This document shows positions 1 to 64,000 of a stretch of 64,000 bases of DNA, one piece after another. Source of the DNA: [Mycobacterium] nativiensis. Its GTDB lineage: Bacteria; Actinomycetota; Actinomycetes; Mycobacteriales; Mycobacteriaceae. The stretch covers positions 4,947,684-5,011,683 of the forward strand of contig NZ_CP083986.1 in assembly GCF_020172685.1 (NCBI RefSeq), written 5' to 3'. The position numbers and the translations under genes were made by a program. The notes under the pieces are model-generated. The model searched no databases and was not told the origin of the DNA. It saw only the letters and a list, made by a program, of their open reading frames with translations. Position 1 is the first letter of the stretch. Each line of letters opens with the position of its first letter.

Positions 1-204
1 GTGGAGCGCTCCGGCATCCTGGTGTTCGCCAGCCACTCCAACGAATTCCTGGCGCGGCTGTGCAAGACCGCGATGTGGATCGACCACGGCACCATCAAGA
101 TGACCGGCGGGATCGAGGAAGTGGTCGGCGCCTACGAGGGCCCGGACGCCGCCCGGCACGTGCGTGAGGTGCTGGCCGAGACGCAGTCCGAGGAAAAGGC
201 GTGA
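1..204 (+). CDS. rfbE: Galactan ABC exporter ATP-binding subunit, C-terminal part (partial)
   Basis: This is the last 67 codons of an ATP-binding protein; the start lies outside the window, so the GTG at base 1 is internal. The segment has the end of an ABC nucleotide-binding domain: a beta strand followed by the H-switch histidine (FASHSNEFL, residues 9-17 of the fragment) and the typical closing strand with WIDHG. A short helical tail follows. The next two genes are glfT1 and an ABC-2 permease, as in Rv3781-Rv3783 of M. tuberculosis, so this is the Wzt-like partner of the permease at 1103-1933. The pair is the proposed exporter of lipid-linked galactan. Its TGA overlaps the GTG of glfT1 by four bases, which suggests translational coupling. 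Confidence 0.88.
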   Translation: MERSGILVFASHSNEFLARLCKTAMWIDHGTIKMTGGIEEVVGAYEGPDAARHVREVLAETQSEEKA

Positions 205-1106
205 CCGGGACCGTCTACGCCGTCGTCGTCACCCACCGCCGAGTCGCGCAACTGGCCGAATCCCTCAAGGCGCTGGTGTCCCAGACCCGGTCGCCGGACC
301 ACCTGATCGTCGTCGACAACGACAACGATGCCGCGGTGGCCGACCTGGTGGCCGAGCAGCCGGTACCGTCGACCTACCTCGGATCGCGGCGAAACCTCGG
401 CGGCGCAGGCGGTTTCGCGCTGGGGATGCTGCACGCCCTGGCCGCCGGCGCGGACTGGGTGTGGCTGGCCGACGACGACGGACGCCCCGCCGACACCGGA
501 GTGTTGGCGGCGCTGCTGACGTGTGCCGCCAAACACGGGCTGGCCGAGGTGTCGCCGATGGTGTGCAACATCGACGACCCGTCCCGGCTGGCGTTCCCGC
601 TGCGGCGCGGCCTGGTGTGGCGGCGCGAGGTCAGCGAACTGCACAGTGACGGTGGGGATCTGCTGCCGGGTATCGCGTCGTTGTTCAACGGGGCGTTGTT
701 CACCGCCGACGCACTCGAAGCGGTGGGGGTGCCCGATCTGCGGCTGTTCATCCGCGGCGACGAGGTGGAGGTGCACCGGCGGCTGGTGCGCTCCGGCCTG
801 CCGTTCGGGACATGCCTGACCGCGGCCTATCTGCATCCGTGCGGGTCGGCGGAGTTCAAGCCGATATTGGGTGGGCGGATGCATACCCAATATCCGGACA
901 ACGGTGCTAAACGTTTCTATACCTATCGCAACCGCGGCTATCTGATGGCCCAGCCGGGCATGCGACGGCTGCTGGTCCAGGAGTGGCTTCGGTTCGGTTG
1001 GTTCTTCCTGGTGTCTCGACGCGACCCGGCCGGGCTGATGGAGTGGGTCCGGCTGCGCCGGCTGGGACGCCGGGAGCAGTTCGCCAAACCCGAGGGGCAG
1101 CAATGA
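201..1106 (+). CDS. glfT1: Galactofuranosyltransferase GlfT1 (Rv3782-like)
   Basis: The enzyme adds the first two galactofuranose residues to the decaprenyl-diphosphate GlcNAc-rhamnose primer at the inner face of the membrane. The 301-residue product is close to the usual ~304. It has a GT-A fold start (VVVTHRR, residues 8-14), the VDNDND nucleotide-binding strand (39-43) and the metal-binding DDD triad at residues 91-93 (LADDDG). A basic, Trp-rich C-terminus (EWLRFGWFF) fits membrane association. The GTG start overlaps the upstream stop by four bases and the stop overlaps the downstream ATG by three, so it is the middle gene of a tight three-gene operon. An upstream in-frame alternative is not needed because the N-terminus aligns with the known family start. 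Confidence 0.95.
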   Translation: MTGTVYAVVVTHRRVAQLAESLKALVSQTRSPDHLIVVDNDNDAAVADLVAEQPVPSTYLGSRRNLGGAGGFALGMLHALAAGADWVWLADDDGRPADTGVLAALLTCAAKHGLAEVSPMVCNIDDPSRLAFPLRRGLVWRREVSELHSDGGDLLPGIASLFNGALFTADALEAVGVPDLRLFIRGDEVEVHRRLVRSGLPFGTCLTAAYLHPCGSAEFKPILGGRMHTQYPDNGAKRFYTYRNRGYLMAQPGMRRLLVQEWLRFGWFFLVSRRDPAGLMEWVRLRRLGRREQFAKPEGQQ

Positions 1107-1933
1107 GTTTCACCGACATAGCCGCGGAGTCCAAGAGTTTCGCGCGGGCGCGGGCCGACCTGGCGGACGGGTTCGGCCGCCGCGAGCTGTGGCTGCACCT
1201 GGGATGGCAGGACATCAAGCAGCGCTACCGGCGCAGCGTGCTGGGCCCGTTCTGGATCACGATCGGCACCGCCACCACCGCGGTGGCGATGGGTGGGCTG
1301 TACTCCAAGCTGTTTCACCTCGACCTGGCGGTCCACCTGCCCTACGTGACGCTCGGGCTGATCGTGTGGAACCTGCTGAACGCGGCCATCCTGGAGGGCG
1401 CCGACGTATTCGTCGCCAACGAGGGACTGATCAAGCAGTTGCCGACACCGCTGTCGGTGCACGTCTACCGGCTGGTGTGGCGGCAGATGATCCTGTTCGC
1501 GCACAACATCGTCATCTATATACCGATCGCGCTGATCTTTCCGAAACCCTGGTCGTGGGCCGATCTTTCGGTGATACCGGCACTGGCGTTGATCGCACTG
1601 AACTGTGTGTGGGTGTCGCTGTGCTTCGGGATTCTGGCCACCCGCTACCGCGACATCGCCCCGCTGCTGTTCTCGGTGGTGCAGTTGCTGTTCCTGATGA
1701 CGCCGATCATCTGGAACTACGACACGCTGCGGGCCCAGGGGGCGTCGCGCTGGATCAACGTCGTCGAGCTCAACCCGCTGATGCACTACCTCGACATCGT
1801 TCGAGCCCCGCTGCTGGGCGCACACCAGGAGCTGCGGCACTGGGCGGTGGTGCTGGTGCTGACCGTGGTCGGGTGGGCGGTGGCCGCGCTGGTCCTGCGC
1901 CAGTACCGGGCACGGGTGGCGTACTGGGTTTGA
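1103..1933 (+). CDS. rfbD: Galactan ABC exporter permease (Wzm-like, Rv3783)
   Basis: This is an ABC-2 type membrane permease of 276 residues. It starts with an amphipathic cytoplasmic segment containing the conserved motif LGWQDIKQRYRRS (about residues 33-45). About six hydrophobic segments follow, and the C-terminus matches the polysaccharide-export permease family (NPLMHYLDIVR). It would pair with the ATPase whose end is at 1-204 to move lipid-linked galactan across the membrane before arabinan is added. I chose the ATG at 1103 because it overlaps the glfT1 stop (ATGA) and the protein then begins like Rv3783. A longer frame opening at 983 runs through glfT1 and is rejected. A long hairpin follows the stop. 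Confidence 0.93.
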   Translation: MSFTDIAAESKSFARARADLADGFGRRELWLHLGWQDIKQRYRRSVLGPFWITIGTATTAVAMGGLYSKLFHLDLAVHLPYVTLGLIVWNLLNAAILEGADVFVANEGLIKQLPTPLSVHVYRLVWRQMILFAHNIVIYIPIALIFPKPWSWADLSVIPALALIALNCVWVSLCFGILATRYRDIAPLLFSVVQLLFLMTPIIWNYDTLRAQGASRWINVVELNPLMHYLDIVRAPLLGAHQELRHWAVVLVLTVVGWAVAALVLRQYRARVAYWV

Positions 1934-1941
1934 TCCCTCGG

Positions 1942-2004
1942 CGTTGACTCCGCGCTCAGGGTGCAAAAGTTCGAGTGAAGTGCGCCATGGACACAGAGTC
2001 AACG
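1942..2004. terminator. Long intergenic inverted repeat after rfbD (dispersed family)
   Basis: Two 24-base arms (1942-1965 and 1981-2004) pair with six non-identical positions around a 15-base loop, eight bases after the rfbD stop. The outer arms begin CGTTGACTC and end GAGTCAACG. The same arm sequence recurs at 51629-51691 and, as a half-site, at 63842-63879, so it belongs to a repeated intergenic hairpin family. No T-tract is visible, so termination activity is inferred from position. Confidence 0.6.
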
Positions 2005-2054
2005 CGAGCCCGTAGGAATCCCGCCACACTGGCCACTCTGACACCGTCGAGGAA

Positions 2055-2098
2055 CCACGTGGCTGTTGTCGAATCGGATAGCGCCGGTGATAGCAGGG
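2055..2098. repeat. 44-bp dispersed repeat, copy 1
   Basis: This segment matches 14379-14422 at 40 of 44 positions in the same orientation. The core TTGTCGAATCGGATA is identical in both. It lies just upstream of the vapBC promoter. The right half resembles an imperfect palindrome, clearer in copy 2. Function is unknown. Confidence 0.7.
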
Positions 2099-2121
2099 CG
2101 GCCGCAGATCGTTTTCTCATC

Positions 2122-2144
2122 TACACTGATAACAGTGATATCAG
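2122..2144 (+). promoter_or_regulatory. Likely vapBC promoter -10 and VapB operator
   Basis: TACACT at 2122-2127 fits a mycobacterial -10 box. It overlaps two nested palindromes: CACTG/CAGTG (2124-2128 and 2133-2137) and CTGATA/TATCAG (2126-2131 and 2139-2144). Toxin-antitoxin operons are usually repressed by antitoxin binding at such sites. The Shine-Dalgarno AGGAGG follows at 2143-2148. Confidence 0.5.
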
Positions 2145-2156
2145 GAGGTGGGAGCG

Positions 2157-2378
2157 ATGGCTGACATTCTCATCCGGGGGTTATCGGACACGACCGTCGC
2201 ACGAATCGACGCCGAGGCGACCGCCCAAGGGCTCTCCCGCAATGAATACCTGCGCCGCAGATTCGAGGCCGAGCGGTCGGGTGATGGCACGAGGCTGACC
2301 GTCGCAGATCTCCGTCGGGCCGCCGAAGCTGCCAGGGATCTGGATGATCCCGACGTGATGGAAGCCGCCTGGCGGTGA
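2157..2378 (+). CDS. vapB: VapB-type ribbon-helix-helix antitoxin
   Basis: This is a 73-residue protein whose N-terminus ([18 protein letters not shown]) has the short strand and following helix of the ribbon-helix-helix DNA-binding fold. The next helix carries [13 protein letters not shown]. The acidic C-terminus ([13 protein letters not shown]) is the sort of tail that wraps and neutralises the partner toxin. I chose the ATG at 2157 because AGGAGG lies eight bases upstream; a GTG at 2148 overlaps that ribosome-binding site. The stop overlaps the vapC GTG by four bases. The protein should autoregulate the operon through the palindromes at 2124-2144. The subfamily is not assigned. Confidence 0.88.
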
Positions 2379-2779
2379 CGGCCTGGCTGATCGACAAGTC
2401 GGCGTACACGCGCCTCGGGGACTCTCCCGACGCACAGGAATGGGCGGATCGGATCGGACGCGGCATGGTCCGCATCAGCACCGTGACACGACTCGAGATC
2501 GGCTATTCCTTTCGTACCTCTGCCGAAGCGCGCCACGAATCGTTCTCTCCCCCACTGTCTCTCATGCCGCTGGAGTACGTGACGCCAGCGACGGAGAATC
2601 GTGCCATCGCGAATCAACTACTCCTGGCCGATCGAGGCCAACATCGAGCACCGTCCATTCCCGACCTTCTCGTGGCGGCGACGGCAGAAACGGCGGGCCT
2701 GACAGTGCTGGCCCTGGACAAGGACTTTGAGTTGATCGCGGACATCACCGGACAGCCGATAGAACGGCTGCGGATCTGA
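2375..2779 (+). CDS. vapC: VapC-type PIN-domain ribonuclease toxin
   Basis: This 134-residue PIN-domain protein should cut RNA, typically tRNA or rRNA in this family, unless bound by VapB. The acidic metal-binding residues are visible: D7 (WLIDKSAY), E41 (RLEIGYS), D97 (IPDLLVAA) and D115/D117 (LDKDFE). The length is normal for VapC. It starts with GTG inside the end of vapB (GTGA overlap), the usual antitoxin-first order. Nothing looks truncated and all catalytic acids are present, so the toxin is probably functional. The pair is absent from the corresponding place in M. tuberculosis and may be a recent insertion. The target RNA cannot be told from sequence. Confidence 0.92.
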
Positions 2780-2821
2780 CAGCTGCGCTCCGAAGCGGGC
2801 CGCCCCACGGTGCGCCTGTAC

Positions 2822-3760
2822 CTACCCCGCCCTCCATTCCCGGTACTCCTGGGATGTCAGTTGTCGGCCAAAGACGGTTGCGATAGCCGGATCCTGGTCC
2901 AGGTAGGCGTCCTCGTTACGTCGCCAGGCCTGCACATACCGATAGAACGGCAACCACGGGTGCAGGTGGTGCACCAGGTGATAGGTCTGGGACAGCATGA
3001 TCGGGATCAGCATCCGTTCCATGCCGACCCGGTTTCGGGTGGCACGGTAGCGATTGCCCTGCTGCGTCTCCTGCAGTCCGTGGTGCGGCAGCCAATCGAA
3101 CCACCAGCCCAGGAACACCAGTCCAATACGCTGCGGGATCAGCACGACGATCACGACCATCCAGAAATGCCCCGTGACAATCGCGGTGCAGATGCCCGCG
3201 ACACTCAACGAGAGCACCACGGCCGTTTCGGCGACCTCAGCCAGGAGCCGACGCCGGCAACGCTGCGCCCGGCGCTTCAGCTGCCGGCAGTACCAGACGA
3301 CATAGAAGGCATCCATCAGCGCCCAGCGGAACGGCAGCTGCCAGGCCGGCCCGTGGGTGGCGAACATGTCCGGATCGTTCTCGCCGTCGTTGGCGGTGCG
3401 GTGGTGCTGGAGATGGACGTAGCTGAACGCCGGCAACGAAAACATCGGCGCGACAAAGGGCCAAGCCAACCGCCCGATCACCGAGTTCACCCAGCTCACT
3501 GAAGAGAGCGAATGGTGCAGCGCCTCGTGGGCCACCATGAACATTGCGTAGACGACCATGGTGTTGACCGAGATGGTCAGCCAAATCGGCGCGTGTCGGC
3601 TGATCGCCGCGATCGTCGAAACAACGAAGACGATCAGGGCGCCCGCACCCAACGCGAGCGTGGGCCAGGCCAACGCGGGTATCGCTTCGCCCGGGTGCGG
3701 GTGCCGTTGACGTGCAACGGTTTCCGCCGACACATGATCCAACGCCTCGAGCGGCGGCAT
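2822..3760 (-). CDS. Membrane fatty-acid desaturase/hydroxylase-like protein
   Basis: This 312-residue membrane protein has the three histidine boxes of the di-iron desaturase/hydroxylase superfamily: HEALHH (78-83), HLQHH (116-120) and HLVHH (261-265), with an additional HH at 226-227. Hydrophobic segments occur near residues 30-52, 60-76 and 180-220. The arrangement resembles both acyl-lipid desaturases and carotenoid hydroxylases, so the substrate is not clear. I chose the ATG at 3760 because GGAGGA sits five bases upstream. A further ATG at 3781 would add seven residues but has no ribosome-binding site. It converges on vapC with 42 bases between the stops. No equivalent lies here in M. 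tuberculosis. Confidence 0.82.
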   Translation of the reverse strand: MPPLEALDHVSAETVARQRHPHPGEAIPALAWPTLALGAGALIVFVVSTIAAISRHAPIWLTISVNTMVVYAMFMVAHEALHHSLSSVSWVNSVIGRLAWPFVAPMFSLPAFSYVHLQHHRTANDGENDPDMFATHGPAWQLPFRWALMDAFYVVWYCRQLKRRAQRCRRRLLAEVAETAVVLSLSVAGICTAIVTGHFWMVVIVVLIPQRIGLVFLGWWFDWLPHHGLQETQQGNRYRATRNRVGMERMLIPIMLSQTYHLVHHLHPWLPFYRYVQAWRRNEDAYLDQDPAIATVFGRQLTSQEYREWRAG

Positions 3761-3975
3761 GGGCTTCCTCCAAATGCGCATTCACACGAGCGAGAAATGA
3801 CCTAGGCAGATAGAGGTTATGCGATTCTGTGACGATAATTTCCACACGCGCGCTTGATGTTTGGTTAAAAAGCCGTCACAGTTTCGCATCGTCCAACCAT
3901 GCGGTATCGCCGAAAAGCAGTGGCTGATACCAGTTTCCACAGTTCACCGCCTAGGCCACCAGTTCGTAGCCGGCG

Positions 3976-6900
3976 CTACGGGGTGGCCGGGTTGTTCGGG
4001 CCGTTGCTGCCGCTGGCCGTCGCGCCGTCCGACTGTGTGCCGCCGGTGTTGACGATGTTGCCGTCGGCTCCGTTGCCGCCGGTGTTGCCGACTCCGGTGC
4101 CGCTGCCGCCGCTGCCGCCGGTGGCGGTGCCGTCGGTGGCGGTGGACGGAGTTGCCGTGACGGCGCCGTCGTTGCCGAAGGCGTCGAGCCGGCTCGACCC
4201 GCCGAGGCCACCGGTGCCACCGTCCAGGCCGTCACCACCGTTGCCACCGGTCGACGTTCCGTTGGCCAGGTTGCCCGGGTCACCGCCGGTCGCGATGCTG
4301 GCCTTGCCGCCGTTGCCGCCGGTTCCGCCGTTGCCCGCGGCATCAGCGGTGGCGTTGCCACCGTGACCGCCCTGCGCGGTGCCGCTGGCCGTGCCACCGG
4401 GACCACCGAGCGATCCGGTGGTCTTGGAGCTCTGGATGTCCGAGCTTCCGCCGTTACCGCCTTGGCTGCCCGCGCCGCTGGCGTTGCCGCCGTCACCGCC
4501 GGTCGAGGTGCCGTACGAGTCGCCACCGGTGGAGCTGTGGCCGACCTCGCCGGACTCCAATTCACCGAAGCCACCGGTGCCACCGACGCCGCCGTCGGTA
4601 CCGGTGCCGCCGTTGCCGCCCTGGGCCACCGCGTCACCGCCCGCACCGATCGAGCCGCCGCCGGGTGCGTCGACCGCGAGGTAGCCGGCGCCACCGTCGC
4701 CACCGACGCCGTTGTCGCCCAGACCTCCGCTGCCGCCGGTGGCGGTACCGGTGATGGTGCTGTCCGCCCCGATTGCCGAAGCAACGGCCGCGCCACCCGT
4801 GCCGCCGGTCCCGCCGTTGTCACCGGCCCCGCCGTCGCCGCCGGTGACGGTGGTCTGGTCGATGACGGCACCATCGGTGGCCGTGATGTCGGCCGTGCCG
4901 CCGGCGCCGCCGTTGCCGCCGTTGGTCCCGGTACCCGCGTTGCCACCGGTCGCGTGGCTGTTGGTGATCGCGCTGCCCGCGCCGATCGCGGACAGGGCCG
5001 CGGCACCGCCGTCCGCGGTCTGGCTGGCGTTACCACCGGTCACCGAGCTGTGCGAGATGCTGCCGCCATCGCCGACGGTCACCGTGGCGCCACCGCCGAC
5101 GTGCTCGCCGACGTTCTCGCCGCTCTGCACGGTCACGCCGGTGACGGCGCCGCCGCCGTTGTTGATCAGCGTGTTGTTGGCGCCGTCCTGGCCGTTCACC
5201 CCGTTGGCGCCGCCGTTGGTGGCGGCACCACCGGCCACGTTGGCGCCGTCGATGGTGCTGCCCTGGCCGTCGGCCTCGATGCCGGCGTAGCCACCGGTGC
5301 CACCATTGCCGCCGACGCCGGTGCTGCTGCCCGCTCCACCGTCGCCGCCGTTACCACCCGTCGCGGTGCTGTTGGTGACGGTGCCGCCGCCGGTCTCCCG
5401 GATGATGGCGCCACCGCCGCCACCACCACCGCCACCACCCTGGCCGGCGGTCGTGCCGTCAGCGGCACCACCGCTGCCGCCGTTGCCGCCGTTGCCACCG
5501 GTCACGGTGTTGGTGTCATCTGCACCGTTGATGGCGCCGCCGCTGGCACCGGCACCGCCGTCGCCGCCGTCGCCCGCAGCGCCGGTCCCGGCATTGCCCT
5601 GGCTGTCCACGACCACCGCACCGCCGCCACCGCCGGCGCCGCCGTGTCCACCGGTGAAGCTGCCCGTGCCGCCACCGCCGCCGTTGCCACCGGCACCGGC
5701 GTTGCCGCCGACCGTGGTGCCACCGTCACCGCCGGTACCGCCGGAACCACCTGTGCTCAGCAGCGGGTTGGTCAGGTCGGCACCGACGGGTGCGCCCATG
5801 CCGCCGTCGCCACCCTTACCGCCGGAGCCGGCCGCGCCGTTCTCGGAGGAACCACCGACGCCACCGTTACCGCCGTGGCCGCCGGCCATCGTGGCCAGCG
5901 GGACGAACTCCCGGTCCACGGCACCGGTGGTGTTGCCACCGGCGCCACCGTCACCACCGTTGCCCGCGGTGTCGTCACCGGTTGCGTTGGCACCGGCACC
6001 ACCGGAGCCGCCGTAGCCGCCGTGGCCCGAACCGTCGCCACCGACACCGCCGACGCCGCCGTTGCCGCCGATGCCGTTGCCGCCGTCGGCCGCCGAGGTG
6101 ACCGCGCCGCCGGTGCCACCGTTGCCGCCGGTGCCGCCGTAGACGCCCTGACCACCGCCGCCGCCGGCACCACCGGTACCCGCCGCGTAGCCCGAGCCAC
6201 CGGAACCGCCGTTGCCGCCGGAACCGCCGACACCGATCGCGTCGTCGTGCGCCGGACTCAGGCCGTTGCCGATGAAGTCACCGTTGTCATCGGTGGCCGC
6301 GTCACCGCCGAGCCCACCGACACCGCCGTCACCACCGTTGCCGATCCGACCGAGGTTGCCGGCAGTGCCGTCGGTGTGGCCCTCGCCGCCGCCGGTGCCG
6401 CCTGCGCCGACCGTGGCGCCGGCCGCGCCGCCGTTACCGCCGTTGCCGCCGACACCACCGGAGCCGCCGACGCCGTTCTGGTCGGTCGGCACCAGTTCCG
6501 TGATCAGCACACCGTTGGCGCCCTTGCCGCCGTCACCGCCGACACCACCATTGCCGCCGTTACCGGTGTCGCCGCCGTTGCCGCCGTTGCCGTTGGTCGC
6601 GTTGCCGCCCTTGCCGCCGTCGCCGCCTATGCCGCCATCACCGGCGTTGCCACCGGCTCCACCGGCCACCGTCGGGTCGGTCGAGTCGGCGCCGGCACCA
6701 CCGTTGCCGCCCGTGCCACCGACACCGCCGGCGCCACCGTTACCGGCGTTGCCCGAGACCGAGCCACCGTTGCCGCCGACACCACCCGCGCCGCCGGCAC
6801 CACCGGCGAAGCCGTCGCCGCCGGTGCCGCCGGTGCCGTCCTGCTCGAAGAAGCCGTTCCAGCCGTCCGCACCCTGCGAGCCGGCACCACCGACGCCACC

Positions 6901-8661
6901 GTTACCGCCGTTGCCGTGGTCGCCACCGTTACCGCCGGCTCCACCGGTGCCACCGGCCACCCCGGTGTTGTCCTCGTTGAAGCCGTTGCCGGCGCCACCG
7001 ACACCGCCGTTACCGCCGTTGCCCGAGACGGTGGTCGGCATCGTGCCGTCGGCGCCGTCGGCACCCGCGGTGCCGGGCGTGCCGCCGAAGATCAGCCCGG
7101 TGGACAAGCCGGCCGCGCCGCCCTTGCCACCGGCACCGACCGTGCCGAGGTCGCCACCGTTGCCGCCGGCACCGCCGTTGCCACCACCGACCAGGCCCGT
7201 CGGGGCTGCGTCGGCGCGGATCAGTCCGGCAGTACCGAGCGGCGCGGAGCCACTGCCGGCACCACCATTGCCACCGTTGCCACCATTGCCGGCCAGGCCG
7301 GAGCCGCCACCGTTACCGCCGGCACCACCGTTACCGGCGGCACCCGCGGTGTGAATACCGAAGAAGCCGCCGGCGCCACCGTTACCGCCGGCGCCACCCA
7401 CGCCACCGGCACCACCGGATCCGGCGGTGCCACCGTTGCCGCCGGATCCGCCATCGCCCCCGAGGCCGGTCGGGTCAGCCGCAAGCGCGCTGACACCTGC
7501 GGCGGGACCGCCCACCAGCTGCGTGCTGTCGTTGCCGTTGCCTCCGATACCGCCGTCACCACCGTTGCCGCCGACACCGCCGTTACCGCCGGCGCCACCG
7601 GTACCGCCGCCGCCGGAGGTGCCGAACAGACCGGCCGCGCCGCCGTTGCCACCGACACCGCCGGCGCCACCGATGAAGCCGTCCACACCGGCGCCGCCGT
7701 CGGTGCCCGCAATGCCGGTCGCGCCGTCACCGCTGCCGGGGAAGCTCAGCCCGTCCAGGCCGCGATCGCCGTTGGTTCCGGCCGCACCGTTGCCACCGGC
7801 GCCACCGGTACCACCGCTGCCGCCGTTACCGAACAGGAAGCCGGCGACACCACCGTTGCCGCCGGCCAGGCCGGCCACACCCGCCGCGCCGACACCGTCG
7901 ACTCCGAACGCGCCCGCGCCACCGTCGCCACCGTTACCCAGCAGGAAGCCACCGGCACCACCGTCACCGCCGACCATGGCCAAGCCGACACCGCTGCCGC
8001 CGGCACCACCGTCGCCGAGCATTCCGCCCGCGCCGCCGTCGAGGTCAATCGAGCTGGCGTTCGCGAATGAGTAGGTACCGCCCTCAACGTCGGCCAGGGT
8101 GATCACATCGCCGTCAGCGTTGGTCAGGGCCGAGCCGTCCGCCCCGATCAGATCACCGTCGGCGTTGAAGAACGTGCCGCTGCCGCCGTCGCCGAACAGG
8201 AAGCCGCCCGCGGTGGCGGCGTGGTAGATCAGGTCGCCGTCGTCGAGGCTGACGTAGGCGTTGGCGCCGTTGGCGAAGACACCGTCTATGACCAATCCGC
8301 TGCTGATCATCATCTCGCCGAGGCTGTGCAGCGGTTGGTAGATCACCATGTTGATCGCGTTGGCGACCATGTCATCCAGCCACTGCAGCGGGTCGACCAT
8401 CTGGTCGGCGGCCGAGCCCGGGATGTCACCGCCGAACAGCGCGCTGTAGTCGGCGAGCGACGACTCCAGCGCAGATGAGTCGAACCACGTCGAGGTCTGG
8501 CTGAACAGGGCGTCGAAGATCTCGTCGAACCCGTCGGCGCGCGCCGGGGCTGCTGTCAGCGGCGTCATGCCGAAGGCGAGGAAAGCGCCCACCGCGCTCG
8601 TCGCGCCGATCGCGCGGCCGGCCCGGCGCTTGTTCTTCCCGAGGAAATTCTTCGTCGACAT
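3976..8661 (-). CDS. Giant exported PGRS-repeat protein without PE domain (1)
   Basis: The product is a 1561-residue glycine-rich protein. The N-terminus is a basic, Sec-type signal peptide (KRRAGRAIG, then [18 protein letters not shown]) and not a PE domain. A non-repetitive domain follows at about residues 45-165 ([34 protein letters not shown]) and is shared with the protein at 10691-14059. Residues from about 165 to 1000 are GGxGGx repeats of the PGRS type. The C-terminal part has TATGG-type units and a closing module ([22 protein letters not shown]) shared with the protein at 14488-21891. The ATG is set by AAGGAG five bases upstream. A surface or secreted role is inferred from the signal peptide. 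The function is unknown. Confidence 0.85.
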
Positions 8662-9079
8662 GATTTCTCCTTGAGGCGACGCTGCAGGCGGTTGACATGT
8701 ACGTAAAAACGCTTAGTGCGTATTAAGGTAGCAGAGCGGGTTTCAAACCGGAAGCCTTATCCGAATTTGGCTTTGCCGCACCACACTCGCCTGATCACGC
8801 CGGTCAGCGAGGTATCCGCCGCCCGCTTCCCGGGGCATTTTTCCAACTCCGCGGAAAAATAACCGTTTAAAGAACCTGATAGTCGGTGGCCGTTTTATTT
8901 ATATGCTCTAGCAATTTATTTGCTGACTCGCGCGATGCAAGCGCTTGGTTGGGTCTCCTGGGCATGCCGAAAAGCACCGGCTGCTGTGGTTATCGCGGGT
9001 CGCACCGTGGCTGGGGACGGGATCGTCCGGCGCGTTCCCGGCCGGACAGTGACCCTGCGCGTTTGCGGGGGCGTCGGCG
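8662..9079. other. Intergenic region upstream of PGRS gene 1, AT-rich segment
   Basis: This 418-base stretch has no supported gene. On the minus strand TACCTT (complement of 8725-8730) is a possible -10 for the PGRS gene, 64 bases before its ATG. Bases 8855-8930 are unusually AT-rich for this genome (runs such as TTTTATTTATATG), in contrast to the flanks. Such segments are often bound by Lsr2-type silencers, but that is inference. No hairpin was recognised at the end of the racemase-like gene. Confidence 0.4.
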
Positions 9080-10183
9080 TCAGAAGCGGTAGGCGCGGAC
9101 GGCGTCGGGATCCGGGTCGAGGCCCAGCCCCGGGCCCTGCGGCACGATGATCCGGCCGTTCATCGGTGCCAGCGCGTCCCCGTAGATCGAGGTCAGCTGG
9201 TCGAACCAGCGCCACTCGATCATCGCGTCGGCGCCGCCCAGCGCCGCGGCCACCTGGATCGCGGCCAGCAGTCCCGGCCCGTCGTAGAACGAGTGCGTCA
9301 TCACCGGCACACCGTGGGTGCCGGCCAGCGGAAAGACCTTGCGCAGCTCGGTGATTCCGCCCATCTTCGCCGGGCTGGGCTGCACGAAGTCCACCGCGCC
9401 GGAGTCCAGCAGTCGCTCGAATTCCATGACGGTGCCGACGTTTTCACCCGACGACACCGGCAGGCCGGTGCGTCGCCGCAGTTTGGCCAGGCCGTCGAAG
9501 TTCTCCGGCGGCCACAACGGTTCCTCCAGAAACGTCAGGTCGAGGGCGTGCAGGTCGGCGGCAAGCGCCTGCACCTGCGGCAGGCTCCAGGCGCAGCCGG
9601 CGTCGACGATCAACGCGATGGCGGGGCCGGCTTCCTCGCGCGCCGCCCGCATGGCGGGCAGCCCGGATTCGTGCAGTTTGATCGCACCGAATCCGTCGTC
9701 GACCACGCGGCGCACCACGGCGCGGACGCGTTGCGGCTCCGTGTAGCAGGCCAGGCTGGCGTAGCAGGGCAGGGCCCGAGCTCGGTGGCCCTCGCTGAGC
9801 AGCTCCGCGACCGGGACACCGGCGAGCTTGCCGGCGATGTCCCACAAGGCGATGTCCACCGCGGACAGCGCATAGGTGATCGCGCCGCCGCGGCCGAAGA
9901 CGTGCAGCCTGCGTTGCACCTGCTCCATCAGCGCGGCGATATCGCCGGCGTCGCGGCCCAGGCAGAGCGGGGTGATCAGTTCGTTGAGCGCGTGGGCGGC
10001 CAGGCCGGTGCCGTACAGGCCGAACGCCTCGCCCCAGCCCACCACGCCGTCGCTGGTGGTGACCTTGACCAGCAGCGCGTCCGCCGCTTCGAGCGGCTCG
10101 CCCCACAGCGCAGCGCCCGGCAGGTCCGCTTTGAGCGGGATCCGCAGCGAAATCGCCTCGATTTCGGCGATGACGGACGGCAT
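9080..10183 (-). CDS. Mandelate racemase/muconate lactonizing enzyme family protein
   Basis: This 367-residue protein belongs to the enolase superfamily. An N-terminal capping domain (residues 1-120) is followed by the barrel. The metal ligands are visible as D194 (IVDAGCAW), E220 (LEEPLW) and E247 (SSGENVG). K169 and H171 (IKLHES) sit at the end of the second barrel strand, and H297 (MTHSFYDG) could be a general base. This set fits acid-sugar dehydratases or racemases of the mandelate racemase subgroup, but the substrate cannot be deduced. The start at 10183 (MPSVIAEIEA) fits the family; the longer open frame to 10501 is antisense to the GtrA gene. The gene is divergent from the GtrA gene, with 30 bases between them, and is not part of the M. 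tuberculosis locus. Confidence 0.85.
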   Translation of the reverse strand: MPSVIAEIEAISLRIPLKADLPGAALWGEPLEAADALLVKVTTSDGVVGWGEAFGLYGTGLAAHALNELITPLCLGRDAGDIAALMEQVQRRLHVFGRGGAITYALSAVDIALWDIAGKLAGVPVAELLSEGHRARALPCYASLACYTEPQRVRAVVRRVVDDGFGAIKLHESGLPAMRAAREEAGPAIALIVDAGCAWSLPQVQALAADLHALDLTFLEEPLWPPENFDGLAKLRRRTGLPVSSGENVGTVMEFERLLDSGAVDFVQPSPAKMGGITELRKVFPLAGTHGVPVMTHSFYDGPGLLAAIQVAAALGGADAMIEWRWFDQLTSIYGDALAPMNGRIIVPQGPGLGLDPDPDAVRAYRF

Positions 10184-10213
10184 GGTTCTCAGCGTAGGAC
10201 TTAAGCTTCCCGG

Positions 10214-10624
10214 GTGACCGAGACGACGCAACGCCCCTTGCACCTGTCCACGCAGGTGTGGCGCTTTCTGGTCACCGGCGTGCTGTCGGCGGTGGTGGAC
10301 TTCGGGCTGTATCTGCTGCTGTACCTGGGTTTCGGGGTCAAGGTCGACCTGGCCAAGGCATGCAGCTTCATCGCCGGCACCACCACCGCATACCTGATCA
10401 ATCGGCGCTGGACGTTCCAGTCTTCGGCCAGCAAGGCCCGGTTCGTCGCGGTGATGGCGTTGTACGCGTTGACATTTGCTGTGCAGGTGGGGATCAACCA
10501 CCTGGTGCTGGATCTGCTGGACTACCAGCGTTGGGCGCTGCCGGTGGCGTTCGTGGTGGCGCAGGGCACCGCGACCGTCATCAACTTCGTGGTGCAGCGG
10601 ACGTTGATCTTCCGGGCGCGCTGA
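10214..10624 (+). CDS. GtrA-family membrane protein (Rv3789-like)
   Basis: This 136-residue protein has four predicted membrane segments (about residues 16-36, 43-62, 78-97 and 105-128) and the GtrA-family motif [11 protein letters not shown] (about 59-69). The M. tuberculosis homologue Rv3789 is immediately upstream of dprE1 and has been linked to arabinan synthesis, either in decaprenyl-phosphate-arabinose transport or as a partner of AftA. Here a 13-kb PGRS array separates it from dprE1, so any co-transcription is lost. It starts with GTG at 10214 with no clear ribosome-binding site. A strong hairpin after the stop separates it from the convergent PGRS gene. Confidence 0.88.
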
Positions 10625-10642
10625 GCGCGACTTGATACCTGC

Positions 10643-10675
10643 GCGGCGGGTGCGTCCCGTGGGCGCACCCGCCGC
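10643..10675. terminator. Bidirectional hairpin between GtrA gene and PGRS gene 2
   Basis: A perfect 12-base stem (10643-10654 with 10664-10675) encloses a nine-base loop between two convergent genes. It begins 18 bases after the GtrA stop and ends 15 bases from the PGRS stop. No U-tract is visible. Position and stability support a terminator serving both strands. Confidence 0.65.
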
Positions 10676-10690
10676 CGCGGGTAGCCGCGA

Positions 10691-13600
10691 TCAGGGGTTG
10701 CTGGTGCCGGTGGTGCCGGGAGCTCCCGGCGCACCGGTGGCGCCGCCGTTGTGGCCGTTGCCACCGTTGGTGCCGTGGCCGGTACCGCCCGAACCGTTGC
10801 CGCCGACGCCGCCGTCGCCGCCCCTGCCGCCGTCGCCGTTGCCGTCGTCTCCGGGGGCGCTGCCGTTGCCGCCGTTGCCGCCGTTGCCGCCGGAACTATC
10901 GGCGTCGGTGGAACTCTGGCCGCCGGACTGCCAGACGGTGCCGTGCCCACCGTTGCCGCCGACACCGCCGGTGGCGCCGTCGGTGCCGTTGAGGCCGCCG
11001 TCACCGCCATTGCCGGCGACCGAGGTGCCGTCCGCTATCTGGGTGCCTGCGGCAATCGGGTCGTAGGCCTGGATAAAGCCGTTGCCGCCGGCACCGCCGT
11101 CGCCGCCGTTGCCGTCACCGCCGTTGCCTCCGGTTGCGTGGCTTCCAGTGACGCTCCCGTTCAGCCCGGCGGCGCTGGCGCCGCCGCCGGCACCACCAGT
11201 GGCATGGGCTGCGGTGGCCGCGCCGCCGTTGCCGCCGATGACCGTGGCGTCAGCGATGCCGGTGGACCCGCCGGCCGTCACCTGGGCGTAGCCGCCGCTG
11301 CCACCGATGCCGCCGTTGGTGGCGCTGCCGCCGGCACCTCCGGTGGCCGCGCCGCTCGCAACACCGCCACCGGCGCCGAACTGAGTGGACTCAATGTAGG
11401 CAGTCCCGCCGAGGCCGCCGACGCTGTCGACGCCGGTGGCGTCACCGCCTGCGCCGCCGGTGGCAGTGCCGCTGACGCTGCCGCCCGCGCCCCAGATGTT
11501 CAGATATCCATCACCGCCACTGCCGCCGACACCGGCGTTGCCAAACCCGCCGATCCCACCGGTGGCAGTACCGGTGATGGTGCCGCCGGCGCCATCTGCG
11601 TTGACGATCGCCCAACCGCCGGTGCCGCCGGTACCGCCGTTGCTGGCGGTGCCTCCGAGCGCGCCGGTGGCATGAGTGGCGTCGACGGTGGCACCACTGG
11701 TGGCGTAGATGCCGGCCACGCCGCCGTCACCGCCGGTGCCGCCGTTGATCTGGCCGGCCCCACCGTTACCGCCGGTCGCCGTGCTGTTGGAGATGGTGGC
11801 ACCTGGCCGGTATGCGGTGAGCTCTGCGTAGCCGCCGGCGCCACCGTTACCGCCGACGCCCGCGGCGGTACCCGCACCACCGGCACCGCCGTCACCGCCG
11901 GTCGCGGTGCTGTCGGTGATGCTGCCGCCCAGGAAGGCGCTGGTGATGGCCCCGCCCCCACCACCGCCACCGCCACCACCGTGGCCGCCGACCTGACCGG
12001 TGACAGTCTGCCCGGCGCCGCCGGCACCGCCGTTGCCCGCGGTCGCACCGTCACCGATCGCACCGCCGGCGTAGCCCGCGCCACCGGCGCCGCCATCGCC
12101 CGCCGTGCCGGTGTTGGCCCCACCGCCGTCGCCACCGGCGCCTCCGGTGCCGCCGATGAAGCTGCCCGTGCCGCCCACGCCACCCACACCGCCGTCGCCG
12201 CCGTTGCCGGTACCGGTGCTTGCACCACCGACACCGCCGGTTCCACCGGAACCACCGGTGGCCAACACCGAGCCGGCCTCATCAGGTGTACCCCCGCCAC
12301 CGACGCCACCATTGCCGCCGGTGCCGGCCGCGCCGTCCTCGGAGGTTCCGCCGGCGCCACCGGTGCCACCGGTGCCGCCGGTCGGCCAGCTGCCGTCACC
12401 GCCGCTGCCGATGACGTTGCCGCCCTGGCCGCCGTTGCCGCCGTTGCCGGCGGTCTGGCTTCCGCTCGCGGCACCGCCGACACCACCGTCACCGCCCTGG
12501 CCGCCCAAGTAGTAACCGTCGGCACCAATACCGCCGTCACCACCGTTACCGCCGTGGCCGTGATCGCCGGCAGCGCCACCGGCACCACCGACACCACCGG
12601 ACATCGCCATGCCGCCCTCGTCGTAGCCACCGCCCTGGCCGCCGACGCCGCCATTGCCGCCGTTACCCGACTCCTGCAACGCACCCGCGTCGCCGGCGGC
12701 GCCGGCCTGGCCCTGCGAACCGGTGAAGATGCCGCTCGCCACGCCGCCCTTGCCGCCGGCACCACCCGCACCGGCGGTACCGATATTGCCGCCCTGGCCC
12801 CCGGCGCCACCGGTAGCCCCGACACCATCGGCGCTGTTGCCCCCGGCACCACCGTCGCCGCCGTTGCCGGCCAGGCCCGCGTCACCGCCGAGCCCACCGG
12901 CGCCACCGTCACCGGCGTTGCCCGTGGTGTGAAGTCCGAAGAAGCCACCCCTGCCCGCGTCACCGCCGTTGCCGCCGGCGCCGCCGATCGCGCCGGCTGC
13001 GCCGTCACCACCGCTGCCTCCGGCGCCGCCGACCCCGCCGATGTCCTCCAGGCTGTCCGCGCCACCGCCACCGATGCCGCCGTTGCCGCCGGCTCCTCCG
13101 GCGCCTGCGTTGCCGCCGGCTCCGCCGACGCCACCGTTGCCCGAGACACCGAACATTCCGGCCTGGCCGCCGGCGCCACCGTTACCGCCGACGCCACCGT
13201 TGAACCCGTTGCTGCCGTTGGTGCCGTTGCCGCCGGCCACCCCGGGCTGCCCGTCGATGTTGCCCGGGAAGGTCAGACCGCTCAGACCGGCGTCGCCGGC
13301 CGCACCGGTCGCACCCAGACCACCGGCGCCACCGGCACCACCATTGCCGGCATTGCCGAACAGCACGCCGGCGTCACCGCCGGCACCACCGTTGCCGCCG
13401 AGTCCACCGGCCGCTCCGACGCCGTCGAGGCCGGCCGCGCCGCCACCGCCGTTGCCGCCGTTGCCCATCAGCCAACCGCCGGCGCCCCCGGCGCCACCGT
13501 CACTGCCGGTACCGGCCGGGCCGCCGAACAAGCCCTCGCCGCCCACGCCGCCGTTGCCGAACATGCCCGCGTCGCCGCCGGCCGACCCACCGAAACCGGC

Positions 13601-14059
13601 GCCGCCATCACCGAACAGGAAGCCGCCGTTGGTCGCGGCGTGGAACACCCCGTCGGTGTCGACGTAGGCGTCGGCGCCGTGGCCGAACACTCCGTCGATG
13701 ACCAGGCCGCCGGCGATGAGGCTGTCCCCGAGGCTGTGGAGCGGGTTGTAGATCAGGAAGTTGATGGTCTCGGCGACGAAGTCGTCGAAGGCCTGCAGCG
13801 GATCCACCATGCCGCTGTCGGCAGCGCCCGGCATCGCCCAGGACCAGTCGAGCGTCGCGGTGTCCAAGCTCGACGAGTCGAACCAGGTGGCCGACTGGAC
13901 GAACAGGTCGTCCCAGAAATCGGCGAAGTCGGCGTGCGCCGCCGGGGCTGCCGTCAGCGGAGCCACCCCGAACGCAAGGAACGCGCCCGCCGCGGTCCCG
14001 GCACCCAGCACCCGGTTCCCGCGACGACCCTTGGACCCGTTCCGACGCCGACCAACCAT
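10691..14059 (-). CDS. Giant exported PGRS-repeat protein without PE domain (2)
   Basis: The product has 1122 residues. It opens with a basic signal peptide (RGNRVLGAGTAAGAFLAFG, then APLTAAPAAHA) matching the other two PGRS proteins. The same non-repetitive domain as in protein 1 follows (WFDSSSLD, MVDPLQAFDDFVAETINFLIYNPLHSLGD split over about residues 50-105, then [16 protein letters not shown]). The rest is GGxGGx repeats, then TATGG-type units such as SITDSTATGG. It lacks the [13 protein letters not shown] closing module of proteins 1 and 3, and ends in a plain PGRS stretch. I chose the ATG at 14059 because GAGGAG lies seven bases upstream and the signal peptide then begins correctly; the frame stays open to 14353. 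A surface role is inferred; no enzyme motif is seen. Confidence 0.85.
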   Translation of the reverse strand: MVGRRRNGSKGRRGNRVLGAGTAAGAFLAFGVAPLTAAPAAHADFADFWDDLFVQSATWFDSSSLDTATLDWSWAMPGAADSGMVDPLQAFDDFVAETINFLIYNPLHSLGDSLIAGGLVIDGVFGHGADAYVDTDGVFHAATNGGFLFGDGGAGFGGSAGGDAGMFGNGGVGGEGLFGGPAGTGSDGGAGGAGGWLMGNGGNGGGGAAGLDGVGAAGGLGGNGGAGGDAGVLFGNAGNGGAGGAGGLGATGAAGDAGLSGLTFPGNIDGQPGVAGGNGTNGSNGFNGGVGGNGGAGGQAGMFGVSGNGGVGGAGGNAGAGGAGGNGGIGGGGADSLEDIGGVGGAGGSGGDGAAGAIGGAGGNGGDAGRGGFFGLHTTGNAGDGGAGGLGGDAGLAGNGGDGGAGGNSADGVGATGGAGGQGGNIGTAGAGGAGGKGGVASGIFTGSQGQAGAAGDAGALQESGNGGNGGVGGQGGGYDEGGMAMSGGVGGAGGAAGDHGHGGNGGDGGIGADGYYLGGQGGDGGVGGAASGSQTAGNGGNGGQGGNVIGSGGDGSWPTGGTGGTGGAGGTSEDGAAGTGGNGGVGGGGTPDEAGSVLATGGSGGTGGVGGASTGTGNGGDGGVGGVGGTGSFIGGTGGAGGDGGGANTGTAGDGGAGGAGYAGGAIGDGATAGNGGAGGAGQTVTGQVGGHGGGGGGGGGGAITSAFLGGSITDSTATGGDGGAGGAGTAAGVGGNGGAGGYAELTAYRPGATISNSTATGGNGGAGQINGGTGGDGGVAGIYATSGATVDATHATGALGGTASNGGTGGTGGWAIVNADGAGGTITGTATGGIGGFGNAGVGGSGGDGYLNIWGAGGSVSGTATGGAGGDATGVDSVGGLGGTAYIESTQFGAGGGVASGAATGGAGGSATNGGIGGSGGYAQVTAGGSTGIADATVIGGNGGAATAAHATGGAGGGASAAGLNGSVTGSHATGGNGGDGNGGDGGAGGNGFIQAYDPIAAGTQIADGTSVAGNGGDGGLNGTDGATGGVGGNGGHGTVWQSGGQSSTDADSSGGNGGNGGNGSAPGDDGNGDGGRGGDGGVGGNGSGGTGHGTNGGNGHNGGATGAPGAPGTTGTSNP

Positions 14060-14116
14060 GCCGATTCTCCTCAGGTAAAAAACATAAAACTCATAACTGC
14101 TCCCGACAGGGCCAGA

Positions 14117-14122
14117 GGTTAA
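14117..14122 (-). promoter_or_regulatory. -10-like box of PGRS gene 2
   Basis: On the minus strand this reads TAACCT within GTTAACCT. The identical octamer lies at exactly the same distance (58 bases) upstream of the ATG of PGRS gene 3. Conserved spacing in otherwise diverged leaders supports a shared promoter element. No clear -35 was found. Confidence 0.45.
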
Positions 14123-14378
14123 CACCTTCCGACCGGGACGGACTCGGATCGATGAATTCGACTTGACCTGCATCAGGATGGCTGAACACGCCGTTGAAGG
14201 AAGGCCCGGAAGCGAAGGTGTGACACTGGGGTAGACCTGAGAAAAAAAGGAGACATTCCCGGGAAACTCGCTGTTGGTTGAAAACCCGTCAGGCGCGTTC
14301 GCCAGGTGCCGCAAAGACCGATTACTCAGACGGCGATTCCGCTGCCGCCCCACCGGTCACTTCCGCACCTGCGGGTGA

Positions 14379-14422
14379 CCATGTGGGTGTTGTCGAATCG
14401 GATATCGCCGGTGATAGCCGGG
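14379..14422. repeat. 44-bp dispersed repeat, copy 2
   Basis: It matches 2055-2098 at 40 of 44 positions. Bases 14400-14419 form an imperfect palindrome (GGATATCGCC/GGTGATAGCC, 16 of 20 symmetric). It lies between the PGRS gene 3 terminator and the PGRS gene 2 promoter region. Confidence 0.7.
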
Positions 14423-14434
14423 GGGTGAGCTGAA

Positions 14435-14471
14435 AACACCGCGGCCCGGTCTGGTGACCGGGCCGGGTGTT
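14435..14471 (-). terminator. Intrinsic terminator of PGRS gene 3
   Basis: A 16-base stem with a single-base bulge and a four-base loop lies 17 bases after the stop codon. On the minus strand it is followed by TTTT. The central stem sequence (GCGGCCCGGTC) also forms the hairpin at 22395-22426 behind the PGRS pseudogene, which shows common ancestry. Confidence 0.75.
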
Positions 14472-14487
14472 CTCGAGGGGCTACGGG

Positions 14488-17400
14488 TTACGGCTTGTTC
14501 GCGCCCGGAGCACCGATCTCGGTCTGGCCGTCCGACTGCGCGCCGCCCACGTTGACGATGTTGCCGTCGCCGCCGTTGGTACCGGTGTTACCGGTCCCGG
14601 TCCCGAAGCCACCGTTGCCGCCGACAGCGGTGCCGTCGGTGGCCGTGGACGGAGTGCCGGACCCGTCGACGCCGAAGGCGTCGAGCCGACTTGACCCGCC
14701 GGTGCCGCCCTGACCGCCATTCAGACCACTGCCGCCGAGGCCACCCTGCGAGGTGCCGTTGGCGACGTTGCCCTCGTCACCGCCGGTGGCGATGGCGGCT
14801 TTACCACCGTTGCCGCCGGTACCTCCGCCGGTCGCGTTGCCACCGTTGCCACCGGTCGAGGTTCCGCTGGCGGTGCCGCCCGGCCCACCGAGCGAGCCAC
14901 CGTCGGTCAGCTTGGAGCTCTGAATGTCGGAGCTGCCGCCGTTGCCGCCATGGCTACCGTCGCCGATGGCGGCACCGCCGTTGCCGCCGGTCGAGGTGCC
15001 GTAGGAGTTGCCTCCGGTGGCGTCGACCGCGGACCCGTCGCCAGACTCCAGCTCACCCCAGCTGCCCTTGCCTCCCACGCCACCGTCGTAGCCGTCGCCG
15101 CCCTTACCGCCGATCGCGACCGCGGTGTTGCCGCCGCCACCGATCGAGCCGCCGGGGTTGTCGACCATCAGCTGTCCGCTGCCGCCCTCGCCGCCGATAC
15201 CGGGTGTATGGGCGGGGGTGGTCCCGACGCCGCTGCCCAGGCCGCCGGCGCCGCCGACGGCGTTTGCGTCGGTGATGGTGCTGCCAGCACCGTTGGCCGA
15301 GGCCAGGCCGAATCCGCCGAGGCCACCCCGGCCGCCGTCGAAGCCCTGGCCCCCGACGCCGCCCGTGACCGTCGTGCCGCTCACAACCCCACCCGCGGTG
15401 ACGTTGATGTTGGCCGCGCCACCGCCACCGCCCTGACCACCGAAGTTGTCGCCGACACCGGCGTTGCCGGCGGTGGCGGAGCTGCCGGTCACGGAGCTGT
15501 TAGCGCCGTCGGCGCTGATGCCTGCAGCACCACCGCCTGCGGTGCCGCTGGCGGCGGTAGCGGTGGCGGAACTGTCGGAGATCGACCCGCCGTTCGTGGC
15601 CTGCAACAGGGCGTTCCCGCCGTTCCCGCCAGCCCCGCCGTCGCCGCCGGTGACGCTGCTGTTGGTGACGGTGTTGCTTCCGGGGTCAGTGCCGGTGTTC
15701 GGGTTCCCGGTGAAGATCTGGGCGCGCCCGCCTGCGTTGCCCTCGAAAGCGTTACCGGCATTCGCCGTCCCGTTGGTGATCGTGTCGCCGGTGGCGCTGG
15801 TCTCCACGTACGCCTGGCCACCAATAGCGCCGGTGTTACCGGCGCTGCCCGCACCACCGTCGCCGCCGACGGCATGGCCGTTGGCGATGGTGCTGTCCGC
15901 ACCGAGCGCTCGCACCCAGCCGAGGGCGCCGTTGCCGCCCTTGCTGCCCGCGCCATCAGCGCTGCCGCCGTTTCCGGCTTGGCCGATACCGCTGGCCTTG
16001 GCACCCTCGATCAGCGCCGACACCTGACCGTTCTCACCGTTGCCACCGATGCCGCCGTGGGAGGCGTCACCACCGTTACCGCCATGGCCGATGCCACTGG
16101 CCTCGGAGCCCTGGCCGCCGGCCAGGATGCTGCCATATCGGCCGTCGCCGCCGGTGCCGCCGCTGCTGGCATTGCCGCCGTTCCCGGCGATCGCCACACC
16201 GTGGGCAATCCCGCCGATTCCACCGTCGGCGCCGGGGACACCGCTGGCAGTCTGCTTGGCGCTGGTGATGTCGGCATTCCAACCCTTACCGCCGTGGCTG
16301 TTGGCATCGACGGCGTTCCCGCCGTTCCCACCAGTGGCCTGACCGTAGGAGATACCATCCTGACCCGCGGTGACGTGACCGTTGCCACCGGCTCCACCGG
16401 TACCACCGTCGGTTCCGCTGCCGCCCTTGCCGCCCAGGCCGGTGGTGATGCTGGTGGCGTCACTTGGGTCGCCGGTGACCTTGCCACCGAGAGCGGCCTC
16501 CAGGTACCCGGTGCCACCCAGGCCACCGATACCGGCGTTACCGTTGCCGCCGTCACCGCCCGTGGCGACGCCGGTGGCCGAGCTGCCGGACCCATCTGCC
16601 GTGACATAGCCCGCGCCGCCCGCACCGCCGGTTCCTCCGTTGGAACCGTCCCCGCCGACGCCGCCGGTGATGGTGGCGGTGTCTACGGCACCGCCGTTGG
16701 TCGCGGACGCGTAAGCCGTACCACCTGCCCCGCCGGTGCCGGAGTTGCCGGAACCGGCTGCGCCACCGGTCACGTGAGTGTCGGTCACCGTGCTGCCAAT
16801 GCCGTCAGAGGTGACGGTGGCAGAACCACCGTTAGCGGTGTCGCCGGACGCGGTTGCGGTGGCAGAACTGTCGGAGATCGACGCGCCGTTGGTGGCCTGC
16901 AACAGGGCGCTCCCGCCAGACTCGCCGGCCCCGCTGTCACCGCCGGTGACGCTGCTGTTTGTGATGCTGTCGCTACCAGTCGTCGTAGCGTTCGGGTTGC
17001 CCGCGAAGATCTGCGCGCGTCCGCCTGTCGAGCCGTTGACGCCGTTGGCGCTGTCGCCACCCGTGCCAGCAGTCGCCGTGCTGCTGGCGATCGTGTCGTT
17101 CGCGGCATTGGTCTGCACGTAGGCCTGACCGCCACTACCGCCGTTGTTGCCGGCGCTGCCCACACCGCCATCGCCGCCGGTGGCGCTGCCATTGGTGATG
17201 GTGCTGTCCTGGGCCAGCGCGCGGACCCAACCCAGACCGCCGTCGCCACCGCGACTGCCTGCACCGTCACCGTCACCGCCGTTGCCGGCCTGACCGGTCC
17301 CGCTGGCGTATGTCCCATCGCCCAACGCCGCAACCTGGCCGTTCTGGCCGTTACCGCCGGTGCCGCCATTGAGGCCGTCACCGCCGTGGCCGCCGTGGCC

Positions 17401-19100
17401 GGTGCCGCTGGCCTCCGCACCGGTCCCGCCGGCGTTGATGCTGCCGTAGCTGCCGTTACCGCCGGTGCCGCCACCCGTAGCGCCGCCACCGTCGCCGCCG
17501 ATCGCGGTGCCGTGGGCCGTGCCGCCGGGACCGCCCAGACCGCTGTGCGCCTCACCGGCATCGATACCACCGTTGCCACCGATACCGCCCTTGCTGGTGG
17601 CGTCTCTCGCGGTACCGCCGGAGCCGCCGGACGCCTGACCGTACGAGGTGCCGCCCTGGTGTGCCTCGACGCCACCCAGGCCACCCTTGCCGCCGGTGCC
17701 ACCATTGGTGCCCTCACCGCCGGAACCACCGGTAGCGGTGGTGGCGGGCGCACCCACCGCCGGGTCGTTGATGACCTGGCCGCCATCGGTGGCGGAGATG
17801 TAGCCGGTGTTGCCCGCGCCACCGGTCCCGCCATCGCCGTTTCCGCCGTCACCGCCGGTCGCGGTACCCGTGGCCGCACTGCCCGAACCGTCGGCGGTGA
17901 CGGTGCCGATCCCACCGGCACCACCGGTGCCACCATTGCTACCGCCACCGCCGACGCCACCGTCGGCGGCAGCGTCCGCAACACTGCCCCCGTTGGTAGC
18001 GCCGACGAACGCAGCACCTCCGGCACCACCGGCACCGCCATCGGACCCGACGCCGGCGTTACCACCGGTGGCGGAACTACCGTCGACAGTGCTGCCCGTG
18101 CCGTCGGAGGTGACGCTCGCCGAACCTCCGTTCGCGGTGTCATTTCCGGCCGCACCGGTTGCGGAACTGCTGGTGATGGTGCCGCCATGGCTGGCCTCCA
18201 CCGTGCCGCCACCACCGGTGTGACCGGCGATGCCGCCGGTACCACCGGTCGCATCGCCGCCGGTAATGCTGCTGCCCGCACCGACATTCGCCGTGACGTT
18301 GGCCTCGCCGCCATAGGCGCCCTGTTCAGCGACGCCTGCGGCACCACCGTCGCCGCCGGTGCTGTGCGCCCCGGAGATGGTGTTGTCGGCACCGGCGGTG
18401 ATGTAACCGATGTTGCCGCCACCGCCAACGGCGCCGTTGCCGGTACCGGAGCCACCGTCGCCGCCCTGCGCTGTGCCATCGGCCTTCGCATCCGCACCGA
18501 ACGCGTTGACCTGACCACCCATGGCGTTACCGCCGGTGCCGCCGTCAGCGCCGGCACCACCGTTACCGCCGGTGGCGCTACCTGAAGCTTCCGAGCCCGC
18601 ACCACCGGACAGGATGCTGCCGTAGCTGCCCTTACCGCCGGTGCCGCCATTGGTCGCAGCCCCGCCGGCACCGCCCTGGGCGGTGCCGTGCGAGGTGCCG
18701 CCGGTGCTGCCGCCCTCGGCCCGCGCACTCTGGATGACGCCGTTGCCACCCTGACCGCCGTTGCTGCCGGAGCCGCCGGCGGTACCGCCGTCACCGCCGG
18801 TGGCGCTGCCATACGACGTGCCACCAGTGCCGTTATCACCGGCGTTGCCAACCTCCAGCTCACCAAAGCCAGCCTTACCCCCGACGCCGCCGTTGGTGGC
18901 GTTCCCGCCGTTACCGCCCTGTGCCGCAGCACTATTGCCGCTACCGCCGATGCTGCCGGCGGCATGGTCAACCACCAGGTAACCGCCACCACCGTCACCG
19001 CCGATGCTGCCCGTGCCTTCGCCGCTACCACCGCTGCCGCCGGTCGCGGTGCCGGTGATGGTGCTGCCCGCACCGGTCGCTGAAACACCGCCAGTACCGC
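14488..19100 (-). repeat. Higher-order coding repeat in PGRS protein 3 (about 1.2-1.3 kb units)
   Basis: The codons for the marker YGSI occur at 18613-18624, 17437-17448 and 16126-16137, and the related IAAK at 14791-14802. Spacings are 1176, 1311 and 1335 bases, all multiples of three (392, 437 and 445 codons). Other markers, such as SYGQA, LGWVRAL, GGRAQIF and SISDSSATATA, recur with the same period in the middle two units. The outer boundary near 19100 is approximate. Confidence 0.7.
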
Positions 19101-21891
19101 CGACACCACCGGTGCCGTCGTTGCTACCGGTGCCACCGACACCACCGTGCACGGTCGTGCCAGTGACGACGGCACCGCCGTTGACGCTGATGCCCGCGGT
19201 GCCACCGTCACCGGCGTTGCCGCCGTTGGCGTCTCCGACACCACCGGTGCCACCGACTGCCGTGCTGTCAGCGACGCTGCTGCCGGTTCCATCGACTTCA
19301 AGGGCCGCCGCGCCGCCCGTGCCGCCGTTGCTGCCGACACCGGAAGTGGTGCCCGCCGCGCCAGCCCCGCCGGTTCCGCCAGTCGCGGTGCTGTCGGTGA
19401 TGGTGCCGCCGTTGGTTGCGCTGGTGAGGGCGCCACCGCCGCCACCACCACCGCCGCCGCCCTGGCCCGCGGTCGCACCGTCGGCAGCGGCCCCGGCACC
19501 ACCGGCACCACCGCCGCCGCCGGTCGCCCCGTTTCCGATAGCACCGCCCTGAGCACCGGCGCCACCGTTGCCGCCGGCCCCGGCAGTACCGGTGTTGGCC
19601 GCACCACCACTACCACCGGCACCGCCGTGGCCGCCGGTGAAGCTGCCCTTGCCGCCATCACCACCGGTACCACCGGCGCCACCATTACCCGCACCGGTGC
19701 TCGCGCCGCCGGTACCACCGGTGCCGCCCGAGCCGCCGGTCGTCAGAGTGTTGAGCAGGTTGGCGGGAACAACCGGCGCGCCGGCCCCGCCGTCGCCGCC
19801 GGTGCCACCGGCACCTGCCTGGCCGTCCTCGGAGGTACCGCCGACGCCGCCATTACCGCCGTGACCGCCGGCCAGCGTGCCGTATTGACCGATGTTGCCC
19901 TGACCGGTGGTGTCACCACCGGCGCCGCCGTTCCCACCGTTACCGGCGGTGTCGGTCCCGGTCGCGTTAGCGCCGGCACCACCCTGGCCGCCGTAGCCAC
20001 CGTGACCGGAGCCCGCACCGCCGGCGCCACCGGTGCCACCGTTACCGCCGACACCGTCGTCGCCGACCGCGCCACCGGCACCACCGTTACCGCCGGTGCC
20101 GCCGTAGACACCCTGACCGCCGACACCACCGTCACCACCGGTACCGGCGTGGTGGCCCGTACCGCCGTTACCACCGGTGCCACCTGTGCCGCCCACGCCA
20201 AGCGCACCGACGTGCGCCGGGCTCAGGCCGTTGCCGATGAAGTTGCCGTTGTTGTCCTTGGCCGCGTCGCCACCGGCACCGCCGACGCCACCATTGCCAC
20301 CGTCACCTCGGTCGGCGTGTGTGGTGCCATCCGCTTCCAGGCCGCCTTGGCCACCGTTACCGCCGTTGCCACCTGTCCCGCCGGTCAAGCCACCGAGACC
20401 GGCCTGTGTGCCATCAGCGCCGGCCGTGCCGTCGCCACCGTCACCGCCAACACCGGCAGAACCGGCGGCCCCGCGGGTGATCCCGTCAGCTTCCAGGCCG
20501 CCCTTGCCCGCGTTACCGCCAGTCCCGCCGTCGCCACCGTTGGCACCCGCCACCGCGCTGGGATCGGTGGCGGCGTCGTAGCCGTGGCCACCGACGCCAC
20601 CGTTGCCGCCGGTGCCGGCAGTACCGTCCGTACCGTCGGCAGCCTGCCCGCCGGCGCCATGGCCGCCCGCACCGCCGTGCCCGGCGTTGCCGCCGTTTCC
20701 GCCCGCCTGACCTGCACCAGCTGCGGTGGTGGCGGTCCCGGCGGTACCGGTCGCACCGGCGGCGCCGTCGCCACCCGAGCCACCGTTGCCGCCGATCCCG
20801 CCCACGCCTTGGGTCGCAGCTGCGCCTGCCGCACCCGCGCTGGCGAACCAACCGCCCGCACCGCCCGCACCGGCCTTGCCGGCGGTTCCGCCGTCACCGC
20901 CTTGCCCGCCGTCGCCGGCGTTGGTGCCGTTGGGGTTGGTTGCGGTCCCGTCTTGACCGTCGACACCTTGGCCGCCAGTACCGCCCTGGCCGCCATTACC
21001 CGCCGCGCCGCCCTTGCCGCCGGCGCCGAACAGCATCGATCCCTTACCGCCGGCGCCACCGTTACCGCCCGCGCCACCGGCCTTACCGTCGCCGCCGAGT
21101 CCCGCGAGGGCGCCAGCCACCCCGGCGGCGCCGGCGGCGCCGACCGCGCCGTCACCGCCGTTACCGCCGTTACCGGCTGTGCTGAACCCGCCCCACTGGG
21201 CGGCGTCACCACCCGCACCGCCATTGCCACCAGCGTCGCCACCGTTACCACCATTGCCACCGTGGCTGAACCAGGAGAACGGACCAGCGGCACCACCGTC
21301 ACCACCGGCGCCGCCATCGAAACCACTACCACCGTTGCCGCCGTCGCCACCGAACAGACCACCCTGGCCACCATCACCACCGCTGTCATCGCCGCCGGTG
21401 CCGTCGGAGTTCCAACCGTCACCACCAGTACCGAAGATCCAGCCGCCGGCGCCACCGTTAGGGTCAGCCGCCGTGCCGTCCGCGCCATTGCCGAACGGCA
21501 CCAGCCAGTTGACGTCACTCCAATTGAAGGCCGCCGCCGAGCCCGGCAGGGTGGAGTCAGCCGCGCCGCTCAACCCGTTCAGGTCGAGGTCGGCCAGCAC
21601 CGCGTTCCACGTCGCCTGGTCGCCGAGGCCGTCGTAGAAGGCCGTCCAGCTGGCCGGGTCCAGGACCACCTGCCAGGCATCCTGATCAGCGAAGTTAACG
21701 CCTAAGCCGTTGATCGCGTCGCCCAGTCCCTGCCCCAGCAGATCAACGAGGACATCGTCAAAGTCGGCGCGCGCGGGAGCGGCGGCCAGCGGGGCCATCC
21801 CGAAGGCAAGAAACGCCCCGACAGCCGTACCAGCACCGATCACCCGGCTGTTGCGACGATTCTTGGACCCGGAGTGACGGTGACGAGCCAT
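14488..21891 (-). CDS. Giant exported PGRS-repeat protein without PE domain (3), 2467 residues
   Basis: This is the largest gene in the window. The leader is a basic signal peptide ([20 protein letters not shown], then APLAAAPARA) matching the other two PGRS proteins. The short region after it (about 43-125; DLLGQGLGDAING, DPASWTAFYDG) differs from that of proteins 1 and 2. Residues ~125-830 are GGxGGx PGRS repeats. From about 830 the protein has units such as [11 protein letters not shown] arranged in a higher-order repeat of about 390-445 residues. It ends with the same closing module as protein 1 ([25 protein letters not shown]). The ATG is set by GGGGAG upstream. Length and repetition suggest an elongated cell-surface protein, but nothing shows its partner or activity. 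Confidence 0.85.
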   Translation of the reverse strand: MARHRHSGSKNRRNSRVIGAGTAVGAFLAFGMAPLAAAPARADFDDVLVDLLGQGLGDAINGLGVNFADQDAWQVVLDPASWTAFYDGLGDQATWNAVLADLDLNGLSGAADSTLPGSAAAFNWSDVNWLVPFGNGADGTAADPNGGAGGWIFGTGGDGWNSDGTGGDDSGGDGGQGGLFGGDGGNGGSGFDGGAGGDGGAAGPFSWFSHGGNGGNGGDAGGNGGAGGDAAQWGGFSTAGNGGNGGDGAVGAAGAAGVAGALAGLGGDGKAGGAGGNGGAGGKGSMLFGAGGKGGAAGNGGQGGTGGQGVDGQDGTATNPNGTNAGDGGQGGDGGTAGKAGAGGAGGWFASAGAAGAAATQGVGGIGGNGGSGGDGAAGATGTAGTATTAAGAGQAGGNGGNAGHGGAGGHGAGGQAADGTDGTAGTGGNGGVGGHGYDAATDPSAVAGANGGDGGTGGNAGKGGLEADGITRGAAGSAGVGGDGGDGTAGADGTQAGLGGLTGGTGGNGGNGGQGGLEADGTTHADRGDGGNGGVGGAGGDAAKDNNGNFIGNGLSPAHVGALGVGGTGGTGGNGGTGHHAGTGGDGGVGGQGVYGGTGGNGGAGGAVGDDGVGGNGGTGGAGGAGSGHGGYGGQGGAGANATGTDTAGNGGNGGAGGDTTGQGNIGQYGTLAGGHGGNGGVGGTSEDGQAGAGGTGGDGGAGAPVVPANLLNTLTTGGSGGTGGTGGASTGAGNGGAGGTGGDGGKGSFTGGHGGAGGSGGAANTGTAGAGGNGGAGAQGGAIGNGATGGGGGAGGAGAAADGATAGQGGGGGGGGGGALTSATNGGTITDSTATGGTGGAGAAGTTSGVGSNGGTGGAAALEVDGTGSSVADSTAVGGTGGVGDANGGNAGDGGTAGISVNGGAVVTGTTVHGGVGGTGSNDGTGGVGGTGGVSATGAGSTITGTATGGSGGSGEGTGSIGGDGGGGYLVVDHAAGSIGGSGNSAAAQGGNGGNATNGGVGGKAGFGELEVGNAGDNGTGGTSYGSATGGDGGTAGGSGSNGGQGGNGVIQSARAEGGSTGGTSHGTAQGGAGGAATNGGTGGKGSYGSILSGGAGSEASGSATGGNGGAGADGGTGGNAMGGQVNAFGADAKADGTAQGGDGGSGTGNGAVGGGGNIGYITAGADNTISGAHSTGGDGGAAGVAEQGAYGGEANVTANVGAGSSITGGDATGGTGGIAGHTGGGGTVEASHGGTITSSSATGAAGNDTANGGSASVTSDGTGSTVDGSSATGGNAGVGSDGGAGGAGGAAFVGATNGGSVADAAADGGVGGGGSNGGTGGAGGIGTVTADGSGSAATGTATGGDGGNGDGGTGGAGNTGYISATDGGQVINDPAVGAPATTATGGSGGEGTNGGTGGKGGLGGVEAHQGGTSYGQASGGSGGTARDATSKGGIGGNGGIDAGEAHSGLGGPGGTAHGTAIGGDGGGATGGGTGGNGSYGSINAGGTGAEASGTGHGGHGGDGLNGGTGGNGQNGQVAALGDGTYASGTGQAGNGGDGDGAGSRGGDGGLGWVRALAQDSTITNGSATGGDGGVGSAGNNGGSGGQAYVQTNAANDTIASSTATAGTGGDSANGVNGSTGGRAQIFAGNPNATTTGSDSITNSSVTGGDSGAGESGGSALLQATNGASISDSSATATASGDTANGGSATVTSDGIGSTVTDTHVTGGAAGSGNSGTGGAGGTAYASATNGGAVDTATITGGVGGDGSNGGTGGAGGAGYVTADGSGSSATGVATGGDGGNGNAGIGGLGGTGYLEAALGGKVTGDPSDATSITTGLGGKGGSGTDGGTGGAGGNGHVTAGQDGISYGQATGGNGGNAVDANSHGGKGWNADITSAKQTASGVPGADGGIGGIAHGVAIAGNGGNASSGGTGGDGRYGSILAGGQGSEASGIGHGGNGGDASHGGIGGNGENGQVSALIEGAKASGIGQAGNGGSADGAGSKGGNGALGWVRALGADSTIANGHAVGGDGGAGSAGNTGAIGGQAYVETSATGDTITNGTANAGNAFEGNAGGRAQIFTGNPNTGTDPGSNTVTNSSVTGGDGGAGGNGGNALLQATNGGSISDSSATATAASGTAGGGAAGISADGANSSVTGSSATAGNAGVGDNFGGQGGGGGAANINVTAGGVVSGTTVTGGVGGQGFDGGRGGLGGFGLASANGAGSTITDANAVGGAGGLGSGVGTTPAHTPGIGGEGGSGQLMVDNPGGSIGGGGNTAVAIGGKGGDGYDGGVGGKGSWGELESGDGSAVDATGGNSYGTSTGGNGGAAIGDGSHGGNGGSSDIQSSKLTDGGSLGGPGGTASGTSTGGNGGNATGGGTGGNGGKAAIATGGDEGNVANGTSQGGLGGSGLNGGQGGTGGSSRLDAFGVDGSGTPSTATDGTAVGGNGGFGTGTGNTGTNGGDGNIVNVGGAQSDGQTEIGAPGANKP

Positions 21892-21948
21892 GATGTTCTC
21901 CCCTTAACGAACCTGCAACGGATCCGTAACGGACCCTGTTGAGGGCGT

Positions 21949-21954
21949 AGGTTA
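21949..21954 (-). promoter_or_regulatory. -10-like box of PGRS gene 3
   Basis: On the minus strand this reads TAACCT within GTTAACCT, 58 bases before the ATG, exactly as for PGRS gene 2. The flanking bases (TGTTAACCT, then a CCCT eight to ten bases on) are partly conserved too. Confidence 0.45.
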
Positions 21955-22140
21955 ACAGGTATTCTTAGCGCGTCAACCCCAGTCCACTAACCCGGATTAC
22001 GCCTCCGTAACCAGCTGTGACCTGGGGTAACCATCCGGGACACTAGGAACAAGACGGATTTTTGCCTTCATATTCTCAGCAAAAAAATACCCAATGCTGC
22101 CACCCCATCAGGGGTGGCCGCGTGGGCCTGTTGAGCAGAC

Positions 22141-22290
22141 CTAGCCACCGTTGCGGCCGCAGCCGTTCAGGCCGTTGCCACCGTGGCCGCGGTCCCCGCC
22201 AAGACCCCGGTTTCCGCCGCCATCACCGAGGCCACCGGCGCCGCCAGTTCCGGATGTTCCGGTGTTGGTCCCGCCGTCACCGGCCTTGCG
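22141..22290 (-). pseudogene. Short PGRS-like C-terminal remnant
   Basis: In the minus frame ending at 22141 the translation is glycine-rich (SGTGGAGGLGDGG, GHGGNGLNG, ending RNGG and a stop). No start, signal peptide or upstream PGRS sequence is attached to it. It is best read as a decayed end of a PGRS gene. A chance frame in GC-rich DNA is possible. Confidence 0.35.
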
Positions 22291-22394
22291 GCAGTTAATG
22301 GCCGATCCGCCGGACACTGCCCGCCGCGCTCGCCGTCGCACTACGAACTGCCACCGTCACAGCAAACCTGCGTGTGAGGGCCGGCCCGAACGCC

Positions 22395-22426
22395 GCTGCG
22401 GCCCGGTCCAACGACCGGGCCGCAGC
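22395..22426 (-). terminator. Terminator hairpin behind the PGRS pseudogene
   Basis: A perfect 14-base stem (22395-22408 with 22413-22426) closes a four-base loop, 18 bases after the pseudogene stop. The stem core matches the terminator of PGRS gene 3 at 14435-14471. It has outlasted the coding sequence it served. Confidence 0.65.
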
Positions 22427-22444
22427 ATCTGTTGCAGGTGAGCG

Positions 22445-23066
22445 TTACGGCTTGTTGGCGCCGTCGGCGCCCGTGGAGGTCTGCCCGTCAGAGTTCTCGT
22501 CACCCAGGCTGACGACATTGCCTTCGGCACCGTTGCCGCCGGCGATTCCGGATCCTGTTCCCTTGCCTCCGCTGCCGCCGGTAACAGTGGCGTTGTCGGC
22601 AGACGGGGAGCTTCCGGGGGCGTCGGGGTTCCCGGCGTAGACGTTGCCGTCGGCGCCGGTACCGCCGGTGCCGCCAGTGGCTTTCCCGTTAGCAGTGCTG
22701 CTGTCCTCACCCACTGTTTAACCCGAGCAGTTCCGCCGTTACCGCTGGTACCGCCGTTGATGATCGAGCCACCGGCACCACCGGTGGAGGTACCGCTGGC
22801 CGTTCCCCGTCACCACCGGCGGCCGGGTTGCCGTAGAAGTCAGTGGTCTTGGAACTCTGAATGTCAGAGCTTCCGCCGTTGCCGCCAACGCTGCCGTTCC
22901 CGGTGGCGGTACCGCCGGCTACACCCGTGGAGATGCCGTAGGAGTTGCCACCCGGGCCGTTGGACTCGAGCTCACCCCACGAGCCCTTACCCGCCCTGGC
23001 CTCCGTCGCCGCCGGTGGCGGTTCCGGTGATGGTACTGCCAGCCCCGGTCGCCGTGGCCACCGGCG
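22445..23066 (-). pseudogene. Frameshifted remains of a fourth PGRS gene
   Basis: Reading the minus strand from about 23066, three frames must be joined to recover a sequence like the C-terminus of PGRS protein 3. The first gives [14 protein letters not shown] and then a stop. The second gives GKGSWGELES, NSYGISTG and [12 protein letters not shown]. The third gives GTASGTSTGGAGGSIINGG. A further shift leads to the open stretch 22445-22714, ending GNVVSLGDENSDGQT and ANKP. The order matches the closing module at 14488-15300. At least three frameshifts have occurred and the N-terminal part is missing, so no product is expected. It shows that the PGRS array was once larger. Confidence 0.8.
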
Positions 23067-23101
23067 GCGACGGCGCGGGCCCGACGATCAAGCTCCCGAT
23101 A

Positions 23102-23159
23102 CGACAAACGGTCGCGTTCCTCATTACCCTGCGGGCAGTAAAGGAACGCGACCTTGTCG
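23102..23159. repeat. Long near-perfect hairpin in intergenic DNA
   Basis: A perfect 12-base stem (23110-23121 with 23142-23153) is extended by a further 6 pairs (23102-23107 with 23154-23159) after a two-base bulge, around a 20-base loop. It lies between the PGRS pseudogene and the unknown gene at 23256. It could end transcription of that gene on the minus strand, 97 bases after its stop, or be a mobile palindromic element. Confidence 0.6.
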
Positions 23160-23255
23160 CCGTGCTTCTCGGCCTGCTACGACAGCAGGTCGACGAGGGT
23201 AGGTGCGCTGGGCGCAGTCACGGTCATCGCCCAGCCACCTACACCCCCGTCGGGG

Positions 23256-23816
23256 TTACTGCGACTGGCAGAGGTTGTCGAGAACGTCGATCTCGCCGCG
23301 CAGCTGGTCGCGCAGCGGCTGCTGAACCGCGTCGTCCGGCGAGTGTCCGGCCAGGTAGTTGATGCTCAGCGCCTCAAGGGTGTCGGCCATGTCGCCGACG
23401 GCCTTGGCCAGGTCGGCCGGCGCGCCCGGGTTGGCCTCCAGGCTCTGGTGCAGGTACGCACCACCGGCGAACAGCGACAGACGAGCGTTGGTGCCCACCG
23501 CCAGATCGCCGGCCAGGTCACCCGGAACCGGGTTCTGCAGGTTGGTGTTGAACTGGGTCCCCTGCCGCACGACGGCCTGAGCGTCGCAGACCTTGCCCTT
23601 GGCTTCGGCGCGCTGGTCGTCGGAGAACTTCTGACCGCTCGAGGGGTAGAACCATCCGAAGACTGCCAACACGATGCCGATCACAGCCAGCGCGAGAGCG
23701 GCGATCGTCGGCACCGACAGGGCCTGCGAAGAAGTGGAAGATTGCGGAAAACCAGCGGTCTTGGGCTTGGGGGCCTTGGCCGTGGAGGAAGATTCTGTGG
23801 GGGAAGTCTCAGGCAT
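23256..23816 (-). CDS. Unknown membrane-anchored protein
   Basis: I do not recognise this 186-residue protein. It has a Ser/Thr/Pro-rich cytoplasmic N-terminus (about residues 1-32), one membrane segment (about 37-56, [18 protein letters not shown]) and an extracytoplasmic domain of about 130 residues. The domain has two cysteines (VCDAQ and NLCQSQ) that could form a disulfide, and long helical stretches. I chose the ATG at 23816 because the protein then begins MPETSPTES; the frame extends to 23858 without support. It is divergent from dprE1, with 78 bases between the starts, so the two may share a regulatory region. A role at the cell envelope is only a guess from topology and location. Confidence 0.65.
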
Positions 23817-23894
23817 TGCGCGATCGTAGCGGGTACCACTGCGAATAGTCACGCGCACCCGGGATCCGGCGCGTTGGCGGTACCCTCATGTGCG

Positions 23895-25289
23895 ATGTTG
23901 AGCACTGAGTTGCAGACCACCACGCGTCGACTTACCGGCTGGGGACGTACCGCGCCGAGCGTCGCGCAGGTGCTGTCCACCCCGGATGTCGAGGTGATCG
24001 CCAAGGCGGTCGCCCGCGCGGCCGGGTCCGGCGGACCCGCGAAGAATCGAGGCGTGATCGCCCGCGGCCTTGGCCGTTCCTATGGCGACAACGCGCAGAA
24101 CGGCGGCGGCCTGGTCGTCGACATGACTGCACTGAACGGGATTCACTCCATGGACGCCGCCCGCCGGGTCGTCGACGTCGACGGCGGCGTGAGCCTGGAC
24201 CAACTGATGAAGGCGGCGTTGCCGTTCGGCCTGTGGGTGCCGGTGCTGCCGGGTACCCGCCAGGTCACCATCGGTGGGGCGATCGCCTGCGACATCCACG
24301 GCAAGAACCACCACAGCGAGGGCAGCTTCGGCAACCACGTGCGCTCGATGGAGTTGTTGACCGCCGACGGTTCGGTGCGGCAGCTGACCCCGGACGGCCC
24401 CGAATCGGAACTGTTCTGGGCCACGGTCGGCGGAAACGGCCTGACCGGGATCATCCTGCGCGCGACCATCGCGATGACGCCGACGGAGACGGCGTACTTC
24501 ATCAACGACGGCGACAACACGACCACTCTCGATGAGACCATCGCCTTCCACAGCGACGGCAGCGAAGCCGACTACACCTATTCCAGTGCGTGGTTCGACG
24601 CGATCAGCCCGCCACCGAAGCTGGGCCGTGCCACCATCACCCGCGGGCGGCTGGCCCTGCGCGACGAGCTGCCCAAGAAGCTGGCCCGCAATCCGCTGAA
24701 GTTCGACGCACCGCAGTTGATGACGGTTCCCGACATCTTCCCCAACGGGTTGATGAACAAGTTGAGCCTGAGCGCGATCGGCGAGCTGTACTACCGTCGC
24801 GGCGGCCACTATCGCGGCAAGGTGCAGAACCTGACGCAGTTCTATCACCCGTTGGACCTGCTGGGTGAGTGGAACCGCGGCTACGGTCCGGCCGGCTTCG
24901 CGCAGTACCAGTTCCTGGTGCCCACCGAGGCGGTCGAGGAGTTCAAGAGCCTGATCATCGACATCCAGGCCAGCGGACACTACTCGGCGCTGAACGTGTT
25001 CAAGTTGTTCGGACCGGGAAACGAAGCGCCGCTGAGCTTCCCGATGCCCGGTTGGAACGTGTGCCTGGACTTCCCGATGAAACCCGGCGTCAACGAGTTG
25101 CTCAACGAGCTCGACCGGCGGGTACTGGAATTCGGCGGGCGGCTCTACACCGCCAAGGACTCCCGCACCACCGCGGAGAACTTCCACGCCATGTACCCGC
25201 GCATCGACGAATGGATCGCGGTGCGCCGCAAGGTGGATCCCGACGGGATCTTCGCCTCCGATATGGCCCGACGTTTGGAGCTTGTGTAG
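23895..25289 (+). CDS. dprE1: Decaprenylphosphoryl-beta-D-ribose 2'-oxidase DprE1
   Basis: DprE1 is the FAD-dependent oxidase of the epimerase that turns decaprenylphosphoryl-ribose into the 2'-keto intermediate on the way to decaprenylphosphoryl-arabinose, the only arabinan donor. The 464-residue product aligns along its length with the 461-residue M. tuberculosis enzyme. The FAD-binding region [16 protein letters not shown] lies near residues 57-72 and DIHGKNHH near 135-142. C390 (WNVCLDF) is the equivalent of Cys387, the covalent target of benzothiazinones, and is intact. I chose the ATG at 23895 because the N-terminus then matches the family ([15 protein letters not shown]); the frame is open much further upstream. 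The dprE2 ATG follows directly after the stop. The usual upstream GtrA gene has been displaced. Confidence 0.97.
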
Positions 25290-26054
25290 ATGGTGTTCGA
25301 CGCGACCGGAAATCCCCAGTCGATTCTGCTGCTGGGCGGCACGTCTGAGATCGGCCTGGCGATCTGTGCGCGCTACCTGCGCAACGCCTCGGCCGGTGTG
25401 GTGTTGGCCTGTCTACCCGGTGATCCCGGCCGCGACGCCGCGGTGGCCGCGATGGAGGCGGCCGGCGCCAAGTCGGTGCGGATCGTCGACTTCGACGCGC
25501 TGGACACCGCAAGCCACCCGGCGATGATCGACTCCGCGTTCTCGGGCGGCGATATAGATGTGGCGATCGTGGCCTTCGGCATGGACGCCGACGCCGAGGA
25601 GCTCTGGCACAACCAGACCAAGGCCGTGCAGGTCGCGCAGATCAACTACACCGCAGCCGTTTCGGTGGGTGTGCTGCTCGCCGACAAGATGGGCAAGCAG
25701 GGCTTCGGGCAGATCATCGCGATGAGCTCGGTGGCCGGTGAGCGGGTGCGCCGCACCAACTTCGTCTACGGCTCCACCAAGGCCGGCCTCGACGGTTTCT
25801 ACCTCGGCCTGGGCGAGGCGCTGCGCGAGGACGGAGTGCGGGTGCTGGTGATCCGGCCCGGCCAGGTGCGCACCCGGTTCTCCGCGCACGTCAAGGAAGC
25901 GCCGCTGACCGTCGACAAGGAGGACGTCGCCGAACTGGCGGTAACCGCTGCCGCCAAGGGCAAGGAGATCGTCTGGGCGCCAGGGGCGTTCCGCTACGTG
26001 ATGATGGTGCTGCGGCACGTCCCGCGAGCGATCTTCCGCAAGCTGCCCATCTGA
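25290..26054 (+). CDS. dprE2: Decaprenylphosphoryl-D-2-keto-erythro-pentose reductase DprE2
   Basis: DprE2 is the short-chain reductase that completes epimerisation by reducing the keto intermediate to decaprenylphosphoryl-arabinose. The product has 254 residues, the same as the M. tuberculosis protein. The nucleotide-binding loop GGTSEIG is at residues 16-22. The catalytic set S146/S147, Y160 and K164 (YGSTKAG) is present. The ATG is immediately after the dprE1 stop and the TGA shares its last base with the aftA ATG, so the three genes are tightly coupled. Confidence 0.96.
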
Positions 26055-27910
26055 TGCGCACCGCGCTGGCCACCGCCGGTCAGATGATGCTGGCCGCCGC
26101 GTTGGCCGTCGTCGTCGCGGTGGTCGCGCTGGTGGCCATCGCCCGGGTCGAATGGCCGGCGTATCCGTCCTCGAACCAACTTCACGCACTGACCACGGTC
26201 GGGCAGGTCGGATGTCTGGCCGGGCTGGTCGGGGCCGGATGGCTGTGGCGGCGGGGCCGGCAGGCTTGGGCCTGGCTGGCCGGCGTGGTGTTCACCAGCG
26301 CCTTCTCGGTGGTGACGCTGGCGATGCCGTTGGGCGCCACCAAGCTCTATCTGTTCGGCATCTCGGTCGACCAGCAGTTCCGCACCGAATACCTGACCCG
26401 GCTGGCCGACAGCCCCGCGCTGGCCGACATGACCTACCTCGGGTTGCCGTCGTTCTATCCGCCCGGCTGGTTCTGGCTGGGTGGGCGAGCCGCGGCGCTG
26501 ACCGGCATCCCGGCCTGGGAGATGTACAAGCCATGGGCGATCACCTCGATGGCCGTGGCCGTCGCGATCGCCCTGGTGCTGTGGAACACCATGATCCGCT
26601 TCGAGTACGCGCTGGCGGTCACCATCGCCGGTGCGGCGGTGACGCTGGCCTACAGCTCCCCGGAGCCCTACGCGGCGATGATCACCGTGTTGCTGCCGCC
26701 GGTGCTGGTCCTGACCTGGTCGGGCCTGCGGGCCGGTGAACGCGGCGGCGGCTGGGCAGCGATCGTGGGCGCCGGGATGTTTCTCGGGTTCGCGGCCACC
26801 TTCTACACCCTGCTGGTGGCCTACACCGCATTCACCGTGATCCTGATGGCGCTGCTGCTGGCGGTCATCCAGCGACGTTTCGACCCGCTGATACGGCTGG
26901 TGGTGATCGGGGTGATCGCCCTGGCCATCGCGTCGATCACCTGGACGCCGTATCTGCTGCGGACCCTGGGCCATCCGGTCAGTGAGACCGGCAGCGCACG
27001 GCACTACCTGCCCGGCGACGGCGCCGAGCTGAACTTCCCGATGCTGCAGTTCACCCTGCTCGGCGCGCTGTGCCTGCTGGGCACCCTGTGGCTGGTGGCG
27101 CGGACAACCGGGGCCACCCGCTCAACCCGCGCGGCCGCGCTGGCGATCGGCGTCGTCGGCGTCTACCTGTGGTCGCTGTTGTCGATGCTGTCCACCCTGG
27201 CCCGCACCACGCTGCTGAGTTTCCGGCTGCAGCCCACGCTGACCGTGCTGCTGGCCACCGCCGGGGTGTTCGGGTTCATCGAGGGCGCCCGCGCGCTGGG
27301 CCGGGCCGGGCACGGCTGGCACACGATCGTGAACCCGGCGGCGACGGCGGTGGGCCTGGTCGGTGCGCTGGCATTCAGCCAGGACATCCCGGAGGTGCTG
27401 CGGCCCGACATCACCGTCGCCTATACCGACACCGACGGCCACGGCGAGCGCGGTGACCGGCGGGCTCCCGGTGCGGCCAAGTACTACGAGGCGGTCGACG
27501 CGGCCATCACCAAGGCCACCGGCAAGGCCCGCGACGAGGTCGTGGTGCTCACCGCCGACTACAGCTTCCTGTCCTTCTACCCCTACTGGGGGTTCCAGGG
27601 CCTGACGTCGCACTACGCCAACCCGCTGGCCCAGTTCTCCGCGCGTTCGGCGGCCATCGAGGCCTGGTCCAAGCTGGACACCGCCGAGCAGTTCACCCGA
27701 GCGCTCGACGATCTTCCGTGGCCCGCGCCGACGGTGTTTCTGATGCGGCACGGCGCCGGCGACTCCTACACGCTGCGCCTGGCCAAGGATGTCTACCCCA
27801 ACCACCCCAACGTGCGGCGCTACACCGTAGACCTGGATATGGCGCTGTTCGACGGGCCGGCATTCAGCGTGGAAAAGATCGGCCCGTTCGTGCTTGCCAT
27901 CCGCACCTGA
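26054..27910 (+). CDS. aftA: Arabinofuranosyltransferase AftA
   Basis: AftA transfers the first arabinofuranose from decaprenylphosphoryl-arabinose onto galactan, priming arabinan synthesis outside the membrane. The 618-residue product is slightly shorter than the ~643-residue M. tuberculosis protein. It has about 11 hydrophobic segments in the N-terminal two thirds, with the GT-C-type stretch [17 protein letters not shown] (about residues 134-150). A soluble C-terminal domain begins near 450. The start overlaps the last base of dprE2. The gene is followed by embC after only 36 bases. Confidence 0.94.
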
Positions 27911-27932
27911 CGAACGCACTCGAGCGTCCCGA

Positions 27933-27938
27933 TAGCAT
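27933..27938 (+). promoter_or_regulatory. Possible embC -10 box
   Basis: TAGCAT ends eight bases before the embC GTG. The embA gene has TAACAT at the identical distance, and the whole stretch (TAnCATCnAGGCnC, then GTG) is conserved between them. This spacing would give an almost leaderless transcript. Confidence 0.45.
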
Positions 27939-27946
27939 CTAGGCCC

Positions 27947-30900
27947 GTGACCGAAACGCGCGCCGACTACCGGATCGCCCGGACCGTCGCCGTCGTCGCC
28001 GGCGTGCTGGGGACCCTGCTGGCGATTCTCGCCCCGTTACTGCCGGTGAAGCAGACCACCGCCGAGCTGAACTGGCCGCAGAACGGTGCACTGGCCAGTG
28101 TGCAGGCACCGCTGATCGGCTACGTGGCCACCGATCTGAACATCAGCGTGCCTTGCCAGGCGGCGGCGGGCCTCACCAAGACCAAGACGGTGCTGTTGTC
28201 CACGGTGCCCAAGCAGGCCCCCAAGGCCGTCGACCGCGGACTGCTCATCGAGCGTGCCAACGACGACCTGGTCCTGGTGGTGCGCAACGTGCCGGTGGTG
28301 GTCGCACCGCTGTCGCAGGTGTTGGGGCCGGACTGCCAGAAACTGACGTTCACCGCGCACGCCGACCGGGTCACCGCCGAGTTCGTCGGCCTCAAACAGG
28401 GGCCCAACGCCGAGCACCCCGGCTCCCCGCTGACCGGGACCCGCAGCGGCTACGACTTCCGGCCGCAGATCGTCGGCGTCTACACCGACCTGGCCGGGCC
28501 GGCGCCGGACGGACTGGCGTTCAGCGCCACCGTCGACAGCCGATTCTCCAGCGCACCCACCGGCCTCAAGCTGGCCGCGATGATCCTCGGGGTGGCGCTG
28601 ACGATCATCGCGCTGATCGCCCTGCACGTCTTGGACACCGCCGACGGCAGCCGGCACCGCCGCTTTCTGCCGGCCCGCTGGTGGTCGATGTCGCCGCTGG
28701 ACGCGCTGGTCTCGGTGGTGCTGGTGTGGTGGCATTTCGTGGGCGCGAACACCAGCGACGACGGCTACATCCTCACGATGGCCCGGGTCTCGGAGAACGC
28801 CGGCTACATGGCCAACTTCTACCGCTGGTTCGGCACCCCGGAGGCGCCGTTCGGCTGGTACTACGACCTGCTGGCGCTGTGGTCACACGTGTCCACCGCC
28901 AGCATCTGGATGCGGCTGCCCACCCTGGGCATGGCGCTGGCCTGCTGGTGGCTGATCAGCCGTGAGGTGATCCCCCGACTGGGCCACGCCGTCAAACACA
29001 GCCGGGCGGCGGCCTGGACCGCGGCCGGCATGTTCTTGGCGTTCTGGCTGCCGCTGAACAACGGGCTGCGACCCGAGCCGATCATCGCGCTGGGCATCCT
29101 GGCGACCTGGTGTTCGGTGGAGCGGGCGGTGGCCACCAGCCGGCTGCTACCGCTGGCGATCGCCTGCATCATCGGCGCGATGACGCTGTTCTCCGGGCCG
29201 ACGGGGATCGCCTCGATCGGTGCCCTGCTGGTGGCGATCGGGCCGCTGCGCACCATCTTGCACCGGCGTTCCAAGCAGTTCGGGTTGGCGCCGCTACTGG
29301 CGCCGATCGCCGCGGCGATCAGCATCACCGCGATCGTCATCTTCCGGGATCAGACCCTGGCCGGCGAGATCGAGGCCAGCACGCTGAAGTCCGCGGTCGG
29401 GCCCAGCCTGGCCTGGTTCGAGGAGCACGTCCGCTACGAGCGGCTCTTCCTGGCCACCCCGGACGGCTCGGTGGCCCGCCGGTTCCCGGTGCTGGCCCTC
29501 GGTGTCGCGCTGGCGGTGTCGGTGGCGATGGCGTTGCGCAAGGGCCGGATTCCCGGCACCGCGGCCGGGCCCAGCCGCCGCATCATCGGCATCACCATCA
29601 TCTCGTTTATCGCGATGATGTTCACCCCGACCAAGTGGACGCATCACTTCGGGGTGTTCGCCGGGCTGGCCGGGTCGTTGGGCGCCCTGGCCGCCGTCGC
29701 GGTCGGCGCCGCGGCGATGCGCTCCCGGCGCAACCGGACGCTGTTCGCCGCGCTGGTGCTGTTCATCACCGCGCTGTCGTTCGCCAGCGTCAACGGCTGG
29801 TGGTACGTCTCGAACTTCGGGGTGCCGTGGTCCAACGCGTTCCCCAAGTGGCATCTGGCGTTCGCCACCATCGGTGTCGGTCTGACGCTGCTGGCGCTGC
29901 TGGTGGCGGCCTGGTTCCACTTCGTCAACGGTGAGGATCGGCCGCCGCGCTTCGCGGCGCTGTCCGGCTACCCGCTGGCGATCGCGTCCTGGGTGCTGAT
30001 CGTGTTCCAGGTGGTGTCGCTGACGGCGTCGATGCTCGGCCAGTACCCGGCGTGGACGGTGGGCCGGTCGAATCTGGATGCCATTCCCGTTCTGGGGGCG
30101 GGCAGCACCTGCGGGCTTGCCGACGACGTGCTGGTCGAGCAGGACCCCAACGCCGGGATGCTCACGCCGGTCGATACGCCGGCCGCCGATGCACTCGGTG
30201 CGACGTTCTCGATCGGCTTCACGCCCAACGGGATTCCCGCCGACGTTTCCGCCGATCAGGTGATCGGGCCGCCCGGACTGGGCAGGCTGGCCGATGACGA
30301 CGCCCAGACCGCCGGTGAGACCACCGGCGAAGCGGGCACCGAGGGCGGCACCACCTCGGCCGAGGGCGTCAACGGCTCCCGGGCCCGACTGCCCTACAAG
30401 CTGGACCCGGCCCGGGTTCCGGTGCTGGGCAGCTGGCGTCCCGGCATGCAGATGCCGTCGCTGCTGCGCTCGGCCTGGTACCGGCTGCCCGCCGACCGGG
30501 CCAATGCGGGGCCACTGCTGGTGGTGGCCGCCGCGGGCCGCTTCGACCGGGGCGAGGTCACCGCGCAGTGGGCCACCGACGCCGGCGCTGCCAACGACAA
30601 GCCGGGCGGCACCGTCGACTTCGGCGACATCGGGGCGGTCCCGGCGTGGCGCAACCTGCGCGCTCCGCTGTCCGCGATCCCGGCCGAGGCCACCCAGATC
30701 CGCCTGGTGGTCCGCGACGACGACCTGGCGCCGCAGCACTGGATCGCGGTGACCCCGCCGCGCGTCCCGCAGCTGCGCAGCCTGCAGGACGTGGTCGGCT
30801 CCTCGGACCCGGTGCTGCTGGATTGGCTGGTGGGCCTGGCGTTCCCGTGCCAGCGGCCGTTCGGCCACCGCAACGGGGTGACCGAGGTGCCCAAGTGGCG

Positions 30901-31153
30901 AATCCTGCCGGACCGGTTCGGCGCCGAGGCGAACTCGCCGGTGATGGACAACAACGGTGGCGGCCCGCTGGGGATCACCGAGCTGCTGGTGCGTGCCACC
31001 ACCGTGCCCAGCTATCTGAACCACGACTGGTTCCGTGACTGGGGTGCCCTGCAACAGTTGACGCCGTACTACCCGGCGGCGACGGTCGCGGAGCTGGATC
31101 TGGGGACGGCCGTCCGGTCCGGGTTGTGGAGCCCGGCGCCGCTGCGGCACTGA
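27947..31153 (+). CDS. embC: Arabinosyltransferase EmbC
   Basis: EmbC extends arabinan, mainly that of lipoarabinomannan, using decaprenylphosphoryl-arabinose. The 1068-residue protein has the Emb layout: a first membrane helix (about 10-30), an extracytoplasmic domain up to ~200, a bank of membrane helices to about residue 700, and a C-terminal carbohydrate-binding domain. The GT-C acidic motif SDDGY has its first aspartate at residue 271. Order and similarity to Rv3793 make it embC and not a paralogue. It starts with GTG. It is the first of three tandem emb paralogues, but embA is separated from it by an unusually long gap holding a small ORF. Confidence 0.95.
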   Translation: MTETRADYRIARTVAVVAGVLGTLLAILAPLLPVKQTTAELNWPQNGALASVQAPLIGYVATDLNISVPCQAAAGLTKTKTVLLSTVPKQAPKAVDRGLLIERANDDLVLVVRNVPVVVAPLSQVLGPDCQKLTFTAHADRVTAEFVGLKQGPNAEHPGSPLTGTRSGYDFRPQIVGVYTDLAGPAPDGLAFSATVDSRFSSAPTGLKLAAMILGVALTIIALIALHVLDTADGSRHRRFLPARWWSMSPLDALVSVVLVWWHFVGANTSDDGYILTMARVSENAGYMANFYRWFGTPEAPFGWYYDLLALWSHVSTASIWMRLPTLGMALACWWLISREVIPRLGHAVKHSRAAAWTAAGMFLAFWLPLNNGLRPEPIIALGILATWCSVERAVATSRLLPLAIACIIGAMTLFSGPTGIASIGALLVAIGPLRTILHRRSKQFGLAPLLAPIAAAISITAIVIFRDQTLAGEIEASTLKSAVGPSLAWFEEHVRYERLFLATPDGSVARRFPVLALGVALAVSVAMALRKGRIPGTAAGPSRRIIGITIISFIAMMFTPTKWTHHFGVFAGLAGSLGALAAVAVGAAAMRSRRNRTLFAALVLFITALSFASVNGWWYVSNFGVPWSNAFPKWHLAFATIGVGLTLLALLVAAWFHFVNGEDRPPRFAALSGYPLAIASWVLIVFQVVSLTASMLGQYPAWTVGRSNLDAIPVLGAGSTCGLADDVLVEQDPNAGMLTPVDTPAADALGATFSIGFTPNGIPADVSADQVIGPPGLGRLADDDAQTAGETTGEAGTEGGTTSAEGVNGSRARLPYKLDPARVPVLGSWRPGMQMPSLLRSAWYRLPADRANAGPLLVVAAAGRFDRGEVTAQWATDAGAANDKPGGTVDFGDIGAVPAWRNLRAPLSAIPAEATQIRLVVRDDDLAPQHWIAVTPPRVPQLRSLQDVVGSSDPVLLDWLVGLAFPCQRPFGHRNGVTEVPKWRILPDRFGAEANSPVMDNNGGGPLGITELLVRATTVPSYLNHDWFRDWGALQQLTPYYPAATVAELDLGTAVRSGLWSPAPLRH

Positions 31154-31229
31154 TCTCCGCGCACACCCGCCTCACTCTCCCGCTGGACCTCACGCGCCTC
31201 ATTCGTCACCGGACTCGAGGTACGTGGGT

Positions 31230-31636
31230 GTTGCCCGCCTTTGAGCGACAACTGCCCGCGGTGTCGGACCGCGGTGCCAGAGTGCGCCACATGACGAACC
31301 GGAGATCATTGCGCGGCATCGAGCTGCGATACGTGCTGACCCACTACCTGCAGCATCACGGGACGTGCAGCATCGGCGAACTCGCCGCGGAGCTGGACTC
31401 CCGAGGCTTTTGCGTCCGAGGACGAACGTCCAAGGCGATCTCGGATGCCCTGCGCTGGGAACGCGGGCGCGGCCGGGTTTTCCGGCGCGGTCGCGGCCGT
31501 TACGGGCCCGCGTCGATGCCGCGCAGTACCGAGTACCGGATTCACCAGCGGGTGATGGCGTTGCGGGCCGAGGCGGCGCATCAAGAGCCCGTCCGCAACC
31601 CGACATAACGTTGGTTGTCGCTCAAAGCCGGGCAAC
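31230..31636. repeat. 23-bp inverted repeat flanking a small ORF between embC and embA
   Basis: The arms 31230-31252 and 31614-31636 are inverted copies matching at 22 of 23 bases (core CTTTGAGCGACAAC). They enclose 361 bases that consist mostly of the ORF at 31291-31608. No direct duplication is evident outside the arms. The layout resembles a small non-autonomous mobile element, but symmetric regulatory or terminator sites are an alternative. Confidence 0.6.
31291..31608 (+). CDS. Small basic protein, possibly winged helix, between embC and embA
   Basis: This 105-residue, arginine-rich protein has a predicted helix-turn-helix-like pattern ([11 protein letters not shown], then [14 protein letters not shown] and [11 protein letters not shown]). 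A basic hairpin follows ([16 protein letters not shown]), as in winged-helix DNA-binding proteins. The ATG at 31291 gives a compact domain; the frame is open back to 31126, inside embC. No ribosome-binding site is visible. No gene lies here in M. tuberculosis, where the embC-embA gap is short. Its role, and whether it affects embA expression, are not known. Confidence 0.6.
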
Positions 31637-31674
31637 TCTCCGTATGGTCCGGCCGCGGCGCCGACGCGGTCGCC

Positions 31675-31680
31675 TAACAT
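31675..31680 (+). promoter_or_regulatory. Possible embA -10 box
   Basis: TAACAT ends eight bases before the embA GTG, matching the TAGCAT before embC. In M. tuberculosis, ethambutol-resistance promoter mutations fall in the corresponding stretch 8-16 bases upstream of embA. The proximity to the start implies an almost leaderless mRNA. Confidence 0.5.
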
Positions 31681-31688
31681 CGAGGCTC

Positions 31689-34600
31689 GTGTCCTCCACC
31701 TACGACCAGCCCCAGCAGCGCTATCGGATCGCCCGGCTGATCGCGGTGGTCGCAGGCCTCGCCGGCGTGCTGCTGTGCGGCGTCACCCCGCTGCTCCCGG
31801 TCCACCAGACCACCGCCACCATCGCCTGGCCGCAGGGCCTCAATGCCGACGGGTACGTCAGCGACGTCACGGCGCCGCTGGTGTCGGGAGCGCCCCGCAG
31901 CCTCGACATCACCATTCCCTGCTCGGCGATAGCCACCCTGGGCGAGAAGGGCGGCCTGGTGCTGTCGACCGTGCCGGCCGGCGGCGTCGACGCCACCGCG
32001 CACGGCCTGTTCGTCCGGGCCAACAAGACCGCCGTGTTCGCCGCCTACCGCGACCACGTGGCCGCGGCCACCCCCCGCGCCAAGATCGCCGACTGCAGCG
32101 AATTGCACCTGTGGGCCAACGCCGGCGAGGTCGGCGCGGATTTCGTCGGCATCCCCGGTGCGGCCGGGACCCTGCCCCCGGAGAACAAGCCGCAGATCGG
32201 CGGCATCTTCACCGAACTGAAGATCGGCCCACAGCCCGGCCTGAGCGCCCGCGTCGACGTCGACACCCGGTTCATCAGCGCACCCACCACGCTCAAGACT
32301 GCGGTCATGGCGCTCGGCGTGCTGGCGGTGCTGGCGTCGATCCTCGCCCTGGCCGTCCTGGACCGCCGCCAAACCCACCGCGCCCCGCGCAGTTGGCGGC
32401 ACTGGCTGCGGGCCAACCCGATCACCTGGCTGGCCGACATCGGCGTGCTGGCCACCCTGGCGCTGTGGCACGTCATCGGCGCCATCTCCAGCGACGACGG
32501 CTACAACCTCACGATGGCCCGCAACGCCGCACACGCCGGCTATGTGGCCAACTATTATCGATTCTTCGGCGCCACCGAGGCCCCCTTCGACTGGTATCCG
32601 TCACTGCTGGGCCAACTCAGCGCGATCAGCACCGCCGGGGTGTGGATGCGACTGCCCGCCACCCTGGCCGGTATCGCCTGCTGGCTGATCATCAGCCGCC
32701 GCATCCTGCCCCGGCTGGGCCGGCTGTCCGGCAACCGCGTCGCGGTATTCACCGCCGCGATGATGTTCACCGCGGCCTGGCTGCCGTTCAACAACGGCCT
32801 GCGCCCGGAGCCACTGATCGCGCTGGGCACACTGCTGGTCTGGGTGTTGGTGGAACGCACCATCGCCACCCGCCGACTGGTGCCGACCGCGCTGGCGGTC
32901 CTGGTGGCGGTCCTCACCGTCACGCTGGCTCCGCACGGCTTGATCGCGCTGGCCCCGCTGCTGACCGGCTCCCGGGCCATCGAGGCAGTGATCCGCAAGC
33001 GGCGGGCCGCCGACGGCCTGGCCGCCCCGCTGGCCGTGCTGGCCGCGGCCGGCTCGGTGATCGCTGTCGTGGTGTGCCGGTCGCAGACGTTGGCCGCGGT
33101 CGCCGAATCAGCCCGGATCAAGTACGTGGTCGGCCCGACCATCGCCTGGTACCAGGAGTTCCTGCGCTACTACTTCCTGACCGTCGAAGAGAACGTCGAC
33201 GCCTCGCTGACCCGCCGGTTCGCCGTGCTGGTGCTGCTGTTCTGCATGTTCGCCATGCTGGTGGTGCTGCTGCGGCGCGGCAGGATCAACGGAGTGGCCA
33301 GCGGCCCGGCCTGGCGGCTGATCGGGTCCACCGCGGTGGGCCTGCTGCTGCTGACGTTCACCCCGACCAAGTGGGCGGTGCAGTTCGGCGCGTTCGCCGG
33401 GCTGGGCGGCGCGCTGGCGGCGCTCACCGCGTTCACCTTCGCCAGGGTCGGGCTGCACAGCCGACGCAACATGACCCTGTATGTCACCGCGCTGCTGTTC
33501 CTGGTGGCGGTGGCCACCTCGGGGGTCAACGGGTGGTTCTACGTCGGCGGCTACGGGGTTCCGTGGTTCGACATCCCGCCGGTGATCGCCAGCCGCCCAG
33601 TCACCTCGATGTTCCTTGCGGCCTCGATCGCCACCGGACTGCTGGCCGGTTGGCAGCACTTCCGGTTGGACTACACCGGCCACACCGAGGTCACCGCCAA
33701 CCGGCGCAACCGGATCCTGGCGTCGACGCCCCTGCTGGTGGTCGCGAGCCTGATGGTGCTGCTGATGGTCGGCTCGATGGCCAAGGCCGCCGCGGGACGC
33801 TACCCGGCCTACACCACCGCGCGGGCCAACGCCGAAGCTCTGACGTCCGGTTTGAGCAGCTGCGCCATGGCCGACGACGTGCTGGTCGAACCGGACGTCA
33901 ATGCCGGACTGCTGCAACCGGTTCCGGGCCAGACGTACGGCGATCTCGGTCCGCTCGGCGGCTCGGACCCGTACGGCTTCGACCCCAACGCCGTCGACGA
34001 CGACCTGACCTCACTGGCCGTCATCGCCAAGCCGGGTGTGCCCAACGCGGACGCCTCCCCCAACAAGCCCAGCGCCAATCAGAGTGATGCCGCGGGCACC
34101 GCCGGCGGCAAGATCCCCGACGACGCCCCCGACGGGGTGAACGGCTCCCGGGTGGCCCTGCCGTACGGCCTGGACCCGGCCGTCACCCCGGTGCTCGGCT
34201 CCTACAAGGAACAGGTCGCCGCGCACGCCACCTCGGTCTGGTACCGGCTGCCGGAGCCGTCGCAGGACCGGGCACCTATCGTCGTCGTGACCGCCGCGGG
34301 GGCCATCTGGTCGCACGGCGAGGACGGCAAGCTCGACTACGGCCAGCCGCTGAACCTGGAGTGGGGCACCAACAACCTCGACGGAACGTTCAAGGCGCTC
34401 GGACAGACCGAGCCGATCGACATCGGCCCGCAGAACTCCTGGCGCAACCTACGATTCCCGCTGGCCTGGGCGCCGCCGGGCACCAACGCGGTCCGCATCG
34501 TCGCCAACGATCCGAACCTGTCGCTCGAACAGTGGATCGCCTTCACCCCGCCGCGAGTTCCGGTGGTGCAGACCATTTCTGAGTTGATGGGCTCGCAGAC

Positions 34601-34961
34601 CCCGGTGTTGATGGACATCGCGGTCGCGGCGAATTTCCCGTGCCAGCGGCCTTTCACCGAGCACCTGGGCATCGCCGAGCTGCCGGAGTACCGGATCATG
34701 CCCGACCACAAGCAGACCGCGGCATCGTCGAACCTGTGGCAGTCCGCCGAGGACGGTGGGCCGTTCATGATCACCCAGGCCATGCTGTGGACGACCACCG
34801 TCCCGACCTACCTGCGCAATGACTGGTATCGCGACTGGGGTGCGGTGGAGGCCTACCACCGGCTCATCCCCGCCAAGGCCGCGCCCGACGCCGTCATCGA
34901 GCAGGGCACCGTCACTGTTACCGGCTGGAGCCGGCCCGGACCGATTCGAGCACTGCCGTGA
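31689..34961 (+). CDS. embA: Arabinosyltransferase EmbA
   Basis: EmbA works with EmbB to form the branched 3,5-linked arabinan ends of arabinogalactan. The 1090-residue product has the same layout as EmbC, and its GT-C motif SSDDGY has the aspartates at 269-270. The sequence follows Rv3794 closely (for example [19 protein letters not shown], residues 485-503). I chose the GTG at 31689 because the protein then begins [17 protein letters not shown] like the family, and because the position matches the embC start relative to the -10-like box. The frame itself is open from 31365. The stop overlaps the embB start by four bases. Confidence 0.95.
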
Positions 34962-37900
34962 GCAAACCTGTGAATGACGTTCGGCTGACCCGCTGGGTGG
35001 CCGCTGTCGCCGGTCTCGTCGGCTTCCTGCTGTCGGTGGCCACTCCGCTGCTGCCGGTGGTGCAGACCACCGCGACGTTGAGCTGGCCGCAGCACGGCGA
35101 GCTGAGCAGCGTGACCGCGCCGCTGATCTCCCAGACCCCGATCTCGATGTCGGTGAAGGCGCCGTGCGCGCTGGTGCGCGAGTTGCCCGCCGAGGGCGGC
35201 ACGCTGCTGTCCACCGCGCCGGCCAACGGCAAAGACGCCAAGCTCAACGGCCTGTTCATCAGCGTCACCGAGAAGCGGGTGGATGTCACCGACCGCAACG
35301 TGGTGCTGGCGACCGCGCCGCGGGCCAAGGTGGAAGGCCCCGGCTGTACCGACATCGAGGTCGCCTCATCGCACGCCGGAACCTTCGCCACCATCGGCGG
35401 GATCACCCAGCGCTACGGCTGGGCCGACCCGAACCTGCGCCCGCAGATCGTCGGGGTGTTCACCGACCTGGCCGGTGCGGCGCCGGACGGCCTTTCGCTG
35501 ACCGCCGACATCGACACCCGATTCTCCACCAAGCCGACGGCACTCAAGCGGGCCGCGATCTACGCGGCGATCCTGGCCACCGTGATCGCGGTGCTGGCGC
35601 TGTGGCGCCTGGACCGCCTCGACGGGCGCCGGATGCACCGGCTGATCCCGAGCCGTTGGCGGTTCTTCTCGCCGGCCGACGTCGTCGTGGTGTTCGGGTT
35701 CGTGCTCTGGTACGTGATCGGCGCGAACTCCTCCGACGACGGCTACATCCTGGGGATGGCCCGGGTCGCCGACCACGCCGGCTACATGAGCAACTATTTC
35801 CGCTGGTTCGGCAGTCCGGAGGACCCGTTCGGCTGGTACTACAACCTGCTGGCGCTGATGACGCATGTGTCCGACGCCAGCATCTGGATCCGGCTGCCGG
35901 ATCTGGTCGCCGGGTTGGTGTGCTGGCTGCTGCTCAGTCGCGAGGTGCTGCCCCGGTTCGGCCCGGCGGTGGCGGCCAGCCGCCCGGCGCTGTGGGCGGC
36001 CGGCATGGTGCTGCTGGCGGCCTGGATGCCGTTCAACAACGGTCTGCGGCCCGAGGGCATCATCGCGGTCGGCGCGCTGATCACCTGGGTGCTGGTGGAA
36101 CGGGCGATCATCTCCGGTCGGCTCACCCCGGCGGCGCTGGCGATCATCTGCGCGGCGTTCACCCTGGGTATCCAGCCCACCGGGCTGATCGCGGTGGCAG
36201 CGCTGCTGGCCGGTGGCCGTCCGCTGCTGCGGATCCTGGTGCGCCGCCATCAGATTCACGGCACCTGGCCGTTGGTGGCGCCGCTGTTGGCCGCCGGCGC
36301 GGTGATCCTGACTGTGGTGTTCTCCGACCAGACCATCCGGGCAGTGTTGGAAGCCACCAGGGTTCGCACCGCGATCGGCCCGAGCCAGGCCTGGTACACC
36401 GAGAACCTGCGCTACTACTACCTGATCCTGCCGACTGTCGACGGCTCGCTGTCGCGGCGATTCGGCTTCCTGATCTGCGCGCTGTGCCTGTTCACCGCGA
36501 TGTTCATCATGTTGCGGCGCAAGCGCGTTGCCGGTGTCGCCAGCGGCCCGGTGTGGCGGTTGATGGGCGTCATCCTGGCGACCATGTTCTCGCTGATGTT
36601 CGCGCCCACCAAGTGGGTCCACCACTTCGGGCTGTTCGCCGCGGTGGCCGGGGCGATGGCGGCGCTGACCACGGTGTTGGTATCCCGACAAGTGGTGCGC
36701 TGGTCGAGAAACCGAATGGCGTTCGCGGCTGCGGTGCTGTTCATACTCGCGTTGTGTTTCGCCACCACCAACGGCTGGTGGTACGTCTCCAGCTACGGGG
36801 TGCCGTTTAACGCCGATATGCCGCGCATCGGCGGGATCACCGTCAGCACAATCCTGTTCGCCATGTTCGCGGTGGCGGCCGGATGGGCGGCCTGGCTCCA
36901 CTTCGCGCCGCGTGATGCCGGCGAGGGCCGGCTGGCCCGGGCGCTGACCGCCGCGCCGGTTCCGGTGGCGGCCGGTTTCATGGTGTGCGTGTTCGTGGCC
37001 TCGATGGTGGCCGGCATCATCCGCGAGTACCCGACCTACTCCAATGGCCTGGCCAACGTGCGGGCCTTCGTGGGCGGCTGCGGGCTGGCCGACAACGTGC
37101 TGGTCGAGCCCGACCCCAACGACGGCGCCCTGACGCCGCTGCCCGGCAACTACGGCGAACTCGGGCCGCTGGGCGGGGTGGACCCGGTCGGATTCACCGC
37201 CAGCGGGGTACCGGAGAAGGTGGTGGCCGAGGCGCTGCGGATGCCGATCACCCAGCCCGGCACCGACTACGACTGGGACGCCCCGAAGAAGCTGAAGACG
37301 GCCGGTGTCAATGGCTCCACCGTCCCGTTGCCCTACGGGCTGGACCCGGCCCGGATTCCGTTGGCCGGCAGCTACAGCACCGACGGCCAGCAGGAGTCGA
37401 AGCTGACGTCGGCGTGGTACGAGCTGCCCCCGGCCGACGACGTCCACCCGCTGGTGGCGGTGACCGCCGCGGGCACCATCGCCGGCAACAGTGTGCTCAA
37501 GGGCTACACCACCGGCCAGGACGTGCAGCTGGAGTACGGGTTGCCCGGACCGGACGGCATGCCGGTGGCCGCCGGCCGGCTGGTGCCCTACGACTTGTTC
37601 GGTGAGTGGCCGCGGATGTGGCGCAACCTGCGCTACCCGCGGGCGCAGATTCCCGCTCAGGCTATTGCGGTTCGCATTGTGGCCGTGGACAAGTCACTGA
37701 ATCCGCGGGACTGGATCGCGTTCACTCCGCCGCGGCTGCCCGAGGTGAAGACCATCCAGGAGTACATCGGTTCCGACAAGCCCGTGCTGCTGGACTGGGC
37801 GGTGGGCTTGGCCTTCCCGTGCCAGCACCCGATGCTGCACGCCAACGGTGTCACCGAGGTGCCCGAGTACCGGATCACCCCGGACTACAACGCCAAGAAG

Positions 37901-38131
37901 CAGGACACCGACACCTGGCAGGACGGGGTCAACGGCGGGTTGCTGGGCATCTCCGACATGCTGCTGCGGGCACACGTGATGGCCACTTACCTGAATTACG
38001 ACTGGGGCCGGGACTGGGGCTCGCTGCGCATGTTCGACGTGATCACCCCGGCGCAGCCGGCGGAGCTGGAGTTGGGCAGCGCGACCCGCACCGGCTGGTG
38101 GTCACCGGGCCAGATCCGCATCAGCCCCTAA
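34958..38131 (+). CDS. embB: Arabinosyltransferase EmbB
   Basis: EmbB is the partner of EmbA in arabinogalactan branching and the main target of ethambutol. The 1057-residue product is about 40 residues shorter than that of M. tuberculosis, mainly at the N-terminus and in the first loop. The motif [10 protein letters not shown] has aspartates at 260-261. M267 corresponds to M306, the commonest ethambutol-resistance position, and is the wild-type methionine. The GTG start lies inside the embA stop (GTGA). The TAA overlaps the last codons of the convergent transporter gene by four bases. Confidence 0.95.
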
Positions 38132-39582
38132 CTTCCCGCGAGCGTGCAGATTTGTCCGCCACGATCTGGGGACAGTTGGGCACGCTCGCGGGAGAAGGAC
38201 GTCAGCTCTCCCAGCTCTCGCTCCAGCTCGCCCTGCACGCCGGGGATACCCGTGCCGCGCAGGGAGCACCCGGCTGTCTCCGGCAGGAACCGCAGTGCGA
38301 CTAGGCCGATCACCGCGGCGAACACCAGGTAGGCGGCCGGAAAGAGTTGCCAGCCGGTGTGTTCGATGACCGTGTCGGCCACCACCGGTGCGGTTCCGCC
38401 GAACATCGCCACGGCTGCGTTGTCGGCGATCGCGAAGCCGGCGTAGCGCACCTGGGTGGGGAACATTGCCGGGAACGTCGCCGACACCGTCGCCAACGGC
38501 GCGGCGAACAGCACACTGAGCACTGTGAAACCGACTAGGGCCCAACCAAATCCCTGACCCATCAGCCAGTACATCGGCAGCGCCAACACCACGAACCCGA
38601 GTAGCGAAACGCGCCACAACGGCTTACGGCCGATGCGATCCGACCAGGCTCCGGCGAACGGGATGCAGGCCATCATCGCGAGCTCCCCGATCAGCACCAC
38701 CGCCGTCCTGCTGCGCTCGTCGAGCCCGGCCGAGGCGTGCAGGTACGTGGGCTGGTAGGTCACCAGGGTGTAGTCGATGATGTTGAGCGCGACAACCATC
38801 GCGAATGTGACCGCGATCGGCCGGGTGTAGTTGGTCAGCAGGTCCACCAGGCGGTCCCACGCCGATCCGGTGATCTCTTCGCACGCAACGCATTCGGCGA
38901 ATACCGGCGTCTCCTCCATCCGGCTGCGCAGCATCAGACCCACTGCGCCCAGTGGCAACGCCAGCAGGAACGGGATCCGCCAGCCCCAGGCTGTCATCTG
39001 CTCGTGGGACAGCAGGGCCTCGAGCACCAGTACCACCGCGCTGCCCATCACAAAGCCGCCCACCGCACCGAATTCCAGAAAGCTGCCGTAAGTGCCGCGT
39101 TTGGCGTCGGGCGCACTCTCGGCCATGAACGTTGCCGCGCCGCCGTATTCGCCGCCGGTGGAAAACCCCTGCACCACCCGCAGGGCGATCAGCAGGCCCG
39201 GCGCCCACCAGCCCGCAACGGCGTAAGTGGGCAGCACACCGATCAGGGTGGTCGCCACCGCGATCAGCGCAATGGTCGCGACCAGCACCGATTTGCGTCC
39301 GAACCGGTCGCCGATCGGGCCCCAGACCATGCCGCCCAGTGGCCGCAACACGAAGGACACCGCGAAGCCCAGCATGGTGCCGAGGCTGCCCAACGCATCC
39401 GGGAAGAAGGCCTCGGTGAGGTAGGTCGCCACAACGGCGTAGACCCCGTAGTCATACCATTCTGTCGCATTGCCGACTGCCGACGCCATAATCGCCTTGC
39501 GCAGGATGCGGTTACGGTCTTGCGGGCGTTGCGTCCGTGCGACCGGCGCCGCCGGTCGCGGCGCGGGCAGCAGCAGACTCAT
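38128..39582 (-). CDS. MFS transporter, metabolite:H+ symporter (MHS) type
   Basis: This 484-residue protein has 12 predicted membrane segments and the hallmarks of the MHS branch: GNATEWYDYGVY in the first segment (about 37-48), GPIGDRFGRKSVL in loop 2-3 (about 88-100) and GFSTGGEYGGAATFMAE (about 138-154). The family imports organic acids, osmolytes or similar solutes with protons; the substrate here is unknown. The ATG has GAGG four bases upstream. The last ~20 codons run through the long inverted repeat at 38134-38193 and the stop overlaps the embB stop. The C-terminal tail (RERAQLSPDRGG) may therefore be a late extension into an old terminator. The gene has no counterpart here in M. tuberculosis. 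Confidence 0.87.
   Translation of the reverse strand: MSLLLPAPRPAAPVARTQRPQDRNRILRKAIMASAVGNATEWYDYGVYAVVATYLTEAFFPDALGSLGTMLGFAVSFVLRPLGGMVWGPIGDRFGRKSVLVATIALIAVATTLIGVLPTYAVAGWWAPGLLIALRVVQGFSTGGEYGGAATFMAESAPDAKRGTYGSFLEFGAVGGFVMGSAVVLVLEALLSHEQMTAWGWRIPFLLALPLGAVGLMLRSRMEETPVFAECVACEEITGSAWDRLVDLLTNYTRPIAVTFAMVVALNIIDYTLVTYQPTYLHASAGLDERSRTAVVLIGELAMMACIPFAGAWSDRIGRKPLWRVSLLGFVVLALPMYWLMGQGFGWALVGFTVLSVLFAAPLATVSATFPAMFPTQVRYAGFAIADNAAVAMFGGTAPVVADTVIEHTGWQLFPAAYLVFAAVIGLVALRFLPETAGCSLRGTGIPGVQGELERELGELTSFSRERAQLSPDRGGQICTLAGS
38134..38193. terminator. Inverted repeat at the embB/transporter convergence
   Basis: A perfect 14-base stem (38134-38147 with 38180-38193; TCCCGCGAGCGTGC) encloses 32 bases. 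It starts two bases after the embB stop and lies within the transporter coding region. It resembles intergenic hairpins common in mycobacteria and probably ends embB transcription. Confidence 0.6.
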
Positions 39583-39826
39583 CGGGCCTCGTTACGGCAC
39601 ACGGTGTCCCCCTCATCACACCGTCGGAGGCTCGCTCAGCGATCCGCGCAGCCGGGAATCACGTTCCGGCCCCGGCTAATTGGAACCTCGGCGGATAGCC
39701 CTCGCATGGGATCGCCTGGGGGATAACACTAATGACTCTGAGGCGAAAGTGATTGGTGTTGCGGAAGCGTTACGCAACACTTACCGGCCCGAGACCGGTT
39801 ATTCGAGTGATGACCCGGAAACGGGT

Positions 39827-41101
39827 CTAACCCAAGGCCGCCAACGGGTCGCCGACCAGCGAGGCCCAGAACATGTCCGTCAGGCCCTGAAGCAGCTCCG
39901 GCACCGACGGATTGTCGGCGTCCACAAAACCGACGTTGGCCGCCGCCGCCAGCAGGGTTGCCACCACGGGGCTGTCGATCATCGCCGGGACCTGATAGGT
40001 CTCCGGGTTCATCAAGTCGGCGGTGAAGGCGCCCCAACCGGTCTGCGCCGCCTTCTCCAGCGCGAGCGACACCTCCGACCAGTCGAGGGTGGGCCCGTCC
40101 GGCGTCATCGAAGTCGGCACGTCGGCCGGGCCGTCGTTCCAGCCGTGGTCGATGTTGCCGTAGCCCAGATTCACCAGAATCCGCATGGTCGGCTCCATCA
40201 GGTCATAGAGCGGTTTCCCGATGACCGGGACGAACAGCATCGGCCACAGCAGCGGGAGGTACTCGCTGGGGATCATGTAGGAGTTGATCAGGCTGTCCGG
40301 GCTCGATTCCAGGAGGGTCGCGTCGGCGATCTGCTCAGGGGTCAGGCCCAGGTAGGCCAGGTGCGAAGTGACCATGCCCATGACCGCGTTGAGGCTCGAC
40401 AGCAGGTTCATCGAGTAGCGCGGGAAGTCCGCGTAGCCGTCGTACTCCATGGTGTAGATGTCCGTCGGGTACAGGTCGCTGGGCGTGGGATTTCCGACGG
40501 TGACGTGACTTTGCAGCAGCCACTCCGCCAAGCCGGGCATGTCGAAGCCGGGCAGCATGCCGCCGTTGGGGTTGGCCGAATCACCGATCAGCACGAAGTG
40601 CACCGCGTCGCGGTCCACACCGGCGTCGTGCAGCTGCTGCATCGCCAGCGTCGTCAGGGCGGCGCTCTGGGAGTAGCCGAACACCGTCACCGGGTGGTCG
40701 GCGGAGATTTCGTCGGCCTGGTAGAGGCCGAGCACCTTCGCGGTCAGAATCGCCGCGCCTTCGGCCAGCGAGCTGTCCAGCAGATACGGCGACGCGGGGG
40801 TGGTCAGCACCTCGACGTTCCCGGTGAACCCGTGCGGCTGCAGATACAGCTGCGCCACGGCCTCGGCGTACTGCTGGCCCGGTGTCGGCATCATGCTGGG
40901 GCCCATGATCAGCGCGATGCCGGACCCGGACAGGCTTCCGCCTTCGGCGGCGGCCAACTGCACACCCACCGGGCTCGTCGCCGCGGCCGACGCCGTCACG
41001 GCGGGGATTCCGCCGAGCGCGACCGCCAACGCGGCGGCGCCCACTGCGACTCGCACGCCCGGTGCGTGTCGGCGGGGCAGGGCAGTTACGGCATCGAACA
41101 T
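39827..41101 (-). CDS. Exported PE-PPE-domain serine hydrolase
   Basis: This 424-residue protein has a signal peptide (VAVGAAALAVALGGIPAVTASAAA split across about residues 18-41). An alpha/beta-hydrolase domain of the PE-PPE C-terminal type follows (start motif ALIMGPSMMPTP, about 63-74). The nucleophile motif is GYSQSA with S144. LIGDSANPNGG and NIDHGW are also typical of the family and may supply parts of the catalytic site. It has neither a PE nor a PPE N-terminus, so export is by signal peptide and not by ESX targeting. I chose the ATG at 41101 because GAGGAAG lies five bases upstream. Esterase or lipase activity is expected; the substrate is unknown. Confidence 0.87.
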   Translation of the reverse strand: MFDAVTALPRRHAPGVRVAVGAAALAVALGGIPAVTASAAATSPVGVQLAAAEGGSLSGSGIALIMGPSMMPTPGQQYAEAVAQLYLQPHGFTGNVEVLTTPASPYLLDSSLAEGAAILTAKVLGLYQADEISADHPVTVFGYSQSAALTTLAMQQLHDAGVDRDAVHFVLIGDSANPNGGMLPGFDMPGLAEWLLQSHVTVGNPTPSDLYPTDIYTMEYDGYADFPRYSMNLLSSLNAVMGMVTSHLAYLGLTPEQIADATLLESSPDSLINSYMIPSEYLPLLWPMLFVPVIGKPLYDLMEPTMRILVNLGYGNIDHGWNDGPADVPTSMTPDGPTLDWSEVSLALEKAAQTGWGAFTADLMNPETYQVPAMIDSPVVATLLAAAANVGFVDADNPSVPELLQGLTDMFWASLVGDPLAALG

Positions 41102-41170
41102 CAGACTTCCTCGCCCCCGACCAAAGGACCTCACACCGATGTGGCGCCCATCGGAGGTGATGATTTCAAT

Positions 41171-41209
41171 CACACTCTGTTATGTCAAATTAAGGTACGA
41201 CAGAGCGTG
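41171..41209 (-). promoter_or_regulatory. Candidate operator upstream of the PE-PPE-domain hydrolase
   Basis: An inverted repeat of 8 in 9 positions (41171-41179 with 41201-41209; CACnCTCTG) lies about 70-108 bases before the hydrolase start. The minus strand carries TACCTT between the arms, a possible -10 box. A regulator site is inferred from this overlap only. Confidence 0.35.
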
Positions 41210-41285
41210 ATCAACGGTTTCACCTGGGACAACGGCACCACCCCCGACTGCCGGGCCGGATAAACGCTGAGTGCTGACTTAGCGC

Positions 41286-48193
<6,908 letters not shown>

Positions 48194-48199
48194 CTGGGG

Positions 48200-50107
48200 T
48201 TACGCCTGGTCGGGGAAGGAGTTCACAGTGGTGCCGCCGCGCAGGCTGCCGTCCAGGTAGGCGGCCCGGCAGGCGCGGCGACCGATCTTGCCGCTGGAGG
48301 TGCGCGGCACCGTGCCCGCCGACACCAGCAGCACGTCGCGCACGGTCACGCCGTGGCGCACCGCGATCGCCGCCCGGATGTCGTCGGCGATCGGCTGGTA
48401 GTCCAACTTGTGGGCGCCCACGGCCCGCTCGGCGACGATCACCAACTGCTCGGAGCTGTCCTCGGCGTCGTACTTGAGCCCCGAGTGCGGGTTGTCGAAC
48501 GCCTCGGTCGGCAGCTGGTTGGCCGGCACCGAGAACGCCGCGACGTAGCCGGCGCGCAGGGCACGGCTGGCCTCCTGCGCCGAGTACTCCAAGTCCTGCG
48601 GGTAGTGGTTGCGGCCGTCGACGATCACCAGGTCCTTCACCCGGCCGGTGATGTAGAGGTCGCCCTGGAAGTAGGTGCCGTAGTCACCGGTGCGGACCCA
48701 GTAGCCGTCTTCCTTGGAGCCCTCGGCACGCGACGGGCTGGTGCGGGTCTTGAGCACGTTCTGGAAGGTGTCGACGGTCTCCTCGTCGCGGTTCCAGTAG
48801 CCGACGCCCATATTGTTGCCCTGCAGCCAGATCTCGCCGATCTGGCCGTCGGGCAGTTCCGCGCCGGTCTCGTAGTCGACGATCACCGCCCACTGGTCGA
48901 CGCTGACCTTGCCGGCCGAGGCCTGGCTGACCGCGTTCGGGGCGTCCGCGGGGACCTCCACGAACCGGTTGGAGTTGTTGAGCTCCTCGCGGTCGACGTA
49001 GACGATCTTGGGCGACTCGTCCATCGCGATCATCGAGACGAACAGGGTGGCCTCGGCCAGTCCGTAGGACGGCTTGATGACGCGGTCACGCAGGCCGTAC
49101 GGGCCGAACGCGTCCATGAACTTGCGCACCGACGCCGCCGAGACGGGCTCGCTGCCGTTCATGATCGCCTTGACATTGGACAAGTCCAGGGGCGGGTCGC
49201 CCTCCTTGGGCAGGCCGCGGGCGGCGGCGTGCTCGAAGGCGAAGTTCGGCGACACCGTGTAGCACTCGCCGGTCTCGCCCTCTTTGCGGGCCATCTCCCG
49301 GATCCACCGGTAGGGCCGGCGCACGAAGGCGGCCGGCGTCATGAAGGTCATCTGCTGGCCCATCACGCTCGACAGGGTGATGGTGACCAGACCCATGTCG
49401 TGGAAGAACGGCAGCCAGGTGACGGCGCGGTCGCCCTCGCGGCCCTGCAGCCGTTCCAGCAGTTGCACGACGTTGGTGGGCAGGTTCAGCTGGGTGATCT
49501 TCACGCCGGTGGGAGTGCGGGTGGAGCCGGAGGTGTACTGCAGGTAGCTGACCGCGTCCATGTCGGCTTCGGGCAGCACCCAGGTGGCGCCGACCTCGGC
49601 GGGCACCGCGTCGACCGCGATCACCCGCGGCCGGGCATTGGCCGGGCGGCTGCGCAGGAACTTGCGGACGCCTTCGGCGGAGTCGCTGGTGGTCAGCACC
49701 ACCGACGGGGTGCAGTCGTCCAGCACGGCGTGCAGCCGGCCGACGTGGCCTGGCTCGCCCGGGTCGAACAGCGGCACCGCGATCCGGCCGGAATACAGGG
49801 TGCCGAAGAACGAGACCAGGTAGTCCAGGTTCTGGCCGCACAGGATCGCCACCCGGTCGCCGGGCTGGGTGACCTGCTGCAGGCGGGCCCCGACCGCCCG
49901 GTTGCGGGCACCGAACTCGGCCCAGGAGATGTCACGGGCGACGCCGTCGCGCTCGGTGGAGAAATCCAGGAACCGGTAGGCCACCTTGTCGCCGCGCAGC
50001 GCCGACCACCGTTCGACGGTGCGCACCAGGTTGGCGTTGTCCGGGAAGCGGATCTTGCCATCCTTGACGAATGGGTTGCGGTATGCGGCCTGGGCTGCCG
50101 GGACCAT
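48200..50107 (-). CDS. fadD32: Long-chain fatty-acid-AMP ligase FadD32
   Basis: FadD32 activates meromycolic acid as acyl-AMP and loads it on the N-terminal ACP of Pks13. The product has 635 residues. It has the adenylation P-loop [15 protein letters not shown] (189-203), the YGLAEATLF motif (about 357-365), WVRTGDYG (about 470-477), [12 protein letters not shown] and a C-terminal GKIGRRAC that supplies the usual lysine. The region between the sub-domains has the insertion typical of AMP ligases. The ATG has AGGAG seven bases upstream. A LexA-box-like palindrome ends 16 bases before the start. This is the first gene of the fadD32-pks13-accD4 operon. Confidence 0.96.
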
Positions 50108-50122
50108 GCAAAATCTCCTGTC

Positions 50123-50138
50123 ACGAACATATGTTCAA
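50123..50138. promoter_or_regulatory. LexA (SOS) box-like palindrome before fadD32
   Basis: The sequence ACGAACATATGTTCAA has a perfect 12-base palindrome at its centre. Against the mycobacterial SOS box TCGAAC-N4-GTTCGA it matches 10 of 12 defined positions. It ends 16 bases upstream of the fadD32 ATG, where a bound repressor could block transcription. Binding is inferred. Confidence 0.45.
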
Positions 50139-50337
50139 TAAGCTGCCGGGCGCATCTGGCCACCCCGAAGTGGTTCACCGCGCGGACCCGGGACCTCACA
50201 GATGTTAGCGGGGTTCGGATACCCGGCGACGCGATGCTGCCCCGCGGCCACGAGCCGCCAGCTCTTAAATTGTTCTTAATGTTAGAGGCCGGTGCGGCCC
50301 ATGCCAAATCAAACGGTACCGCGTGTGACTCCCGTCT

Positions 50338-50518
50338 CCGGGTCACGAGGCGGTCCCAGCTTCGCCTCTCCTCCGTCGAGCCTCGCTGAACCGCCGGGTC
50401 ACGAGGCGGTCCCAGCTTCGCCTCTCCTCCGTCGAGCCTCGCTGAACCGCCGGGTCACGAGGCGGTCCCAGCTTCGCCTCTCCTCCGTCGAGCCTCGCTG
50501 AACCGCCGAGTCACCAGG
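50338..50518. repeat. 56-bp tandem repeat, three copies (VNTR-like)
   Basis: Three head-to-tail units of 56 bases start at 50341, 50397 and 50453, followed by a partial fourth. The units are essentially identical within the repeated core (GTCACGAGGCGGTCCCAGC and so on). Size and intergenic position resemble MIRU-type mycobacterial minisatellites. Confidence 0.85.
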
Positions 50519-50520
50519 CT

Positions 50521-51594
50521 TCAGCTGTGCGGCGGATGCGGTGCCTTGTCGATGAGGTCGCGTGCCCAGTTCAGCGTCCACTGGGTTGCGGACAGCCCGT
50601 CCTGGCTCCAGACGTCGGTGGTGCCGTACAGCGCGTGCACCGGTTGGGCGGCACCGCCGGCCAGCGTCGACAGGGTCGCCGGCAGTTTGCCCACGCTGAA
50701 CGCCTCCTGCGGGGCCGCGCAGATCAGGTCACCGGGCGCGCAGATCTCATAGGTGCGCTGGTCGAGGTCGCCGAAACCGCCCTGGCGCGCACCGGTCATG
50801 GTCAGCCCCATCCCGGACAGGATCGGCAGTTCATGCAGGGTCACCTCGGCGCCCTGACCGGCCGGGCTCGGCGGCACGTCTATTCCCACGCCGGTCTGGC
50901 GGCGGCCGTCGGCGATCAGCGCCACGCCCAGCACCAGATCTTCGTCGACCGGGCCGTCCCAGTTGCCGATCTTGCTGGCCACGTCGCCGGCGATCACCGC
51001 GCCCTGCGAGAAGCCGACCAGCACGTAGCTGGTCAGCGGGCACCGCGCGTTCATCTCGGTCATCGCCTTGATGGTGGCGCGGGTGCCCTCGTCGCGGCTG
51101 TCGTTGTAGCTCATCTGCTTGTCGGCCGACAGCGGATTATGGAACTGCGCGGTGTAGGGAACGGTGTAGGTCTGCACCCGGGCGGCGTCGAACTGTTCGG
51201 CGATCGGGCGGGTCACGCTGAGCAGCAGCGCGATGGGGAACTGGGTGGGGTTGAGCGGGTTATCCGTTGGCGACGTCTCCCAGGTGCCGGGCACCGACAC
51301 CAACTGCACGTCCGGGCAGCTGGCGTCCTGTGAGGCCGGGCGCGGCTTCTTGGTCCGCGGCGGCACCGAGCTGGTGGGCGGGACGCCCACCGACGGCGAC
51401 TCCGCGATCGGCGGTGAGGCCGGGTGGCGGATCCAGATCACCACCATCACGGCCACCAGTGCGACCACCAGTGCCATCGCCCCGGCGGCCACCCACGCCA
51501 GCAGGCGACGACGATCGCGCGGCGATTTCGTCGCTTTTCGGGGCGATTTCGCCGGAGATTTCCGGGGGGACTTCGGAGTCTTCTTGTTGGCCAT
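50521..51594 (-). CDS. culp6: Cutinase-like envelope lipase Culp6 (Rv3802c-like)
   Basis: The Rv3802c homologue is an essential phospholipase/thioesterase with cutinase fold that acts at the cell envelope and influences mycolate metabolism. The 357-residue product has one membrane anchor (about residues 32-54) and a C-terminal catalytic domain beginning near DASCPDVQ. The nucleophile is S196 (GFSQGA); GDLICAAP and PVHALYG carry the expected aspartate and histidine. The cytoplasmic N-terminus is unusual: a Lys/Ser/Pro repeat ([12 protein letters not shown]) absent from the shorter M. tuberculosis protein. I chose the ATG at 51594 because GAGAGG lies six bases upstream; the GTG at 51606 overlaps it. 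Confidence 0.93.
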
Positions 51595-51628
51595 ATCGCC
51601 TCTCACGGTACAGATCAGCGATAAAGCC

Positions 51629-51691
51629 CAATGACTCTGCGCCTACCAGGCGATCTACTCGCACTTCTGCCCGGTGGACGCAGAGTCAACG
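51629..51691. terminator. Long intergenic inverted repeat, copy of the rfbD-type hairpin
   Basis: Arms of about 24 bases (51629-51653 and 51666-51691) begin TGACTCTGCG and end CGCAGAGTCAACG, with a few mismatches. The loop CTACTCGCACTT is the same as in the half-site at 63842-63879. It lies between the fbpD stop and the culp6 start. Confidence 0.6.
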
Positions 51692-51703
51692 GTGGTGGTT
51701 ACC

Positions 51704-51809
51704 GGATCGCTGCGCCGTAGCGCGATCCCGCTTCGACCGGCTGGCGCCGCTCTAGCGGATCGCTGCGCCTTAGCGTGATCCCGCTTCGACCGGCTGGCGC
51801 CGCTCTAGC
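51704..51809. repeat. 53-bp tandem repeat, two copies, overlapping the fbpD stop
   Basis: Two units of 53 bases (51704-51756 and 51757-51809) differ at two positions. The end of the second unit contains the fbpD stop and last codons (complement of CTAGCGGATCGC). The repeat therefore seems to carry a copied 3' end of the gene. It is intergenic except for the last five bases. Confidence 0.8.
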
Positions 51810-52698
51810 GGATCGCGCCGACGATGTCGCCGGACATCGCGCCCAGCTGCGACGCCCACGAACCCCAGCCGTTGTCACCGGCGGAGAAGTCGAAGTGGCC
51901 GTTGCGCCCACGCACCTGGCGGTACTGCATGTTGAAGTAGCGGCCACTGCCGGCCGCCTCGCCCGGGTCGCCGATCATCGCGGCCGGGTTGGAGGCGCCG
52001 CCCATCGGGTTGTAGATCCACACCCGGGTGTTGTTCTGCGCCAACAGGGTGGCGTGCACGGTCGGGTCGTGCCACTTCCAGCGGCCCAGCTGCGGCGCGC
52101 CCCACATGCCGTAGGGGTCCAGGCCGCCGAAGTTCTGCAGGCCGGCGCTGATCACACCGCTCTCAGTGGTGTTGGACGGCCCGAGGAAGCCCGACATGGA
52201 GCCGGCGAAGCCGAACCGGTCCGGGTGGAAGGTGGCCAGCGCCAGCGCGCCGTAACCACCCTGGGCCGCACCGACCACGGCGTGACCGCCCGGCGCCAGG
52301 CCCCGGTTGGCGGCCAACCAGTCCGGCAGCTCGGACGACAGGAAGGTGTCCCACTGCTTGCTGCCGTCCTGCTCCCAGTTGGTGTACATGCTGTAGGCCC
52401 CGCCGGCCGGTGCCACCACCGAGACACCCTTGCCCGCCAAGGTGTTCATCGCGTTGCCCGCGGTCACCCAGTTGCTCACGTCGGGGTGGGCGTCGAAGGC
52501 GTCGAGCAGGTACACCGCGTGCGGGCCCTGGTTGAGGAAGGCCACCGGGATGTCGCGGCCCATCGACGGCGACGGCACCATCAGGTTCTCGAACTGCGCG
52601 GCCTGCGCGGTGGAGCCGACGATCGTGCCGCCGCCCCACATTCCCAGTGTCAGCACGGCCACACACAGCGCCCGCATCAACTTCGACAGTCCGCTCAT
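51805..52698 (-). CDS. fbpD: Non-catalytic antigen 85 paralogue MPT51 (FbpD)
   Basis: This 297-residue exported protein has a signal peptide ending near STAQA and an alpha/beta-hydrolase domain of the antigen 85 family. The nucleophile elbow reads GAAQGG (about 143-148), so the catalytic serine is replaced by alanine. MPT51 has the same change, which explains its lack of mycolyltransferase activity; binding of fibronectin or envelope carbohydrates has been proposed. It lies directly downstream of fbpA, as in Rv3803c-Rv3804c. I chose the ATG at 52698 because GAGG lies five bases upstream. A GTG two codons earlier has no ribosome-binding site. Confidence 0.95.
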   Translation of the reverse strand: MSGLSKLMRALCVAVLTLGMWGGGTIVGSTAQAAQFENLMVPSPSMGRDIPVAFLNQGPHAVYLLDAFDAHPDVSNWVTAGNAMNTLAGKGVSVVAPAGGAYSMYTNWEQDGSKQWDTFLSSELPDWLAANRGLAPGGHAVVGAAQGGYGALALATFHPDRFGFAGSMSGFLGPSNTTESGVISAGLQNFGGLDPYGMWGAPQLGRWKWHDPTVHATLLAQNNTRVWIYNPMGGASNPAAMIGDPGEAAGSGRYFNMQYRQVRGRNGHFDFSAGDNGWGSWASQLGAMSGDIVGAIR

Positions 52699-52766
52699 AC
52701 CCACCTCGTTCGTCGGGACAGATTAGTCGGGGATCATCCGCTGGTCGCGCGCCCTGAGCCCGCTTG

Positions 52767-52779
52767 GTAGTCAACCACA
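52767..52779 (-). promoter_or_regulatory. Motif shared by fbpD and fbpA upstream regions (fbpD copy)
   Basis: On the minus strand this reads TGTGGTTGACTAC, 69 bases before the fbpD start. The same 13 bases occur 95 bases before fbpA. It contains TTGACT, a good -35 hexamer, but no -10 at standard distance is obvious. Confidence 0.4.
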
Positions 52780-52809
52780 CGGCACCGGCGGCAAGGGCCG
52801 GAAACCACC

Positions 52810-52841
52810 GACGGCGGCGACCCGCAGGGGTCGCCGCCGTC
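52810..52841 (-). terminator. Terminator hairpin after fbpA
   Basis: A perfect 14-base GC-rich stem (52810-52823 with 52828-52841) closes a four-base loop, 19 bases after the fbpA stop. No U-tract follows. It would separate fbpA and fbpD transcription. Confidence 0.7.
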
Positions 52842-52860
52842 AGCGGTGTCTCGGTGGCTG

Positions 52861-54143
<1,283 letters not shown>

Positions 54144-56159
54144 TCACGGGACGTCGGGCGGCATCCCGGTGTAGATCGGGCGGGTCGGCTCAGGAACGGC
54201 CAAACCGCAGCGGATCAGTTCGTCGCGCGGCACCCGCTCGATCCGGTATCGGGTGTAGCTCGCCGAGTGCAGCACATTGGACAGGAATCGGCGCGGGCCC
54301 ATCGGTGCGCGCACCGAACCCAGCACTGCCGCGGTGTCGGGGCAGCGCAGGGCCGCCTCCGCCTGGGTGATCCAGTCCTGGTCCAGATAGCCCGGAATCA
54401 GCGGGTACCACTTGACCCACGGGCCGTCGGCGACCACCCAATCCCGGAACAGGTCCTTGTCGTGGCCGATGCGGCCGTGCTCCAGCCGCTCGGTGTGTGC
54501 CGCGATCGGGTTGGCCAACCCGATCTGGTCAAGCAGTCGGACATCGAGCCCGGTGTTCATGCTCAGCATGCCCAGGTTGGTGAAGAAGACGGTGTGAGGC
54601 CCGGTCCCGCCCGGAACGGGATCGGACGGGACGCCGATGCCCGGGGGTGCCGGCAGGATGACCGGGACGACGTCCCACTGGTCATAGTTGCCCGACGGCA
54701 GTAGTAACGCTCCGTCCGGGGTGGCGGCGATCGTGGTCAACACCGCGCGCATCCGCGGATAGCCGAGGTAGTCCGCGGCGGTCAGCGGGTGGGCGTTGCC
54801 GGTCGCCTGCGAGTAGAACCGGCGTTCGTCGACGATCCCGGAGTAGGTGACGCGGGTTGCGTCATCGCCCATCCCGGGTGAGTTGGCCGCCCACAACGCC
54901 CAGCCGGCAACGGCCAGCCAGAGCAGGCCGACCGCACCACTGAGCGGGTAGCCGGCCTCCCGGCGGTAGCGCGCGCCGTCGGGCAGCAGCACCGGAATGA
55001 CTGCCACCGGGGCCAGCATGCAGAACAGCGGAGCCAGCAGCACCCGGCCGTGCATGAAGTCGCCACCCTGACGAATCCAATAGGCCCCCTGCAGGAAGCC
55101 GCTGACCACGAAGAAACAGACCACCACGCCGGGGCTGCGCACCAGCCGAGCCCACGGGCCGACGCCGCGCGGCACCGGGCGCCGGGGCGCGTGCCGTACG
55201 GCCGAGCCCACCCACAGCGCCGCACCCAGCGCCGCCAACAACACGGCGGGAACCCACAGTGCGTAGGGGGCATTGAAGTTCGCCAGATAGATCATGCCCT
55301 GCGACCACTTGTCGCCGGCGGCATCCTTGGCCAGCGCGGTACCCGGCACCAGCAGCCCGTAGTAGCCCATCCGGAAGATCTGATAGGCCACCGGCAGCGC
55401 ACCGCCGGCCACCACGATCAACGTCCGCGACCGCCAGTCCCGCGCGGCGATCAGCAGCATCACCAGCGCGCCTCCGCCGATCAGCGCCAATTCGGGGCGG
55501 ACCAGCACGCTGCAGCCGGCCACGAACGCCAGACATGCGGTGAACCACGTTCCGCGGGCCCGGGACCGGGGCATGCGCAGCGCCTGCGACCAACAGACCA
55601 ACATCCACCACAGCAGGCCCAGGTAGGCCAGCACCAGACCGGCCTCCAGGCCGGAGGTGGCGAAGTCCCGTGCGGGGGGCACCGCGATGTAGACCAACGC
55701 CCCGGCCGGCAGTATCAGCGCGCCGCGGCCCTGCAGGCCGGGCGCATACAGCCGGGTGGTGCCCAGCATCAGCAGCGCCACCCCGGCCAGGCTGAGCACC
55801 AGCGCGAAGGCCAGCGACACATACTCCATGCGCAGCGGCCCGCCGAGCCAGCTGCCGAGGTACATCAGGTAGGTCCAGGCGGTGGAGGTATTGGCCTCCA
55901 CCCGTTCGCCGGCGTTGAACACCGGCCCGTTGCCGGCCAGCAGGTTGCGCACGGTGCGCAACACGATCAGGCCGTCGTCGGAGATCCAGCGCCGCCGCCA
56001 CGCGCCGACACCGAACAACAGCAGTACGACGGCCAGCCCGGCCCACGCACTCAACCGCACCGACGGGCTGTAGGCGATCGCCGGCCAGCCCAGCGGCCGG
56101 ACCCGGCGGTCCGGCGACTCGCTTCGCGCGCGCTGGCTAGCCGAAGGCGACGGCAGCAC
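54144..56159 (-). CDS. aftB: Arabinofuranosyltransferase AftB
   Basis: AftB adds the terminal beta-1,2-linked arabinofuranose residues to which mycolates are attached. The frame encodes up to 671 residues, about 44 more than M. tuberculosis AftB. It has about 10 membrane segments up to residue ~440 and a soluble C-terminal domain. The GT-C acidic motif is WISDDGLIVLRTVRNL (about 58-73). The highly conserved stretch GERVEANTSTAWTYLMYL follows. The outermost start is a GTG at 56159, inside the end of ubiA. A GTG at 56060 would give a protein beginning VRLSAW, closer to the known start. Neither has a clear ribosome-binding site, so the start is uncertain. Confidence 0.92.
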   Translation of the reverse strand: MLPSPSASQRARSESPDRRVRPLGWPAIAYSPSVRLSAWAGLAVVLLLFGVGAWRRRWISDDGLIVLRTVRNLLAGNGPVFNAGERVEANTSTAWTYLMYLGSWLGGPLRMEYVSLAFALVLSLAGVALLMLGTTRLYAPGLQGRGALILPAGALVYIAVPPARDFATSGLEAGLVLAYLGLLWWMLVCWSQALRMPRSRARGTWFTACLAFVAGCSVLVRPELALIGGGALVMLLIAARDWRSRTLIVVAGGALPVAYQIFRMGYYGLLVPGTALAKDAAGDKWSQGMIYLANFNAPYALWVPAVLLAALGAALWVGSAVRHAPRRPVPRGVGPWARLVRSPGVVVCFFVVSGFLQGAYWIRQGGDFMHGRVLLAPLFCMLAPVAVIPVLLPDGARYRREAGYPLSGAVGLLWLAVAGWALWAANSPGMGDDATRVTYSGIVDERRFYSQATGNAHPLTAADYLGYPRMRAVLTTIAATPDGALLLPSGNYDQWDVVPVILPAPPGIGVPSDPVPGGTGPHTVFFTNLGMLSMNTGLDVRLLDQIGLANPIAAHTERLEHGRIGHDKDLFRDWVVADGPWVKWYPLIPGYLDQDWITQAEAALRCPDTAAVLGSVRAPMGPRRFLSNVLHSASYTRYRIERVPRDELIRCGLAVPEPTRPIYTGMPPDVP

Positions 56160-57042
56160 CGATTGTTCCGATCCAGGCCAGCGCCATCAGCTGCAACACC
56201 CGGTCACGCCGCAGGATGTCCTCCGCTTCGCCGGCCATGCCGCCGTCTACGTCCACCGCGTAGCGCAGCACTCCGATGACGATCGGAATGATCGACACCG
56301 CGAACCACGATCCCGAACCGCTGTCGCGTTCGAACGCGTAGAGGCTGTAGCAGACCACCGCCGCAGTGGCCGCCAACGTCCAGACGAACCGCAGGTAGGT
56401 GCTGGTGTAGTTCTCCAGCGACTTGCGGATCTTGGCCCCGGTCTGCTCGGCGATCTGCAGTTCGGCGTAGCGCTTGCCGGCCACCATGAACAGCGAGCCG
56501 AACGCCATCACCAGCAGGAACCACTGCGACAGCGGGATGTTCGCGGCCACGCCGCCCGCGATGGCCCGCAGCAGGTATGCCGACGACACAATGCAGATAT
56601 CCAGCACCGCCTGGTGTTTGAGCCCGAAGCAGTACGCCAACTGCATGGCCAGGTAGATGGCCATCACCAGCGCCAGGTTCGGGGTCAGCCACCAGGAGAT
56701 GCCGAGCGAGGCCGCTGCCAACACCGCCGCCAGAACGTAGGCCAGCGATTCGGGGACCACCCCGGCCGCGATCGGCCGGAACCGCTTGGTGGGGTGCGCC
56801 CGGTCGGCCTCCACGTCACGGGAGTCATTGACCAGATAGATCGATGAAGCCGCCAGGCTGAACACCACGAACGCGATGAGGGCCTTCTTGCCCAGATCGG
56901 CGTAGTCATAGTGGACGCCGCCGCCGAGCGCGGCCAGCGGCGCGGCCAGCACCAGTACGTTCTTCACCCACTGGCGGGGCCGCATCGCCTTGACGATCCC
57001 GGTGGCCAGGTTCGCCGGCGGGCCGGGCTGCTTCTCAGTCAT
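56137..57042 (-). CDS. ubiA: Decaprenyl-phosphate phosphoribosyltransferase UbiA (DPPR synthase)
   Basis: The enzyme couples phosphoribosyl pyrophosphate to decaprenyl phosphate, the first step to decaprenylphosphoryl-arabinose. It has 301 residues and about nine membrane segments. The first acidic motif is NDSRDVEAD (72-80) and the second lies in YAVDVDGGMAGEAED (about 261-275). A conserved pair of basic motifs is MRPRQWVKN (20-28). Its start overlaps the PAP2 gene stop by eight bases, and its end overlaps the longest aftB frame by 23 bases. Confidence 0.95.
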   Translation of the reverse strand: MTEKQPGPPANLATGIVKAMRPRQWVKNVLVLAAPLAALGGGVHYDYADLGKKALIAFVVFSLAASSIYLVNDSRDVEADRAHPTKRFRPIAAGVVPESLAYVLAAVLAAASLGISWWLTPNLALVMAIYLAMQLAYCFGLKHQAVLDICIVSSAYLLRAIAGGVAANIPLSQWFLLVMAFGSLFMVAGKRYAELQIAEQTGAKIRKSLENYTSTYLRFVWTLAATAAVVCYSLYAFERDSGSGSWFAVSIIPIVIGVLRYAVDVDGGMAGEAEDILRRDRVLQLMALAWIGTIGAAVAFG

Positions 57043-57584
57043 CTGACGCTCCGTCCAGCTTGCCCACCACTCGGTCCGTCAGGGCGGCGACGGTCGCGCC
57101 GACCGCGACGCCGGCAGCCACATCACTGGGGTAGTGCACCCCGAGCACCAGCCGTGACAGCGCCATCGGCGGCACCAGCACCGCCGGCAGCAACCACTTC
57201 GGCAGCCCGGCCGCCTGCCCCAACAGCACCGCCGCGGCGGTGGTGGAGGTGGCGTGTGCCGACGGGAAACTCAACCGGCTGGGCGTCGCGACATTGACCG
57301 CGATCGCCGGGTGATGCGGCCGCTCGCGGCGCACCACCCGTTTGATCAGTACGGCGGCGGCGTGTGCGGCGAACGCTCCCGCCCCGACGGCCAGCCAGGC
57401 CCGGCGCCGCCGCGGCTGGGCCAGCGCCCCGGCCGCCGACACCGCCAGCCAGCCCAGGCTGTGCTCACCGAAGTGCGACAACCCGCGCGCGCCGGTCAGC
57501 ACCCCGGTCCGGCCGGTCAGTGCGGACTGCACACCGACCAGCACGGCGTCCTCGCCGTGCGGCGGCCCGACCGGCGCCAAACCC

Positions 57585-57598
<14 letters not shown>
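57035..57598 (-). CDS. PAP2-type membrane phosphatase (Rv3807c-like)
   Basis: This 187-residue membrane protein has the three PAP2 phosphatase motifs: KRVVRRERP (motif 1), PSAH (motif 2, in LSFPSAHATS) and SRLVLGVHYPSD (motif 3). The homologue Rv3807c has been proposed to remove the 5-phosphate from decaprenylphosphoryl-5-phosphoribose, between UbiA and DprE1. The gene lies between glfT2 and ubiA with overlaps at both ends (14 and 8 bases), which fits a place in that pathway. The ATG at 57598 is chosen for family length; a GTG two codons earlier is possible. Confidence 0.9.
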
Positions 57599-61033
<3,435 letters not shown>

Positions 61034-61933
61034 GTGCCGAACCGACGTCGACGCAGGCTCTCGACCACTATGAGCGCAGTCGCCGCCCTAGCGGTCGCAA
61101 GTCCGTTTGCTGTTGTCGCAGTGTCCGAGCTGGTGGCCCGCAGCAACGCGCCGCAGCACCACGACTTCGTCGCGGCCGCATCGGTCGCCGACCTGCCCGG
61201 CGAGCTGATCTCGGCCCTCTCGCAGGGACTGTCCCAGTTCGGGGTGAACCTTCCGCCGGTGCCGGGCTTCGGCGGCGCCAGCTCCGGGATGCCGATGACC
61301 TCGCCGGGCATGTACCCGGGCTTGACCTCGCCGGGTCTCACCGACCCGTCGCTGGGTACCTACCCCGGCCTGACCTCCCCGAGCACCTACCCCGGTCTGA
61401 CCTCGCCCGGCCTGACCTCGCCGGGCCTGACCGACCCGTCGCTGGCCACGCCGCCGCTGGGCACGCCCGGTGTGTCGACGACCTCAGGCCTGACCTCCCC
61501 GGGCCTGACCACGCCGGGCCTGACCTCGCCCGGCCTGACCTCGCCCGGCCTGACCACGCCGGGCCTGACCTCCCCCGGCCTGACCTCGCCCGGCCTGACC
61601 GACCCGTCGCTGACCAGCCCAGGGCTGACCAGCCCCGGCCTGCTGACCAGCCCGGACACCGGCCTGCTGGGCTCCGGTGACCCCCTCACCTCCCCGGTGG
61701 GACTGGACCCGGGCCTGGACGGCACCTACCCGATCCTCGGCGACCCGTCCCTGGGTTATCAGGAGCCGAGCGGTAGCGGCGGGGTCGTCAGCGACCTGAT
61801 GAGCGCCGCCAACCAGTTGGGCGCCGGACAGGCCATCGACCTGCTCAAGGGTGTGGTGATCCCGTCCATCGCGCAGGCGGCGCAGGGCGCCGGGCCGGCC
61901 GCCGCGGCCGTTCCCGCACCGCCGCTGCCGTAA
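61034..61933 (+). CDS. erp: Exported repetitive protein Erp (PirG)
   Basis: Erp is a surface-exposed protein found across mycobacteria that affects envelope integrity and virulence. The product has 299 residues. A signal peptide (RRRRRLS, then AALAVASPFAVVAV) leads to a first domain (about 45-85). A central block of PGLTSP-type repeats at about 90-210 contains many PGLTSP, PGLTDP and PGLTTP units, and a hydrophobic C-terminal domain follows. It starts with GTG, with GAGGAG six bases upstream. The repeat number is a known source of variation between species. Confidence 0.95.
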   Translation: MPNRRRRRLSTTMSAVAALAVASPFAVVAVSELVARSNAPQHHDFVAAASVADLPGELISALSQGLSQFGVNLPPVPGFGGASSGMPMTSPGMYPGLTSPGLTDPSLGTYPGLTSPSTYPGLTSPGLTSPGLTDPSLATPPLGTPGVSTTSGLTSPGLTTPGLTSPGLTSPGLTTPGLTSPGLTSPGLTDPSLTSPGLTSPGLLTSPDTGLLGSGDPLTSPVGLDPGLDGTYPILGDPSLGYQEPSGSGGVVSDLMSAANQLGAGQAIDLLKGVVIPSIAQAAQGAGPAAAAVPAPPLP

Positions 61934-61952
61934 CCGAAGGAGCCTGTTTCCC

Positions 61953-62013
61953 TAACGGCACCGCAGAGTCAGTCCGCGTCAGGCGGGCAGCGTGGGACTC
62001 TGCGGTGTCGTTA
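61953..62013 (+). terminator. Inverted repeat after erp
   Basis: An 18-base stem with one mismatch (61953-61970 with 61996-62013; CACCGCAGAGTC core) lies 20 bases after the erp stop. Its inner arms contain CGCAGAGTC, also present in the rfbD-type family, but the outer arms differ. It probably ends erp transcription. Confidence 0.6.
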
Positions 62014-62083
62014 ACTATCGGCAGGTCCGGCTGGCCGCGTGTCGCATCACTAACAACACAAGGCACATACGTAACATCAGCAC

Positions 62084-63829
62084 GTGCCAACCCGTCGCCC
62101 CCCGCCGACGATCAAGCTGACCGCTACCGTCGCAACCGTGCTGATCCTGCCGTGGGCGCTGGGCTACGGATCTGGGTTCAAGCCGACGGACACTCCCCCG
62201 AGTGCCGCCGCCACCAAGCTGAATCAGCAACCGCTGCCCGACCTCGGGCCGGGCGTCACCGTCCGCGAGATCACCCAGGATGAGCCGTTCACCATGGTCG
62301 CCCTCACCGGCGCCGATCTGAGCGGCACTTCGGCCCGGATCCGCGCCAAGCAGGCGGACGGATCATGGGGACCCTGGTACAGCACCGCGCATGAGGCCAA
62401 AGAGGCCGCCCCCACCCCCGACGCACCGGCCCAGGGCACATCCGCGCCCGGCCCGGACGGCACTGAGCCGGTATTCGTCGGCCGGACCACCGCAGTGCAG
62501 ATCGCGGTCACCCGGCCCGACCCGAAAACCTCCCTCGACAAAGCCAAGACCAAAGGCCAGGACAAGGCTGCGGCCACGCCGTCCAAGCCGTCCAAGGCGC
62601 CGCAGCAGCCGAAGTCCACACCTAAGCCGGGCGCCGCGCCCAAGCCCGACCTGGGCTACGTGCCGGCGACGGCCGCACAGCCGTTCGCCCAGAACATCTC
62701 GGCGGTGCTGATCACCCCGCCGAAGGCCCCGGTCAACGCGCAGTGGAACCCGCCGAGCGCGGTGCTGGGACCGGGACAGCCGCCCAACATCATCCCGCGC
62801 AGTCACTGGGGGGCGGGCGCCCAATTCCGCTGCGGCAAGCCGGTGGAGAGCGGCCCGGTCCGCGCGGCGGTGGTGCACCACACCGCGGGTTCCAACGACT
62901 ACTCCCCCGAGGATTCGGCGGACATCATCCGGGCCATCTACGCGTATCACACCCGGACTCTGGGCTGGTGCGACATCGGCTACAACGCGCTGGTGGACAA
63001 GTACGGCCAGGTCTTCGAGGGCCGGGCCGGCGGCGTCACCAAGGGCATCATGGGCAGCCACGCCGGCGGCTTCAACAGCAACACCTGGGGTGTGTCGATG
63101 ATCGGCACCTTTGACGACGCGCCTCCCCCGCCGATTCAGCTCGAGACCGTCGGCCGGCTGCTGGGCTGGCGACTGGGGCTGGACCGCACCGATCCCCGCG
63201 GCATGGCCCAGCTGACCTCCGCCGGCGGTTCGTTCACCCACTATGCCCGCGGCGCCTCGCTGACCCTGCCCGCGATCATCGGCCACCGCGACGTCGACGC
63301 GACCGAGTGCCCGGGTGAGCACGGGTACATCGCACTCAACGAGATCCGGGAGATCGCGGCCCGCTTCGGCGAGCCCCCCGGACCCGAGGACATCGCCCGG
63401 GTGATGGAAGGCGGCGCCATCCACACCCGCTGGATGGAGTTGGGCGGCGCCGAAGGCATGCTCGGCGCACCCACCTCGCCGGAGGCGATCGGTGAGGGCG
63501 CCACCAAGTACGCGACCTTCGAGCACGGCGCGGTGTACTGGTCGCCGGAGACCGGCGCCCAGCCGATCACCGGCGCGATCTACGACGCCTGGGCGTCGCT
63601 GGGTTACGAGCGCGGGGTGCTGGGCCTGCCCACCAGCGCCGAGCTGGCCGAACCTGAGTGGGTGGGCCAGAACTTCCAGCACGGCACGTTGAACTACAAC
63701 CGGGCCAGCGCCACCGTCATCCGGGTCGTGGACGGCAACGCCGAAGAGCTTCCGCCGCCCCCGCCGGAAGGCCCCCCGGTGCAGTTGGAGCGCTTCTCCC
63801 GGGTGATCGACCCGTTCGGAGTCGGCTAG
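62084..63829 (+). CDS. Peptidoglycan-recognition/amidase_2 protein with LGFP repeats (Rv3811-like)
   Basis: This 581-residue exported protein has an N-terminal hydrophobic anchor or signal (TATVATVLILPWALGYG). A beta-rich region and a Lys/Pro linker (about 150-190) follow. The peptidoglycan-recognition amidase domain spans about 235-430. Likely zinc ligands are H265 or H266 (VVHHTAGS), H401 (GHRDVD) and C409 (TECPG). LGFP-type repeats lie at the C-terminus (LGGAEGMLGAPTS, LGYERGVLGLPTS), a module that tethers proteins to the mycobacterial wall. It could cleave muramyl-peptide bonds. It starts with GTG; no clear ribosome-binding site was seen. Confidence 0.9.
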   Translation: MPTRRPPPTIKLTATVATVLILPWALGYGSGFKPTDTPPSAAATKLNQQPLPDLGPGVTVREITQDEPFTMVALTGADLSGTSARIRAKQADGSWGPWYSTAHEAKEAAPTPDAPAQGTSAPGPDGTEPVFVGRTTAVQIAVTRPDPKTSLDKAKTKGQDKAAATPSKPSKAPQQPKSTPKPGAAPKPDLGYVPATAAQPFAQNISAVLITPPKAPVNAQWNPPSAVLGPGQPPNIIPRSHWGAGAQFRCGKPVESGPVRAAVVHHTAGSNDYSPEDSADIIRAIYAYHTRTLGWCDIGYNALVDKYGQVFEGRAGGVTKGIMGSHAGGFNSNTWGVSMIGTFDDAPPPPIQLETVGRLLGWRLGLDRTDPRGMAQLTSAGGSFTHYARGASLTLPAIIGHRDVDATECPGEHGYIALNEIREIAARFGEPPGPEDIARVMEGGAIHTRWMELGGAEGMLGAPTSPEAIGEGATKYATFEHGAVYWSPETGAQPITGAIYDAWASLGYERGVLGLPTSAELAEPEWVGQNFQHGTLNYNRASATVIRVVDGNAEELPPPPPEGPPVQLERFSRVIDPFGVG

Positions 63830-63841
63830 TTTCCCAAGAAA

Positions 63842-63879
63842 GTTGACTCTGCGTCCAGGGCGCAACCTACTCGCGCATT
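63842..63879. repeat. Half of an rfbD-type hairpin, cut off by the insertion sequence
   Basis: The left arm (GTTGACTCTGCGTCCAGGGC) and loop (CCTACTCGCGC) of the family seen at 1942-2004 and 51629-51691 are present. The right arm is not found in the rest of the window. IS30-type sequence begins at about 63880, so insertion probably split the hairpin. Confidence 0.6.
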
Positions 63880-64000
63880 GTCAAGCGGTTAGTGCAACAT
63901 CTGGGTCAGGCTGCCTGCTCGATGAGGGCGGCCAGTCGCTGGGCTGGGGTGTCGAGGTCCAGGGTCGGCCGGGGCCGGCTGTTGAGCTTGTCTTGGATGC
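63880..64000 (-). mobile_element. End of an IS30-family insertion sequence (partial)
   Basis: The window ends inside this element. About 26 bases of terminal non-coding DNA (TAGTGCAACATC near the end) precede the stop of a transposase on the minus strand. The left boundary at 63880 is inferred from the truncated hairpin and is approximate. Confidence 0.6.
63906..64000 (-). CDS. IS30-family transposase, C-terminal part (partial)
   Basis: The minus strand encodes the last 31 residues, including KLNSRPRPTLDLDTPAQRL, which matches the C-terminal signature of IS30-type transposases (LNxRPRxTLxxxTPA), and ends in TGA. The rest, including the catalytic DDE residues, is outside the window, so intactness cannot be judged. 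Confidence 0.75.
   Translation of the reverse strand, partial: IQDKLNSRPRPTLDLDTPAQRLAALIEQAA

Follow-up and report, generated by a model that had tools for sequence, protein, structure and literature searches.

The 64,000-nucleotide stretch of DNA analysed here (the window) codes for three large glycine-rich proteins with PGRS repeats, P0001, P0002 and P0003, and raises the question of how such proteins might be exported in the absence of the PE domain that defines the PE_PGRS proteins. The three genes lie on the same strand (Table 1). For P0002, the mechanical ORF spans positions 10691-14353 (-), the likely start being an internal ATG at 14059. Glycine accounts for 28–50% of every 150-aa segment beyond the first in the three proteins. 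Their leaders follow a single layout: a basic stretch comes first, the motif GA.(S/T)A.GAFLAFG next, and a short run of Pro and Ala then leads to A-R-A or A-H-A, with D directly behind. That of P0001 showed a net charge of +6 ahead of the h-region, a 12-residue Kyte-Doolittle maximum of 1.68 and an ARAD site, and it matched the leader of P0003 at 63% over residues 7-52. None of the three window proteins had a match in Pfam or NCBIfam at E 0.01, PF21526 (‘PGRS repeats’) included. An earlier note on this DNA had described three PGRS proteins with a near-identical leader and no PE domain; the frames, the leader ends (A-R-A-D or A-H-A-D) and the Pfam search all bore this out.

Table 1. Features of the three PGRS genes and of the gene lying between the first two; positions are those of the window.
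Feature	Position	Strand	Extent	Basis or remark
P0001 (SP-PGRS protein 1)	3976..8661	(-)	1561 aa	ORF and translation
P0001 putative signal peptide, A-R-A before D43	8536..8661	(-)	residues 1-42	rules and family leader alignment
P0001 diverged PLH core, predicted helix and then PGRS entry	8206..8535	(-)		family alignment, AlphaFold2, dN/dS
P0001 C-terminal TATGG repeats as modelled	3979..5499	(-)	residues 1055-1561	predicted parallel beta-helix
Mandelate racemase/muconate lactonizing-type enzyme	9080-10501	(-)		between P0001 and P0002
P0002 (SP-PGRS protein 2), from internal ATG	10691..14059	(-)	1122 aa	
P0002 putative signal peptide, A-H-A before D44	13931..14059	(-)	residues 1-43	
P0002 diverged PLH core	13610..13930	(-)		family alignment
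P0002 TATGG repeat region	10694..11692	(-)		48% in alignment to P0001 tail
P0003 (SP-PGRS protein 3)	14488..21891	(-)	2467 aa	translation
P0003 putative signal peptide, A-R-A before D43	21766..21891	(-)	residues 1-42	
P0003 long TATGG repeat region	14491..19524	(-)		

The N-termini of P0001 and P0002 were 55% identical over their first 174 and 178 residues, confirming that two of the three proteins have a stretch of ∼120 residues in common. This stretch appears to be more than a chance resemblance, since the mature N-terminal part of P0001 has relatives with 85–90% identity in four Mycolicibacter records (L165, L170, L154 and L151), with dN values of 0.046–0.084, dS values of 0.16–0.30 and a dN/dS ratio of about 0.25–0.35. 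The same relatives, with dN below dS, and the leader itself determined the choice of the minus strand; long antisense ORFs overlap the three genes. The domain had, however, been called unique, and it turned out to be a diverged form of a core present in most other members of the family described below. In most members this core runs from Y-x-P-x-H through Q/E-x-W-I-x-S-x-x-G and I-N to LIGNG or LICNG, and then into GG-x-GG...F-G-D-G-G-x-G. The cores of P0001 and P0002 are diverged, while P0003 retains the PGRS entry only (GNGADGTAADPNGGAGGWIFG), with no clear PLH helix. A GRPLI-type motif takes the form TGRALIGDG in L038, L048 and L049, appears as LIGNG or LICNG without GRP in many other members, and is degenerate in P0001 and P0002. 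The AlphaFold2 model behind the P0001 core (28-row alignment, mean pLDDT 70.5, pTM 0.67) predicted a helix at model residues 48-77, with pLDDT rising from below 50 to ∼78, followed by the PGRS start at residues 81-210, with pLDDT of 80-93. The sole PDB entry that matched the modelled PGRS start at E <0.001 was the springtail antifreeze protein 7jjv (E 1.7e-4), a polyproline-II bundle; the superposition was poor (TM-scores of 0.14–0.19 by query), the snow-flea entry 2pne came at E 0.44, and the likeness is taken as an analogy of fold, with no kinship claimed.

The earlier note had proposed a profile-type search with the N-terminal 165 residues. The first 165 residues of P0001 did retrieve a family, but at 37 places in the same genome rather than three. 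A core profile run on this genome (150 of 166 candidates scored) gave 47 matches; 42 of these were examined, 31 of them being among the 37 places already found and 11 being new. Combining both searches, the genome contains at least 48 leader-type genes. Most of the 48 proteins carry PGRS repeats, the exceptions being L052, L054 and L219, which are low in glycine and lack PF21526; this domain was detected in the other 13 of the 16 further own-genome members scanned at full length, and in 2 of 26 N-terminal fragments. Further members (L047, of 3005 aa; L051, of 3137 aa; L028, L029 and L041) lie just upstream of the window, at 4.89–4.94 Mb of the genome. Sequence comparison thus supports the view that the window trio belongs to a large and conserved family of PE-free PGRS proteins with a signal peptide (SP-PGRS); the distinct family suggested earlier is real, but it is by no means confined to the trio.

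The same core was also found behind other N-termini. A core profile search of 40 genomes gave a match in 38, and the locus with the best core was inspected for 29 genomes besides that of the window. In 13 of the 29 the best core stood behind a PE domain. The remaining 16 were PE-free: 12 had a different leader (VGG; G-R-V-G-G-L-A-(V/I)-A-L-G-I-G-A, later A-W-A-D or variants, and then a Pro/Ala/Thr-rich linker), and four had a third hydrophobic N-terminus, which ends in LLLGPDSPTM (L198 was typed from its linker alone). PF21526 was present in one VGG-borne protein (L188), one of the third type (L192) and one PE-borne protein (L202). After exclusion of rows whose core contained masked letters, the full set of 128 cores comprised 20 PE-borne cores, 88 with the leader of the window family (AFL), 15 VGG and five of the third type; 21 of the 128 were classed as ‘other’ by regular expression and were reassigned by eye and record (15 to AFL, one to VGG and five to the third type). 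The presence of the same core behind a PE domain, the AFL leader, the VGG leader and the third N-terminus makes it clear, at the level of sequence, that export signals have been exchanged on a homologous core.

Leader and signal-peptide calls were based on rules (n-region charge, hydrophobicity and A-x-A site). By these rules, the features of a Sec-type signal (a basic n-region, a hydrophobic h-region and an A-x-A site) were present in all 37 members found with the leader search, with n-region net charges of +1 to +7; the hydrophobic stretch is short and rich in alanine. A-x-A-[DE] occurred within the first 200 residues of all 48 members. No lipobox Cys was found in any of the 48, and lipoprotein identity was therefore rejected. 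The Tat-like pattern RRx[FGAVML][LITMVF] before the h-region was matched by four of the 37 and by none of the three window proteins; Tat was thus rejected as the chief route. A hydrophobic segment is present in all members, and it might act as an uncleaved signal anchor, in which case Sec would carry the proteins out but leave them attached to the inner membrane, and the PGRS would occupy the periplasm instead of reaching the cell surface. The giants of more than 2400 aa (P0003, L047 and L051) could span the periplasm, and the third N-terminal type (L094, L100, L192, L196 and L206) looks anchor-like by eye. However, an A-x-A just past a hydrophobic stretch is the classical signal peptidase I site, and A-x-A-[DE] followed the hydrophobic motif in 37 of 37 members (within a span of 5 to 35 residues past the motif start); further, the PecA-type cargo shared with surface PE_PGRS proteins, described below, speaks for a role at the surface. 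An uncleaved anchor is consequently considered unlikely, and a cleaved signal peptide remains the preferred reading.

A PE or PPE domain, the finding that would have contradicted this reading, was sought with Pfam in the three window proteins and with a PE HMM in all 48 members, and was absent. The HMM, for which eight PE domains of this genome served as the seed, matched none of the 48 at E 0.01; it does match 20 PE-borne cores in other genomes. (The PE family model also matches the Escherichia coli control genome above its cut-off.) The genome itself contains 16 PE matches in open frames of 99–313 aa, and the three longest, when read, contained 10–14% glycine and were not PGRS; the idea that PE_PGRS proteins are concealed among them was rejected on this ground. 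Since the 16 PE frames are short and the three longest are not PGRS, no PE_PGRS turned up in this genome, compared with 48 leader-type proteins, a statement made for the window genome alone. According to PMC6819658, the ESX motif YxxxD/E follows the PE helices. It was present in all eight own PE domains read. In the span of 130 residues that precedes the core, it was seen for 20 of 20 PE-borne cores, 3 of 88 AFL, 0 of 15 VGG and 0 of 5 third-type cores, although the motif is itself part of the PE domain and the two are thus not independent. Between leader and PGRS, YxxxD/E occurred in 5 of the 48 members, P0001 and P0002 included (as YxxxD, with no PE domain).

Loss of ESX-5 was rejected as the cause of the switch in export signal, because an EccD5-like gene and EspG are present: the EccD encoded in a cluster near 2.385–2.402 Mb matches the solved EccD5 (E 9.1e-208), and one of three EspG matches adjoins it. 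The type VII route is therefore available in this genome, yet unused by the SP-PGRS class if the leader is what it seems. It might be argued that ESX-5 still exports these proteins, through a PPE or EspG partner acting via the PLH helix, the leader-like segment being incidental. Such a reading can draw on the ESX-5 genes and the 49 PPE matches of the genome, on two members (L026 and L044) lying within ∼2 kb of PPE genes, on the occurrence of the PLH core in PE_PGRS proteins and on the YxxxD of the P0001 and P0002 N-terminal domain. It appears very improbable nonetheless, as no member has a PE domain, the ESX motif is rare before AFL-type cores and constant before PE-type ones, the same core stands behind other signal peptides, and the conserved leader would be left unexplained.

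In an alignment of 18 core rows, 14 columns were invariant, four of them (H, I, N and I) preceding the glycine-rich part and 10 lying within it; Y, P, W, S, G and I were conserved at ≥90% before the glycine-rich part. The earlier note had proposed that the PGRS architecture was reached by another export route, but the pre-repeat core of the SP-PGRS proteins looks homologous to that of PE_PGRS. An independent origin of the repeats in the two groups was judged unlikely, indeed scarcely credible: low-complexity PGRS repeats could arise repeatedly, cores with the same type of leader group strongly together on the core tree and the glycine-rich part supplies 10 of the 14 invariant columns, but the pre-repeat stretch Y.P.H...Q.WI.S..G...D..IN plus LIGNG, of which Y, P, H, W, I, S, G, I and N are invariant or ≥90% conserved over the 18 rows, is not of low complexity and is common to the PE, AFL, VGG and third types. 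The core tree, which had many weak forks, was built from 65 columns of 88 of the 128 cores (48 of the 88 AFL rows were kept). The leader types required six changes on it, against a mean of 36.2 for shuffled labels (0 of 200 shuffles as low). Three AFL rows (L026, L044 and L143) fell among PE rows on long branches, two L043 cores and L158 (AFL) were placed beside VGG rows, and the third type was nested inside AFL. AU tests rejected neither a single PE clade (p 0.438) nor, narrowly, a single AFL clade (p 0.054). L026 and L044 are leader-type members near PPE genes with cores among the PE-borne ones, and a local swap from a PE domain to a signal peptide is possible in their case.

A leader-plus-core profile gave a match in 137 of 396 genomes of the genus and none in 259, with 10 candidates scored per genome. 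Full scoring identified 16 genomes with 22–63 family matches each and 10–17 PE matches, and four further genomes with 5–11 family matches and 14–19 PE matches. In nine weak-match genomes (1–7 matches each), 17 of the 28 matches started at profile position 30 or later, and therefore matched the core more than the leader. A scan of named loci with the pattern GAFLAFGM, which is biased to the AFL leader (best 80 of 91 kept), returned 79 loci, of which 75 were from Mycolicibacter, three from Mycobacterium sp. UM_WGJ and one, L143, from a metagenome-assembled contig assigned to ‘Candidatus Melainabacteria’, probably a misbinned mycobacterial contig. As 75 of the 79 named loci are from Mycolicibacter, we infer that the window genome and the 16 family-rich genomes are of the Mycolicibacter (M. 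terrae complex) type, and that the family has expanded there. It is quite possible, although we propose it tentatively, that the PGRS core is older than its link to PE and ESX-5: it would have been secreted first by means of a signal peptide (compare the VGG-leader and Mycolicibacter proteins) and captured by PE in the lineage towards tuberculosis-like species, while in Mycolicibacter the signal-peptide form would have multiplied into dozens of genes that stand in for PE_PGRS.

The C-termini of the family vary. Enzyme-type domains were found in 12 members other than the window trio. Eight members of this genome (L033, L038, L039, L048, L049, L217, L221 and L222) end in a glycoside hydrolase 5 domain and all consist of a signal peptide, a short PGRS and GH5; this cargo is closest to endoglycoceramidase I (216–295 bits, far under the family cut-off of 700), and the VGG-leader protein L188 carries the same cargo (211.6 bits). 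L054 (354.8 bits) and L225 (244.1 bits; cut-off 150) end in a PecA-type aspartic protease with no PE domain. L052 ends in a phosphoesterase, and L056 has a CMD domain. The trio instead ends in TATGG repeats. Three pieces of the P0003 region align with the P0001 tail at 48–60%, and repeat motifs are more numerous in P0003 than in any other of the 48 proteins. These tails are predicted to be parallel beta-helices, with strands from about residue 1085 in the P0001 model; as Foldseek gave no match to the model at E 0.001, this call is based on the model itself and on another aligner. Among the matches listed are adhesins and enzymes with a parallel beta-helix (EtpA, Vag8, AlgE4/6 and tailspikes), at 9–18% identity. 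Next to the trio lies a cell-wall locus (window positions 23154-38131 and 42836-60679) in which Pfam identified an FAD-binding oxidase with an ALO domain, which we take to be DprE1-like, AftA, three Emb-type arabinosyltransferases, a ketosynthase-acyltransferase-thioesterase synthase (presumably Pks13-like), an AMP-ligase, GlfT2 and Glf.

Taken as a whole, the trio probably consists of SP-PGRS members in which a signal peptide replaces the PE domain, exported through the general path rather than by ESX-5 and forming part of a Mycolicibacter expansion. The sequences themselves show the anatomy, the size of the family, the missing PE domain, the core in common with PE_PGRS and the ESX-5 genes, while export, cleavage, surface location and function are inferred. 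Through its basic n-region and its short hydrophobic core, AFLAFG, the protein would enter general export, most likely by Sec, with Tat serving a few members at most, and signal peptidase I would cleave after A-x-A. The PLH helix would then cap the start of a polyglycine-II PGRS sheet lying in the mycomembrane, as proposed for PE_PGRS, and the C-terminus would be displayed, as a beta-helix tail in the trio and as an enzyme-type domain in the 12 others. Since the PE domain and its accompanying YxxxD/E motif are missing, ESX-5 would be bypassed by this class. The PGRS repertoire of the clade would thus have exchanged type VII secretion for the general secretory route, unless it had kept to the latter all along.

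PE_PGRS proteins are usually viewed as one unit whose spread follows ESX-5 (PMC7550000 and PMC1660551). The PE-free form separates PGRS function from export route, the PGRS module having seemingly been combined with a number of export signals. With it come naturally occurring ‘PE-less’ PGRS proteins and a clade suited to the study of PGRS separately from the type VII system, as well as a plausible reason for the occurrence of PGRS-like proteins in species reported to have no PE_PGRS genes. No description of an SP-PGRS-like family, of its Mycolicibacter expansion, of the core behind four N-terminal types or of beta-helix tails was found in the open-licence literature searched, chiefly by title and start of abstract. 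Signal exchange itself is already known for LipY, in which, according to PMC7550000, one mature part is preceded by PE, by PPE or by a signal peptide in different species. LipY thus resembles SP-PGRS in exchanging export signals on one mature part, but it is a single enzyme and not an expanded family; the family-wide form and the Mycolicibacter expansion are apparently new.

A second parallel is offered by PGRS proteins of M. smegmatis, described in a 2025 review as having a questionable PE domain (PMC11939664). These resemble SP-PGRS in their PGRS domain, their doubtful PE domain and their occurrence in a species without ESX-5, and they may be of the VGG-leader type. The closest comparison is with the PE_PGRS proteins of slow growers, such as PE_PGRS33 and PecA. 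Outside the window trio, most SP-PGRS members scanned at full length share with them the PF21526 entry; further similarities are a helical linker in which an N is conserved and which, in many members, has a LIGNG/GRPLI-type motif, a polyglycine-II type model, and C-terminal cargo that includes a PecA-type aspartic protease. For PE_PGRS, PMC9436101 and PMC7550000 describe a linker that is alpha-helical as far as GRPLI, together with a polyglycine-II sandwich, so the two layouts are alike. PMC7550000 also reports that, in M. smegmatis, a species lacking ESX-5, PE plus the l-GRPLI region is enough for localisation to the surface; part of the localisation signal may therefore lie in the common linker. 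The M. marinum protein PecA, a PE_PGRS in its own right, cleaves PE domains (PMC6819658). SP-PGRS proteins differ from these in the absence of PE, in the scarcity of the ESX motif before AFL cores, in the presence of a signal peptide instead, and in their predicted beta-helix tails and endoglycoceramidase-like cargo. By analogy, the mature part of SP-PGRS would work like that of PE_PGRS, whereas the family falls outside PE_PGRS by the PE domain that defines the latter.
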